64,000 nt of DNA from Liolophura sinensis (Eukaryota; Mollusca; Polyplacophora; Chitonida; Chitonidae). Under the pieces are notes generated by a model, which worked only from the letters and a program-made list of their open reading frames with translations, had not been told where the DNA came from and ran no database searches. Positions 1 to 64,000 of this stretch are shown here, in pieces; the stretch's first letter is position 1, and every line of letters starts with the position of its first letter. Made by a program: the position numbers and the translations under genes. The stretch is taken from assembly GCF_032854445.1 (NCBI RefSeq), contig NC_088307.1:27196547-27260546 (forward strand), read 5' to 3'.

Positions 1-105
1 TTAAATGTACAGGTGTGGTACCACGGTGATCATTTTTGTAAAAGGAATTAAAATTTTGAGTATTAGCATGAATTGGTGTTGACTGTCACAGTCCATTTTA
101 GGTAG

Positions 106-330
106 TGACCTGCGTGGCCGAGGTGGTTAGCCCACCAGCACTGCGCACCAATCTGGCCGATGTGTGTTGAAGCTCATACTGGCTTCCTCTTTGGCCGTAC
201 GTGGGAAGGATGGTGGTGGGTCCCCCCCCCCCCCCCACCCGCCCCCCGGGCTGTGTCCGGTTTCCTCCCATCACAATGTTGGCCACCATCGTATAAGTGA
301 AATATTCTTGAGTGTTACTGCTCCAGTTTT
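106..330 (+). mobile_element. tRNA-derived SINE, diverged
   Basis: Head 'cgtggccgaggtggttagcc' and tail 'gtataagtgaaatattcttg' match the family consensus seen elsewhere in the window. Carries a long C-run near 220. Confidence 0.8.
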
Positions 331-1334
331 ACAGTTTTAAAATTGGTCGGAAACTGATACTGTTAGCGGTGAATGTTCACACGTGTGAAATAATTGTATT
401 GATGGAAAGCAAACGGTTTCCATTCATCGAACTTGCGGCGTTGTCCGCTTAATACTTGCGCAAGGGAGCCCCTGTTAAGAAAGTAAGCGACTGTCGGGAA
501 TATTGAAAATTGTCAGGAAATGGGGATGAACACACGTCTCTGTTGACCTGATTGATACCCAAGCTCTTTAAATAAGAAGTCCTTGACTCACATCCTCTGT
601 CAAAACATTGACGGGAGACAACTCTGCAAGATCATTGACGGGAGACAACTCCGCCGAATTTACGTTGTTGGTTAATTATATGCACTTACCATATGTTTTA
701 TGGCTTATTTTGAAACTTCCTGTGCCGAATGCACAAAAAGAAGAATAACTATACCGTGGTTAAGGCTATTATGAGAATTGTTATTCCTCTCTTCCTGATA
801 TAGGAAAAATTGGTTATGCATATAATGAAGTGTAACTACATGTAATCAGTGCATAACTATATGGGAAATAATCGTATGCTCTGGTGTAACGTTACGGCCC
901 GTTCTCTGGCTGCGATTTGTGATACCAATTTGTACAGCACCCGAACCGTTTCGACATCTGTCGCCTACAACAAGTTGTGAGCTGGTGGAAAGAGGGAAAG
1001 TTCTATTTTCATGCTACAAATCGCATGTGCTTGCGAATCAAATCACTTCAGTTTTTCCGGTATAAATTAATCACCCTTTGTGTTACCAATCAATACTTGT
1101 CAACAACGATGACGATATAAATGCTTGTACTGAGAAAAGAATACTGGTGTACCCTCACTGAAACTGAGCAATTTATTGCTTACTATCTCTGTCAAGATCT
1201 ACTATATATGAAATTACACATCACACATCATGGGCCATTATTCCGTAATATAGAGATCGGATTGGACTAACAGGATATTATTTTAAATGTGACTGTAGAC
1301 TGTTGGTAAATGGTTTGTCCAGATTTCACCTACC

Positions 1335-1425
1335 CTGTCACATTATACTGACACCGGACCAACCAGCTCTGTTACCTTGCTCTAACCTCTCAGTTCTGAG
1401 TGCCAGGCGAGGCACCAATAAGTAC
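1335..1425. repeat. dispersed repeat, inverted copy at 20555-20650
   Basis: The segment 'ctctaacctctcagttctga' with flanks recurs in reverse complement at 20555-20650 ('actgagaggttagagcacag'). Confidence 0.7.
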
Positions 1426-1589
1426 CATTTTCATACGCCAGCCGTCATTACGTGGGTCGTGTTATAATAGAGCGGTTTTATCCGTCTCTCTGCCTATTTG
1501 CCCGTCCGCATTCGTGTTCGGTCAATATATCTCCAATTGTTTTCTACATGCAGTTTAAATTCATAGTAAACACATAGATACTGATATGA

Positions 1590-2300
1590 TGATATGTCGT
1601 GACCCACATGGTCAGTTCCCATATGGGTTTTTGGCAGGGCTACAACTCCAACTATTTTCCACGTAGAATTTTAACTTTCGTCCCCCCCCCCTCCCCACTG
1701 TTTTAATTTTTGATGGACACATACATGTAGATACGTTGTGACGATGTATCGCGACCCACATTTCTCCACGTCCTCCGTTGCCATGGTAACCAGATTGCCA
1801 ATTTGCCCTTCTATCTAATATATATTTAGGTATGAACTTCGTGTCCAGGCTACAACTCCAATTGCTTTCCATGTGCAGTTTTAATTCTTTTTACAATACT
1901 TAGATATAGAACGAATAAACATATTGAAGGTGAAGATTTATCGAAATGTGTCCATCTCCAGAGTTGCCATGCTAACCACACTGACATTTTCCGTATATGT
2001 ATTATGTAAATAAGTAAGTCCTCGTGTCTGGGTTACAATTCCTATTGATCTGCATGCACAGTTTTAGTTTTTGGTGGATACATAGATACAGGTGTATCGA
2101 CGTAGGACATCTCAGCTTTTATCTCGTATGTGGTTATCAAGGCAACTAAAACAACCGAAAACTTTCCTTTTCTCCTATATGTGAATTAAAAAGATATAAT
2201 TTCCTCTCTTAACTACAACTCCAGTTGTTTGCTCATGTAGATGGGAGTGCTAATGGATACATATATACAGGGGTGACCACGGACGTTTGTATAAATATTT
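1590..2300. repeat. diverged tandem repeat, units of about 200 bp
   Basis: Four diverged units share 'ggctacaactccaattgctt' followed by a 'gcagttttaat' and a 'gatacatagata' segment. Downstream of the laminin 3' end. Confidence 0.7.
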
Positions 2301-2364
2301 CCTTCAGTAAATGCTTACGTCACGTGGCTGTCGTGATCATTTTGATTTTTGGTGCTTACCTGGC

Positions 2365-2445
2365 TTCCAGAATAATGCTGGGCGCCGTCGTATAAGTGCA
2401 ATATTCTCGAATACGGTGTAAAACAGCAATGCAATAAATAAATAT
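2365..2445 (+). mobile_element. SINE 3' fragment
   Basis: Only the tail is present: 'ccgtcgtataagtgcaatat' and an AATAAATAAA end. Confidence 0.75.
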
Positions 2446-3250
2446 AAGGCTGGAAGTTTCCAAATTCAGTTCACCCCTTAAACCACTGTTTTATTAACAA
2501 AATAGAGAAAGTGTACACAAAGTGGTTATAACACTCAAATTTATGTACTTTTTCAGGCATATCTACTTCGAAGCTGCTCTACAGCTTGCTTGATGCTTTT
2601 AACTTGGAAGGTAAAATCTAATTAATAGCTAAACTTCTTTACTGAATACATGAAAGATATAAATGTGAACTGAACTGAGTTCCTATAAACACTCGTCGCT
2701 GAACATGAAGCAACGCCTTTTAGCACAGAAAAAAGTAGCAGAAGGGAGCATAATGGAACTAAAATGCATCAATTTTATATACGAGACAAGTCACATGTTT
2801 GAGATGGAAGAGCACGATCAATTTATGTATAAAAGGTCTAAATACAAAAAATATTTTCATATCATTCATCATCAATAAAAATTCCTATAGCTTTATTCTT
2901 ACAATACATACGATCAAAAAATGGAAACGCACGCTCTTTTCTTGGAGACATTTTGGGATTAGATGAAAATGGTTGTTATTGAGCGTGTCATAAGCTTCAA
3001 AGCTGAGCTAAAGTTGTTTATAAGGTAAAATATGAATGTACGGCTTTGAATTCAGTCATTCAAACCTTAACTTTCTTATCCAATCAGCCAATCACCTTGT
3101 AAGGCACTCCTCAGAATTGCTATTGATTGGCTGAAGGCGACGAAATTAGGCCTCAGGTTGAAGGTTTCTGCGGAACACACATGCGTGCTAACAAGCTGCA
3201 TCTTCAATGATTACACTACTGTATCAGTATTCAAATTCAGCCTAGCATTG

Positions 3251-3256
3251 TTTATT
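3251..3256 (-). terminator. candidate polyadenylation signal (AATAAA) of the laminin gene
   Basis: AATAAA on the minus strand about 450 bases after the stop codon at 3703. Other candidates further out (for example near 2892) mean the real 3' end cannot be fixed. Confidence 0.35.
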
Positions 3257-3702
3257 TTACAAGAGAGAACATTTAAACAGCGTTGATTCTACTTCTCGTT
3301 AGAAAAAATGGTGAAATGACTTTGGCAAAACAATTAGACTGTCGCAAATATCCCACAGTAAACCTAATGTTCCATATGGGTCGAAATATACCAAAATAAA
3401 ATGTAAATCAAAGATAAAAAGATTTGCACAAAAGACGAGTCGCTGATATAAAGCTAAATAAAGTTACTGAACCTGATATTGAAGACAAAAGGATGAAACT
3501 TTATACATTAAATGAAATCGGTAAGCCAAGACATATTGTAATTTAACTCATTTATACAAGGAGCTGATAGATTAATACGCACTACTGGCGTTCAAAACCT
3601 GGTCTCGCGTGACTTGGTGAGATCTTGCGCGAACTGACCACATCTTCTGCCGATGCAGCGTGTACGTGGTTTAAGATCACGTGAACACATCTAGAATTTC
3701 GA

Positions 3703-4191
3703 TCAGTTATGCACTAGTTGTGACTGAGTGGCACGTAGATTCTGAATATCCAGTTGCAACTGTTCTTTGCGGACAACAGCACTGTCAATCCAGTCTTTCT
3801 GCGCTTGAACTTTATTTCGCAGTTCTGTCACGACTGCCGCCAGCTGCCTCTGATCAAAGTATTCCCGATTAGCTTGAATCTCGTCCTTCAGTTGCTGGAT
3901 TCGGGCAACGTCGATCTCCTGTAAATTCTGCAACGACTGTAGCAGGCTTTCGGCTCTGTCCTTTGTGATGGAAACTTTAGTAAACGCTTCCTGGGCTTTG
4001 AGCTTGGCAGCCTCGGAACTGTTTCGGGCTTCGCTTAGCAATGGTTGCTCAGATTTGCACGTGCTATCTCCAACCTGTACGTAGGTGCTGTTAGCGGCTA
4101 TGATGCGTCCGGCCTGAGTCTCTAGATCATTCAAAACCCCACTGGAATCCGTTTGTAGTTGATTGGCCAGATCATTCACGGGAGATAACGC
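3703..4191 (-). CDS. laminin exon 25: end of coiled coil and stop
   Basis: Encodes 162 residues, ALSPVNDLANQLQTDSSGVL… to …ATQSQLVHN, stop TGA at 3703. Acceptor cttcacag, phase 0. The only cysteine (STCKSEQ) is 117 residues from the end. Mammalian gamma1 carries a C-terminal cysteine and a glutamate third from the end needed for integrin binding, and neither is present here. An upstream acceptor at about 4301 would add some 37 residues in frame but contains no heptads and was not preferred. Confidence 0.85.
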   Translation of the reverse strand, partial: ALSPVNDLANQLQTDSSGVLNDLETQAGRIIAANSTYVQVGDSTCKSEQPLLSEARNSSEAAKLKAQEAFTKVSITKDRAESLLQSLQNLQEIDVARIQQLKDEIQANREYFDQRQLAAVVTELRNKVQAQKDWIDSAVVRKEQLQLDIQNLRATQSQLVHN

Positions 4192-4808
4192 CTGTGAAGT
4201 AAATATCACAAATTTTGTCAGGCCCGGTGGCTGCATAGCATTCTGGCCGCAATCTATTTGAGGGTTTGTAACAGCACTTAGGTTTGATTCATCGAAGAAT
4301 GCCTGTCACAAATACGCTGAGTACAAAATCAAATACATTTAGCAACATATCCACAGATAAATTTACATTTAGCAACATATCCACAGATAAATTTACATTT
4401 AGGAACATGTTATACACGTACAATTAACCAAAAAAAAAGAAAAAAAAACCCAACGAAACATATGTATGCATATTTAGCAACAAAGCCGATAAATGTAAAA
4501 TGTCAACAAATTAAAGATCTCGTGTTCTGTCACTGGAGGTGTTTACAGGAAAACGAATTAATGAACGATTTTGTCACACATGAGGCTCTTCCAGACATTT
4601 TGCTCAATTTATCTCTTTCTGATTTTGAAAAAAGTTGTATGGTGTAACACTTTTATTTTTCGCTGAATTTCCATCATAATGCTTTGACTTTTTTCATATA
4701 TGTAGCTCAATACTTCCATTAACAGGCTCCGATTTCCCAATACAAGTTTCTCTTTATTTCCACTAATGTAAGAGTAAAAAAAAATTTAAGCATTTAGGAA
4801 TACGCTCA

Positions 4809-4889
<81 letters not shown>

Positions 4890-7800
4890 TATATACATAT
4901 GCATAATTGATATAACGAAATACGCGTCACTTACATCCCGTTTTGACCTTTGTAACGCCTCTGCAGTCATCATTTGCTGATGGGCCAATTGTGCGTTGTT
5001 AAAGGCGACGCGAAGCTGCTCCCTTAAGGCTTGGGCGGTTTGTATGGCGGCCTCACTGAGGTTGCGGATTTCCATTACGGTATTCAGGGAATTCTGAGCT
5101 TGCTGCTTTAAATCTGAAAAATTCGGGGCAAGGATCATGAGTTGCGGAAAATGCTGTATTAAGTACATAATATCATACTTGTTATCCTATTTCTTCATGT
5201 CAAGCAGGGATTGTGCTCTTTGTATTCATTTTGGAGCGTTGTGGATTACTCTGCAAGCCATGGTGTTGGAACGACTTGGGCACAGGGTCCAGTTTCTCAA
5301 ACCGGTCGTAACGTTATGCCTGACTAATCTCCAAGGCGTGGCATACTAAAGGCATGTGATGCCTTGGTATTTGCGACCGGCGTAACGTGACGACCACTGA
5401 GGGACAGCCCACAGTTCCACAGAGCAATCCCAGATGGGTGTAACCAACAATTTTAACAAGAGCGAATGTGAATTTCTGTTGCTTTCTACATTGTGTTGAA
5501 TCGAATGTTAAAACATTTCTTTTTAATTTTGGTTAAGTTTTGCAGTCAGATATTTTAACCTCGGGGAAAAGCGTTCATGTCGTCATGGTATTGGAACTTT
5601 TGTAATTTGCAAAACTGGGCAAAGTAACTCAGCATTCAAACGGAGTGAAAACTCACGTCTATTCATTCCCCTACAAGACGTCTTATTACCCAGCACCAAG
5701 CAAAACTCAGTGCAATATTTTCTTTATTTTATGGCATATTTTCAGCAAAGTGACAATACTTACACAACGACGCTAATATTTTATGAAGCCATGCCTGCAT
5801 CACAAAGAAAGTAATGTCCAGTTTACCTAGATATTTATCATAATGCTGGATAGGAATTTCCTTTTGCGATTTTTTGGATGCTTACAGCTCCCCGTTCAGA
5901 TGCTCTCCATCTTAGCATACAAATTTTCCATATTTTCAAGTTAAAGGCTCCGTACATCTGTTTGTATTTACTTTAACTGATCAAAAAAGGCATTTAGGGC
6001 ACGTCGCCGTACGTCTGGAATCTCGGAGCTTCCGGGGCCTCGGTGGCCCTGGATACTAGCCTATAATTGATGGGATAGTCGTTCCGCATGCCTATGTACG
6101 ACCTTAGCAGCTCTCCACCTCGCTGCCCACAGGCCGGATTACGCTGGTCGGTATATGATAAACAAGTAGTATGGAAGCGATCCGAAAACTACATCTGTGC
6201 CAAAATGTGCAGTATAGGCCTTCTTCACCACAACCTTGTGGATGGCCTTATTTTTCTCTTAAAACACGTTCAAACACTATATAGGGTCTTGCAGCCCCTG
6301 AACCCTCGCCTCATTGGTTGGGATAATGCACGACCCCCCTCCCCCCCCCCCCACACACACCGCAACTTTTCCATTTGCTTCCTACAACCCTGTAAGTCGT
6401 TGGGGTCGCCATTCAAAGGCGTTCAAAGCGCCAAGGACACCAGCTTAATATCAGAATTTATTCATTGGTTTGATTGGTATTCAACGTCATACTAAGGAAT
6501 TTTCGCTTACATGACAGTGGTAAGGTTTTTAGAACAGATTTGTCCGCCATATTGATGGCTGAGAGGTGCCCTATAACGAACGTTAGACTACACAAACAGC
6601 CAGACCAAGCTCGTCCACCTTTTATAGTCAACAAAGTTTCGTGATCAGCGTGAGGGTGGTATCACAAAGTAACCTGATAAGCATGTGAGGCCTCGTGCGT
6701 CAAGTTAATATTTCATCGAACTCTCCAAACCTGGGCACGGGTTGCCAACAAGCATTTCGACATCTTTATTCAAAGATTTTACCTTAGAAAACAGACTCAC
6801 TAAACTCACAGAATACAAAGACTAAAACCATACTCACCAGCAATGATAGCGCTAAAACTTAACAATGTGCTCCGCATATCTTCTGCTGCAGTAAACGCAT
6901 TTGAAGCCATGGTCGCCGCTTCCTCCGCGCGCACAGCGGCTGACCGAACTTGTTCTAACAAAATTTCTGATGTACTTAGCACGACCCGGATGTTTCCTAA
7001 TAAGTCAGCTGACTGTGTGACGGCTCTGCTGACCTGACTGGTTAATGTCGTGCTCTGAGCGTTTTCTAAAGCCTGTAAAAGAAAAGGACAAGTCAACAAC
7101 ATCCTTACCTACTTGATGAATTGGCATCACATGAATGCTTTACCGTGGTGTTTGTAGGCTTTCCAGCTGAATTTATGGTGGGAGGGAATCGGGTACAGCC
7201 TGCGGGAAACCCACGACTATCCACAGGTTGCTGAAGAACCTTCCCAGGTACGGCCTGAGAGGAAGGCAGCATTAGCTGGAATTGAACTCACAGCGACCGC
7301 ATTTGTGAGAGGCTACTGGGTCATTACACTGCGCTAACGCGCTAACCAACTGAGCCACGGAGGCCCCAAAGTGACATCACTTCCTGCATGCCCTCATCGT
7401 GAGGCAGTGACCTCTTCTAGATTTCTGTACAAAAGTAGTAGTTGCGATGATGTAAAGGTGGAAAACGCAACACCAATTTCCAAAATAACCACCAACACAA
7501 ACCAAAACGAAATAAAAAAGCATTTAAAATAAGAAAAGTCGACCATTCATTTCCTTCCGGTGCCTTTTATTTTAATCATTTTGTAAATAAGTTAAGACCA
7601 GTCACTCGCAAACTCACTCACTTGGTCCACGTTTCAAATTACTCGCTTACTCTTGAGAGGAATACAAAGCTAGGTTATTTTTAAACAAACCATTTTAATA
7701 GGCAAAAGAATCAGCAAAGAACAAAGATTTTTCACATGGTTACCTTCTCTTGATTTGCTTATCAATATACCAAAAAGATGATATCAATCACTCGCACAAA

Positions 7801-10800
7801 GCATGGGTTGGATGTGAGGTTGTCCTGATTTAGAGGAAATACGTTAGTTTACCTGTTCTCGTAAGGACTGGGCTGATTGCCGGATTTGGCTTGCTTGGGA
7901 CTGTAGATTCTTGGCCACACTTTCACTGGGGACGGCCAGATTTGCCACTTGTTCGTTGATGGCAGTGAAACTGTCAGTTTGGTCCTTCACTCTGGTTAAA
8001 GATCCGGCAGCACTACTGTTGATCATCGTTACCAAGCTATTGAGCTGGTTGACTGATGCTTGCAGTGCCCCTACCCTGCTCGTGACGGCGCCAAGAGCGT
8101 TTGAGGTCTGCGTTGCCATCTGTTGCACGAAAAGGAAATATACTCCAAGTTATACTGCGGCAAAATGCGAGCTCAAGAAGTAATGTTTAGTTTATTTTCA
8201 AAAAGCATTGACTTCGCTTAATTCTAGGCAAGTGACGCCCAGTAAATTGCAGTTACCATCACTGTATTATTTCAAACTTAATTCTGCTTAAACCATGGTG
8301 TTAGGGGCAGTGTAATTTACCACTATTTAAGCATTATTTGCATGAACAGTTAGAATAAATCCGTGACTGAGATAAATAGACCCGACACAGTACGTGATCA
8401 TTTGCCAATCATCACCGCTACTGTGGTTTAAGTCTGCATTCTGCAAGTCATACATGATAAATTAGACCTACACAGACTTAAGCGTAAGCTGGGTAAAATT
8501 AGATTTATTTATCTATTTATTTTATTGGCGTTTTACGCCGTGCTCAAGATTATTTCAGTTACATGACGGCGGCCAGCATTGTTGCGTGAGAAACAGAACT
8601 ACATAACGCAACGCTCATTTCTTCACCACGAAAATACGAGCGAGGGTCACGTAACGTATGGTTCCTTTCTCCAGCAATCCACTAATCGCCAAAGAAACTT
8701 GGAAAAGCGACGCATGGCTCCACAATTAATGTTCCAAACATGGTTTAGCGCCCACTCTCTAGGTTCTTGTCAGTAATTGTGTTTGCGTCTTTGTCAGTGA
8801 CCTATGTAACTGAGTTTGCGCCCTGGTCAGTGACTTATGTGATTGTGTTTGTGTTCTAGTCAGTGATGTACGTAATTGTGTTTGTGTCCTTGTCAGTGAA
8901 CTAAGTAATTGTGTTTGCGTCCTTGAAATCAGGGACCTACGTAACTGTGTATTTGTCCTTGTCAGTGACTAACCTAATTGTGTTTACGTCCTTGAAGTCA
9001 GTGACCTACGTATTTGTGTATTCGTCCTTGTCAGTGACTTACGTAACGGTGTTTGCGTCTTTGTCAGTGACCTACGTAATTGTGATTGCGTCTTTATCAG
9101 TGACCTACGTAATTGTGTTTGCATCCTTGAAATCAGTGACCTACATATTTGTGTATTCGTCTTTGTCAGTGACTTACGTAATTGTGTTTACGTCCTTGAA
9201 GTCAGTGACCTACGTATTTGTGTATTCGTCCTTGTCAGTGACTTACGTAACGGTGTTTGCGTCTTTGTCAGTGACCTACGTAATTGTGGTTGCGTCTTTA
9301 TCATTGACCTACGTAATTGTGGTTGCGTCCTTGAAATCAGTGACCTACGTAACTGTGCTTGCGTCCTTGTCAGTGACCTACGTAATTGTGAACTCGTCCT
9401 TGTCAGTGACTTACGTAAATGTGAATTCGTCCTTGTCAGTGACTTACTTAACTGTGCTTGCACCCTAGACAATGACTAATCTAACTGTGTTTATGTCTTT
9501 GAGGTGAGTGACGTACGTAACTGTTGTTGCGGCCTTGTTAGTGACCTACATGATTGTCTCTAAGTCAACGTTATTTTCCAGGAATTGTAACAATCAAAAA
9601 GAGGGACCCAACGGCCATAAGTCTGCAGCGGTATGGTGATGGTCTGATCGATGAAATGAAGACGATCTAGTATTTAAAAGATCTTATTCCAACCACACAT
9701 TTTACAACGACAATAGACATTGCATACATGGGAATAACCAAAGGAAAAAAAAAACAAGAAATAGAAGAAATCCGAGCAGTGCAAGTCCATTAAGATTTGA
9801 TTTGGTGCCTGTATGGCTGTAACAGAACATTTGTATGAACAAACCTCCAAAGATGCACTGGACACGTTATTCGCGTCTGTCACCACATTTTCTATCGCAG
9901 ATACTTCCCCATCCAGTCTTTGCAGCTCATTGGCTGTAGCTCCAGCCATGGTGCTGAACTCCTGGTTCATGGACACCAGGGTGTTCACCAGGTCCGTTAT
10001 TTTCCTAGACTCCAAACGCAAGGCTGAAATGATACACACAAATTTACAATCAGTTTAATAATTAATTTAATTCTTTGATTTTTGGGTAATGCCAAACTCA
10101 AGATTCACTTCTAAGACGGTAGCCACTTTCACGAGTGGAGGCAACCGGAGTTCCAGGCGTAAACCATCGACCATTGGCAAGTTACTGACGACCTTTCCCA
10201 GATGGGAGACCGTATAGACAAGTGTACTCCAATGAACGATAGCAGTGAAAATCAATTTGATCAAAGTGAATTAAAATTACATTTCTCGGTGTTGGAAGTT
10301 CGAATACAGCTCCCGCTGGTTATCCTTGACCTTAATTTAGAATGTGTGTCGTATACCTCGTGTAATGGGGATTGGAGGGACAATGCCACCATAATCCTGA
10401 AAGTCGTCCCTTACGTTTAGGTAAAATGTTAATGAAAAGGTTGTCAAATACCAATCACATATACAAGCACCTGCCCGGTTTTCTGCTGAAATGACTCCGG
10501 AATAGATGGGCACTTAAACATTGAAAGTAATTTGCGTATTGAAGGAGAAGAACATAAAGTAAACGAACAAAATACAATGGTGCATGTAAGTGACAATAAT
10601 ACCGATTAACACTAAGTTGTTGGTATTATAATAATTCTTTATTTTAGACTGAGTTGTCCACATCATAAATAATAGAAAAACTGTACAAAGATGTAGAGTT
10701 TAAGTTACATGTATTTGACAGATATAAAGGCACGATATAGAAAAGATAGTTTCTATCGCTAGTGAAACAAGAGGCCTGATGTGTGCTAAATACATAAAAC

Positions 10801-13800
10801 TACACTGACACTTGATTCAATGTCAAGTAATGTTCCCAGTAGGTTAATGAATGGCAAACATAGTATATATGACATGGTATTCATTTGAGTGATGTTTTAC
10901 TTCGCACCAGAGAACACATTTCACTCATAAGAAGACGGCCAGCATTGTAGAGGGAGGAAACCGAGCAGAGATCGGGAAAAGCACACGACAACCTGCAGGT
11001 TGCTGAAAGACCGTCTTAAGTAGAACTGGAGAGAAAGCCAGCATGAGGTAGACTTGAACTCAGAACGTTCGCATTGGTGAGAGGCTCATGCGTCGTTATA
11101 ACGGTATCTCACATGATATGATATAACTGGTGGGCTAACACTTACCTTCAAGTTGCATCAAAGCTGTATTTACGGTTCCTTTTATTGCATTGACAGCGCC
11201 TTTAGATACGTCGACATTTACACGCGCTTGACGCAGCTCTGACGCTATGGTGGCGACGATGGCGGTATTGCCTTCAAGGTCAGCCAACAAGATGATGAGC
11301 GTCGCATTCAAATCAGACAGCGTGTCAGCTGTTGTCACTTCCATGTTCTTTGCATCGTCCACCTAACGAAAGAGCAGTTACATAATTTCTTAGTGTTTCC
11401 AAGCTTGCTGCTGTATTCAAGACAGGATGGCATCAATGTCTTTTCCACATGGTTACTTTGCATCTGACACCTTACGGGAAGTACAGCTTTTAAACATTAA
11501 TTTGCTCTCAGATTCCCATAGTTTACTTATTGCATTCAAATTAGACAGTCATATAATGTGATTTCCGTGCTCAGTACATGTTACATGAATTATAAACATC
11601 AAACAATTGGTGATTTTTTCCGTATGGCCAAACCAATTTAAAATGTTATTTACTTTGATTGATTTGATTTAATTGGTGTTTTTTACGCCGTATTCGAGAA
11701 TATTTCACTTTTACAATGGTGGCCAGCATTATGATAGGCGGAAACTAGTCACAGCCCGGGGGAAACCCACGACCATCCACAGGTTGCTGCCAGACCGTCT
11801 CACTTAGGGCCGAAGAGGGAGTCAGCATGAGCTGGACTTGTTTTTAACGAGCAGAATAAATCAGATACCAATGTCGGAGAAGAGTATAAATTTATTGAGA
11901 AATATAATAGAAATTTGTGGAAAATATGAACTCGGCAAATTTTTTGTTGAAGGCATGTGTGTCTAATCAAAAAGCCTGAAAAAAAAAACAGGAAATTCAC
12001 AAAACCCCAAGGTCAAACAAAATAAAAACATTGATTTTTACATTTAATCCATTTTGTTCATTTTTTCGTGTCGGCTCGCCCGTTAACTAACTATAAAAAA
12101 TATAATGAAATTACTAAAGTGTAAAATCTGGCAACGATAAAAATTCCTGGAAGACTTCATGTCTCTCCCACTTATCTTTGCAAATGGTTAAACAACATTC
12201 CCTCTAACGCATATAGCTTCATGGTTATTATGAACTTGGTTTCTTTGGCACAATCAGAGAGGGCTCGCCTAAATACGTCTTGTTTCTGCCATTCAGCTGA
12301 CACATCATTCATCGTTTAACGTAAACAGCTGTGTTCTTAAAATTCTGTTAAATGTCAACTATGATTCTCTTCTGAACGATTGGTATGTTGTTCATGATCA
12401 GTTTGACAAGATGTTCTCGATCATGTTGAACACGATCATGTTGACATGATCATGTCGACACACAGGATATGTTGACACGATGTACACGATCAAGTTGACA
12501 CGGTGTACGCGATCATGCTGACACGTTCCACGCGATCATATTGACATGTAGTACACGATCATATTGACATGCTGTAGACAATCATATTGACACTTTGTAT
12601 ACATCATGTTCAGATGTAGTGCACGATATTGTTGACGCATTGTACACCATCATGTTGACATGTTGTGTACGATTGTGTTAACATCGTGTACACGGTCATG
12701 TTGACATGCAGTCCACGGTCATGTTGACATGTAGTCCACGGTCATGTTGACATGTAGTACACGGTCATGTTGACATGTAGTACACGGTCATGTTGACATG
12801 TAGTACACGGTCATGTTGACATGTAGTACACTGTCATGTTGACATCTTGTACACGATCTTATTGACACGCTGAACGCAACCAAGTCGATACCTTTTACAC
12901 GATCTTAGTTTATTTATTTATTTGATTGGTGTTTTACGCCGTACTCAAGAATACTTCACTTATACGACGGCGGCCAGCATTATTGTGGGTGGAAACCGAA
13001 CATAGACCGGGGAAAACCCACGACCATCAGGTTGCTGACAGACCTTCCCACGTACGGCCGGAGAGGAAGCCAGCACGAGCTGGACTTGAACTCACAGCGA
13101 CCGCATTGGTGAGATACTCCTGGGTCATTACGCTGCGCTAGCGGGCTAACCAACTGAGCTACGGAGGCCCCCACACGATCTTGGTGCCATTTTGTACAAG
13201 ATCATGTAGACATACTGTACGCAATGACGTTAAACTACTGTAAACGATTGTCTTCCTCAATTTAAACTGAAAGTGGGGACTAAATGTTGTCTTTTCACCT
13301 CAGGTTGTTAACTAATTCCTAATTGAAACTTACAAACTGCTGCAGATCGTTCAGATCTGTTACAGCCTTATTGAGTCTTTCAGTAAACCGCCCCAATTCC
13401 GCATTCTTGTCGTTGTCTTTCAGCACTTGAACATGACTGGTCAGGTTATCTCTCATCTGCCTGAGCTCGTTTACCTCCGTCTCAACAAGGACGTAACAAT
13501 CGTCACAAACTGAAACCAGAAAAAAAATTGAGCCTGAATAAAATGTATTGATTTTATAGTTTATCAGAGATTATTCCTGGAAGTATTCATTTAATTTTCA
13601 TTTTAATTCAGTTAATTCAATTTCATATTATTTAATAATCTTTCTGTTACATAAACGGCGGTCTTGTTGACGTCTAGAGAAAACACATCGATTCTCCACC
13701 CATATGACACGATGATGTAACCATTTTATTTGACATTCACGCCACGAGGCCCGAGTCCGGTACAAATTCCAGGCAAACCCCGTGAACTCCCTTGAGTTAC

Positions 13801-16800
13801 ACTGTGTGAGCGTGCTACTCTGATCTGCAAATACATGTAGGCTGAAGACTGACATCACCTCAGTTTTTAAACTTTGTATTCGTTTGAGAGCAGCATTACA
13901 ATGTATAGATAGGTGTGAAAAGTTGATACAAATGTCCTGTTAAAACAAACACTGCTTCAGAAAAAAGACTAATATTAGGCATATATTTTCAAGCCTGCTT
14001 AAAGTGGCGTGTTATACTCACCGGTGCACCCTGCACTTGTTAGATTAAAGTAATTATCCTGGCAGACGTCACATTGTCTTCCGGTCACGTGGTCTTTGCA
14101 AGAGCACTTTCCCGTACTTTTCTCACAAATGGTAGCAGCGATGGTGCCAATATCATTGCAGTTACAGGCTGGAATATGTTTGAATGTTCATATAATAAAC
14201 TGTCGTTAAGTAAATTAGATGACCTCGTCCAATTGTTGTTTTAATTTAATTTTTCTTGCGAGGTATGTAGTTTTCATTTCACTGATTTATCCATTTACAT
14301 CATTGGAGTTTGGCTCCGCACGGAAGAATATTTCATTTATATGGCGATGGCCATCGTTTTGTTGGGAGGAAAGGGGACATAGGAAACCTATGACCATCCC
14401 CATGTTACTGGCACGCCTTCCCACGTCCAACCCATTTCAGTGACGTTTGCAGTCGTTAACTGTTGAAGTAAATGACATGAAAAAATATTTTTTATTCTTT
14501 AGTTTACATTTGTTCTTAAAATTCGAGATGAGTATGGAAGCCTCAAACTCCCACTTATCGGCAAAGTACACGGTTTGTGATCAAATACCATCGTGTCATG
14601 GCGCATGTCGTTATAACGAATCAGGTTCAATGTGGAGGAGTCAAGATATCACAGAAAAAATCCTGCATACATATTTATTTGTTTATTTGGAATGTTACGC
14701 CTTAGTCAAAATTTCTTACTCGTTCTATTAAAAGTTTAACTGATTTGTAGCAATGGTATTATACAAGTATTAAAGTGAACAAAACCGTTTAATCCCACAA
14801 CATACAGGATGGAAATGTGGGACAAGTATGATGCTTTTGTCGTCGACTTTTCTAGATAATATCTAGAATCATGTTGAAAGTTAGATTGCTGTCTTTTCTT
14901 CGACGATGTTTGTTTCCTTAATTTCTGGTTTGTTACTGAAAACTAACTGGCGAGCATGTGTGCGTTAGAAGACCACAGGAATAGGGAACACAGACGCCGT
15001 TTTGTCAAAGTGAGTTTTACACTACTTCAATTATTGCAAAAATATCCTTATTTTCATAAATGAAGCTACCATAGCTAACCGCCCTACTGAAAGTTATCAT
15101 GGTGACAAAATGTATTGAATTCACCTGAAGAAGAAATAGATTTAAAACGAAATAGTAAGACTGAACTGTTTACCTGTATGTCTTCTTACTGAGACGTAAC
15201 ACACTCGGGGTGATAGGCATGGTAATGTTACCAATAAATTTTTGGTGATACATGTGATATGTAACCTTAATGGGAAACAGCTCCATCTTACCTATGCACC
15301 CCTCTTTAAATAAACCCCAGTAGTTATCCATGCAAACGTCACATTCAGAGCTGTCAACGACGTTTGGGGCACACTTCTCACAGTTTAAGCCCTCAGTTCC
15401 ATTCCGACAGTTGAGACACTCCCCAGTCGTCTCGTTACACAAAATAGCAGCGCCGTCTTGTTTGTCATTACAGTCGCAAGGGACGCAACTCTCAAAACGC
15501 GATGACGTGTTGGTGGGTCGTCTGTTGCCCTCAGAACAAGTCTCACACGACAGACCTAAAAGAAAGTTTGGAAAAGGACATAGAGAATTTCCTTTTGAGA
15601 AACAAATACCTCGACCTTTGCGAAAAACAGTGTGCATGCAGTCTGGCCAATGTTAGACCATCATTTAAGTTGATGAAAACCTTCGCAACTAAACACTTGT
15701 TGGAAATAATGGCATTCTGGCGTCCTGACGTATTATTCCCCCGATGTTCTTATCAATCAATGCGGCTCACACTTTCTCTATTACATCAAACCGTAATAAT
15801 TTCATTTTTTTTACTACTAGTAGTGCTAGTTTTTTTTGGCCTATGTATTTCTGTGAAATTATGATAAATCATTCGGAAGACAAAATCTTTGATTAAAATT
15901 GGCTGCAAAAGTAAGCCATAATACTGCGTGATTTGAAATTCAGTTTTTAAGGTACAGTAGTTTATGATAAATTTTATGTGTTAAATGTTACATATTAATA
16001 TTTTATAATATATTATATACCATATTATAATACTTTATACTAAAAATCATAATTAAACACAAATTTTACGAGGAGGCTGCATGAATAAAAATACGTTTAA
16101 AAACTTTCACACTCTGGATCCAATTTGTTTTCAGTTTAAGTAAACCTTTTGAGCGTACATGTAGACTAAAAATGTGAGTCAACAATATCGTGAGCTGTTC
16201 CTGTAAAATAATAATTAAGGCCAGATTGTAATACAAGTCAAATACAACGCTGACTAAGCATGTATCTCACCCAAAATATATTTGGGAATCCAGCTCTCCT
16301 AGCTTCCGCAGGATTTCTCCGGGCTGTCTAGTTTGCTCTGCTCATAAACCTGACCTAATGCTACACTTTCGTTTTACCAGTACATATTAAAAAGACGTGT
16401 CTTTGATAGTGCTTACCTGTTACCCCTTGAGCAGGCTCACAGCTGCACTGCTCGACGTAACCAACCGGCGGGCGACCATCCCCCTCGATAGCCTCGGCAG
16501 CTGATTTCATCTGGAAGTTCCTTACGGTCACGATGACGGGATCGTACAACTTCCGAACGTAAATCGCTTGAAGATCAGCCAAAGTACCTGAACAGGGAAA
16601 GTACGTGAAATATGCCGTCGTACATGCACTACATCTGAATACATGAATATTAATGAATCAATCAATCAAGCAGTCTCTGGGTACTTATATCAATTATTTC
16701 ATTTATTTATTTATTTATTTATTTGATGGGTGTTTTACGCCGTACTCGACGCCGGCCAGCATTATGGTTGGAGGAAACTGGGCAGAACCTGGGGGAAATC

Positions 16801-19800
16801 CTCGACCATCCGCAGGTTGCTGCCACCCCTGAATCAATTAACTACGGCCACTGTTTCGTGTACATTTAATATAATCAGTTTATTATCTATTCCATGAGAA
16901 CTGTTGAGCTTATGGGTTGTGAAAACCCCGCACGTTGCCGTTTGGACGAGGTGCAGCGTCTGATTTCCTACTTACCTGTGCATCCGCAATATAAGAGATT
17001 ACAGCATGACGGAAAACACATCAGCAACGATGATGTGATAATTGGCAAATAGTCACAAGTAACCGGTGAAATACGGCCTCTTGTAAATTCACACAAGGTA
17101 GGGCTCAATCATAACTGTCCATCTGAATGCCTAAGTAGTAGCAATTTAGATGCTTTCTAGCACCATGTCTTAGGCAGAATTAGGTAAAATAAATACTGGT
17201 GTGTTAAAATCAACGCAAATGTGGCAAATGTGTTTAATGAGTGAGTGAATATCGACCACAGCCTTAAATTAAATTCAAAGCCGTGCGGCCATTCTTTTGC
17301 AGGAATATCACACAAGCTAATATAAACACAATGTTTGCCAACAGATGTTTACATCAGAATGCAGCGTAATCAAAGGCAGTACACCATTTTGGATACATTA
17401 ACATCGAAATGTTACTACAGGAAAAAAAACTCGATAATCTATCGGTAAATATGCAACCTGAGTGATGACGAATTGAATTCTCGTTCTAACCTGATAATTC
17501 TATTCCTCATAAGGACTTCAACAGTTAATGACTTCGACTTACATAGTTGTTGATAACGACTTAAACCGATCTGACAACCAGTTCATCGGTTGCTGATAAC
17601 AGAGCTCACAAAAACGAATTTACAGGGAGATTTTTAAATGGTAAAATAAGACAAACTTACGTTGCATGTGTGAAGAAGTTACTTGCGTATCGTTGCTATA
17701 ATACCAGTAGTCCTCATGGAGCGAAATAGTAATGGTTGTAACTTCTAAGCTGGTGATCTCCTCGTCCTGTTGGGAATGTATCTGTACTCCTGGTGATGAG
17801 ACAACACACCGAAGCATTGAAGGATTCAGACGTGAAGAACGACTCCAGAGAACGACAAAGATGAAACAGAGGGTCGACAAAGATGAAACAGAATGTCGAC
17901 AAAGATGAAACAGAGGAACAACAAAGACAAAACATAAACTACAATGATAAAACAGAATGACGAGATGACAGGGACTACAAGATAAAACACATGAGCGACA
18001 AAGATGGAACATAGGCATGACAAACATGACACAGAGGAGCGACAAAGATGGAAAAAAGACACGACAAACATGACACAGAGGAGCGACAAAGCTGGAACAT
18101 AGGGACGACAAACATGACACAGACGAGCCACAAAGATGGAACATAGGGAAGACAAACATGACACAGAGGAACCACAAATATTAAACAGAGGAGTGATAAA
18201 AATGGAACATAGGAAGGACAAACATGACACAGAGGAGCCACAAAGATGAAACTAAAAACTAACTATAACAGAAACAGAAAGATAAGTATGAGACTGAATG
18301 ACGACAAGATGAAAAAGAGGAACGACAAAGACGAAACAGAGGAAAGACGAAGGTGAAACAGAGGACCTATAAAGATAAAACATGGACCACAAGGCGGAAA
18401 CACAGGAACGACCAGATGAAATACATGAGCGACAAAGATGGAAAATAGGCGCGACAAACATGACACAGAGGATCGACAAAGATGGAACATAGGCATGACA
18501 AACATGACAGAGAGGAGCGACAAAGATGGAACATAGGAACGACAAACATGTCACCCCTCTGTGTCATGTTTGCAGAGGAGACACAAAGATGGAACACATG
18601 GGAACGACAAACATGACACAGAGGAGCTACAAACATGAAACAGAGGAGCGACAAACATGAAACAAATGGAAACGATGGCAAATAGACATGACAAACATGA
18701 CGAAGAGGAGAGACAAAGATGGAACATAGGAACGACAAAACTGACACAGAGGAGCGACAAAGATGGAAAATAGGCACGACAAACATGACACAGACGAGAC
18801 ACAAAGATGGAACATAGGCATGACAAACATTACACAGAGGAGCGACAAAGATGGAAAATGGAAACGACAATTATGACACAGAGGAGCGACAAAGATGGAA
18901 AATAGAAACGACAAACATGACACAGAGGAGCGACAAAGATGGAACATAGGAACGACAAACATAACACAGAGGAGCCACAAGGATGGAAAATAGGCACGAC
19001 AAACATGTCACTCCTCTGTGTCATGTTTGCAGAGGAGCCACAAAGATGGAACACATGAGTGACAAAGATGGAACATGGGAACGACAAACATGGCACAGAG
19101 GAGCGACAAACATGAAACAGAGGAGCGACAAACATGAAACAAATGATCGACAAAAATGAAAAAGAGGAATGACAAAGATGGAACATAGGCATGACAAACA
19201 TGACACACAGGAGCGACAAAAATGTAACATAGGAACGAGAAACACGACACAGAGGAGCCACAAAGATGGAAAATAGGCATGACAAACATGTCACTCCTCT
19301 GTGTCATGTTTGCAGAGGAGCAACAAAGATGGAACACATGAGTGACAAAGATGGAACATGGATACGACAAACATAACACAGAGGAGCGACAAAGATGAAA
19401 CAGAGGAGCGACAAACATGAAACAACTGAGCGACAAAAATGAAAAAGAGGAGTGACAAAGGTGGAACATAGGAACGACAAACATGACACAGAGGAGCCAC
19501 AAAGATGGAAAATAGGCACGACAAACAGGAAAGAGAGGAATGACAAAGATTAAACTAAAAACTAACTAAGTGGAAATTCTAAGACTGTTATCAGTAAAAG
19601 CTTTTGTCGGCAAAACAATAATGTAATTCAGTATGCCCGTCGATCATTTCTGACTTTTCATTTCCAGATGAATATTAAAAACCTGTGACACAGTTTTTTT
19701 CAGTTTAAATAGTAAACTATGCACTTAAACAATTCGACAATTAAACTCAAAACTTGAATTTTTTTAAAGATTTCCTAATTGTTTCACTAATACAAAAGTT

Positions 19801-22800
19801 ATACAACTTTTGAAAATATTTTGGAAATTACATGGCACTAATAAGCCACGGTATAGTGGGTTTGAGAAGACAGACTAGAGTGATTTTTCGTATTTTACCA
19901 TCTCTTTATCTTATTTATCACAATTGAAGACACTCTTTTCACAAAATCTTCGTTTTAGTCACTGACTGATAAAGTCACAGGCTCGTCTTCAGCTCTCGCT
20001 AATTCGGCCGAGGGCTTTATCAGTCCGGGGTTTATCAGGTATCAAGCGAAGGGCGGCGACTAACGCTGGCTACTCTTTGTTTTTTTCCGGTAGTAAAAGT
20101 GAAATACTATACGATAAATGTCAGTCAGATAAACAAAGCAATAATAATATGATGCGGTATAGTATTACATAGTATACCTTGGCTTTCTAGGATTATGGGG
20201 CGGCGTCCTGACAATTGTACGCTACCCGACCCTGTCATCATTTCGAACGAGAGGGGTTGGTTGTAAGAACGTGCCTGGTAGGCCAGGAATTCGGTAGGGG
20301 CCATGATGTAGTTGGAGTCGAACGAAGAAGCCACTTCCCAAAATTGCGTGCTGGAATATATCATAGGGGGAAAATGGTCATCATTTGTTTCTGCAGATGA
20401 TACATTCAATTTAACGCGAGAAAATAGGTAAATTCAATTACATTAAATGTCTTCAGGGAAATTAAACGTCTTTGTTTACTCCAGGCAATTTTTGCATACA
20501 TGGTTGCGTAGTTTCGTTGATATATACACCTTAAACGTCACTGTACTCGTTGCTGCCTCGCTTGGCGCACAGCACTGAGAGGTTAGAGCACAGAAACATG
20601 ACTGGTTGGCCCGGTGTCAGTGTGATGTGACTGGGTGTGGTGTCATGTCTGCTGTCTTCGGCATGATACTTCAAATACGGCAGCATTTTGGCGGCACGGG
20701 CTCACACTTTCACAAGAAAACAGAGTGTATGTGCCCACCTGATGATATCTCGTCGTCATATGACTGAAAAACTGTGAAGCTGTACCGATACGAAGTAAAA
20801 TCCCAATCATACATCAGACATCGCTGCAGAAGGGAAAGTACCTAAACTGAATTACAACGGAGTCTTTAATGACGGTTAATGAGTCGCATGACTGTGATGC
20901 GGTGATTTGATTTGATCTCCAATATGTATGGAGTACCTCCACATTATAAATTCATAATTATGCAAGCATTTGACTGAGCAGAGAGCCGAATTATAGACGC
21001 GCAAGTTCCTCGCTAAAACACGACGTTCTTATTTCAGTCTATCAGAACACCTTATAGAAATGGGAATTAGCAAAACAAAGTTATTAAAAACAAAGAAATA
21101 AATTTGTAAATTGAGCAATAAGATAACAAATACAATAAATAAAATTTATAAATAATTCAATTTGTAAATTGAGCAATAAGATAACAAATAAAATAATACA
21201 GATAAGTTAGAGGTACGAAACCCTAGACGGTCGACTTGTGTGGCATGTGACAGCTACTGTGATTCAACACCTGGGCGTTTGCTGCTCTGTAAGTAGTGTC
21301 CTTCCGTCTGTCAGTCAAGCAGTCGGGTCAAATTTGTGACAGCCACTTATCTTGTAACACATGACGTAAGCCCAGGATGTAAGATGACACGAAATCTTGC
21401 ACGGAATTTTCACAGCTGATGCCAATTTGTGTCTTTTTTTTTCTTAATAACTCAGACTGAAATCATTTCCAGGACTCACCTTTCCGTGAAGACGAAGGCC
21501 TCCACAAAGCCACCAGCGGACGTACAGGGTGTTCCGTGTTCGTAGCAGAAGCATTTTTGACACCCATTAGGGTCCGAGTGTAAGAGATTGAAATATCCAG
21601 GTTTACACTGATCACATCTATCCCCCATTACGTTAGTCCTGCACGTGCATACCCCTGTGTCCTTATTACAGTCCGAGGAGACTACTCCGTCAGAGGTGCA
21701 ATCACATGCCCTGGTGAAAAAAAAGCCCGAACGAGATATGAAAAGTTTATTTTTTTATTTACTTATTTATTTATTTGGAGCTTACACCATATTCCAGATT
21801 TTTGACCGGAGTACTTATTTCATTTCATTCGTGTTTTACGCTGTACTCAAGAATATTTCACTTATACGATGGCGGCCAGCATTATGGTGGGTGAAAACCG
21901 GGCAGACCATCCGAAGGTTGCTGAAAAGCCTTCCCAGGAGGAGAGGAAGCCACCATGAGGTGGATTTTAACTCACAGCGTGTTCAAGTGAGAGACTTCTT
22001 GGTCTTTACGCTGCGCTAGCGCGCTAACTAACTGAGCCACGGAGGTCCTTTAGAGTACTTACAAAATACACACTTTTTAATTTCGCACTTTACAGAAAGA
22101 GAAAACATAATATAACAAGAATACCTTGATATAACACCGAATGGCCGGTTTTAGGGTTATATTCATGTAATCATTGAGACACAATGGCAAACAAAATCAT
22201 TTCTGGTTTAGTTGGCTAATGCAAGGAAGACGAAACTGAAGACAGAACCTCTTATTCCCAATTTATTAGCAGAGTGGTCGATGTAGGCTAAGTGATAAAT
22301 TCGGATAGTCTACAATTTGAAAACCACAATAAAACGAAAGTGAAACTACATGTATACACGGCAATTATCGATTTAGTTCAGACGCTTGACCCGATTGTGC
22401 TCAACCTTAGCTGTTGAAAATTTTGAATGTAGCGCCAATGAAACATTTTGTTAGAGCGCGGGAAGTAAACAGGGTAGAGGTACAGGACTATTACGGATTT
22501 AGAAATACCTGATGGATGTTGGTGGTAGATAGTGATCTGTCTCACCGTCGTCACTGTTGTGGTTTTACTCTCCGTGCTGTATTATTTTTAGATTGATTAA
22601 CATGTCAGCAAACGAAATAAAAATAATATGTCTATAACATGTTTAAAATTAGTGTATACTGATCAAACTCACAGACATCCCGTGACAGTGAAGTTATAGT
22701 AGCCTGGCTCGCACACATCACATTGCAGACCCGTTATGGTGTCTTTACACGTACATTGTCCTTCCTCGTCACATTGCTGTTTCTGCGACCCCAGAGAACT

Positions 22801-25800
22801 ACAGTTGCACGGCAGACAGCCACTGCCCTCAGCAAAGCCGTAGTGGTTCACCTTGCAGACGTTACAGAGCGTACCGGCCACAACGTCGTCTCGGGTTATC
22901 TCCCCGTACCGAGCTACATTGGTATGACAAGGACACTGTCCCGTTCTGATGTCACAGACGCCGTTCTGTGATCCCGTCTGGTCACAGTTGCATGCTGGGG
23001 GTAGAGCAATGGATAGATGTGATTAAACAGTACTTTGGGGATTAGCAGGTGGGGTTCCTGGTCGTTTTGGAGGATTAACAGATCATAAGCTGAGGGGAGA
23101 TAAAAGCCTTGTTCTCTGTTCAGTCCGTGCTTTTATCTTTAATCTAGATGGCTTCCTGTAGTTTCTCAGTGTATATAAAAACAGTAAAGAAACCGCTAAT
23201 GTGTTACAAATTGGTGTAACATGCTTACCCGTGTGTTTTAATGGCGCTAAGTGTACATGTACTGTGGTCTATGTCTTATAGAGAGTCTCCTATTCAGCTG
23301 TCTGTAAAATCAGTCATACCCTCTACCCAAATTGCCTTTAGTCAGTGACACATAAAAACACAAACTCTACGCATAGATATGCTTGGAGTTCACATTATTG
23401 CAAGAAAATGAAGTCCAATCGGACTACAATGTTAAAGTCCATAAGCTGGGTTTTGACGGCAAGAACCCATTTCTTGGAGTGAAGTCATAATTATTGAATG
23501 AAATAGACTACAGAACACCATTAGCATACTGTAGTATAGCGCTGATAACGAAGTCATAATACCTCCATATGGCAACATAAAACGTAATTGTGACGTCATA
23601 ACACTTCCATATGGCAACACATAAAACGTAATTATGACAACATAACACATCCACGTGGCAACATAAAACGTAATTATCACATCATAACACCTGCATATTG
23701 TTACGGTATTGAAAACGGCAACAGAAAACAGACTCAGTGACTCAATATTACAATGTAAACAATGCTTTATATATAAAATGAGACGTACAGTTTTACAGAC
23801 AGTTCAACAACAACAACATAAAAAAACATACACATCAGTATTACCGGTCTTTACAAGTTTCCAGTTCACCTTTGCATCCCAAGGAATGTATTCCAGGAAA
23901 TCCAATGTAAAGACCATGGGATAAACACACAATTCACAAATTGTCCTAGACAGGTACTTCGCCAGGTTAGCGAACACGAACACAGTACACAGGTCTGGAA
24001 CAGTCAAGCCTTTGAATGACGTCACACCCGCAGAGCACAACACAGGGTAAATACAGGCATGGAGGTATAATCCACTTCAGATCAGTCACAGCTCCCGCAG
24101 AAGCTCACAAACGAGCCGTTCAGAGACGTAGAGTAATGTCACCTTGTGGCAGAACGAACGTCCTTTGCAAAACTGAAAACTTCAGTTTAGAGTCCTTGAC
24201 GACCTTGTCGGTCAGGTGAGGTCAGCGTGTTAAACAAATTACACAGTCCACACTGTATAATCATAATCAAGATCCGAACACCAATAAACGTGACTTCCGC
24301 AGAAATTCACATAAACCAGACATCAGTACTACTGTGGTACACAAACGGTGCCGGCATAAAAAAAAACTGTCCTCCCAAATGAAACTGGCATCCCCAGCTC
24401 ATATCAAAATAATGGACTCGATACGAGAGCGTCTCACACTCTCCTGGCTCCCAGTGGATGCAGCAAAAATACCTCCACTCTGCACAGAAAACACGGCTTA
24501 TATACGGTCCAGGTGGATTCAACTATTCTTAGACACAGAATTAACAGCCAATGAACATCCAGTTAAATAAACAGAGCATTGAACAAGGTGCTTTCGGCCA
24601 GGTCCGCGCTGTACATATATAACAGGGCCTGTTATGCTTATAACATATAACACAAAGGTCCGCAGACTAACATTACATGAAGACGTTAAATAGTCATACA
24701 TAACACCCCCACCCTTCAGGGAAAGAAAGTTTTGCATAAAACTTTCTTTAACATATTCATAATTATGAATAATAATAACGTTTACCACAGTCTTTAAAAA
24801 CAAAGCTGCAGAAAACCAACTAGACACGTGACAAACAATCAGCAATCACATTATCTTTCCCTTTTATGTGTCTAATCTCTAGATTAAATTCTTGCAAAAG
24901 CAAACTCCACCGTAACAATCTTCGGTTTTTACCTTTTAGTTTGTGCAAGAAGGTTAAGGGATTGTGATCTGTATACACAACAATGGGGTAACTTGACGAA
25001 GTCACATATACTTCAAAATGCTGTAACGCTAGAATCAAGGACAGACACTCCTTTTCTATTGTCGAATAATTTCTCTGGCACTTGTCAAATTTTCGAGAAA
25101 AAAAAACATACAGGGTGATCAACGTGATCTGTTTCATTTTCTTGTAACAAAACTGCCCCAGCAGATATATCACTAGCATCAACAGCTAGCTTAAATGGTA
25201 AATTAAAATCAGGTGCTACAAGTATGGGGCCGCTGCTTAGCATGGCCTTTAATCTATCAAAAGATCTCTGACACTCAATGGACCACAAGAATTTAGCACC
25301 TTTCTTTAACAGCTGAGTTAATGGCTCACTAACAAATGAAAAGTTCCTACAGAACTTACGATAATAACCTGCCATGCCCAAAAAACGCTTTAACTCTCTC
25401 TTACAACTTGGCACTGGAAAACAAGAGATAGCAGCTCCACTAGGATGTACAACATTGAGATCAGTGCCATCTCTGTCTACATATGGCTTTAACATGTTAA
25501 TGTGACAAAGTTGTCTAGATTTGCGCCGATCAGGAGTGAAAATAATATAATTAAGATCACTTAGCCTCTTGTCTACTACATAAGGTCCAAAATAACGAGC
25601 TTCAAGTGGCTTACCACTAACTGGAAGTAAGGCCAATACCTTCTGACCAACTCCGAATCTGCGTCTTACTGTCTCTTTGTCATACTTAGTTTTCATACTC
25701 TTCTGAGAAGCTGTAAGATTCTCTCTGGCTAACTCACATACTCTGTTGAGCTTAGTACGAAAACTTGACACATACTGTAATAAGTTAACATTGTCACTAT

Positions 25801-28800
25801 CACCAGACACAAACTTTTCCTTCAACAACTGTAGTGGACCACGCACAGTATGGCCAAACACCAGCTCAAATGGACTAAATCTAAGTGACTCTTGTACAGA
25901 CTCTCTTACAGCAAACATTAGCAAAGGTACACCCTCATCCCAATCTTTCCCCGTCTCAAAGCAGTAAGTTCTTATCATACTTTTCAGTGTCTGATGGAAT
26001 CTCTCTAGTGCTCCTTGACTTTGTGGGTGATAAGCTGAGGATTTATACTGGCTAATACCTAGCTCATGCATAACTTGTTGGAACACACCAGACATGAAAT
26101 TTGAACCCTGGTCTGACTGTACTGACTTAGGCAGACCAAACATGGTGAAGAACTTAACTAAAGCCTTAATTACAGTCTTGGCAGTAATATTCCTTAGTGG
26201 AATTGCCTCAGGGAAACGAGTTGAAGTACACATTATGGTTAACATATACTGATTTCCAGACTTTGTCTTAGGTAGCGGACCAACACAATCTATTAAGATT
26301 CTACTGAAGGGCTCACCAATTGCAGGAATAGGCCTCAAGGCTGCCTTGGGGATCGTCTGGTTAGGTTTCCCCACTAACTGACATGCATGACAAGACCTGC
26401 AAAATTCAGTAACATCTTTCCTTATTCCTGGCCAATAAAAATGACTGAGAATCTTATGATAGGTCTTATTAACACCTAAATGACCTGCTAACGGCGTTTC
26501 ATGCGCTATGGTCAGTATGTCTTTACGATAAGACTTGGGCACAACTACCTGATGCTTAATTGCCCATTCATCCTCCAACGAAACATCGGGAGGCCTCCAC
26601 TGCCGCATCAATATGCCAGACTTGACATAGTAGTAGCATGGGTCAGGTAAAGATTCACCATCTTTAGCTGCATCATTAAACAAGCAAGAAATACTTGGAT
26701 CACTGTGTTGTTCAGCAATCAACTCAGTCCTACAAAATGGCTGATCACCACTAACAAAATTAGTATCTACTTCCTGCTGGCTGTCTAATTTGGAAGAATC
26801 ACCATCCAACATGTTGTTGAGAAAAGTCTCGCTCAAATCAACAGAACTACCCTGGTCCGTACTGACTTTTCTAGACATAGCTCTTGTAACAACACAGGAC
26901 GGATATAAACCCGCTATCTCGCTTTCAACTGGCTCTGTGACTGAATTCAGAGAAGGCTTATCAACCATTAAGGGATCAACAGTAACCTTATCATGTGCTA
27001 AGTCATTTCCCAACAACAAATGAATACCCTCAAAAGGTAATGAAGGCTTAATGCCTACCCTGACAGGTCCAGATATCAAATCTGATGACAAATAAATATC
27101 ATGAAGGGGAACACTGACAAAGTCACTAGACTCTACTCCTCTAATAAGGGCACGAACCCCAGAGTATGACTCTTCAGAAAAGGGCAGAGTATTCATCAAC
27201 AACAGAGACTGAGATGCCCCAGTATCCCTTAATATCTTTATAGGGGTAGCACAAGACATGTCGCTTCTAAGCGACACTGAACCAGAATTGATAAACGGAG
27301 CGAAGCTATCCATAGAGCATTTGGGAATCTTATCCAATCCTGTATCAGCTAACTCAGATCTGCTTTTAACTGCTGATGTAACTTCCGGCAATGTTTTGTG
27401 CATTGTAACACAAAGACCTGTGGGCTTAGACTCATTCTGAGCTTCACGTATCCTTTTCAACTTGTAACATTCACTCATCACGTGACCTACCCGCTTGCAA
27501 AAATTACAAGTGACCCTATTTCGAGGACTACCATTCCAATCTGAACTACGTGAACCATGAGCTGTAGATCCATTGGAGCCTGGTGTAGAACTCTTCTGTG
27601 TAGAGCTACCTCTACCTGTTGCATGTGACTGGGTATTTCTACGTGTAAATGAATTAAATGGCTTACCCGTGTATGTAACCTTATGTGTCAAGGAATAATT
27701 ATCAGCTAAACTGGCTGCCTCTTCAAGTGTACTCGCCTTCTGCTCATCAACGAACACCTTTACATCACTATGAATACAACGCTTGAACTCTTCTACCAGC
27801 ACAAGCTGACGCAAACTTTCAAAATCCTTGCCTATTTTCTTGGCTTTACACCAGCAATCAAACAACTGCTCCTTAGCTCGACCAAACTCAACGTATGTCT
27901 GATCTCTACCTTTTTCACAGTTACGAAATTTCTGGCGGTAAGCTTCAGGCACCAATTCATAACCCTTCAAAATTACCTCTTTCACATAGTCATAATTGGA
28001 AGCATTCTCTACACTTAACTGAGTGTAAATTTCCCTGGCCTTTCCAATTAGCACACTCTGTAATAACATAGTCCAGAACTCTTTAGGCCACTTCAAGCTA
28101 TTTGCAATTTTCTCAAAATGCAGAAAATATTTATCCACCTCTTTTTCCTGAAAGGATGGAACTAACCGAATGTATTTGGTCACATCAAATCCGGAATCCT
28201 GTCTACCGGAAGGACCCGGTTTCTCACCTCTCTCAACCTCTAACTTTTTCATTTGGAACTCCAATTCTCTTTCCCTCTCTCTTTCTTGCATTTTCAACTT
28301 TTCTAACTCTATCTCATGTTCCCTCTCTTTTTCTTGCCTCTCTCTCTCATGTTCCCTCTCTTTCTCTCTCTCTCTTTCCTCTTTCTCCAATCTCAACTTT
28401 AACTCAAACTGCTTAAACTTAAGCTCGGCATCAGACTGACTCTCGAACTCATAATCAGATAATGCAGAACTATCAAACTTCCCTATCTCCACTAAATGTT
28501 TCAACAAAGTATACTGCATATCTCTTTTCCTCCATGAAGACTTTACGGACAAGCCTAAAAATGTCCCTAACTTAACCAAGTCTTCCTTCTTTAAACTCTC
28601 AAAAACATCCTGATCGGGCGCATTAACAAACTGTTTAGGATCAAAATCTCCCATTGTAAATATTTAGCCACTGAATCTTTCACCGTTAAAATTAAGCAAT
28701 CGCTTCTCACTTGTTTTTAATTTCAAATATCCGGTGCAAAACAAAAGGGAAACAATCAGTTCCCGGACAAGCCCCTAATTTCTGTTACGGTATTGAAAAC

Positions 28801-31800
28801 GGCAACAGAAAACAGACTCAGTGACTCAATATTACAATGTAAACAATGCTTTATATATAAAATGAGACGTACAGTTTTACAGACAGTTCAACAACAGCAA
28901 CATAAAAAAACATACACATCAGTATTACCGGTCTTTACAAGTTTCCAGTTCACCTTTGCATCCCAAGGAATGTATTCCAGGAAATCCAATGTAAAGACCA
29001 TGGGATAAACACACAATTCACAAATTGTCCTAGACAGGTACTTCACCAGGTTAGCGAACACGAACACAGTACACAGGTCTGGAACAGTCAAGCCTTTGAA
29101 TGACGTCACACCCGCAGAGCACAACACAGGGTAAATACAGGCATGGAGGTATAATCCACTTCAGATCAGTCACAGCTCCCGCAGAAGCTCACAAACGAGC
29201 CGTTCAGAGACGTAGAGTAATGTCACCTTGTGGCAGAACGAACGTCCTTTGCAAAACTGAAAACTTCAGTTTAGAGTCCTTGACGACCTTGTCGGTCAGG
29301 TGAGGTCAGCGTGTTAAACAAATTACACAGTCCACACTGTATAATCATAATCAAGATCCGAACACCAATAAACGTGACTTCCGCAGAAATTCACATAAAC
29401 CAGACATCAGTACTACTGTGGTACACAAACGGTGCCGGCATAAAAAAAAAAACTGTCCTCCCAAATGAAACTGGCATCCCCAGCTCATATCAAAATAATG
29501 GACTCGATACGAGAGCGTCTCACACTCTCCTGGCTCCCAGTGGATGCAGCAAAAATACCTCCACTCTGCACAGAAAACACGGCTTATATACGGTCCAGGT
29601 GGATTCAACTATTCTTAGACACAGAATTAACAGCCAATGAACATCCAGTTAAATAAACAGAGCATTGAACAAGGTGCTTTCGGCCAGGTCCGCGCTGTAC
29701 ATATATAACAGGGCCTGTTATGCTTATAACATATAACACAAAGGTCCGCAGACTAACAGTACATGAAGACGTTAAATAGTCATACATAACAATATGGCAA
29801 CGTAAAACGTAATTATGACTCCATAACACCTGCATATGGCAACGTAAAACGTAATTATGACTCCATAACACCTGCATATGGCAACGTAAAACGTAATTAT
29901 GACTCCATAACACCTGCATATGGCAACGTACAACGTAATTATGACTCCATAACACCTCCATGAGGCAACGTAAAACGTAATTATGACCCCATAACCCCTC
30001 CATATAACACCACGCAACCAACCGGCGGGCGACCACCCCCATCGACAGCCTCGTCAACTGATTTCATCTGAAGGTTCCTGACGGTCACGATGACGGGATC
30101 GTACAACGTCCGAACGTAAATCGCTTGAAGATCAGCTAAAATACCTGAACAGGGAAAGTACGTGAAATATGCCGTCGTACATGCACCACATCTGAATACA
30201 TGAATACTAATGAATCCATCTATCAAGCAGTCTCTGGGTACTTGAACCAATTAACTACGGCCACTGTTTTGTTTACATTTAATATAATCAGTTTATTATC
30301 TATTCCAGGAGAACTGTTGAGCTTATGGGTTGTGAAAACCCCGCATGGCCAAAGGGGTTAATAATCCCACGTTGCCGTTTGGACGAGGTGCAGCGTCTGA
30401 TTTCCTACTTACCTGTGCATCCGCAATATAAGAGATTACAGCATGACGGAAAACACATCAGCAACGATGGTGTGATAATTGGCAAATAGTCACAAGTAAC
30501 CGGTGAAATACGGCCTCTTGTAAATTCATACAAGGTAGGGCTCAATCATAACAGTCCATCTGAATGCCTAAGTAGTAGCAATTTAGATGCTTTCTAGCAC
30601 CACGTTTTAGGCAGAATTAGGTAAAATAAATGTAGGTCTGTTGTAAATTAATCACGTAAAACGCCAATACAGCACCATATGGCGAAATTATGACATCACA
30701 AAATTTTAGTATGAAATCAATTGAAAAATAAATTATCGATATGAGTTCTTACACGTAAAAAATTGCTATAGGGGCATGTCTTCACTTCATGCACAAGCTG
30801 TCACGAAAACTGGTGGTTATGCGAGGCTGATTTTTCGATATGAAGCTGAGAAATGTACTATATAAGTAGTAGGGAAACTTATTGCGCTCGTTTAACCTTG
30901 AGACAGAAAGAGTTCTGTCCCTTTGACCAGGTATACTCTGCTCTCGCGTTCTCACTATGTGCCCAGAGTTCCAAGAAAACGCTGATACACTAGGCCGCAA
31001 ACGGTGAAAATCGAATCTAGCATAGCCCATCAAATTTTTTGTTTTTTAGATCACACAGGAAACTGACACAAGGAATAACGCGATACACATGTACAGACTG
31101 TGGGGTAAATATGCACGCTGGACACACGAAGTTTGCGATCAGCATTGGATGTATTTGGTGCGGCAGTCGCGCCATTTCTCTCGGTGTCTTAATGTCAATA
31201 AGGGTCGCTCGAGCTCTGGGCGCTTCAATAGGCAATCTTCCTGGATATCCACTGGATACTACACTCAAAAAATCGGTTAAATTCAACATAGCGATTCCGT
31301 TACACTAACAGAATGTTGTGCTGAATATGTGTGTTATGTATACACAAAATACATTGTGTTATCATAACAGAATTGTGCTGAATATGTGTGTTATGTATAC
31401 ACAAAATACATTGTGTTATAATAACAGAATACAATCTGGAATCAGTCAGACAACAGCCTCAATTTAACAGAATGTTTATTAATTGTACTTGCTTTTTCTC
31501 ACGTGAAGATTAGATCAAAGAAAATTATTGGTGAGGCCGATAACGGTTTTAATGTTCTTTGATGATCGCTTATCTTCTACCAATCGGACTTGCAAGCCGT
31601 GCATAGCAAGGTCTGCCAACAGCCTGCGCATAATCGTTGGTTTCATCCGGGTTCTGCCCGGTTTCCTCCCACGACAATGCTGGCCGCCGTTGTATAAGTG
31701 AAATATTCTTGAGTACGGCGTAAAACACCAATCAAATAAATAAATAAATAAGTAAATAAACAAAAAAATAAATAAATGGGGCTTGAAAGCCTATACGTCA

Positions 31801-34800
31801 CGCCCCCACACATAATCCTGGCTGCCGTCATAGAAGTGAGTCATTTTTTAAAAATATTATATTGCATGTTAAATGTGATGACAACAGAAACCCTAACTGA
31901 GGTAAACTGACACAAGGCCGTGTTTCATCGGTTATGTGTAACCATTTGCCGATTATCATACTGTCCTCGATGTCCTAATTTTACTCTCTTTGTTAGACTG
32001 TCTTCTGTTATATTTAACAACATTCAAGTATTCAGTCTAACCTCTAAACTATTTTACTGTTTGGCTTTCATTTTAAATGAAGATATTATTATTATTATTA
32101 TTATTAAGCTAAGAGTGTTGTACATGATTGCACTACGCTCTCAGTCTCTCCCTTCACTTCTTGTATTGCCAGGAAGATGTATAGCGATCGATACTCTGCT
32201 ACAATACAGCTTTAAACGCAATTATCAATAGCTATCGTCAATATTTTGACCAGTTAATCTGGCTTTATGTATAGAGCGATATATTTCAAGCACATACACT
32301 GTTTTGTGTCCGACACTGTTATATTTATTCTGAGTCTTATCAGCAATGATAAATGTTGTTTTTAAAATCGCAAATTTAAGCGGAAAGACACATAAAAAAG
32401 TTAAAAAAAAAACAGATCCAAAACGTGTTTGAAAAAAGTCATAACTAACCATGACCAAACAAACCTTAATAAAGAATACAGAAGAATGGAGCACAAGCTG
32501 ATAATAACAGAAATCTCGATTTGAAGTTTTGTTACAGCTGTTTTGAAAATACATTATGAATGAAGACTTGGCGAAATATCTGCTCTTTTATTACTTCATT
32601 CATCTACATTAAAAAATACGGAATATTTCAGTTAAATGACGACGGCCAGCATTATGGTGAGGAAAAAACGGTCAGAGCCAAGTAGAATCCCACGGTCATC
32701 CACAGGTTGCCAGCAGACCTTCCGGCATACAACCGGAGAGGAGGCCAGCATGAGCTGGACTCACAGCGACCGCAATGGTGAGAGACCTCTGAATATGGGT
32801 TGTGCAAAAATGTGTTCATAGATCACTAATGGCTTATTGTGATGTTTACATAGGTTATAGTGAATGTAGACTTCACAACTAAGTTTTACATAATGAGTAC
32901 AGGAAAATTGACGTGGGTCGGAAACCATTAAATACCACGTCTTACATGTGTGAGGCTCAGAAATTTACATCCCGTGAAAAGACACATTGTTCGATGAGTC
33001 ACATTGCACAAGGTATAGGGGTGTGCCAATCCACATTGATTCATGACAAGGATATATATTATTTATTATAACAGAGATGACGGATGAAGAAACATGTATC
33101 AACATTTAATTACTTCATTGTTGAACAAAACCACAAAAAATTTAAACAAACAAACACATTTATAAACCTCGGCCCCAACTTCACCGCTGTGAAGCAAACC
33201 TTAATTCGTAACTTCACCCTCAAATTTTTGAGATCTAATAATGTTGGGTTTTTCACAAGGCGGTGCACGAAAATCATGAAAGTGTGAATCGGTCTGAGAA
33301 AGTCCAAATCTGGAGTGTGGGTTTTGTACCATTTTTTCCCCACCTAATACGAAGTGGCGAAAACGGAAAACTAGTCACCTGATGGTGAATTTCCACGAAT
33401 AAATCATTAAGTTTTCCTGTCACATTTCCCTGCACAATACGGTGAGTCACACGGTGTAATATTTGGGCGTGTTCACGTCAGGTCTAAGATCGATTTCTCG
33501 TTTTGTTTGGGTTATCGATCAGTACCGATATACTTGATGAACTGCTCGTTTTGACACCTGCTGCAGGCGGTCACGGCCTGGGCTAACGGCAGGGCTGTTA
33601 CTCATACAGACGCAATATGTTCAAACCGAGGCCTGAAACCGAACCATACCACACCACTTGACCGCTAAAATCGGAATGCTTCCAGGTCAAAAGTTACAGG
33701 ACCTACCTATATGAAATAAAGGAACAGTTAACATAGCGGGTAAAATTCCACAAACCACTTTTTACTACAGACACAAAGGAACTGTGGCAAACTTGAACAT
33801 CTACACCTTTTTGTACATTGGCTACACAACTAGAGTACTTGAGTGGTGTAGCATTAGAGGAGAATACAGGCAAGGACATCGACGTGATCACACGAGAGAA
33901 ACAGAAAGAATTGTGAAGGCAAGAGTATTTGGCCCTTCTCCACCAGATGTCTCTGCTCTAACGGATCATAAGAGGGTTTAAGGTTACACACGCGCAATTC
34001 AGGCAACTAGGTCCAAGCTTTGTCTGCGAACTGAAGAGAGAAGCAGCACTGATTGGATAATACTGCCACACAGACCGTTTAGGTTGTTGATACTCTATAA
34101 AAAATGGCACAGCTATTTTGCACCTGGTTAAAATATATCAGAATTTTGTCTGATTTGGATAGAACTGAAAACTTTTTCACCAGGTTACCAAGGTAACAAA
34201 ATGCTATGACTTCACTTCCAGCAATCACAGCTTAGAAAATGATGGTCATACTTGGCTAATTTTTTCATATGTTCGAGAAAAAAGTGCAAGCTGCATGTCG
34301 TGGTATGGCATGGTACCACGCGAAAGTTATAGAATATACGTTTTTGAGGTTAAAGCTCCATAAACTATGTCACTGAGCACATGCGTTATTCAGGAATGAG
34401 GGAGAAGTGGGCATGTTGGGCAAATAGTCTCAACAACAAACTGCATAGGTCAACTTTATAGTACTACAAAAATAGATGACAATATTCTACAATATCCAAC
34501 CTTTCACAATGTTTTCTGCGCCGATGCAAGAGTTATTTCCAACTGTTGAATCTGTACTTAAACTGACAACAAAAACTGATTCATTCAGTACAGAGATTAA
34601 ACGAAAGCTTGCGGTAAGGACACGAAATTGAAGAATCCAGCAGAATCTAGCAACAGACATAAACTACAGGAAATAGGCTTTTCTCTTCTCAATCTTTCCA
34701 GATTATTTCATATTAGTTTTTAAGGATGAAGGAAACAAGAATGACCAGCGTAATCCATTGGCATGTAACACGACTTGCATTAACATTTAGGCCTTGCTAC

Positions 34801-37800
34801 ACTTTTCATACATTTCATGCTGTTATGCCATACACATGTATTCATTCCTGAAATTTCCTTAATAAACACGCAACATCACTTTACTAAATAAAATTGATTT
34901 TGATACAGACAAAAACACTTCTGTTGTATGAACACAAACGCATTTCCGTGTTGAATGAACCAACGCAAGTTGCTGCCTTTGACTTTAACATAAGTGTTTT
35001 CTTGTGTGTCAGTAACTCGTAATACAACTCTGATTTAAAACCGAACATGGAAATAATAAAAAGTTTTATTAAATATTATAATTATTGTTACAAAATCATG
35101 ACATTGCATTCATTAGCACAATAAATATTATGTAAGATAGAATTGTATACAAACGTCTGTCTGTCTAAAGACATTATGTTCAAAAATTGCTCAATAAAAT
35201 AAGTTAAAAATGTCTTTGAAATATATGTTATTACACATGCAATAAGCACTGGCCACCCTTTTTCCTGATTTCGGTTCACATAAAACTTTGCACGCGTTTC
35301 TTTTTTCAGCATTTATCTTCACAGATTTCACAGAGGCAGATTAAACTTTTTATCCAGTAATTTTGTGATACGATATAACAACAAAGAAATAAGTTGGATA
35401 CCCCACACATTATAAAAGTAATAAGAAGTTTTGATTGGTCATTGCACCTTTCATTGATAGGCTTGTCCAGTGAAAAATTAAAAAAAAAATGCACGCCGAA
35501 TTACTTTAACCTGGCAAATTTGCCGCCGGGCACAAAAGGCTAATTAAACAAAGGCAAAACTGCTATATCAGTTCAATTTATAGAAAGAAACTGTGTAAAT
35601 GCTCTGTCAGACTGAAGCTAGAGGAATTCATGCAGTACTTTTGCATAAAAGGCTGCATCTTTTTGAATTAATGTTTATGTAAAGGTTTACTCATGAGCGC
35701 TAAAAGTTTACCAGTGTTAATCTTTACTGTTCATTGCAAAAGTAAACGTTTACTTGCGAAGCTTTATTGCACAGCATGCAGCATGGAGCCCGGCTGTTCG
35801 TCTTCATTTAAAGTTATATCAGTTAAGTTTCTCAAAGACACCGAAATCAGAATCTGATTCAACATCTTAACTTTTTATATACATTTCAGATCTCATGTAA
35901 CAAAATTAATCCTATGGCTATGTAGAGCAGCTAGGTAATATCCGTACATCAACAACACATTTGTGTCCTCCGATTGATGTACCTACTCGTCTTCCTAGGA
36001 CGTATCGAATTTCGTAAGTCAAATTAACACGAGGTATAATTATGTTCCACATTGACATCACGACAACTGAGATCAATGCAGATTTAGCATCCATATGTAC
36101 CGTCACACGAACAAATCCAAATTGGAACATAAATCAAGTCTTTAGAAACGTCGCAGACATTGTTTATCGTCCAAGGACCATGAATGATTACTGGCAAGAC
36201 CAGAAAATGTCCGAATTGCTGATAAAATGGGTATAAACCATACAAGTCAGTTGTGATAGAAATGTGGTAAATTCTAAGAATCAAGTTCGAGCCAAAGGGT
36301 TTTGATAAATGAGTGGCTTTAAATGCTAAAATTACGGAACGAACATCAAACGTGATAATTTCTTGTTGTTTTCATTTCTAGTGTTAAAAGTGCCATGAAA
36401 TGGACACCACTGATTACGAGCACTAAACATTATACTATCACAACTTAAAAGTTTGTTTTCCCATTTAAATCCGTCACACTAAGGATCCATTGATTTCGTC
36501 GAACTCCCCAAACCCAGCATAGTTCAGATTTGGGTTATTGTTCGTGAACAGAACTCGGGGATCAAGTCCCTTGATATCTCGTGGCGGTTTGGCTTTTCTG
36601 ATCTGCAGAGGACTCTTCTGTATTCTCGAAACGTCAGCAGGATTATTGGGCGGCGTAACAATCTTAGCGGATTGTGGAAGGCCGTTCAACATTGTTGGTT
36701 GTTTCTCCGCTTGCAGGACTTTACCTTGGCTGTTGTGCACCCTGGAATGGATAGGGACGGAGCTAATTCTTGAGGTTTCGGCCCGTTGAGATGGATCTGA
36801 CTGTGAACATGCTGCTGAACCTGGTAAACTTGTGGACGGATTTTCCGTGGGACGACTTCTTAATGCCAGTGAATTTTGTGATAAACTTGGAGTAGAAACG
36901 CTCGCGTTCTGAGACAGGCTTGGCCCGGAACTACTTGCAGGCGCCGGTGAAATCCTGGTGTAACTCGGGGTAAGTTCACGACTGGCTGGAACGGTCGTAG
37001 CCCTGTTTGTAACTGGAGTGATCCCAGTGTCAGGCGACTTTAGAGATGTCACATTTGGGCTGCTTTGTGTTGAGGCAGCACTATAAGGTGTAACTGAGGC
37101 AGGACTATTTCTTGGAATTGTAACACTTGCAGTTGACTTTGACGGATTAGAACTATTTTTCAGTGATGCGTCACCGAGAGTTAGCCCTAGATTCTGTCCG
37201 GAATGTCTATCATTAGAAGAGGGATTTTGCTGCTGTATGGTTTTATTAGGACTATTTCCCTTTACCTCATCGCTAACACCACTAGACATTCCATCTGGAG
37301 GTAGACGACCATGAAGGGACAGGCCATTACTATTCCTTTCAAGGCTGAATTCAGTTCTCTGTTCTAGCGGACTGCTGCGAACAGGCTTGTGGTTACCTTT
37401 GGGAACAGAATTAGAATTCAAAGTTACCATAGACAGAGTTTCATTTTTCATGGTTATAGTAGGAGTAGACAGATTCGAAGATTTGGAATCATAGCCGCTC
37501 CCACCATTGCCGTCACTTCTAAGCTGAAGGTTTAGCGAGTGAACTGACATTGTTGACATGTCATCTTCCTCTCCTTTCATCGAGTGTTTTTCGTCAGAAA
37601 ACTGCTTATAAGCGTGTCTAGACGACACGCCATCTTGGAGTCGCTCTTGGTTACCTTCGTCCGCTTTCATACGTCGCACCGCAAGACACCTGCGAAACAG
37701 AATCACGGCGACGATGATACAAAGCACGAAGAGAACAAAGAGGAAGACGCCAATAGCGATGTAGACGAAGAGCATGGAGGAGTTGTCGTCATTCGGATCG

Positions 37801-40800
37801 GCTGTCGTGGCAGTCGTGTTGTCCTGTTGGGTGGTCGTCGGGGCCGCTGCTGTTGTTGTAGCCTGTGGTGAGGTTTCTGGCTTTGAGGTCGTAGCCTTAG
37901 GGCAACCAGAAGCTGGACACACTGCAAAGGTCAAAAGAAAAGCGGCATTAGTGACACCCTGATTCCGTGACCGATGCAGTGAATCAGCCCTGTGCAAAGC
38001 AGAGAAAACTTATCGATTGGGCGTCATTTCTGAGTTATTACAACAGGTAAGCTGCGACTCCAATCTTACTTGCCCTCGCCCCTTTAAGGAACATTGTCGC
38101 TCTCCTTTGTCAGTTAACATTGTTAATTTTTCACAAATCATTCTCTGAGCTTCATTTTGCAAAAGACGAACCCGACAAACTAGACTATTTCAAAACCATA
38201 TCTTCCGTCAAGAGGCAGATCCAAATACCCACTAAACAAAATTTTTTCCGTGTGTCCGTTTTCCCCTCAAAGACCACATTTACAAATAACTTTTACAGCC
38301 TTTGGCATGATGTGTGTATCACTTTTAATAATTTCACCCACTTCATCCACAAACAGGTGAACGTATAACCATCAAAGTGGTCACATCCATCTAGTCTTCA
38401 GTGTTGAACCGTCTCCTACAGGTGCGAGGTAAGAGTATACGCTTCGAAACATTCGTATACCAGCCGTCAACCATTAAGGATCTTCCAGGTCAATAATTGC
38501 GAGGCCAATTCCCAAAACGACGTATAACACAAACCACCAAAGAGCTAAGAAAGGAATCATGCAGAAAGAAGCAGCCATCAGTTTTCCATAATTTTGACTG
38601 CATCTGTTGAAGACCGATGTTTTTGCAGTTCTCTGGAATGTTACCAATTAACCGTCGTCTTTTCAAAATATAGTTGCAGGAATCCAGTGTGAGTGATAAC
38701 AGAGATTGGGGCCTTTTCTTGTCAGAACATTCTCGATATCGACATCAAAGGTATGGGTTGATTCATCAATTAACTGGAATTGCTATCTATAATGATACTC
38801 TTCGTCCAGTGAGAAAAATTCTACATTATGTTTACCAATAGCTTTGAATGATCAAAAACTACTATTAACATCACTGTATGTCTTTTCCTACGTCTGTTTA
38901 GGGGACGTGCACGTATTTCTTTAATTGCATTTAGTTGAACGATGAGAACAAAACCCTGCTTAAGGTAATCTGACGAGAGAGGAAATATTTCACCATATAC
39001 GTATGATCATTTGCCAGTTACCACACTGTCGTCGCTGCCCTGGCTTTGCTCTCCATGCGGCGGTCTTTTACATTGTATGCAACGATATACCAGGAGATGT
39101 GTGAGTTGCGACGGTTTAAGCATTGCATGAGTTACAACATAACGTACAATGGTAAGAGGTCTGATTTCACCAGCTACATGCGGCCATGTGCAATCACACT
39201 ATCGTCATTACTGTAGCACTTTGCTCTTCGTGCTAAAGTCTTTTATACTGCATATTACAGCGCCTAGATATTACGTCTTTGGTTCTTTGATGAAAATGTT
39301 CTGGAAGCACAAGCCCTGCATGGTCAAGACGGTTTTTGCAGAAATCGCATAGTGATTGTCATTCTTCGTCTAACGTGGTGTTAGTGTGGCCATTAACAAC
39401 AAGTGGTTCCCAAAGGAAACACTCAGTTTAGTTTAGTTTAAACTCCTGTATAAACTAGGATTCTGCTGATGGATTAAACATCCACTAGGCCTGGTACCTT
39501 TGCATTGTTTTAATGTGAATTATGTTAAATGTGATGACAACACAGCATTTTGAGAAAGTCTAGACCAGTGACGTTTAAAAGGTTGCATTTAACATCACTG
39601 CATTTTTTTTGTCTGATTCTGCTTAAGTCATGTTGCTGGGGGGGGGGGGGGGGGGGCTGTAAATTGCTACTAGTTATTCATTTACACCAGCAGTTATAAT
39701 AAAACCCTGACTGAGGTAAACTGACAAGAGCCCGCATTTCAGCGGTTGCCAGCTATAACACTGTCGTCGCTGCTCTGGTATTACTCTCTATGCTGTAGCC
39801 GTATTTCACCGGTTACGTGTCACCGTATGCCAGCTATAACACTGTCGTAGCTGCTCTGTTTTTGGGATTTTTGTTTTCTTTTTTTTTTTACCCTCTATGC
39901 TGTACGTCAAAATACGATATTTTAATATGGTTCTATAAGCAAACAGTATTAGGATTGCATGTACATACATGTAAGGCATTGTCTAAAGTAGATCAATTGC
40001 ACGTTGCTACGTCAACAACTGCTGTGACATAATGCCGATGCTGCCAAAATATTATGGTTAAGCTGTTTGATCACTGATCATCACTAACAGTATCACAGAC
40101 TGGATAATACTAAAGTAAGATAAATCAGAAAAAGATATCTGTACGTAATATCTAGGCCCTATAGATAAGATAAATAAGAAAAACACAACATTCACATACC
40201 AAATGTATGTGCAGAAATCTTGATCTTCAAGATTGCGCTTCATCAATATAAAACGTTATTTGGATTAGAGGACCTAAAAACAGACTTTTTTAGAAAGCTT
40301 AAATAAAAGGATATATTCAACATTAATTGGGTATTTGGAGAAAAGACCGTTAAATCCTGGATCTGAGCAAGAATATGTTTACTTATTTCTTTAAAATTTT
40401 TTCTGCGCTGAACGAAAGTCAGTCAAATGTTCGGATAAGGCAAGATTTAGGGATCTGAGGCCCGTTTTACAAAGAACACGTATGCAGCGCTGCGAGCTCG
40501 CAACTTCCATGACAACAACCACTGTAGGTATTACATATACGCCGTCATGATATCTACGGAAACGCAGCGGTGCGTGTTCTTTGTGATATGAGCCATATAT
40601 CTAGATCACGTATTGTATGACAAACATGACGTCACACAACCATCTCTACACCTATGTGTTTGGTTCGGAATATCACTTTGGTAAACATTACTGTATTTGA
40701 CCTACAATGTGAATGCGAAAAAGCTAATTTGATATTAAATCTGAAATCTATTTCCTGTAATATACTGCGAAATACTCACTTTAGAGCCAGAGAAAAGTTA

Positions 40801-43800
40801 GCATTACGCCAACATCGGCGCATTATTTATACGGCCCATAAAACCCACCTTACGCTAAATATTTGACTGCATTTTTCTTCATCAAAAATGAAAACAGAAT
40901 CTAAAAGACTAAGTAAGTGTATTTTTTGGTTTCCGTTTTTCACCTGGTGCTTACTTCATAAACGACCAATAGTCCTCTACGACTGTCCTAAAGGTGAGTT
41001 TGCGTCATCCGACGGTAGATCTTAATTCCAGTCAAAACATGATACTGACTGAGTGAAATCATGACGTTGCGTTGAAAATGTAGCATGTGAAAACTGAAAT
41101 TAAGACCGGAAACTTATTTTGCGTCCGATCATTTTTATACAAGAAGTGTAGTTTTCACTCACCTGTACAACCCGAATCGGTGAAGTTGTAATACCCAAGG
41201 TCACAGGTGTTGCAGGTCCTTCCCGCCACACCTGGTTTACAGGCACACTCTCCTCCAAACCCATTACACTGGGTGCCTAACTGGGTGCCCACCTGGTCAC
41301 AGCCACAGTCTAGAAATATAACAACAACAACGTTTAATCTGCCGCTCAGGTAAACAACCACCAATGAAAATGGCTCAGAGTTTTGTGTACAAGAAATTAA
41401 TGAAAACTTGCACGTGTAAATTACACAATTGGGAATTAAAGGAATAATTTTTTCCCTCTCCATAAACTTACAATTTGGCTTGAATAATGAATTATGTATG
41501 TCTAGTCATATTGTGAATGTTTTTCCACTAAGCCCTTTGTCGTTCTCTGCTATTCTAATTTGCTTATTTTATTTCAAACTCAGACCCCTGTGTATATTTC
41601 TTATGAATGTTAATTTGATAATACTGATCGATCTGATAGAAGTTTTCATGCTTTTTTTTCGGTTTTTATGCTGGTTATGTGTATCAAATATGGAACCCAG
41701 ATTCTTTCCATGCAGCCGAGGTGTATTTCAAGGAAAGAAAATACACTTTCGGAAGGATATGAAGGCTTGAAGATGATACGTTTGTTCCTAACACCTTTTG
41801 GTAAGAAGTTAATCAAATTTCTCAAAAACTTCGTAAGTCGCCGTATAGGAGGATAACAGCTGAGCAAGACAAGCGTCGACTTACCACTTGCTCCAAGGTT
41901 GATCTGTGTCCCCACAGAAAAGCTGAGAGCACGGCACGTTGGGGACTGCACGTGCTGACTCCTGGTGCTGAGCGCAGCAACGTTTGTCACGCATTCGTCG
42001 TACTGAAGCTTTGTCTCGTTATCTAAAAGAAAAAATTAAGGGGTGTATAAAATGTAAAAAAAAAACCCATTTATTTATTTATTTGATTGGAGTTTTATGC
42101 CGTACTCAAGAATATTTTACTGATACGACAGTGACCGATCTCGTGGTGGAAGGAAACCATTGTGCTTATAGTTTTTAAAATTATTTTGTTGGTGTGTATG
42201 TATCATATCAAGATTATTATTTTTTGTTACGTCTTTAGCCATTTCGATAGAGGGAGGACGTGTAGAGACTGGCAGAAACCACCACACATTGACAGGAACT
42301 TAATAAAACTTCTGACTAAAAGCCGCAACCAGATCAGTGGGAGCCGCATTTGAACTCGATACCTCTCCGTTGAAAGGAATTTGAGGAGGAGCTCAGACTA
42401 TCCGGACGTCAGATTAACAGTTTCACAGAAAACAAAATTATATCAAACATTTCTCATCTTTTCTTCATTTTTTTCTTGATGTTTTTGTTTCCCGGCCTTT
42501 ACCTGCAGACCGGTAGGAGGGATACTGCGATAAAGACGGCAATGGGACGATAGAATCTATGACGATATCGTCGTTCACTTCATTAAGGTCCTTCTGTCCT
42601 ACCACCAGGGTGAATCGATATTGACATCTCACGTCCAGAATGACTTCATCACCCACGGAACTGAGCCAGGCCACACCAGAACCTGAAATACACCGTGTTG
42701 GGGATAGATTAGGATTTGGTTTGATTAACTAATAACTTTTTTTTTATCTCTTCATCCCATTGTTTCTTTTCCCTATTTGCTTAGTTCATGAGACCGTTTT
42801 ATTACTTGATTAACTTGTTTGTTCCAAATCTCTGTGTTACAATTTAATAGTTCAGATTTAAGTCACAATTATGTTCAATCAACGTCACCAAGTTCATGTA
42901 TCAAGTTGCTAGGGGAGACAGCTTGCAACATGCTTTGAGATAGTTTTGGATGATGTTTCTTTTTATTTCATTATTTATTATCGACTTTTGAATCAGGTAT
43001 ACCTGGCTGAAAATCAACCGTCCATGTTTTGGTTTGGCCAATCCCTGTACACAGCGATGTGTTGATAGGCTCCGTCTGTTTGCTAAGATACTCCGACGTG
43101 TCCGTAATTCCGGAGATCCTGGAGGTGGTGACGGTCAAAGTTCCGGAGGGCCAGGGTAGTTGAGAGTTGTGTGAGTATCGGACAGCCAGTCGATACGGCC
43201 TGTTGAGAAAGGGCACAGAAACATCAAGCTATAAGACAGGTGAGTCCGGGTGTAGTTATGAGGAGTGGTAATCTGCGTGTCGGTTTGCATTGTGTGCAAT
43301 GCTGATTGATGATATTGGTTAATTTAAAGGAGAGATATTACTAGACCAGATATAATTATATGTATCGATTAAGTATCCCATGTGAAGTTTCTTTCATCGC
43401 TAATAATAAATAAAAAGTCTTACTCTACCATGTGACCTTTAACAAATGTTGGCCAACTATTTTGACTATACGATAAGCAATGGAGAAAAATTGAGGAGCA
43501 AAGCGTTTGTGACCATTCTGAACAAGTCTCTGAAGGAAAGAGGCTTCATGTGTGCTTCCAGAACAAGGCATGTGATTTGTAAATCTACGTCAACAAAAGG
43601 TGTCAAACATTATTAAAATGTCACTGTTTGTTGCCTTAAGCATTTTAGTGTGACACATGATTAGGATGGGCACTTTTGACGTCACAAAATTTTGTGATTG
43701 TTGAACATTCAAGTACGACATATATAGCTGATAAGCATGAACAAACAAAGTGGAAACGTGCGTCGCGCAGAATCGACATTCTGGTTGACTGTGCGGTTGG

Positions 43801-46800
43801 ACACCTAGGCTAGTAAACGAGAAATCATTTCCGAGTCTGTCTGGTTTGGTCAAATGATGCAGTACACGTACAGAATCAACCACCATGCCGAAGGTTAAGA
43901 GTTATCCGTTATAAACCTAGTAAATGTCGCAGTCGAAAAACAAAATCAACCAACATGCTGAGGGTTAAGAGTTATCCTTTATAAACCTAGTAAATCTCAC
44001 AGTCGAAAAACAAAATCAACCAACATGCCGAGGGTTAAGAGTTATCCGATAAAAAAACTAGTAAACATCGCAGTCGAGAAACAAAATCAACCACCATGCC
44101 TAGGGTTAAGAGTTATCCGTTATAAACCTAGTAAATGTTGCAGTCGAAAAACAAAATCAACCAACATGCTGAGGGTTAAGAGTTATCCGTTATAAACCTA
44201 GTAAATGTCGAAGTTGAGAAACAAAATAAACCACCATGCCTAGGGTTAAGAGTTTTTTCCGTTATAAACCTAATAAATCTCACCGTCGAAAAATAAAATC
44301 ATCCAACATGCCGAGGGTTAAGTGTTTTTCCGTTATAAACTTAATAAATCTCACCGTCGAAAAACAAAATCAACCTCCATGCCTAGAGTTAAGAGTTTTC
44401 CGTAATAAACCTAGTAAATGTCGCAGTCGAAAAACAAAATCAACCAACATGTTGAGGGTTAGAGTTTTTCCGTTATAAACCTAATAAATCTCACCGTCGA
44501 AAAACAAAATCAACCACCATGCCTAGAGTTAAGAGTTATCCGTTATAAACCTAGTAAATGTCGCAGTCGAGGAACAAAATCAACCATCATGCCTAGGGTT
44601 AAAAATTATCCATTATAAACCTAGTTAATGTCGCAGTCGAGAAACAAAATCAACCAACATGCCGAGTATTTAACAGATTTACTATTTTGCTCACCAAGTT
44701 TTTGTTTAAAATAATCTAGTTATAAAAGAAGGCACTCCAGTATATCTGTCCTTAGATTGTCTTCAATAACTTTGGGGATAACACTGGTGTGATGCCGAGG
44801 ATCCAAGGAAGTGTAATGTCATTTACTAAAAAGTGCTTCGTCGCCGGCGGTACGTGGGAAGGTCTGGTAGTAACCTGCGGATGGCCATGGATATCCGCTG
44901 CCCGGTTTCATCCCACTATAATGCTGGGCGCCGTCGTATAAGCAAAATTACTCCTTAGTAGGGCGTAAACACCAATCAAATAAGTAAATAAACACAAAAA
45001 ATTACAAAAAAGACAAAATGCGAAAACGTATGTAGATTAAGCTGTGATGACGTCATAAATCTCCATGTCCTCTGAATAACTTTTTGAGGATATTTTTCCA
45101 GACGCCCATGTTATAATATATGTAAATCAAAAATAGTTACCTAGTAATAGTTACCTAGTAATAGTTGCCATATGATAATTTCTATTTCATTTTAGCGATA
45201 AAGAGTTCAAACTCAAAACTCCATATTAAAATATTTAAAAGAACATTTTGAAATGTATTACAGAGCATTTTTCACGGCAGAGGTTTTAGCTGTGAAAAGA
45301 CTACTACATGAAATAGAGACATGCCATTTACAAAGTGTCGCCGAGTTTTTTGAACAGGCACTGCACTGGTTAAAGGAATTTACCATTGTATCTGAGGTTG
45401 TCTTATCTGGCCAGCCACGTCAGCGAATACCACTGACTGACTCGATTGACACCTGGCAAAACTTTGTCCGTCATGCGACAGAGTCGACTGCATGGCGCTG
45501 TCCAAAGTACAGGTACCGGAAACGGGATCCAGAGCGTTAACGTCTAAGAAAGGGAAATAAGTTCCAGGCTCTGGCTGAGAGCATTTGACTCCTTGCACTT
45601 TGTCACGGCAATTGCATTCTCCCGAAACCGCATCACACACTTCGGACATACTTCCGCCCCAATCGCAACCACATGCAGTGCATTCCTGAAAGTAAATTTA
45701 AGTTTTCCATTTATACAGATTTCTAAGAAGTTTTTCTTCTTCATGATGCATGTTCTTCCAATATATGAAGTCTATCATGTTTAGATTTGATTTATTTGAA
45801 TTACATGTGTATATAATGATACAAAAGAACATTTGACACCATATGATATGAAGGTGGTATTTTTAAACGGTTGTACAATGGTGGCCGTGTGTTCCGTGGA
45901 TTGACCATCACCTGCCAATAAATCCCCCTTAAGTAAAGCCGCAGCCAAGCAAACAGGAGCTGGAATCGAACTCAGCGCCTTACTTCTAAACATAGCGAGT
46001 AAACTATCCAACTGAATGAAAAAAATTACATCCAACTAGGCTAATTTCAAACCTTTTACAATAGTTTTGTAACGCATACATGACAGGGTACATTCCGAGT
46101 CACATTTAATGTTATATGTGCAGATAAGAATTGAGAAATAAAGTTATAATATTTTCATCAGGAAAATGTGAGACACATTCCTCGGAGTCTGTATCTGTGG
46201 ACCAGCCCTAGACTCCCACGTCGTTCTTTCTTATCTCTTTATAACTATTCTTCTATCTGTCTGCCTTTCCATCTGGTTGTCTAACTATCTCTGTGACTGT
46301 CGGTTTGTCTGTCTCTTCGTCTGTTCATCCGTTTGTCTGTATCAGACTACCTGTTTTTCTGTTTGTCCGATTGCTTGTTTATATGTTCATCTGTTTGATC
46401 ATTTATCTGTTTGTCTGTCTATATGTTTGCCTGATTGTTCATCTGTTTGTCTGAATGTCAATCTGTTTGTCTGTCTGTCCATCTGTTTGTCTGACTGTCC
46501 ACCTGTTTGTCTGATTGTTCAACTGTTTGTCTGACCGTTCATCTGTTTGTCTGTTTATTTGTTTCTCTGAGAATTTATCTGTTTGTCTGACTGTTCATCC
46601 GTTTGTCTGACTGTCCGTCAGTTTGTCTAACTGTCCATCATTTTTTCTGTCGGTTTGTCTAGTTATCTGTCTGATTGTGTATCCATCAGTTTATCTGATT
46701 GTTGATCTGTTTGTCTGACTGTCCATCTGTTTGTCTGACTATCCATCTTGTTTGTCTCTCTATCTTTTTGTCTGTCTATTTTCACCCTTAAAACTGACAA

Positions 46801-49800
46801 CCATCGTACAAATTAAGCATTCTTGACCATAGTTTAAAAATAATCAAACAAATAAATGAAAAGACAAATTTACCTGTGTCACATCGAGAGGAAAGCCATG
46901 ATATCCGGGCTTACACACACTACACAGGCGACCATCGGTGCTGGGTTTACATGGGCACTGACCTGTCTCTTTGTTACAAGTGGTACTCCCACCCACAGTG
47001 CCCCGGGTGTTACAGTTACATGCTGAAACAAACATGACAAGAAGATATAGTAAGGTGATAAAGTCTGCATTATCAAACATCCGCATTATCAAATATCTGC
47101 ATTATCAAATCTAAGCATAAGCAATGTTCTCATTATCAACTGTGCCAGCATAAAAAAATCCTCGTTATCAAATGTCCGTATATCAGATATTCACATCATC
47201 AAATGTCCTAATTATAACACATTGCATTATTGTATATCGTCGTTAGAAATCTCCACATTATCAAATATCCACACATTCATATGTCCTCATTATCAAATGT
47301 TACAATACAAAATTTTTTGTTATCAAATCGCATTATCAAAATCCCGTATTTAAACGAATGTCCGCATTATGAACTGTTCTATTATAAAATGTTCTCGTTA
47401 TCAAATGTCCGTATTATCAAATGTCTACATTATCAAATGTCTGCTTTATAACATGTTCCATGATAAAAAAAAGCCGCGTTGTGAGACGTTCGCATCATAT
47501 ATCCACATGCTCGGTGTACTCTTAATTATTATGTTAAGACACAAATTGGGGGGGCATAGTTTGTAATATTCTTGCTGCAAAATGATGTCACTTCCTAACA
47601 CAGTGACACAATATGAGGGCTTTAAAGATGAGTGAGTTGACCAGTTTACTGACATCGGGCATACTGCTTCTTGGAGCTAAGGAATGCATTTAATCCCGGA
47701 CTACTGAATTTATGCGTCAAAACAGACATTCGTATGCCGGCCGTCAATCAATAAGGACGTTCCAGGTCAATAATCGCAAGGCCAGTTCTAAAAGCGACGT
47801 ATATCACATACCAGCAAACAATTAGAATAGAAGCAGTCAACAGTTTTCAATGATGTTGGAAAGAACGCAAGGTATGTTTCAGGAGATTGCGTAAAATCAG
47901 TATTCAAATCATCTACCATGCTAGAACATCAGTTAACGGTCGATAACAAAATATGTATCTCAGTTACGCTTTGACTGCATCAATCCAACGTGGCGATCTA
48001 ATTCAACACGATGACTATACTGAACCTAGCCCCGGGTTAAGCAACATACGACACCTAGTCCGGGGTTAAGCAAAATACGACACCTAGTCCCGGGTTAAGC
48101 AAAATACGACACCTAGTCCGGGGTTAAGCAAAATACGACACCTAGTCCCGGGTTAAGCAAAATACGACACCTAGTCCCGGGTTAAGCAAAATACGACACC
48201 TAGTCCCGGGTTAAGCAAAATACGACATCTAGTCCCGGGTTAAGCAAAATACGACACCTAGCAACGGGTTAAGCAAAATACGACACCTAGTCCCGGGTTA
48301 AGCAAAATACGACACCTAGTCCCGGGTTAAACAAAATACGACACGTAGTCCCGGGTTAAGCAAAATACGACACCTAGTCCCGGGTTAAGCGGAAAACGAC
48401 CCATAAGCCCGGGTTAAGCGGAATACGACCCATAAGCCCGGGTTAAGTGGAACACGACCCCTACCTCCGGGTTAAGCGGAATATGGCCAAAAGTCCCGGT
48501 TTAAGCGGAATACCACCCCTAGACCCGAGTTAAGCGGAATACGACCGAAAGCCCCAGTTTAAGCGGAACCTAAGCACATGTAAGTATTAATCTGCTACAG
48601 ACATTAAGAAAATTGATCAGCTGTGTTATCATACCGCATCTTTCCCAACGAATTGTGAAAAGAATGACGTAACTTATTGTGCATCCTTCTGCCAGACTAC
48701 AACACTGCTTACTATGGAGTTGTGATACATTCAAATGCCCACAAGATTTTGCACTTCTTACGTTTGCACTCTCCAGGCTGGTCTCCGACTAACAGTCCAT
48801 AAAAGCCGTCCACACACACATCGCATCGACGTCCGGTGATCTGTGGTTTGCAGGGACACTGTCCGATGGGCTTGTCTCCATCTGGAGTCTGGCTGCATCC
48901 CACCGATCCTTGAGTCACACCCAACGGTTCACAGTCGCACACTTACAACAGAAACAAATTAACAAGTTTATGATTGCTCTAATTATATAGGACTCGGCCA
49001 GTATGTTATGACTAAAATGGCCTGTTTTATTCATCTTACAGATAATGAATTATAAATGCGGGTTTCTTGTGGGTCTATCAAACTGCACGAATACATTTAT
49101 GGATGTTATGAATTTATACGTTTTATGGGGACAACTGTTTTTATGGAAAAGGTAACTAGAGAATTTTTGCTGTGTATTATTTAAAAATATCATTTTTCTG
49201 GGAGCCTGTCGGCCACAAGATGTTCTACACAGCACCTCAAAACTGTTAAGTACGACGTTAAACCTCAAGCACTCACTCAGTCCCTCACTCGCTCACTCAA
49301 TCTGACAGCGGAATGAAGTGATGGTTGTCTTTTAACAACAGTATGAATTTGCCGTCGTCGTGTATGCACTGACTGATTGATTGGTTGATTGAATGATTGG
49401 TTGATTGATTGGTTGATAGATTAATTGATTGGTGCTTAACGCCCATGTAGATAATTTTTTACTAAAACGAGGGGGGTCAGGCTTACGAGTGGAGGAAACT
49501 GGTTTGCCCGAAGTAAACCACTGACCTTCGCTATGTGCCCGACAATGACCCAGTCGAAACAGTCAGAGCTGGACTCCAACACGCGACCTCATTGGTTAAA
49601 AGTCTGATAGCTGCAAAGTGCCATCCTTGAGCCAGCGAGACATTGATTGTTAGTACATGTGGATATAACATTTAAGTCTCAGTGGGTTTCAACTTTCCTA
49701 ATATAAAGTTTACATAACAGGTGCGACACAGATCTGTGGCAAAATAAATAAAAGAGCATCAATTCAATTTTTGTGCAATTTTCTATACCCAGTACATACA

Positions 49801-52800
49801 TGTGTATATAACCAAAATCAAACAAATAGAGTATGATATTGTGTATTATTTGAACAAGATAAGACAATAAAATGCTTTGGGTTCATTTGGTAGTCATAAA
49901 GTAGGATCACACCCAGGGCCATTCGTTTCTAAAGCGTTTTCGTCATCAAAATAAAAACAAAAATAAAGCCAGTACATCTTGTTATAAACCACATGCCGAT
50001 TTTTTCTATAGATTAAAGCGACAATTTAGTCTCCAATAATAAAATAACCCCCAGTTCGAGAGCTTTGCTTCCCATGTCATGAGGTTAATGAAAAATCATT
50101 GCGAAAACACGTTTAATAGAGCAAGGTTTGTATGTTATCATATAGACTGATGATCACGTGTCAGTTCTGTACAAGTATCATCTCGAATGTTTACGTTAAG
50201 AAGCGGGATTTTGCATTTAAATGAACTGTATCGCATCTACTGGTCATAAGAACCATATTTAACCTCGCCAAACTCACGGGTGCAGGTGTTGAGATCATTT
50301 AGTGGCAAGGAGGTGTTATGGTAGTATCCGTCAATACATTCCTGACAATGAAACCCCTTGGTATGGTGAAAACAGTTGTCACACACTCCCCGCATATACA
50401 CCGGATCGTAGGTACAGCTCTGCGCATGCTCATTGCACTCGCATTCTGAAAAGAGAAGACCGAACTATGAGTAGAGTAATGTGGATTTTACAGCTTTCAC
50501 TAGAAATCTCGCAATATCTCGTGATAGTTGGATTTTGTTTATATAGAATATACTAGTAGAGTGCCTACTTCTATGGAATATTCAACAAATTTAGTATTTG
50601 TTTATTGCTTTTGGCACGTGAGCAAGATGATCTGAACGCAGGTCAAGTGGCTGTATGCCAATCAGAATCCACTCTCCAATTGAAATCTTGCTTTACTGTT
50701 GTTGCATTTCGAACTTAGCGGAACGTTAATGCATGCAGATTGTCCACGGGATCCCAGAGGTAACTGAAGGCTGCATGTGATTTTGAGAGACTATAATATT
50801 TCAAACACACCAGCTTACATGGCAGAGATAAAATCACTTACCATGGCAAAAAATTTAACATTTCCTAACCCTGCCCCCCCCCCCCCAAGTCTCCATATAG
50901 TTGACATTTTTCCTATCCAATTTGCCCCCGTCTCCAACCCTGTGCCTTGCCCTGTTTTAGACTTACTTTGACACTCATTAGCCTCGCCGAGGTAGCTTCC
51001 CCTTTTCCAGGGCCGTTCGTTATACATAGGCAGACACCGCTCACAGTCTTTGCCTTCAGTGTTATGCGAACAGTTACAAACAGTGAAGCCATTGACCAGT
51101 GAACACGATGATGCATGTAGGTTACAGCTACACCTACAGAAACAAAACATAACAAAAAAAATCATATCAACAGCCGAGAATGTGAAAGTCCTCGTCTAAA
51201 AATGTGTTTTTCCGTCTATACATGTAGTTTTGGTTTTAACTCACCCATGAATGTCCGCATGAAGGCTGAATAGTTTCGAACTTTACACGCTGTGTTTGCT
51301 TCTCTGATCTTCGGACAGCGGTTCTTAGGTACGAATTATCCTGGCATATATACAGTATGTTGTAACCAGCCCAGTCTCAAGCTGAGAATTGAATATGGTG
51401 GTTATACCCTGGGTTTGGAACATGGATATGCAATGCTTACATCCTGGCCTAAGAAACAGGGTGTAAAATGGTGGTTACATTCTGGGTTTGGAACACGGAT
51501 ATGCAATGTTTACATCCTGACCTAAAAAGCAGGGTGTAAAATGGTGGTTACATTCTGGGTTTGGAACACGGATATGCAATGTTTACATCCTGACCTAAAA
51601 AGCAGGGTGTAAAATGGTGGTTACATTCTGGGTTTGGAACACGGATATGTAATGCTAATATCCTGACCTTGGAATGAAGGTGTATAATAATAATTACATT
51701 CAGAGCTTAGTAAATGCACCAGGGTGTAAAAAGCTAGTTATATTCGGACCTTGTAACTCGGGTGTAAAATGCTACTTCCATTCAACGTTTAGGGTGTGAA
51801 GGGAAAACGCTGGTTGTATTCTGAGTATAGGACGAGGAGGAAATATGCTGGTTACATTTGGAGGTTAGGGCGATCACGGAAAGTGCTGGCTTCACTCAGA
51901 GAGTAGGACGAAGAGGAAATATGCTGGTTACATTTGGAGGTTAGGGCGATCACGGAAAGTGCTGGCTTCACTCAGAGAGTAGGACGAAGGGAAAACACTG
52001 GTTACATTACAAATACATGAATCAACTTCTTTTCATTCAGTGAGCTCACTGAATAAAAAAATCACTGAATAAAAAGAAATTGTGATTCAAATATTTGCTA
52101 TGTTATCCAGCTCAGCTTCAAAGTGTCATTGGAAGAAGTTCCATCTGACGGCGTGTGTTTTAAAAATGAGCATTGATTCACATTGTATATCTCAGGTATT
52201 CTATGGTCTAGTGTATTTCAGGTTAGGTTGCGAATTTTACAACTCTGCATTGTTTGACCTTGTGTATTTCGGGTTAATTTGTGGGTTTTACAACTCAGCA
52301 TCGTTTGGCCTTGTGCATTCAGGTTATTTTGTGGGTTTTATAACTCTGCATTGTTTGCCCTCGTGAATCTCAGGTTATTTTGTGGGCTTTAATCATCGTG
52401 TTTTAAGGTCTGTTTCGCTCGTCATTTTCGAACTGTATCTAATATCGCTTAACCTGGGGCTAGGGGCCGTAAAGGTAGCCATGCTAATTACATCAGCATG
52501 ATGCCTTTATGAACAGTTGCAATCAAAGCGCGACTGAGATACTTGTTTAATTGTTATTTGACCTGGAACTCATTCACGGACTACGAATTTGAACTTTGAT
52601 ATCGAATTCATGCCTGGAATATCCACTGTCTGCCCAGCATCATTGAAAACTGATGATCGCTTCTCTCATGTGTGTTACCGGCTTTATTTCTTATTTGTAT
52701 AATTTCTTACATTACTTTGTCTTTGGGAGCTAGTGTTAAACGTTGTTTTGGAAATGGATCTTGCGATTATCGACTTGGAACACCCTTTACGGACTACGAA

Positions 52801-55800
52801 TGGTATATGAATGTCGGGCATGACGCTTATATTTAAACCTCTACATTGTTTGCCCTCGTGAATCTCACGTAAGGTTGTTTACAACTCAGCATCGTTTGGC
52901 CTTGTGGATTTCAGGTTATTTTGTGGGCTTTAAAGGTCTGCATTGTATGACCTTGTTAATGTCAGGTTATTTTGTGTGTTTAACAGCTCTGCATTGTTTG
53001 ACCTTGTGAATGTCAGGTTATTTTGTGGGTTCTAAAGCTCTGCATTGTATGACCTTGTGAATCTCAGGTTATTTTGTGGGTTTTAAAGCTCTGCATTGTA
53101 TGACCTTGTGAATGTCAGGTTATTTTGTGGGTTCTAAAGCTCTGCATTGTTTGACCTCGTGTATTTCAGGTTATTTTGTGGGCTTTAAAGGTCTGCATTG
53201 TATGACCTTGTTAATGTCAGGTTATTTTGTGTGTTTAACAGCTCTGCATTGTTTGACCTTGTGAATGTCAGGTTATTTTGTGGGTTCTAAAGCTCTGCAT
53301 TGTTTGACCTCGTGAATCTCAGGTTGTTTTGTGGGTTTTACAGCTTTGCATTGTTTGACCTCGTGAATCTCAGGTTGTTTTGTGGCTTTTCAAGCTCTGC
53401 ATTGTTTGACCTCGTGAATTTCAGGTTGTTTTGTTGGGTTTTAAAGCTCTGCATTGTTTGACCTCGTGAATTTCAGGTTGTTTTGTGGGTTTGACAGCTC
53501 TGCATTGTTTGACCTCGTGAATCTCATGTGGTTTCGTGGGTTTTCAAGCTCTGCATTGTTTAACCTCGTGAGTTTGAGGTTGTTTTGTGGGTTCTAAAGC
53601 TCTGCATTGTTGGATCTCGTGGATTTCAGGTTGTCTTGTGGGTTTTATAGCTCTGCATTGTTTGACTTTGTGAATGTCAGGTTATTTTGTGGGTTTAACA
53701 GCTCTGCATTGCTTGACCTCGTGAATTTCAGGTTGTTTTGTTGGGTTCTAAAGCTCTGCATAGTTTGACCTCGTGAATGTCAGGTGGTTTTGTGGGTTTG
53801 ACAGCTTTGCATTGTTTGACCTCGTGAATTTCAGGTTATTTTGTGGGTTTTACAGCTTTGCATTGTTTGATCCTGTAAATGTCAGGTTATTTTGTGGGTT
53901 CTAAAGCTCTGCATTGTTTGACCCTGTAAATGTCAGGTTATTTTGTGGGTTCTAAAGCTCTGCATTGTTTGACCTCGTGAATGTCAGGTGGTTTTGTGGG
54001 TTTTAAAGCTCTGCATTGTTTGACCTCGTGAATTTCAGGTTGTTTTGTGGGTTTGACAGCTTTGCATTGTTTGACCTCGTGAATTTCAGGTTATTTTGTG
54101 GGTTTTACAGCTTTGCATTGTTTGACCCTGTAAATGTCAGGTTATTTTGTTTGTTCTAAAGCTCTGCATTGTTTGACCTCGTGAATGTCAGGTGGTTTTG
54201 TGGGTTTTCAAGCTCTGCATTGTTTGACCTCGTGAATTTCAGGTTAGATTGTGGGTTTTAAAGCTCTTTGTATTTCAGGTTAGGACCCACATCTGCTATA
54301 AAACACGTTCCACTTACAGGAAGTCACGCGGCACAATGGTAACACAGTTATACTTACTTTCCACTAATGTCAATGTTGGAAATACCGTAAAATCCTCCCT
54401 GGGCAGGCGGTATGAGGAGAGTGATACGTATACCAGTGAAGGAGAGGAAAGTGTGGAAGTTTGGATCATTCTCGAGCGCATTGAATAGATTCTGATAGTC
54501 CGACAGCGTTGGGCCTAAAAACATCAGGTGTCTGTCATCAAATTTCACAATTCCCCCAGTGTAGGGCTCTGCAGTAGTGTAGTCCCCTGTACAGATTACA
54601 GCCGTGGGGTTTGTCGTTGTCAAATCCCCTTTGCTTCGCGCCACGCCGCTGTATTTGGTACAATCCTGACTGTAGTACTGTAAGACCGTCCAACTGGCGC
54701 CGTGGTCGATCGACTTCTCGATGATCATTTCTCTCGGACGTCCCGAAAAGAACAGCAACGCTATTGTGCCACTGAGTTCGTATAACTTGTCGAAGGATAA
54801 TTGGATGACTACTTTCAATTCATTTCGGCTGGAGGCTGAGATCGAGGCCCAATATGTTTCCATGCTATCATCAACGAGGAAATCCTTCGGGTGGCTTTTA
54901 TCCGGGTTATTCCGATCACACGTGTCGAATTCAAGACAGCCAAACTGCCATGTCTAACGTAAAAGAAGAACAAACTTGTTAAAAGGTACGCATAGTGTGC
55001 ATGAAATATGCGTCAATATTGATAAGTTAAGTCTCATGCGGATTCAGTTCAAGTGTCTCGCGTGAGCATCAAATTCTAGAGAAAACCAGCGGTTTCTAGG
55101 GGCATGACAGTCCGATATGCAATGGTTTTGAGTCCAGTGAGCGATGTTCACATCATCTTTCACTGTGGACATAGAACATTTTATACTAGGCTTATTATAC
55201 AAGAATATTGTACGCAATTACAACCTTGAATAGGCCTACGTAGTATTTATTTATCTATTTGATTGGGCTTTTTTCACGTCGTACACAAGAATTCTTGACT
55301 TGTCCCACTGACGATCAGTGTTATGGGTGGTGCAAATCCGAATGACGGGCCGCAGGATCATGACGTGATCTCAGACTTCAGTCAAAATTTCAAATCACAT
55401 CAACTTTATTAGTTTTCACATTGTTCAACAACGTAAATTCTGCATAAGTTATTGTACAGCAAATTTCAGCTAAAACAACGGAAAGGATCAAGTTAATGAC
55501 TGAAATGTTGACTTAGGCCTAAGACCGGATCTTAACCCCGGGACCTGAGGTAGGCTACACTACCATCCGAAGAGGTACTCACGAACTTTCCCACTAGTGG
55601 TGTACAATTGGACTCAACATATTGACGGAAGACAAGAAAACCAGGCGGTAAAGTTTTCAACCATACCTCTGGCAGCTGCGCTGCTCGAACGAAAGTTACC
55701 CCACTGCGCAACTACCGTAGTTATGGCCATGAGATCGCGTGGGAAAGCACTTTTCAATCGTGTATGCAGTACTAACATTCATACGTGTACACAGTATATT

Positions 55801-56057
55801 TATTTGAATAGAAGTGTTTATACCTTGCTACAGAACGTAGTAGGTGGATCCCCACATGTGGCGCTCTCTGGAATAATGGTGAGGTTAAAGGGAGCACTTC
55901 TCGTCAAGGCGGAGGCGGCTGGAGCACAGGCTTGGTATGTGATTGAGGTGTTACCTCCCCCTGTTTGGCAAACCCCATCTAGGATGTCACACAGCACCGG
56001 TGCGAGGGTAACAACAACAACCACAAGGCAGGAAATAAGAAACTTCCAAAACGCCAT
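3703..56057 (-). CDS. laminin-like chain, long coiled-coil form (25 exons, gene-level entry)
   Basis: Spliced gene on the minus strand, assembled from exon homology, GT/AG sites and phase. Domain order: signal peptide, LN, 4.5 LE, LF (beta-type domain IV), LE, 3 LE, L4 (laminin IV type A), about 3 LE, then about 580 residues of coiled coil. It ends without LG domains, so it is not an alpha chain. Laminin chains are secreted and assemble as alpha/beta/gamma trimers through the coiled coil, and the LN domain drives polymerisation of basement membrane. Phases join for every junction except exon 13 to 14, where part of L4 is unassigned. The estimated product is about 1,900 residues. The LF domain and its preceding half-LE are beta-like, whereas the start of the coiled coil (CDDCYVLVETEV) resembles gamma chains. 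The alternative is that exons 12-25 belong to a second gene whose first exons are not visible. Confidence 0.75.
4338..4412. repeat. three tandem copies of a 35-bp unit
   Basis: Unit containing 'aaatttacatttagcaacat', two full copies and a third partial, in intron 24-25. Confidence 0.85.
4810..4886. repeat. AT dinucleotide microsatellite
   Basis: Uninterrupted AT repeat of about 77 bases in intron 24-25. Confidence 0.97.
4935..5113 (-). CDS. laminin exon 24: coiled coil
   Basis: Encodes DLKQQAQNSLNTVMEIRNLS… to LQRSKRD with clear heptads. Acceptor tttcag, donor GTAAGT, phase 1 in and 0 out. A 77-bp AT repeat lies just after the donor. Confidence 0.87.
5114..6837. other. laminin intron 23-24
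   Basis: Single-copy-looking intron with a C-run near 6344. The open frames here have no recognisable product or splice support. I see nothing else. Confidence 0.7.
6838..7072 (-). CDS. laminin exon 23: coiled coil
   Basis: Encodes ALENAQSTTLTSQVSRAVTQ… to LSFSAIIA. Ala-rich heptads, no Cys. Acceptor tttacag, donor GTGAGT, phase 0 in and 1 out. Confidence 0.85.
7170..7366 (-). mobile_element. SINE, tRNA-like head and body
   Basis: Minus-strand copy with intact head ('gcctccgtggctcagttggt' on the minus strand); tail missing. Intron 22-23. Confidence 0.88.
7853..8119 (-). CDS. laminin exon 22: coiled coil
   Basis: Eighty-nine codons, MATQTSNALGAVTSRVGALQ… to AQSLREQ, with Leu/Val/Ile heptads. 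Acceptor caacag, donor GTAAAC, phase 0-0. Confidence 0.85.
8235..8440. repeat. dispersed repeat, same family as 39535-39800
   Basis: Blocks 'ttaattctgcttaaaccatg', 'gtgactgagataaatagacc' and 'tttgccaatcatcaccgcta' recur, diverged. Confidence 0.6.
8512..8590 (-). mobile_element. SINE 3' fragment
   Basis: Minus-strand tail: 'ggcgttttacgccgtgctca' and 'gacggcggccagcattgttg' on the plus strand. Confidence 0.8.
8785..9560. repeat. 33/36-bp minisatellite
   Basis: Units built on 'gtcagtgacctacgtaattg' plus 'tgtttgcgtccttg', 33 bp, with a 36-bp variant carrying 'aaatca' or 'aagtca'. Because both lengths are multiples of three, both strands stay open for 90-185 codons, which is an artefact of the repeat. 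Intron 21-22. Confidence 0.95.
9845..10023 (-). CDS. laminin exon 21: coiled coil
   Basis: Encodes ALRLESRKITDLVNTLVSMN… and ends NNVSSASLE: helical, no Pro or Cys. Acceptor tttcag, donor GTTTGT, phase 1 in and 0 out. The donor is weak but gives the phase needed by exon 22. Confidence 0.82.
10075..10210 (-). mobile_element. second SINE-like family, diverged fragment
   Basis: Shares 'cgagtggaggcaaccggagt' and 'gcgtaaaccatcgacc' with the element at 49375-49640, immediately beyond exon 21. Confidence 0.5.
10885..11105 (-). mobile_element. SINE, diverged
   Basis: Minus-strand copy recognisable by 'acggccagcattgtagaggg', 'acctgcaggttgctgaaaga' and 'ttgaactcagaacgttcgca'. Head degraded. Confidence 0.8.
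11146..11362 (-). CDS. laminin exon 20: coiled coil
   Basis: A 72-codon alpha-helical segment (VDDAKNMEVTTADTLSDLNA…) with heptad spacing of Leu, Ile and Ala and no Pro or Cys. Acceptor cgttag, donor GTAAGT, phase 0 in and 1 out. Confidence 0.85.
11660..11838 (-). mobile_element. SINE, head truncated
   Basis: Minus-strand copy from the tail ('ttttttacgccgtattcgag') to 'catgagctggacttg'. The tRNA-like head is lost. Confidence 0.85.
12390..12906. repeat. 23-bp minisatellite
   Basis: Units of 'cggtcatgttgacatgtagt' plus 'aca'. Most regular at 12685-12840, degenerate to the left and continuing after a SINE at 13173-13245. Intron 19-20. Confidence 0.92.
12907..13172 (-). mobile_element. SINE, full length, nested in a minisatellite
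   Basis: Full minus-strand copy, TTTATTTA tail to 'gctacggaggccccc' head. Flanked by ACACGATCTT at 12897-12906 and 13173-13182, a 10-bp target duplication within the 23-bp array. Confidence 0.93.
13334..13509 (-). CDS. laminin exon 19: start of coiled coil
   Basis: Opens VCDDCYVLVETEVNELRQMR. Two cysteines at the head of the rod are where laminin chains are disulphide-linked, and the 'CPACY.LV.DKV' form is typical of gamma chains. Heptad-like Leu/Val spacing follows. Acceptor tttcag, donor GTAAGT, phase 1 in and 0 out. Confidence 0.88.
14022..14168 (-). CDS. laminin exon 18: last LE repeat
   Basis: One LE: ACNCNDIGTIAATICEKSTG, CSCKDHVTGRQCDVCQDNYF, NLTSAGC. Acceptor ttccag, donor GTGAGT, phase 1-1. 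Confidence 0.92.
14300..14435 (-). mobile_element. SINE, old and diverged
   Basis: Weak match on the minus strand: 'gaagaatatttcatttatat', 'gttgggaggaaaggggacat', 'cgccttcccacgtcc'. Confidence 0.6.
15292..15555 (-). CDS. laminin exon 17: LE repeats after L4
   Basis: Completes the LE interrupted by L4 (LSCETCSEGNRRPTN) and adds a further LE region: CVPCDCNDKQDGAAILCNET, GLNCEKCAPN and CDVCMDNYWGLFKEGC. Acceptor ttttag, donor GTAAGA, phase 1-1. Confidence 0.9.
15556..16416. other. laminin intron 16-17
   Basis: AT-rich, with a low-complexity ATATTATA stretch near 15990-16040. Nothing else recognised. Confidence 0.7.
16417..16587 (-). CDS. laminin exon 16: end of L4 and start of next LE
   Basis: Encodes LADLQAIYVRKLYDPVIVTV and ends GYVEQCSCEPAQGVTG, equivalent to the final L4 strand and 'WVE.C.CP.GY.G' of gamma chains. 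Acceptor ttcag, donor GTAAGC, phase 1-1. A diverged duplicate of this exon lies at 30013-30144. Confidence 0.92.
16456..17195. repeat. source of intragenic segmental duplication (exon 16 plus intron)
   Basis: Corresponds to 30013-30633. The source carries a 136-bp SINE (16697-16832) absent from the copy, and the copy carries about 24 bp near 30345 absent from the source. Confidence 0.88.
16697..16832 (-). mobile_element. SINE, truncated, with empty site in the duplicate locus
   Basis: Minus-strand copy flanked by ATCAATTA (16689-16696, 16833-16840). The duplicated locus has a single ACCAATTA at 30246-30253 and no insert. Confidence 0.92.
17661..17789 (-). CDS. laminin exon 15: L4 domain
   Basis: Encodes GVQIHSQQDEEITSLEVTTI and then SLHEDYWYYSNDTQVT, the 'F.LHE..W' block of L4. 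Acceptor accag, donor GTAAGT, phase 1-1. It lies directly beside a 1.7-kb minisatellite in the preceding intron. Confidence 0.88.
17830..19552. repeat. 44-bp minisatellite, about 1.7 kb
   Basis: Unit 'gaggagcgacaaagatggaa' plus 'cataggaacgacaaacatgacaca', about 39 copies. A 44-bp period rotates through the three minus-strand frames, all of which stay open and give a Cys/Val/Phe-rich pseudo-peptide. Three short inverted pieces (18550-18572, 19007-19031, 19290-19313) make local palindromes. Intron 14-15. Confidence 0.95.
19553..20177. other. laminin intron 14-15, part beyond the 44-bp array
   Basis: Unremarkable intron sequence between the minisatellite and exon 14. Confidence 0.65.
20178..20390 (-). 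CDS. laminin exon 14: L4 domain
   Basis: Encodes SSTQFWEVASSFDSNYIMAP then TEFLAYQARSYNQPLSF, the hallmark 'YF.AP..FLG.Q..SYG..L.F' block of laminin IV type A. Ends RRPIILESQG. Acceptor ctgcag, donor GTATAC, phase 1-1. Confidence 0.9.
20739..20823 (-). CDS. possible small exon of the L4 domain
   Basis: An 85-nt open stretch between acceptor cttctgcag and donor GTGGGC. Its frame (…MYDWDFTSYRYSFTVFQSYD…) ends in phase 1 and joins exon 14 cleanly. Its 5' phase (0) does not fit exon 13 (phase 2), and in the phase exon 13 needs it hits a TGA after three codons. It is either a real exon with a further micro-exon before it or a chance match. Confidence 0.4.
20824..21479. other. laminin intron next to exon 13
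   Basis: AT-rich, with a 38-bp direct repeat near 21110-21195 ('aatttgtaaattgagcaata'). Any missing L4 micro-exon should lie here or further down to 20391. I could not identify it. Confidence 0.6.
21480..21710 (-). CDS. laminin exon 13: LE and entry into L4
   Basis: Encodes LACDCTSDGVVSSDCNKDTG, CDQCKPGYFNLLHSDPNGC and CFCYEHGTPCTSAGGF. The 'C.CYGH...C.SA.GF' pattern is the standard transition from LE into laminin IV type A. Acceptor caccag, donor GTGAGT, phase 2 in and 2 out. Confidence 0.9.
21815..22048 (-). mobile_element. SINE, nearly full length
   Basis: Minus-strand copy from 'gtgttttacgctgtactcaa' to 'aactgagccacggaggtcc'. Intron 12-13. Confidence 0.92.
22049..22672. other. laminin intron 12-13
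   Basis: Beyond the SINE at 21815-22048 I recognise nothing. Confidence 0.65.
22673..22994 (-). CDS. laminin exon 12: two LE repeats
   Basis: Encodes ACNCDQTGSQNGVCDIRTGQ and a second LE starting LPCNCSSLGSQKQQCDEEGQ, ending CDVCEPGYYNFTVTGC. Acceptor ccccag, donor GTGAGT. The first repeat has an insert of about eight residues (YGEITRDD). Phase 1 in, 2 out, so it joins exon 11 across 18 kb that hold the membrane exon and a retrotransposon. Confidence 0.9.
22995..23539. other. region upstream of exon 12
   Basis: No signal peptide, LN exon or other coding exon is visible between exon 12 and the minisatellite. This matters for the one-gene versus two-gene question. Confidence 0.6.
23540..23698. 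repeat. 42-bp minisatellite, left part
   Basis: Units of 'atatggcaacgtaaaacgta' plus 'attatgactccataacacctgc', interrupted by the retrotransposon. The left copies are more diverged than the right ones. Confidence 0.9.
23699..24705 (-). repeat. 3' LTR of the retrotransposon
   Basis: 1007 bp, three substitutions relative to the 5' LTR by direct reading (about 99.7% identity), indicating a recent insertion. Confidence 0.95.
24706..24717 (-). promoter_or_regulatory. polypurine tract
   Basis: GAAGGGTGGGGG immediately before the 3' LTR on the minus strand, in the position expected for plus-strand primer of LTR elements. Confidence 0.8.
24820..25106 (-). pseudogene. RNase H remainder of the retrotransposon, frameshifted
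   Basis: In the next frame after the homopolymer at 25098-25106: CQRNYSTIEKECLSLILALQ (catalytic Glu), VVYTDHNPL (Asp) and DNVIADCLSRV (Asp) then stop. One extra base in the A/T run would explain the break. Otherwise the domain is complete. Confidence 0.85.
25085..28654 (-). CDS. retrotransposon gag-protease-integrase polyprotein with RT tail and truncated RNase H
   Basis: 1189 codons. Residues 70-147: charged Glu/Arg coiled coil. About 155-325: SCAN-like capsid region. 383-396: zinc knuckle C-X2-C-X4-H-X4-C. 477-479: DTG of an aspartic protease. 725-758: H-H-C-C zinc-binding region of integrase. 789, 848 and 884: catalytic D, D, E with spacing 58 and 35. 1023-1025: GPY of the integrase C-terminal module. 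1079-1101: FPVPSCKRELKRFLGMAGYY, the tail of RT. 1159: first Asp of RNase H. The whole RT palm is absent between about residues 1062 and 1079 (DNA about 25471-25420), yet the frame is kept. The frame then ends at an A9 run (25098-25106), where RNase H shifts to another frame. Confidence 0.9.
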   Translation of the reverse strand: MGDFDPKQFVNAPDQDVFESLKKEDLVKLGTFLGLSVKSSWRKRDMQYTLLKHLVEIGKFDSSALSDYEFESQSDAELKFKQFELKLRLEKEEREREKEREHERERQEKEREHEIELEKLKMQERERERELEFQMKKLEVERGEKPGPSGRQDSGFDVTKYIRLVPSFQEKEVDKYFLHFEKIANSLKWPKEFWTMLLQSVLIGKAREIYTQLSVENASNYDYVKEVILKGYELVPEAYRQKFRNCEKGRDQTYVEFGRAKEQLFDCWCKAKKIGKDFESLRQLVLVEEFKRCIHSDVKVFVDEQKASTLEEAASLADNYSLTHKVTYTGKPFNSFTRRNTQSHATGRGSSTQKSSTPGSNGSTAHGSRSSDWNGSPRNRVTCNFCKRVGHVMSECYKLKRIREAQNESKPTGLCVTMHKTLPEVTSAVKSRSELADTGLDKIPKCSMDSFAPFINSGSVSLRSDMSCATPIKILRDTGASQSLLLMNTLPFSEESYSGVRALIRGVESSDFVSVPLHDIYLSSDLISGPVRVGIKPSLPFEGIHLLLGNDLAHDKVTVDPLMVDKPSLNSVTEPVESEIAGLYPSCVVTRAMSRKVSTDQGSSVDLSETFLNNMLDGDSSKLDSQQEVDTNFVSGDQPFCRTELIAEQHSDPSISCLFNDAAKDGESLPDPCYYYVKSGILMRQWRPPDVSLEDEWAIKHQVVVPKSYRKDILTIAHETPLAGHLGVNKTYHKILSHFYWPGIRKDVTEFCRSCHACQLVGKPNQTIPKAALRPIPAIGEPFSRILIDCVGPLPKTKSGNQYMLTIMCTSTRFPEAIPLRNITAKTVIKALVKFFTMFGLPKSVQSDQGSNFMSGVFQQVMHELGISQYKSSAYHPQSQGALERFHQTLKSMIRTYCFETGKDWDEGVPLLMFAVRESVQESLRFSPFELVFGHTVRGPLQLLKEKFVSGDSDNVNLLQYVSSFRTKLNRVCELARENLTASQKSMKTKYDKETVRRRFGVGQKVLALLPVSGKPLEARYFGPYVVDKRLSDLNYIIFTPDRRKSRQLCHINMLKPYVDRDGTDLNVVHPSGAAISCFPVPSCKRELKRFLGMAGYYRKFCRNFSFVSEPLTQLLKKGAKFLWSIECQRSFDRLKAMLSSGPILVAPDFNLPFKLAVDASDISAGAVLLQENETDHVDHPVCFFFSKI
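28760..28777 (-). promoter_or_regulatory. probable primer-binding site, proline tRNA-like
   Basis: On the minus strand, five bases after the LTR, TAGGGGCTTGTCCGGGAA matches the proline-tRNA type primer site (TGGGGGCTCGTCCGGGAT) at 15 of 18 positions. The mismatch inside the CCA-complement (TAG for TGG) is unusual. Confidence 0.55.
28783..29791 (-). repeat. 5' LTR of the retrotransposon
   Basis: 1009 bp, ends TGTTA/TAACA. A TATATAT box lies near the internal third on the minus strand (around 29700) and could serve as the promoter. Near-identical to the copy at 23699-24705. Confidence 0.95.
29792..30007. repeat. 42-bp minisatellite, right part
   Basis: Five nearly identical 42-bp units continuing the array at 23540-23698 across the insertion, and abutting the duplicated exon 16. 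Confidence 0.92.
30013..30144 (-). pseudogene. duplicated, truncated copy of laminin exon 16
   Basis: Matches exon 16 (16456-16587) base for base over most of its length, with the acceptor retained (ctgttcag) but the 3' part and donor replaced by a 42-bp minisatellite. It still reads open (ADLQAIYVRTLYDPVIVTVR). About ten differences, most changing the amino acid, so it appears released from constraint. Confidence 0.85.
30013..30633. repeat. copy of intragenic segmental duplication
   Basis: Same orientation as 16456-17195, about 13.5 kb away, joined on its left to the 42-bp minisatellite that holds the retrotransposon. Similarity ends near the AATAAATGTAGG boundary. Confidence 0.88.
31308..31432. 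repeat. two direct copies of a 57-59 bp unit
   Basis: Contains 'tgctgaatatgtgtgttatg' and a palindromic 'tatgtatacacaaaatacat'. The preceding 31264-31290 and 58636-58665 share a 'ctcaaaaaat..gttaaatt' motif. Confidence 0.8.
31640..31762 (+). mobile_element. SINE, 3' half
   Basis: Plus-strand: 'ctgcccggtttcctcccacg', 'gtataagtgaaatattcttg' and an AAATAAATAAATA tail. Confidence 0.9.
31855..32010. repeat. dispersed repeat, same family as 39535-39800
   Basis: Blocks 'aaatgtgatgacaacagaaa', 'ccctaactgaggtaaactga' and 'tgccgattatcatactgtcc' recur. Confidence 0.65.
32615..32795 (-). mobile_element. SINE, diverged
   Basis: Minus-strand: 'gacgacggccagcattatgg', 'catgagctggactcacagcg'. Head degraded. 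Confidence 0.82.
36474..37921 (-). CDS. alternative last exon: stalk, transmembrane helix and long cytoplasmic tail
   Basis: After VCPASGCPK comes a Thr/Ala/Gln stalk of about 40 residues (mucin-like, several NTT/NSS sequons). A 27-residue hydrophobic helix follows (37775-37695, starting MLFVYIAIGVFLFVLFVLCI), then RRCLAVRR as stop-transfer. The 400-residue tail is rich in Ser, Thr, Pro and Asn, with no recognised catalytic domain. It ends SLV, the form of a class I PDZ ligand. Stop TGA at 36474. The opening frame is uninterrupted over 480 codons with non-repetitive codon use, so it is a real coding exon. I know no homologue of the tail. Confidence 0.82.
36474..56057 (-). CDS. laminin-like chain, membrane-anchored form (exons 1-11 plus transmembrane last exon)
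   Basis: Exons 1-11 sum to 2440 nt and end in phase 1. The exon at 37921-36474 has a good acceptor (tttgcag), continues in phase 1 and ends in a stop, giving 3888 nt or 1295 residues with no internal stop. Product: signal peptide, LN, LE repeats, LF, one LE (to residue 813), Thr-rich stalk, transmembrane helix (about 863-889), basic stop-transfer residues and a 400-residue cytoplasmic tail. Known laminin chains are secreted, and netrin-G proteins are the familiar membrane-tethered relatives but use a GPI anchor. What is seen: phase, splice sites and the membrane segment. What is inferred: that this exon is spliced to exon 11 and acts as an alternative last exon. Confidence 0.7.
38448..38650. 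repeat. dispersed repeat related to 47720-47880
   Basis: Shares 'ccaggtcaataattgcgagg' and 'acgacgtataacac' with 47720-47880, same orientation. Confidence 0.7.
38865..39090. repeat. dispersed repeat, same family as 39535-39800
   Basis: Blocks 'ttaacatcactgtatgtctt', 'caaaaccctgcttaaggtaa' and 'accacactgtcgtcgctgcc' recur. Confidence 0.65.
39535..39800. repeat. dispersed repeat of unknown class
   Basis: Shares blocks 'aaaccctgactgaggtaaac', 'tgccagctataacactgtcg' and 'ttaacatcactgca' with 8235-8440, 31855-32010 and 38865-39090. Contains a G-run near 39640. No coding capacity and no clear ends. Confidence 0.7.
41163..41309 (-). CDS. laminin exon 11: LE after LF; last exon shared by both forms
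   Basis: One complete LE: CGCDQVGTQLGTQCNGFGGE and then CACKPGVAGRTCNTCDLGYY. Acceptor tttctag, donor GTGAGT, phase 1 in and out. The phase-1 donor fits both the transmembrane exon at 37921 and the LE exon at 22994, so this is the possible branch point. Confidence 0.92.
41885..42022 (-). CDS. laminin exon 10: end of LF domain
   Basis: Encodes DNETKLQYDECVTNVAALST and ends SFSVGTQINLGASG. It matches the last part of beta domain IV, where a 'C…..C..I.FS.S' pattern precedes the next LE. Acceptor ttttag, donor GTAAGT, phase 1-1. Confidence 0.87.
42068..42165 (-). mobile_element. SINE 3' fragment
   Basis: Minus-strand tail 'tttgattggagttttatgcc' to 'tggtggaaggaaacc', between exons 9 and 10. Confidence 0.82.
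42503..42682 (-). CDS. laminin exon 9: LF domain, middle
   Basis: Encodes GSGVAWLSSVGDEVILDVRC and then QYRFTLVVGQKDLNEVND and IVIDSIVPLPSL, matching the beta domain IV block 'Y.V.L…LIDSLVLMP'. Acceptor tttcag, donor GTAAAG, phase 1-1. Confidence 0.88.
43003..43228 (-). CDS. laminin exon 8: LF domain, middle
   Basis: Encodes LDVSVPFLNRPYRLAVRYSH, equivalent to the beta-chain stretch ending 'Y.ILIRYE', followed by QLPWPSGTLTVTTS. Acceptor ttatag, donor GTATAC, phase 0 in and 1 out. Confidence 0.87.
43870..44668. repeat. 70-bp minisatellite
   Basis: About 11 copies of a 70-bp unit containing 'aaaatcaaccaacatgccga' and 'ggttaagagttatccgttat'. Lies in intron 7-8, which splits the LF domain. Confidence 0.95.
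44845..45000 (+). mobile_element. SINE, 3' two thirds
   Basis: Plus-strand: 'ggtacgtgggaaggtctggt', 'tgctgggcgccgtcgtataa', tail AAATAAGTAAATAAA. Confidence 0.87.
45431..45685 (-). CDS. laminin exon 7: half LE and start of LF (domain IV, beta type)
   Basis: Starts ECTACGCDWGGSMSEVCD. The half-LE is followed by VKCSQPEPGTYFPFLDV, which matches the beta-chain entry into domain IV (…CNEVEPGYYFATLD-type). I place the end at CAGTCAGTG before GTATTC because only this donor is phase 0, as exon 8 requires, and gives an ungapped alignment with beta chains. A stronger-looking donor (GTAAAT) 50 bases downstream would shift the frame. Confidence 0.8.
46230..46790. repeat. 20-bp degenerate minisatellite
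   Basis: Degenerate units near 'tgtttgtctgactgtccatc', pyrimidine-rich on the plus strand. Intron 6-7. Confidence 0.9.
46874..47022 (-). CDS. laminin exon 6: fourth LE repeat
   Basis: Encodes CNCNTRGTVGG and then GQCPCKPSTDGRLCSVCKPG with YHGFPLDVTQ. Acceptor tttcag, donor GTAAAT, phase 1 in and 0 out. Confidence 0.9.
47040..47470. repeat. about 15-bp degenerate repeat
   Basis: Loose units of 'cattatcaaatgtcc', starting just upstream of exon 6 (intron 5-6). Confidence 0.85.
47720..48030. repeat. dispersed repeat that leads into the 29-bp array
   Basis: The first part matches 38448-38560 ('ccaggtcaataatcgcaagg'). The last part matches 52440-52570 in inverted orientation, including one copy of the 29-bp unit. 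Confidence 0.75.
48030..48575. repeat. 29-bp minisatellite
   Basis: About 19 units of 'cctagtcccgggttaagcaa' plus 'aatacgaca'. Regular on the left and decaying to the right, with a single ancestral-looking unit at its left edge (see findings). Intron 5-6. Confidence 0.95.
48762..48941 (-). CDS. laminin exon 5: third LE repeat
   Basis: One LE with GQCPCKPQITGRRCDVCVDG and FYGL. The spacing between the third and fifth cysteines is long, as in beta chain LE3. Acceptor tgtaag, donor GTAAGA, phase 1-1. Confidence 0.9.
48942..50277. other. laminin intron 4-5
   Basis: Apart from the SINE-like element at 49375-49640, nothing recognised. Confidence 0.65.
49375..49640 (-). mobile_element. second SINE-like family
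   Basis: A TGATTGATTGG tail followed on the plus strand by 'ggtgcttaacgcccatgtag', 'cgagtggaggaaactggttt' and 'ctccaacacgcgacctcatt' (B-box-like on the minus strand). A diverged relative lies at 10075-10210. Confidence 0.6.
50278..50445 (-). CDS. laminin exon 4: second LE repeat
   Basis: Encodes KCECNEHAQSCTYDP and then CDNCFHHTKGFHCQECIDGY, the motif of the second LE in laminin short arms (short intra-repeat spacing, 'H.T.G..CE.C'). Acceptor tttcag, donor GTGAGT, phase 1-1. Confidence 0.92.
50967..51133 (-). CDS. laminin exon 3: first LE repeat
   Basis: Begins with the junctional K then CSCNLHASSC, the classic first LE after an LN domain. It has eight LE cysteines and GKDCERCLPMYNERPW as in beta and gamma chains. 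Acceptor ctgtag, donor GTAAGT, phase 2 in and phase 1 out. Confidence 0.92.
51395..51990. repeat. 73-bp and 76-bp tandem repeats
   Basis: Three to four 73-bp units ('gggtttggaacacggatatg' …), then two copies of a 76-bp unit ('gctggttacatttggaggtt' …). Intron 2-3. Confidence 0.88.
52190..54275. repeat. 51-bp minisatellite, about 2 kb
   Basis: Unit 'gaatgtcaggttattttgtg' plus 'ggttctaaagctctgcattgtttgacctcgt'. Regular from about 52880, with scattered units from 52190. It ends about 80 bases before the donor of exon 2. Confidence 0.95.
52440..52570. repeat. inverted relative of 47900-48040
   Basis: Reverse complement shares 'gcgctttgattgcaactg'-type sequence and a single 'cctagccccaggttaagcga' unit. 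Confidence 0.7.
54358..54953 (-). CDS. laminin exon 2: core of LN domain
   Basis: Encodes residues 79-276. It starts after acceptor gttag with TWQFGCLEFDTC and contains the beta-like stretch MIIEKSIDHGASWTVLQYYS. It ends at GGFYGISNIDISGK with donor GTAAGT, phase 2. The order of conserved LN motifs (W in METYWAS, a YYSQDC motif, and a final run leading into the first LE) supports the call. It forms the polymerisation globule at the tip of a laminin short arm. Confidence 0.92.
54954..55823. other. laminin intron 1-2
   Basis: One degraded SINE fragment (55240-55345); otherwise plain intron. Confidence 0.65.
55240..55345 (-). mobile_element. SINE 3' fragment
   Basis: Minus-strand: 'tatctatttgattgggcttt' and a degraded body, intron 1-2. 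Confidence 0.65.
55824..56057 (-). CDS. laminin exon 1: signal peptide and start of LN
   Basis: The start ATG at 56057 has A at -3 and G at +4. The first 23 residues form a signal peptide (MAFWKFLISCLVVVVVTLAP followed by VLC). The rest opens the LN domain: FNLTIIPESATCGDPPTTFC resembles the gamma-chain segment around the paired cysteines. An ATG seven codons upstream is in frame but would bury the signal peptide. The donor follows AGCAAG at 55824, phase 0. Confidence 0.85.
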
Positions 56058-56227
56058 GTTTGTGTCTGAGATATACAAGCTGGAAAAGTCACGGATTGGT
56101 TTAGCCAGCTATTTACTTGATGAATTTCTACTTTTTTGCGGATTGTTCGTCTATGGTCACATCTTCATTCAAGTCATGGTCGTGATTGTTGATATTGTGA
56201 AGAGATTGCAACAACTTCAGATTCCCC

Positions 56228-56835
56228 TAGTGTAGGCCAGTTGATTCTCTTAATGTAGTTGATTCTCCTAGTGTGAGCCAGTTGATTCTCCTAATGTAGT
56301 TGATTCTCCTAGTGTAGGCCAGTTGATTCTCCTAATGTAGTTGATTCGCCGAGTGCAGATGATTCTCCTAATGTAGTTGATTCTCCTAGTGTAGGCCAGT
56401 TGATTCTCCTAATGTAGTTGATTCTCCTTATGTAGTTGATTCTCCTAATGTAGTTGACTCTCCGAGTGCAGGCCAGTTGATTCTCCTAATGTAGTTGATT
56501 CTCCTAGTGTAGGCCAGTTGATTCTCCTAATGTAGTTGATTCGCCGAGTGCAGATGATTCTCCTAATGTAGTTGATTCGCCGAGTGCAGATGATTCTCCT
56601 AATGTAGTTGATTCTCCTAGTGTAGGCCAGTTGATTCTCCTAATGTAGTTGATTCTCCTAGTGCAGATGATTCTCCTAATGTAGTTGATTCTCCGAGTGT
56701 AGGCCAGTCGATTCTCCTAGTGCAGATGATTCTCCTAATGTAGTTGATTCTCTGAGTGTAGGCCAGTCGATTCTCCTAACTTGGTTGGTTATCCAAATGT
56801 GGATGATTCTCCTAATGTAGGCTAGTTGATCCTTC
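56228..56835. repeat. 18-bp minisatellite with higher-order 37-40 bp units, 5' of the laminin start
   Basis: Unit 'ttgattctcctaatgtag' alternating with 'ttgattctcctagtgtaggccag'. Begins about 170 bases upstream of the laminin ATG, so it is in the 5' UTR or promoter region. Confidence 0.93.
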
Positions 56836-59371
56836 TATTGTATTCGATGTTACCCTGAATTGTTAAAGATAAACCAGTAAAATAAAATTTCTGCCCGTGC
56901 AATAAAATATTCAGCTAAATGACGTCAATTATTAAGTGTCAATTAAGGTTATTCCGCCAATAAGGTTTACAATGAATATAATATTCTTGTGAGTAAGTGT
57001 GGACAGAGCGTCCAGAATCTGGCACTCTGCTTCATGATAGTGTCTAATTCCGCTTAACCCTCGAGTTGAATTAGATCCCCACAGTGGATATGAACAGATG
57101 CCGGCAAAATTATTCCGAGACACATATATTTTGTCATCGACGACTTATATATAATTATACGGTACACGGTTTGGACACTTATTTCTCTCTTCTTACTTCG
57201 CATTTTAATCTTGGACATACTGTAAGCCCACGACTGTATGAACATGTATTTTAAATGTGCAAAATATGTTTTCAATATTTTTTTCGCTTCTTAATAAAAT
57301 AAAAAAAATTATGCGAAGCATTAAAAACAATCTTCCATTAAAATGCATATATAGAGTTTTAGACGACATTAGGATACAAACATTATAATGTGTGTGGGGG
57401 CTGGAAAAAATCTTTTAAAAATATTAAATGTTTTAAATATATAATGAGATAAAATTAACATCAATATATTTTAATTGCATCTTGGACAAAATTTGTATAA
57501 AACTAGGAAAAGAATATTTATTCTCTCTAAGGGAGTATCTTATTTCAAGAACTTTTGTCAGAAAAACAGGAAAAAATAGTCATTAGAAAGTAAAAGGATT
57601 ACATAATAATATAAATTTTTGTGGACTATAAAAGTAAACAACTAAATGATTTGCAAATAACAAACACATTTCTACGTATAAAATATGTAGTTATTGGCCC
57701 TTGTCCAGAAATAAAATAAGGGCTAATGACTCGTTTCCTAAGGGACCGTGTCCTACTGTCCCTCTATCCTTAAGCGCTCGATCATACCCTCACCAGGGCT
57801 CTGTCTGGCTCCCCCCACCATAAGGATGACCGCCGTGGTATAAGTGAAATATTTTTGAGTAGGGTGTAGAACACCATTTAAATAAATATATAAATCGATC
57901 ATACCATATTCATTCGTCCTTTCACAGCCGTTTCTACACTAGGCTATATCTTGTAACATTCTATAACAGAGACGATCGAGCAAGTTTCCATGTAACTGCG
58001 TACTGAATAGCGACATAGGCCGATACTGTGTTAACCCGTGGGCCTATAGATGTGCATAACATAACAACAGAAAATACTGGCAGATATATAACATAGGCAA
58101 AATATACACAGCTGAAAAAATATATCTGTAATGTTACTGTATTCTTATATAACGTAAAAGTAGGCACTTACCGTTTTGTATATCTCCTTCGGGAGAGGTT
58201 CTGTCTTTAAAATGTTTCTCGTCACTGTAAGAAGATAAGACCTACGCTGTATGCACTCAGTTTGGGCTTATTGATTATTTCTTCCAACGACGCCATATGG
58301 CGCAGTGACTTTACAACTGACGGCGAGTACAGCGTCACCCTGCGCATTGTGGCTGTGCGGGTAAGGAGAATTCAGAGGCAGGCATGAGGATCCAATAACA
58401 ATAGAGTTCTCTCATTTATACAAGTATCACAGCTTGTTTGTGAATTAATTTCCATTTACGCTAGAAGTGACGAACTTAAGTTATGAAATGACTAAAGTGC
58501 GAATATACTAATTAGTTACAAAGTTCAAGATAGGTCATGGGGCACATTGCAAATGTACCTTAACTAGTGAATAGATCTACGTCAGTATTGGCTTGCAATG
58601 TGTATCACATATAATACGTCACTGGACCGGCATATACGCTCAAAAAATGAATCTGTTAAATTTAACAGAAAGTCTGTTGTCTGAGGGATGCTAGCATGTA
58701 TTCTGTTATTATAACATAATATTCTGTCATATTCGACCTAATATCCTGTTAGTCTAATTATTAATAGAATCGTTATGTTGAACTAATAGTATATGTGTGT
58801 TGATCTACTGTAATACATGCATCACTCAGATAACATTTATAAATTTAATAGATTAGTGTACTGAGTGTACATATTTATGAAGGTGACTGTTAACTAAAAA
58901 TTATGTCTCAAACAACTAAATTTAGGGATTAAATAAAGAAAACAAACGAACAAACAAACAAACAAAAAACAAATAAACAGACAAAAAAACAAACAAAAAA
59001 ACAAGAAAATTCTAAAACTTTATCATACGAGCCCCTGTAGGACTTTTTGAAATGTTCAAATATGTAGGCCTAGTCTATCCTACAAAAGTACAAGCATTAT
59101 AATTTTACACCAAAGTGGAAAGAAAAATAATTAAGAAGTGGGAAAGAAAAACTACACTTTTTGCTTTATTCAAGTGAGTTGTCAGCTTTCTCACAGTGGA
59201 GTGAGTTATGAGTTGGGTGCAGTGCGTACATAAGGGAGATGGAAAATACACTTGTTGTGATGCTTGCACAAAGTGTGACGCCTGCGTGGGGTGCCCAATC
59301 CGTCGACAATATATTCCCCATGACCAGAGGCCTCGGTGCATATTTCCGCATACCGGAGATCAATGACAAGC
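56836..59371. other. intergenic region between laminin and PMPCA (head-to-head)
   Basis: AT-rich 57250-57700, SINE fragment 57785-57895, a CAAACAAA-rich stretch 58935-59005. Promoters of both genes should lie in or near this region. I see no clear TATA box or CpG-dense block. Confidence 0.6.
57785..57895 (+). mobile_element. SINE 3' fragment
   Basis: Plus-strand: 'ggtataagtgaaatattttt' and 'aacaccatttaaataaatat'. In the intergenic region. Confidence 0.8.
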
Positions 59372-59427
59372 ATGGCTGCCCGCATGTTCAGGACGGTCTT
59401 GCGAAGTCACGCAGTTGGACTGTGTCG
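59372..59427 (+). CDS. PMPCA: PMPCA exon 1: mitochondrial presequence
   Basis: [22 protein letters not shown] with A at -3 and G at +4, five Arg and no acidic residue, an amphipathic presequence. The donor GTAAGT leaves two bases (CG) that pair with the A opening exon 2 to complete Arg. A longer open frame from 59239 overlaps in another frame and does not join. Confidence 0.85.
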
Positions 59428-62400
59428 GTAAGTTATGCTTACTTCTTTTATGTAATGCTGTCAGCAGATATTCTGTGTATCACAATTCACTGTTAATTAA
59501 ACCATGGTCAAGGTTAAGTAGTAGCAAGCGTTCAAAGTGCACATCTAACGTAAGCGTGGTGACGGGAACTGGACATGGACTGATACAAGTAGTGTTAATG
59601 GTTCTATGCGTGATGCAATGTTACCATGCGACATAGTATGTATAGGGAAGTTACAAAGTTTTGCATGCCTTGCTTCACCAGGTGTTTTACCTAAAATGGC
59701 AGAGTTTTAACACTTAGTTGATTTAAAAAAAGGGAACGTCTATAACCCTATATGTCAGTACAGTTTGTGTAAAAATAGGTCTATATCAGTATATGTATGA
59801 TTTACTCAGAGTGCTGTTTTAAGATTCTGACATTCATTGTAACCTATTCCACCGGAAAAATGAAACGGTGTGAGAAGTGCCATTCTACTTATGTAATATA
59901 CTGAAGATCAACACCGCTAGTTAAATTAAAAAATTATGCAGTGTTACCTTTGCGCACAAATCTGTATATTACCTGTGGCAAAGCTGCCAATAACATATAT
60001 GAAACGTCAATGCCAAGATACCCCGGGCATTCTGGTTTCCAGCACCCACAATGCTGACCATCATCATACAGATATATCATACGTTATCAATACTTTAGTA
60101 TGACACCAAGCAACATTTAAATACTAGTACATGTAAGTAAAATAAATTACTGTTTAATAATTATGGAATTCTGACCTTTTGGTATGAATTTTGTAAGAAC
60201 AATTTTTGCATTGGCTTTCAGATATTATGATTATGGTTTTTCTTGCATGAAAGTTAGTTGAAGATTTACTGAGGTACCGGTAGAATTTTCAAGTTTCTGT
60301 GTAAACCATATATATTTTTATGTCATTTTATTTTTTGATTTTCCTTTAGTATAAAAAATTCTTCAACTGCTGAATGGACTTTCCCACTGGTGGGTTATGA
60401 ATATCAAAACAATATGGATGTAAAATGGCCATGCCATTTCTAGATCCATTTTAGTTCATTAAAATGTTTAGGCTCCTAAACTGTTTGGCATCCAAACTAA
60501 TCAAGCTGTAGTAAAACAGTGTATGATGAACAGGTATATAATGGCTTACAAATAAATTCCCACAAATTTCTTTTTTTTTAACAGATTGAAGGGTTCTCAG
60601 AAAGTATTATTTTTTTATACATAGTCACAATGTCACCTTTATAATTTGAGAGCAGAACCATTATTTTTTGTGGATCTGGCTTTCAAAGTCCTTGTGGGGC
60701 CTCCATATCCTCTGTGGTTGGCACGTCAGCAGCCTCTCACCAATGAGGTCACTGTGAGTTCAAGTCCAGCTCATCCTGGCTTCATCTCCAGTGATACGTG
60801 GGAAGGTCTGTCAGCAACCTGTGAGTGGTCATGGGTTTCCCCTGGAGCTCTGCCCAGTTTCCTCCCACCACAATGCCGGTCCCTGTCATATAAGTGACAT
60901 GAATCAAATCAGTGTCTTGTTATTTCTGTTTAGACTGAAGGTGTCGAACAAGCGCACATTCTGCAGTGGAGGTCAAACACCCACGGGAATACTCAATGTG
61001 CCTCTGTCGCAGGCTGTTCCGGGAATGCCTCCCCCCAAATACGCCACAGTCAATCAGGACCGGTCAGAAACCAAGGTCACCAGACTGGACAATGGACTGG
61101 TGGTCGCCTCAGAAAACAAATTTGGACAATTTTCTACTGTTGGAGGTAAGGGTTTGAGATTGCATTTTTTCCAAAAGGAGCAAGTCAGTGGTTAAAGAGA
61201 ATGTTGTACAAGTAGCTACGCGTTGCTGCCTATAGTCTGTACAGCGCATGTGCCGCTATCTACACTCACTTTACATCACTGCCACCACTAGACAAGCTTG
61301 ACCTCTGGAGCCTGTGCCATGCACAGAACCACTAAATCAGCATTCATCAGTAAAATTGTTTCAGGTGTTAATTGGAATCATAATTAACATGCATAGCCTA
61401 CATTAGATTCAGAGAATGCATGTGTACATGTGTAAGGTATTATGAGAAATAAAGTTTGATCATAGAGAGTTTTTGTGTTTTCTGACATCAATTCCTGCCT
61501 CATCACCAGGACACCAGTGACTTTGGCCTTTATCAGGATTTCTGTACAAAATATGCAAATGAGGGCAGTGATGTAAAGTGAATGTAGAGAGCGGAGCATG
61601 TGCTGTGGGGAGTGTATTTGTTGCCTAATGATGGTGACAGGTCAGCAGTATTAAATGATCCCTGCCTTTAATTCTGAAAAACAAAAAATGGGTGCCTATA
61701 AACTTTAGGTTTTAACACAATTCTGTTATTTTTGCATTAAATTTTGCATTAAGTTGTGCAAATTTCAAATATGAGGAAGTCTTTATACTGCCTACAGAGT
61801 TGTGTTGGTCATAGGTTCATTTAGCTGAGGTGTGGCTACCAACCTGCCCTTGATCAATGAGGTCATACGTACGTGTTTGATGGCTGCGGTCTGATGTCGG
61901 GAATTTTATCAGGTGGCAGAGGTTTGGTCTCTGCTGGGTTCAACCTGCTTGCTTTCATATGAGTGAATGATTATTGATAATGGTATTAGACCCCAAATAA
62001 AGAAAGAAATATTTTGTTGGATGGGCTTCGCTGCTTGTCTCTATTTTGGAGCAGGAAACATCTTCATCCATGTAACATGGCTAGTGGCTCCAGAAATTTG
62101 GACATTTGGAAATGCTAGATTTCTATTTTATAGAGAAATACACAGTAAATGACATACCATAAACTGTTCCCATACATTTTTACAGTAGGGTTTCCACTAT
62201 CTGCCAAACAAATGTCTTAAAATCATTAAAACGCTCAAAATCAAACAAAATATGAAATGCAGTCATGGACGAGACTTTCCTGTAACTTAACGGTTAAATG
62301 ACCTTGGGAGATTTATTGAGGTGAGGAATGGATGTCTGGACTTGTTTGTCATTGTCAACTTTTGCCACATTTTCTAATGAATTTGGATTTCCCATATTGT

Positions 62401-63876
62401 GTCATGGGAATCCAGTTCAGATTCCTGTATGACCATGTTCTTGTTCTCTCCCTTTTTTTAAGGCATTTGTTAGCTTTAATATAATCTTTATGCAGACACA
62501 GATGACCTTACTGATCAGTTCAGATGTAGGATCATATGTGGCAGTGTTTATTTATGCCAGACAGGTTTTTGCTTTTAATATAGATATATTTTGGGATTTG
62601 GTTTCCTGGCATGCTGTCAAAACATTGAGCCCAGGGATGTTCAGGTCGAATTCCAATTATATTTTCCTGTTTTTATCATTAATACCTTTGTCATGTTGAA
62701 ACCATTTAACTCAGCATTGTCATGTAATTTAACTCTGGGTTTCAGTGTTGATTGACTCTGGATCAAGGTATGAAGTGGACTACCCTAGTGGAATTTCACA
62801 CTTCCTAGAAAAGCTGGCATTTTCAGTAAGCACCCTGTTCTGCAACGGCTTGAAACTTTGGTTTGATAAGAGCCTGCAGCTGTTCAACAATTTCCATCTG
62901 AACATTTATTTGCAGGTCCAAGAGACTATATTGATCAAGCGTCCTTAAGACACGAACCAAAAATTCAAACACGGCTACAGTTATAATGTTATGTTCTAGG
63001 AAGGTTAAAATTGCAGGCTGATTCTTTTCTGCAGAACAATTTATATGTACCTACAATTTGAGTTCTTGCCTGGTTTTAGTTTGAGTTTTTAAGGACTTGT
63101 AATTTATGACTCCAGTCTAAAGCTGCTTGATTAATACTGGCCCCAGATCCCGAAGCTGTCTTAGACTTAAGTCGGAGCTAGTCTTAACTTTAAAATAGTT
63201 TCCTGCACAAAAATTGTGATATTTATTTGAAATTTTTACTTCAGTTCCGAGAGTTGTCTTAGTCAAAATAAAAAATTAGCCTTTAAATTCAAGTGTAAGG
63301 TCAGGAATCATGTCACAAGTTAAGACTAAAATCTGACGTAAGTCTTAAGACAGCTTTGTGATCTTAGGTGTATCTGTGTCAGGTTTTACGTTCGAAAGAT
63401 GTTTAAAGGTGGGCAGGGCTTCCGTGGCTTAGTTGGTTAGCGCACTAGCGCAGCGTAATGACCCAGGGGTCTCTCACCAATGCGATCGCTGTGAGTTCAA
63501 GACCAGCTCATGCTGTCTTCCTCTTCTGCCATATGTAGGAAGGTCTGTGGATGGTTGTGGGTTTCCGCCGGGCTCTGCCCGGTTTCCTCCCACCATAATG
63601 CTGTTCGCCGTCGTAAAAGTGAAATACTCAGTACGGCGAAAAATACAAATCAAATAAATAAATAAATTAAAAAGTTGGCTTGGGCATTTACCAATGAGAT
63701 TGTTTTGTTTTCTGTTCCCTCAAACCTGACTGCCATTTTATGATTAAGAAACTACTGAATGAGATAAGTTTATTTGACTTTTCAATTGTGTAGTCGACAT
63801 CAAAATTTGAAGATCGTGACACCATCCTCCAAGCTCTGGAAAAACATGGAGGGATTTGCGACTGTCAGGGATCCAG
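59372..63876 (+). CDS. PMPCA: mitochondrial processing peptidase alpha subunit, first four coding exons (gene continues past the window)
   Basis: Spliced plus-strand gene: exons 59372-59427, 60934-61145, 62746-62825 and 63794-63876, all joining in phase (142 complete codons plus 2 nt). It encodes a basic, Arg-rich mitochondrial presequence, then [55 protein letters not shown] and EKLAFS, then [18 protein letters not shown], which are hallmarks of alpha-MPP. The peptidase cleaves presequences from proteins imported into the mitochondrial matrix, and the alpha subunit binds substrate while beta is catalytic. The zinc motif HxxEH of beta is here H-F-L-E-K, as expected for the non-catalytic alpha subunit. 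The remainder lies beyond position 64000. Confidence 0.92.
59428..60933. other. PMPCA intron 1
   Basis: AT-rich intron with the SINE at 60695-60908. No other content recognised. Confidence 0.75.
60695..60908 (+). mobile_element. SINE, diverged, ending at PMPCA exon 2 acceptor
   Basis: Plus-strand copy: 'ggcctccatatcctctgtgg', 'ctgtgagttcaagtccagct', 'gtttcctcccaccacaatgc'. It ends only about 26 bases before exon 2, so it may contain part of the branch-point region. Confidence 0.88.
60934..61145 (+). CDS. PMPCA: PMPCA exon 2
   Basis: Acceptor ctgtttag. Encodes [13 protein letters not shown], a proline-rich linker ([18 protein letters not shown]) and [20 protein letters not shown], the first strand of the M16-type fold. 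Donor GTAAGG, phase 1 out. Confidence 0.93.
61146..62745. other. PMPCA intron 2
   Basis: No repeat or exon recognised. Confidence 0.75.
62746..62825 (+). CDS. PMPCA: PMPCA exon 3
   Basis: Acceptor tttcag. Encodes [20 protein letters not shown] and LEKLAFS, the helix that carries the zinc motif in the beta subunit but HFLEK here. Donor GTAAGC, phase 0 out. Confidence 0.93.
62826..63793. other. PMPCA intron 3
   Basis: Contains the full-length SINE at 63418-63666 and otherwise nothing recognised. Confidence 0.75.
63418..63666 (+). mobile_element. SINE, full length
   Basis: Plus-strand copy from 'gggcttccgtggcttagttg' (A-box region), 'gtgagttcaagaccagctca' (B-box region) to an AAATAAATAAATAAA tail. 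In PMPCA intron 3. Confidence 0.93.
63794..63876 (+). CDS. PMPCA: PMPCA exon 4
   Basis: Acceptor gtgtag. Encodes [20 protein letters not shown] and ICDCQGSR. Donor GTATGG, phase 2 out, so the next exon must lie beyond the window. Confidence 0.92.
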
Positions 63877-64000
63877 GTATGGAAAGTGTACTAGTCTCAA
63901 GATATTTGTTAACTAATTATATCCTTTCACAAGGTTTCTGTAAAAAAGAACAATGTAAAAATAAGAAAAAATAACATACAAATAAGATATATAAATGTGT

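Follow-up and report, generated by a model that had tools for sequence, protein, structure and literature searches.

The minus strand of the window (the whole 64,000-nucleotide stretch of Liolophura sinensis DNA analyzed here) carries two series of exons for laminin-type modules, U1-U12 and D1-D14 (Table 1). When the 12 U exons (eleven at 56057-41163 plus 37921-36474, minus strand) were joined in silico, the frame was open throughout, as the first-pass annotation had proposed, although the product is 1301 rather than 1295 residues long. The predicted protein consists, in this order, of a signal peptide, an LN domain (profile PF00055, 6.6e-34, in frame), five LE repeats, a putative LF-type insert, LE6, a Thr-rich stalk, one membrane helix and a tail; the EGF_laminin profile matched in 6 stretches (3.1e-42).

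Table 1. Exons and associated features on the minus strand of the window (positions of the whole stretch)
Feature	Position	Strand	Remarks
U1: start codon, signal peptide, LN beginning	55824..56057	-	weak donor, score 1.0
U2: bulk of LN, netrin-G-like	54358..54953	-	PF00055; PDB netrin-G2 E 1.2e-29
U3: LE1	50967..51133	-	
U4: LE2	50278..50445	-	donor score 1.3
U5: LE3	48762..48941	-	acceptor score -0.5, donor 2.3
U6: LE4	46874..47022	-	
U7: LE5, truncated (six Cys counted by eye); start of LF-type insert	45384..45685	-	PDB 5lf2
U8: LF-type insert	43003..43199	-	
U9: LF-type insert	42503..42682	-	PF21199 E 0.014, under cut-off
U10: end of LF-type insert	41885..42022	-	
U11 (exon 11): LE6	41163..41309	-	donor score 8.2, phase 1
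U12 (membrane exon)	36474..37921	-	phase 1; stop 36476-36474
Membrane exon, stalk	37776..37921	-	
Membrane exon, transmembrane helix	37695..37775	-	
Membrane exon, cytoplasmic tail	36477..37694	-	
AATAAA, possible polyadenylation signal	35763..35768	-	hexamer match only; first after the stop, by ~700 nt
D1: pair of LE repeats; alternative partner for exon 11	22673..22994	-	acceptor score 2.0, phase 1
D2: one LE, then the first three Cys of the LE that bears L4	21480..21710	-	tentative 3' junction
D3-D5: L4	16417..20415	-	in-frame cores 20415-20178, 17789-17661, 16587-16417; PF00052
D6-D7: LE repeats after L4	14022..15555	-	D6 irregular (by eye)
D8-D14: probable coiled coil and stop	3703..13509	-	open frames; heptad signal in 4 of 7 pieces

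The LE repeat of exon 11 is complete, with 8 Cys, and ends in phase 1 at the donor CAG/GTGAGT (slashes mark splice sites), as had been noted earlier. The features previously read into the membrane exon were likewise found: a good phase 1 acceptor (TTTGCAG/TG), a Thr-rich stalk (49 residues, 13 of them Thr), a 27-residue helix (MLFVYIAIGVFLFVLFVLCIIVAVILF, residues 869-895, mean hydropathy 3.22), basic residues directly after it (RRCLAVRR) and a Ser/Pro-rich cytoplasmic tail, 406 residues long where about 400 had been given. Of the five top-scoring, separate 21-residue windows, only those of the helix and the signal peptide exceed a hydropathy of 2.0. The tail ends in -GSLV, matching the class I PDZ-ligand pattern. 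The membrane form is devoid of a coiled coil, because the membrane exon closes the frame before the D exons.

The LE5-LF-LE6 structure of laminin beta-2 (PDB 5lf2) matched the corresponding region with an E value of 1.5e-24, mostly through its LE portions and the last part of the LF. The PF21199 profile remained under its cut-off on the LF-type insert (0.014; 15.3 of 27 bits), and a whole-genome search with this profile gave zero matches. The best match of the LE region elsewhere in the genome was a usherin-like gene on C6 (9.3e-19). Further downstream, the hand-joined exons D3-D5 matched the L4 profile PF00052 (E 1.5e-13, 51.2 bits versus a cut-off of 22.4); a genome search for L4 gave 7 matches, this L4 not being one of them. 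The cores of the D exons were chosen as open frames, and their openness is therefore no test. Exons D8-D14 probably form a coiled coil, judging from a heptad signal (<0.02) in 4 of their 7 pieces; it is absent in the other 3, and no Pfam family scored above its cut-off in D8-D14. A laminin alpha chain was rejected, since inspection by eye of the 20 kb downstream revealed no laminin-G domain and, of the 45 genomic PF02210 matches, none falls within 27.1-27.5 Mb of C13. With the putative LF upstream and the L4 downstream, a full chain would combine a beta-type LF with an L4 as found in gamma and alpha chains.

The two netrin-Gs were the closest to the LN-LE1 region of the window gene (180 and 168 bits; identity up to 38%), netrin-G2 scoring 180 bits, netrin-1 117 and laminin beta-1 63. 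With the exons joined, LN-LE1 and netrin-G were reciprocal best matches, the window gene leading by 180 to 110 when netrin-G2 was searched against the genome. In the single-exon search the genome's own netrin came narrowly ahead of exon U2 (107.1 versus 105.8 bits), because the window gene is divided among several exons. In the LN-LE1 tree, the clade of the window sequence and the netrin-Gs received support of 98/98, which was 99/98 with the LN only and 91/93 without the alpha rows, and fell to 56/0 once the very long-branch paralogue C13b joined the tree. Without the netrin-Gs, the tree gave no supported place for the window sequence. Grouping the window LN with LAMB1 and netrin-4 yielded an AU p of 0.026. 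By these sequence comparisons, the LN-LE1 of the window gene is netrin-G-like, not laminin-beta-like. A plain laminin beta chain was rejected on the distance of the LN from beta-1 (63 bits, and the AU result) and on the L4 downstream. The membrane-anchored laminin-type short arm of the first-pass annotation is well backed as a gene model, but its ectodomain departs from an ordinary laminin chain, the LN being netrin-G-like and an L4 lying in the alternative downstream exons. In two published accounts, netrin-Gs are described as vertebrate-specific and devoid of invertebrate orthologues (PMC4000137, PMC4706652), one of which names a single ascidian netrin-G gene (PMC4000137); a review traces their origin to a laminin beta-gamma ancestor (PMC9788559). 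The host genome is non-vertebrate, yet this LN is netrin-G-like.

The membrane exon lies in a stop-to-stop frame of 511 codons. Among 100 simulated intron sequences of 60 kb, the longest frame had 204 codons, or 274 when the simulation followed the composition of the membrane exon itself. The hydropathy of the helix (3.47) is higher than in all 2000 shuffles of the membrane-exon protein (maximum 2.23), and values of at least 3.0 were reached in 2 of the 50 six-frame ORFs (>=100 aa) of the window, the ORF of the membrane exon included. By a rough home-made scoring, the splice pair 41163/37921 (14.2) is the best among the pairs listed, where some junctions have no pair, and the 37921 acceptor comes second among the 1130 AGs from 41122 to 22994, with the acceptor at 22994 in place 45. 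The ORF length, helix and acceptor of the membrane exon exceed chance, and exon 11 is likely to be spliced to 37921, as predicted from the sequence.

On balance, and with slightly better than even confidence, we favor a single gene (56057 to 3703, minus strand) that would give two products by choice of the last exon; the existence of both products is less certain than the splice from exon 11 to 37921. Several points count against this reading: the codon use of the membrane exon and the lack of relatives of its tail (both below), its GC3, the lowest of all exons in the model (0.43 versus 0.54 in exons 1-11), the weak D1 acceptor and the tentative D2-D3 junction. The neighboring paralogue C13b has the same order, LN-LE-LF-four LE-L4, an argument for a single gene whose membrane exon serves as an alternative last exon; one C13b piece in front of the L4 matched no Pfam family. 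Furthermore, the LE7 acceptor of C13b (CAG/CATGC) and that of D1 agree in position, phase and first bases; together with the shared order, this makes the joining of exon 11 to D1 appear ancestral. No membrane-type exon is present in the matching intron of C13b or of a second paralogue, C8 (at most 86 and 100 codons, respectively, without a stop), and the exon may therefore be a young or local gain. In the C8 gene, no LN was seen by eye within the stretch inspected.

A less probable reading is that an ancestral hybrid gene has split into two adjacent ones. U1-U12 would then be a self-contained membrane-protein gene, and the D exons either a separate LN-less chain similar to laminin gamma-2, driven by a promoter of its own, or a remnant in decay. 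The acceptor of the membrane exon is indeed far stronger than that of D1, 13.5 kb containing a retroelement frame separate the membrane-exon stop from D1, the L4 of the D exons is divergent (1.5e-13) and absent from the genome search matches, and the LE of D6 is irregular. However, D1 has kept the ancestral phase, and no signal-peptide exon was found for it outside the retroelement frame: under strict settings, the search returned no competing candidate, and under relaxed settings three, all at background level: a weak one within the 3.2-kb intron and two before D1, both of the latter sitting within a retroelement frame.

It is still less likely that the membrane exon is a separate small nested gene or a non-functional open frame which exon 11 never joins. 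Scored for synonymous codon use, it does not look coding, as 25% of 3000 stretches drawn at random from introns do at least as well, and the genome search found no relative of the tail elsewhere in this genome. No Pfam family matched the tail above its cut-off; the best, TMEM154 (1.3e-4, 22.3 of 30.3 bits), spans the stalk, helix and first tail residues and was dismissed as an effect of composition. Phase 1 is common in genes for extracellular modules, so that the phase match by itself is weak. Nevertheless, the length of the frame is beyond chance, there is no in-frame ATG upstream of the stalk, and the sole first-exon candidate in the 3.2-kb intron is weak (ATG 39979, donor 1.6) and falls within background density. 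That an assembly error placed an unrelated exon here is very improbable, as nothing specific points to it beyond the richness of the region in repeats, the window is free of N and the membrane exon occurs once in the genome, at this locus.

Under the favored single-gene reading, splicing of exon 11 to 22994 would yield a secreted laminin-type chain (LN, LE5, LF, LE4.5, L4, LE, probable coiled coil; no LG). Splicing to 37921, with the 3' end of the transcript beyond the stop at 36474, would instead yield a membrane protein of type I. The gene would thus act as a LaNt-like switch, one outcome being a secreted hybrid laminin chain and the other a transmembrane, netrin-G-like form. The latter would show its LN at the cell surface and might mediate adhesion in trans, as netrin-Gs do with NGL ligands, or else join the laminin network, as proposed for LaNt and netrin-4, while its cytoplasmic tail could link to scaffolds. 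The frames, domains, phases, splice signals and kinship of the LN were read from the sequence, and the products, their splicing, localization and functions are what we infer from them.

Several known systems come close to the window gene. Netrin-G1 and netrin-G2 (laminets) have the nearest LN and LE1, group with the window sequence in the tree and, like the predicted membrane form, would be membrane-held. Netrin-Gs have three LE repeats, whereas the window protein has five, followed by the LF, LE6, a helix and the long tail; netrin-Gs are instead reported as GPI-anchored (PMC4706652). LaNt alpha31, described as a short LN protein made from the laminin gene LAMA3 by intron retention and carrying a short unique end (PMC9788559), likewise is a short LN-LE product of an alternative 3' end. 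The window form differs in its predicted spliced terminal exon with a helix and long tail, an anatomy that points to an alternative last exon rather than to intron retention. Laminin beta chains share the LE5 lacking Cys7-8, the putative LF-type insert and LE6, but neither the type of LN nor the downstream L4, which they lack. Laminin gamma chains, including the LN-less gamma-2, share the L4 in a split LE, the LE repeats, the probable coiled coil and the lack of a detected LG; the window gene has an LF insert and a netrin-G-like LN upstream. Usherin (USH2A) is also a single-pass membrane protein with LN, LE and a PDZ-binding end; it is described as transmembrane with ten LE, LG and 32 FN3 domains (PMC7317166), whereas no FN3 or LG family was reported for the window frame.

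Membrane-bound LN proteins as such are already known from usherin and netrin-Gs, and a short LN protein from a laminin gene is known in LaNt alpha31; what looks new is the combination, and the new arrangement originally proposed would hold in that sense. Tentatively, and with clearly less than even confidence, we suggest that this is a lophotrochozoan gene linking laminins to netrin-G, with a netrin-G-type LN on an LF- and L4-bearing chain and a last-exon switch between a network-forming laminin chain and a transmembrane receptor with a signaling tail of its own. If the switch is real, the same gene would either build basement membrane or receive signals at the cell surface, a choice for which we found no description in the literature searched. 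Netrin-Gs have been regarded as having arisen in vertebrates to serve synaptic adhesion (PMC4706652); if our suggestion is true, the netrin-G-type LN predates vertebrates, and membrane tethering could be old in this lineage, with the GPI anchor replacing it in vertebrates. A netrin-G-type LN on an LF and L4 chain outside vertebrates makes the idea of a beta-gamma ancestor testable.

Rebuilding the gene (exons U1-U12) confirmed the gene model of the membrane form, and the coordinates first assigned to exon 11 (U11) and the membrane exon (U12) proved correct on re-check. Each of the 11 introns has GT-AG ends, and the frame stays open through the join of exon 11 to 37921, as the first-pass annotation had proposed, encoding 1301 residues (1295 in that annotation) and ending in TGA. 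The protein carries a signal peptide and, according to Pfam analysis of its first 918 residues, an LN domain and six LE stretches, with an LF-type insert between LE5 (six cysteines) and LE6. The elements previously ascribed to U12 were all recovered: a Thr-rich stalk of 49 residues (13 Thr), one membrane helix (residues 869-895), which is the sole strongly hydrophobic stretch besides the signal peptide, and a cytoplasmic tail, originally put at about 400 residues, of 406 residues (17.5% Ser, 8.9% Pro; C-terminus GSLV).

Coordinates of the rebuilt gene model (U1-U12) and other features; bare numbers are window positions, C numbers are contigs and L numbers are stretches of the genome
Feature	Position	Strand	Remark
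U1	56057-55824	-	
U2	54953-54358	-	
U3	51133-50967	-	
U4	50445-50278	-	
U5	48941-48762	-	
U6	47022-46874	-	
U7	45685-45384	-	
U8	43199-43003	-	
U9	42682-42503	-	
U10	42022-41885	-	
U11	41309-41163	-	
U12	37921-36474	-	
Retroelement frame	25085-28663	-	between U12 and D1
Minisatellite-like array	17620-19565	-	
Minisatellite-like array	8905-9479	+	
Minisatellite-like array	L003 4644-6239		
Minisatellite-like array	L004 3288-6020		
C13b	C13:27292000-27331999	+	L003-L006
Gamma-1 gene	C13	-	L015-L018
C8 gene	C8:16264000-16293999	-	L019-L021
Presumed usherin-like gene	C6:19312000-19321999	-	L007

The frame of U12 spans 511 codons from stop to stop; simulation of 60-kb sequences, in two sets of 100 each, gave frames of at most 204 and 274 codons. 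The hydropathy of its helix exceeds that of all 2000 shuffles, and a value of 3.0 was reached by 2 of the 50 six-frame ORFs of at least 100 aa in the window, U12 included. Scored with a rough consensus matrix made for this analysis rather than a trained model, the acceptor at 37921, judged good in the first pass, is second-best of the 1130 AGs as far as 22994; the donor of exon 11 scores 8.2. Synonymous codon use in U12 does not look like that of coding sequence (equally high scores occur in 25% of 3000 random intron stretches), GC3 is 0.43 versus 0.54 in U1-U11, and relatives of the tail were not found in the genome, the best weak matches having E values of 0.41 and 2.5. We consider the predicted splice from exon 11 to 37921 quite likely.

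Against the PDB, the window LN with LE1 scored highest with netrin-G2 (180 bits), netrin-G1 (168) and netrin-1 (117), followed by laminin gamma-1 (97), the netrin unc-6 (77), laminins alpha-5 and beta-1 (63 each) and netrin-4 (49). When LE2-4 were added to the query, netrin-1 (210 bits) overtook netrin-G2 (197, over a shorter matched stretch) and laminin beta-1 rose to 168 bits. In the reverse search, which took in seven LN rows assembled from this genome, netrin-G2 and netrin-G1 ranked the window gene first (180 and 166 bits, versus 110 and 133 for the genome's own netrin); netrin-1 and gamma-1 found this genome's netrin and gamma, respectively, and beta-1 and netrin-4 found the netrin, with the window row fourth. 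In the main 11-row tree, from which usherin and the neighbouring paralogue C13b were left out, the window LN formed a clade with netrin-G1/G2 (98/98), and AU tests rejected its placement with LAMB1/netrin-4 (p 0.026) and with gamma plus netrin (p 0.014). The grouping was recovered on LN alone (10 rows; 99/98), without the alpha rows (91/93) and with usherin added (95/95), and dropped to 56/0 when the very long-branch C13b was included besides usherin; without netrin-Gs, the window row had no supported place. The netrin-G kinship suggested by these comparisons has good support, though some doubt remains because the window row itself is long (branch length 2.0). The window LE-LF region has its best match elsewhere in the genome (9.3e-19) in a C6 gene with LN and many LE, which we take to be usherin-like; an LG match lies downstream of it, at C6:19301306.

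The alternative partner of exon 11 would be D1, the first of the downstream exons D1-D14, in which LE repeats, an L4 and a further LE run extend from 22994 toward a stop near 3703. The L4, its pieces joined by hand, matches PF00052 at 1.5e-13 and is absent among the seven matches of the genome-wide L4 search; the LE of D6 is irregular by eye, and about 575 hand-joined residues follow the LE, with heptad periodicity in four of seven pieces. Openness of the D cores is no test, since they were picked as open frames, and the D2-D3 junction is tentative. No LG was seen in the 20 kb beyond the D exons, and the 45 PF02210 matches all fall outside C13 27.1-27.5 Mb. A chain holding LF and L4 without LG would be unusual; as far as PMC5338690 describes them, LF occurs in beta chains and L4 in gamma chains, and alpha-3/5 chains combine L4 with a longer insert that is weakly homologous to LF. 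The retroelement frame (gag/SCAN-like, integrase, RNase H) has an unusual domain order and is apparently incomplete, and the minisatellite-like arrays appear in laminin introns as long open frames of short repeated units.

C13b, ~43 kb from the window gene and head to head with it, has by eye the same domain order (LN, LE, LF, four LE, L4). Its LF start matches laminin beta-2 LE5-LF (1.2e-20) and its L4 matches PF00052 (1.8e-5); its LN is very divergent, and no PF02210 match was found nearby. Its LE7 acceptor (CAG/CATGCGATTGT) resembles that of D1 (CAG/CATGCAACTGT). Given the shared order and the like acceptors, we regard the junction of exon 11 with D1 as the probable ancestral splice, with U12 placed inside that intron; no U12-like exon was found within the approximate bounds of the equivalent introns of C13b and the C8 gene. 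A strict scan, which would miss the gene's own U1 too, detected no alternative first exons. A relaxed scan yielded one weak candidate before U12 and two before D1, both within the retroelement frame, with densities of 3.1 and 1.5 per 10 kb (five controls span 0.4-3.5). We lean towards both products coming from one gene.

Besides the window gene and C13b, the interval C13:27.20-27.42 Mb (about 220 kb) holds an evident gamma-1 (373 bits to LAMC1), which makes three laminin-type genes. Downstream of the C8 gene, which by eye has an LF-type insert and post-L4-type LE, a weak match to LG was found at C8:16247158 (E 4.8e-4), so that this gene could encode an alpha-3/5-like chain. No canonical laminin beta (beta-type LN, LF without L4) was recognised by genome-wide LN and LF searches, from which exon splitting may hide it. 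The assembly also contains head-to-tail mitochondrial genomes on C99 (seven cox1 matches ~15.5 kb apart) and a single-copy mitochondrial contig, C632 (15,209 bases). In cox1, TGA is read through, AGA/AGG stand at Ser positions and AAA encodes the conserved Lys of STNHKDIG. Under the known mitochondrial codes this usage rules out a vertebrate, a tunicate or an echinoderm as the source, though not amphioxus; we consider the genome lophotrochozoan. The genes, named from translations, run nad3-nad2-cox1-cox2-atp8-atp6, an order typical of molluscs (chitons, many gastropods) and phoronids.

The first-pass annotation had called a membrane-anchored laminin a new arrangement; no transmembrane laminin isoform was found in the literature searched, though it may have been mentioned before, and the same holds for a protostome netrin-G-type LN. 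One paper terms netrin-Gs exclusive to vertebrates (PMC4706652); another describes them as lacking invertebrate orthologues, yet names one ascidian Ntng gene (PMC4000137). Usherin is presented as a transmembrane LN protein in PMC7317166.

Of the possible mechanisms, use of an alternative last exon is the likeliest: a transcript that takes in U12 and is cleaved downstream of 36474 would encode a tethered netrin-G-like short arm, and one that skips U12 would encode a secreted hybrid laminin chain. LaNt alpha31, covered in PMC9788559 as a known short LN protein made by a laminin gene, offers a precedent for such a short product. We infer that the U12 tail may have a role. Netrin-G works with NGL ligands in trans adhesion, in the account of PMC4000137, and by analogy a tethered LN could be displayed on the cell surface and mediate trans adhesion in netrin-G/NGL fashion; alternatively, tethering could let the cell take part in the laminin network.
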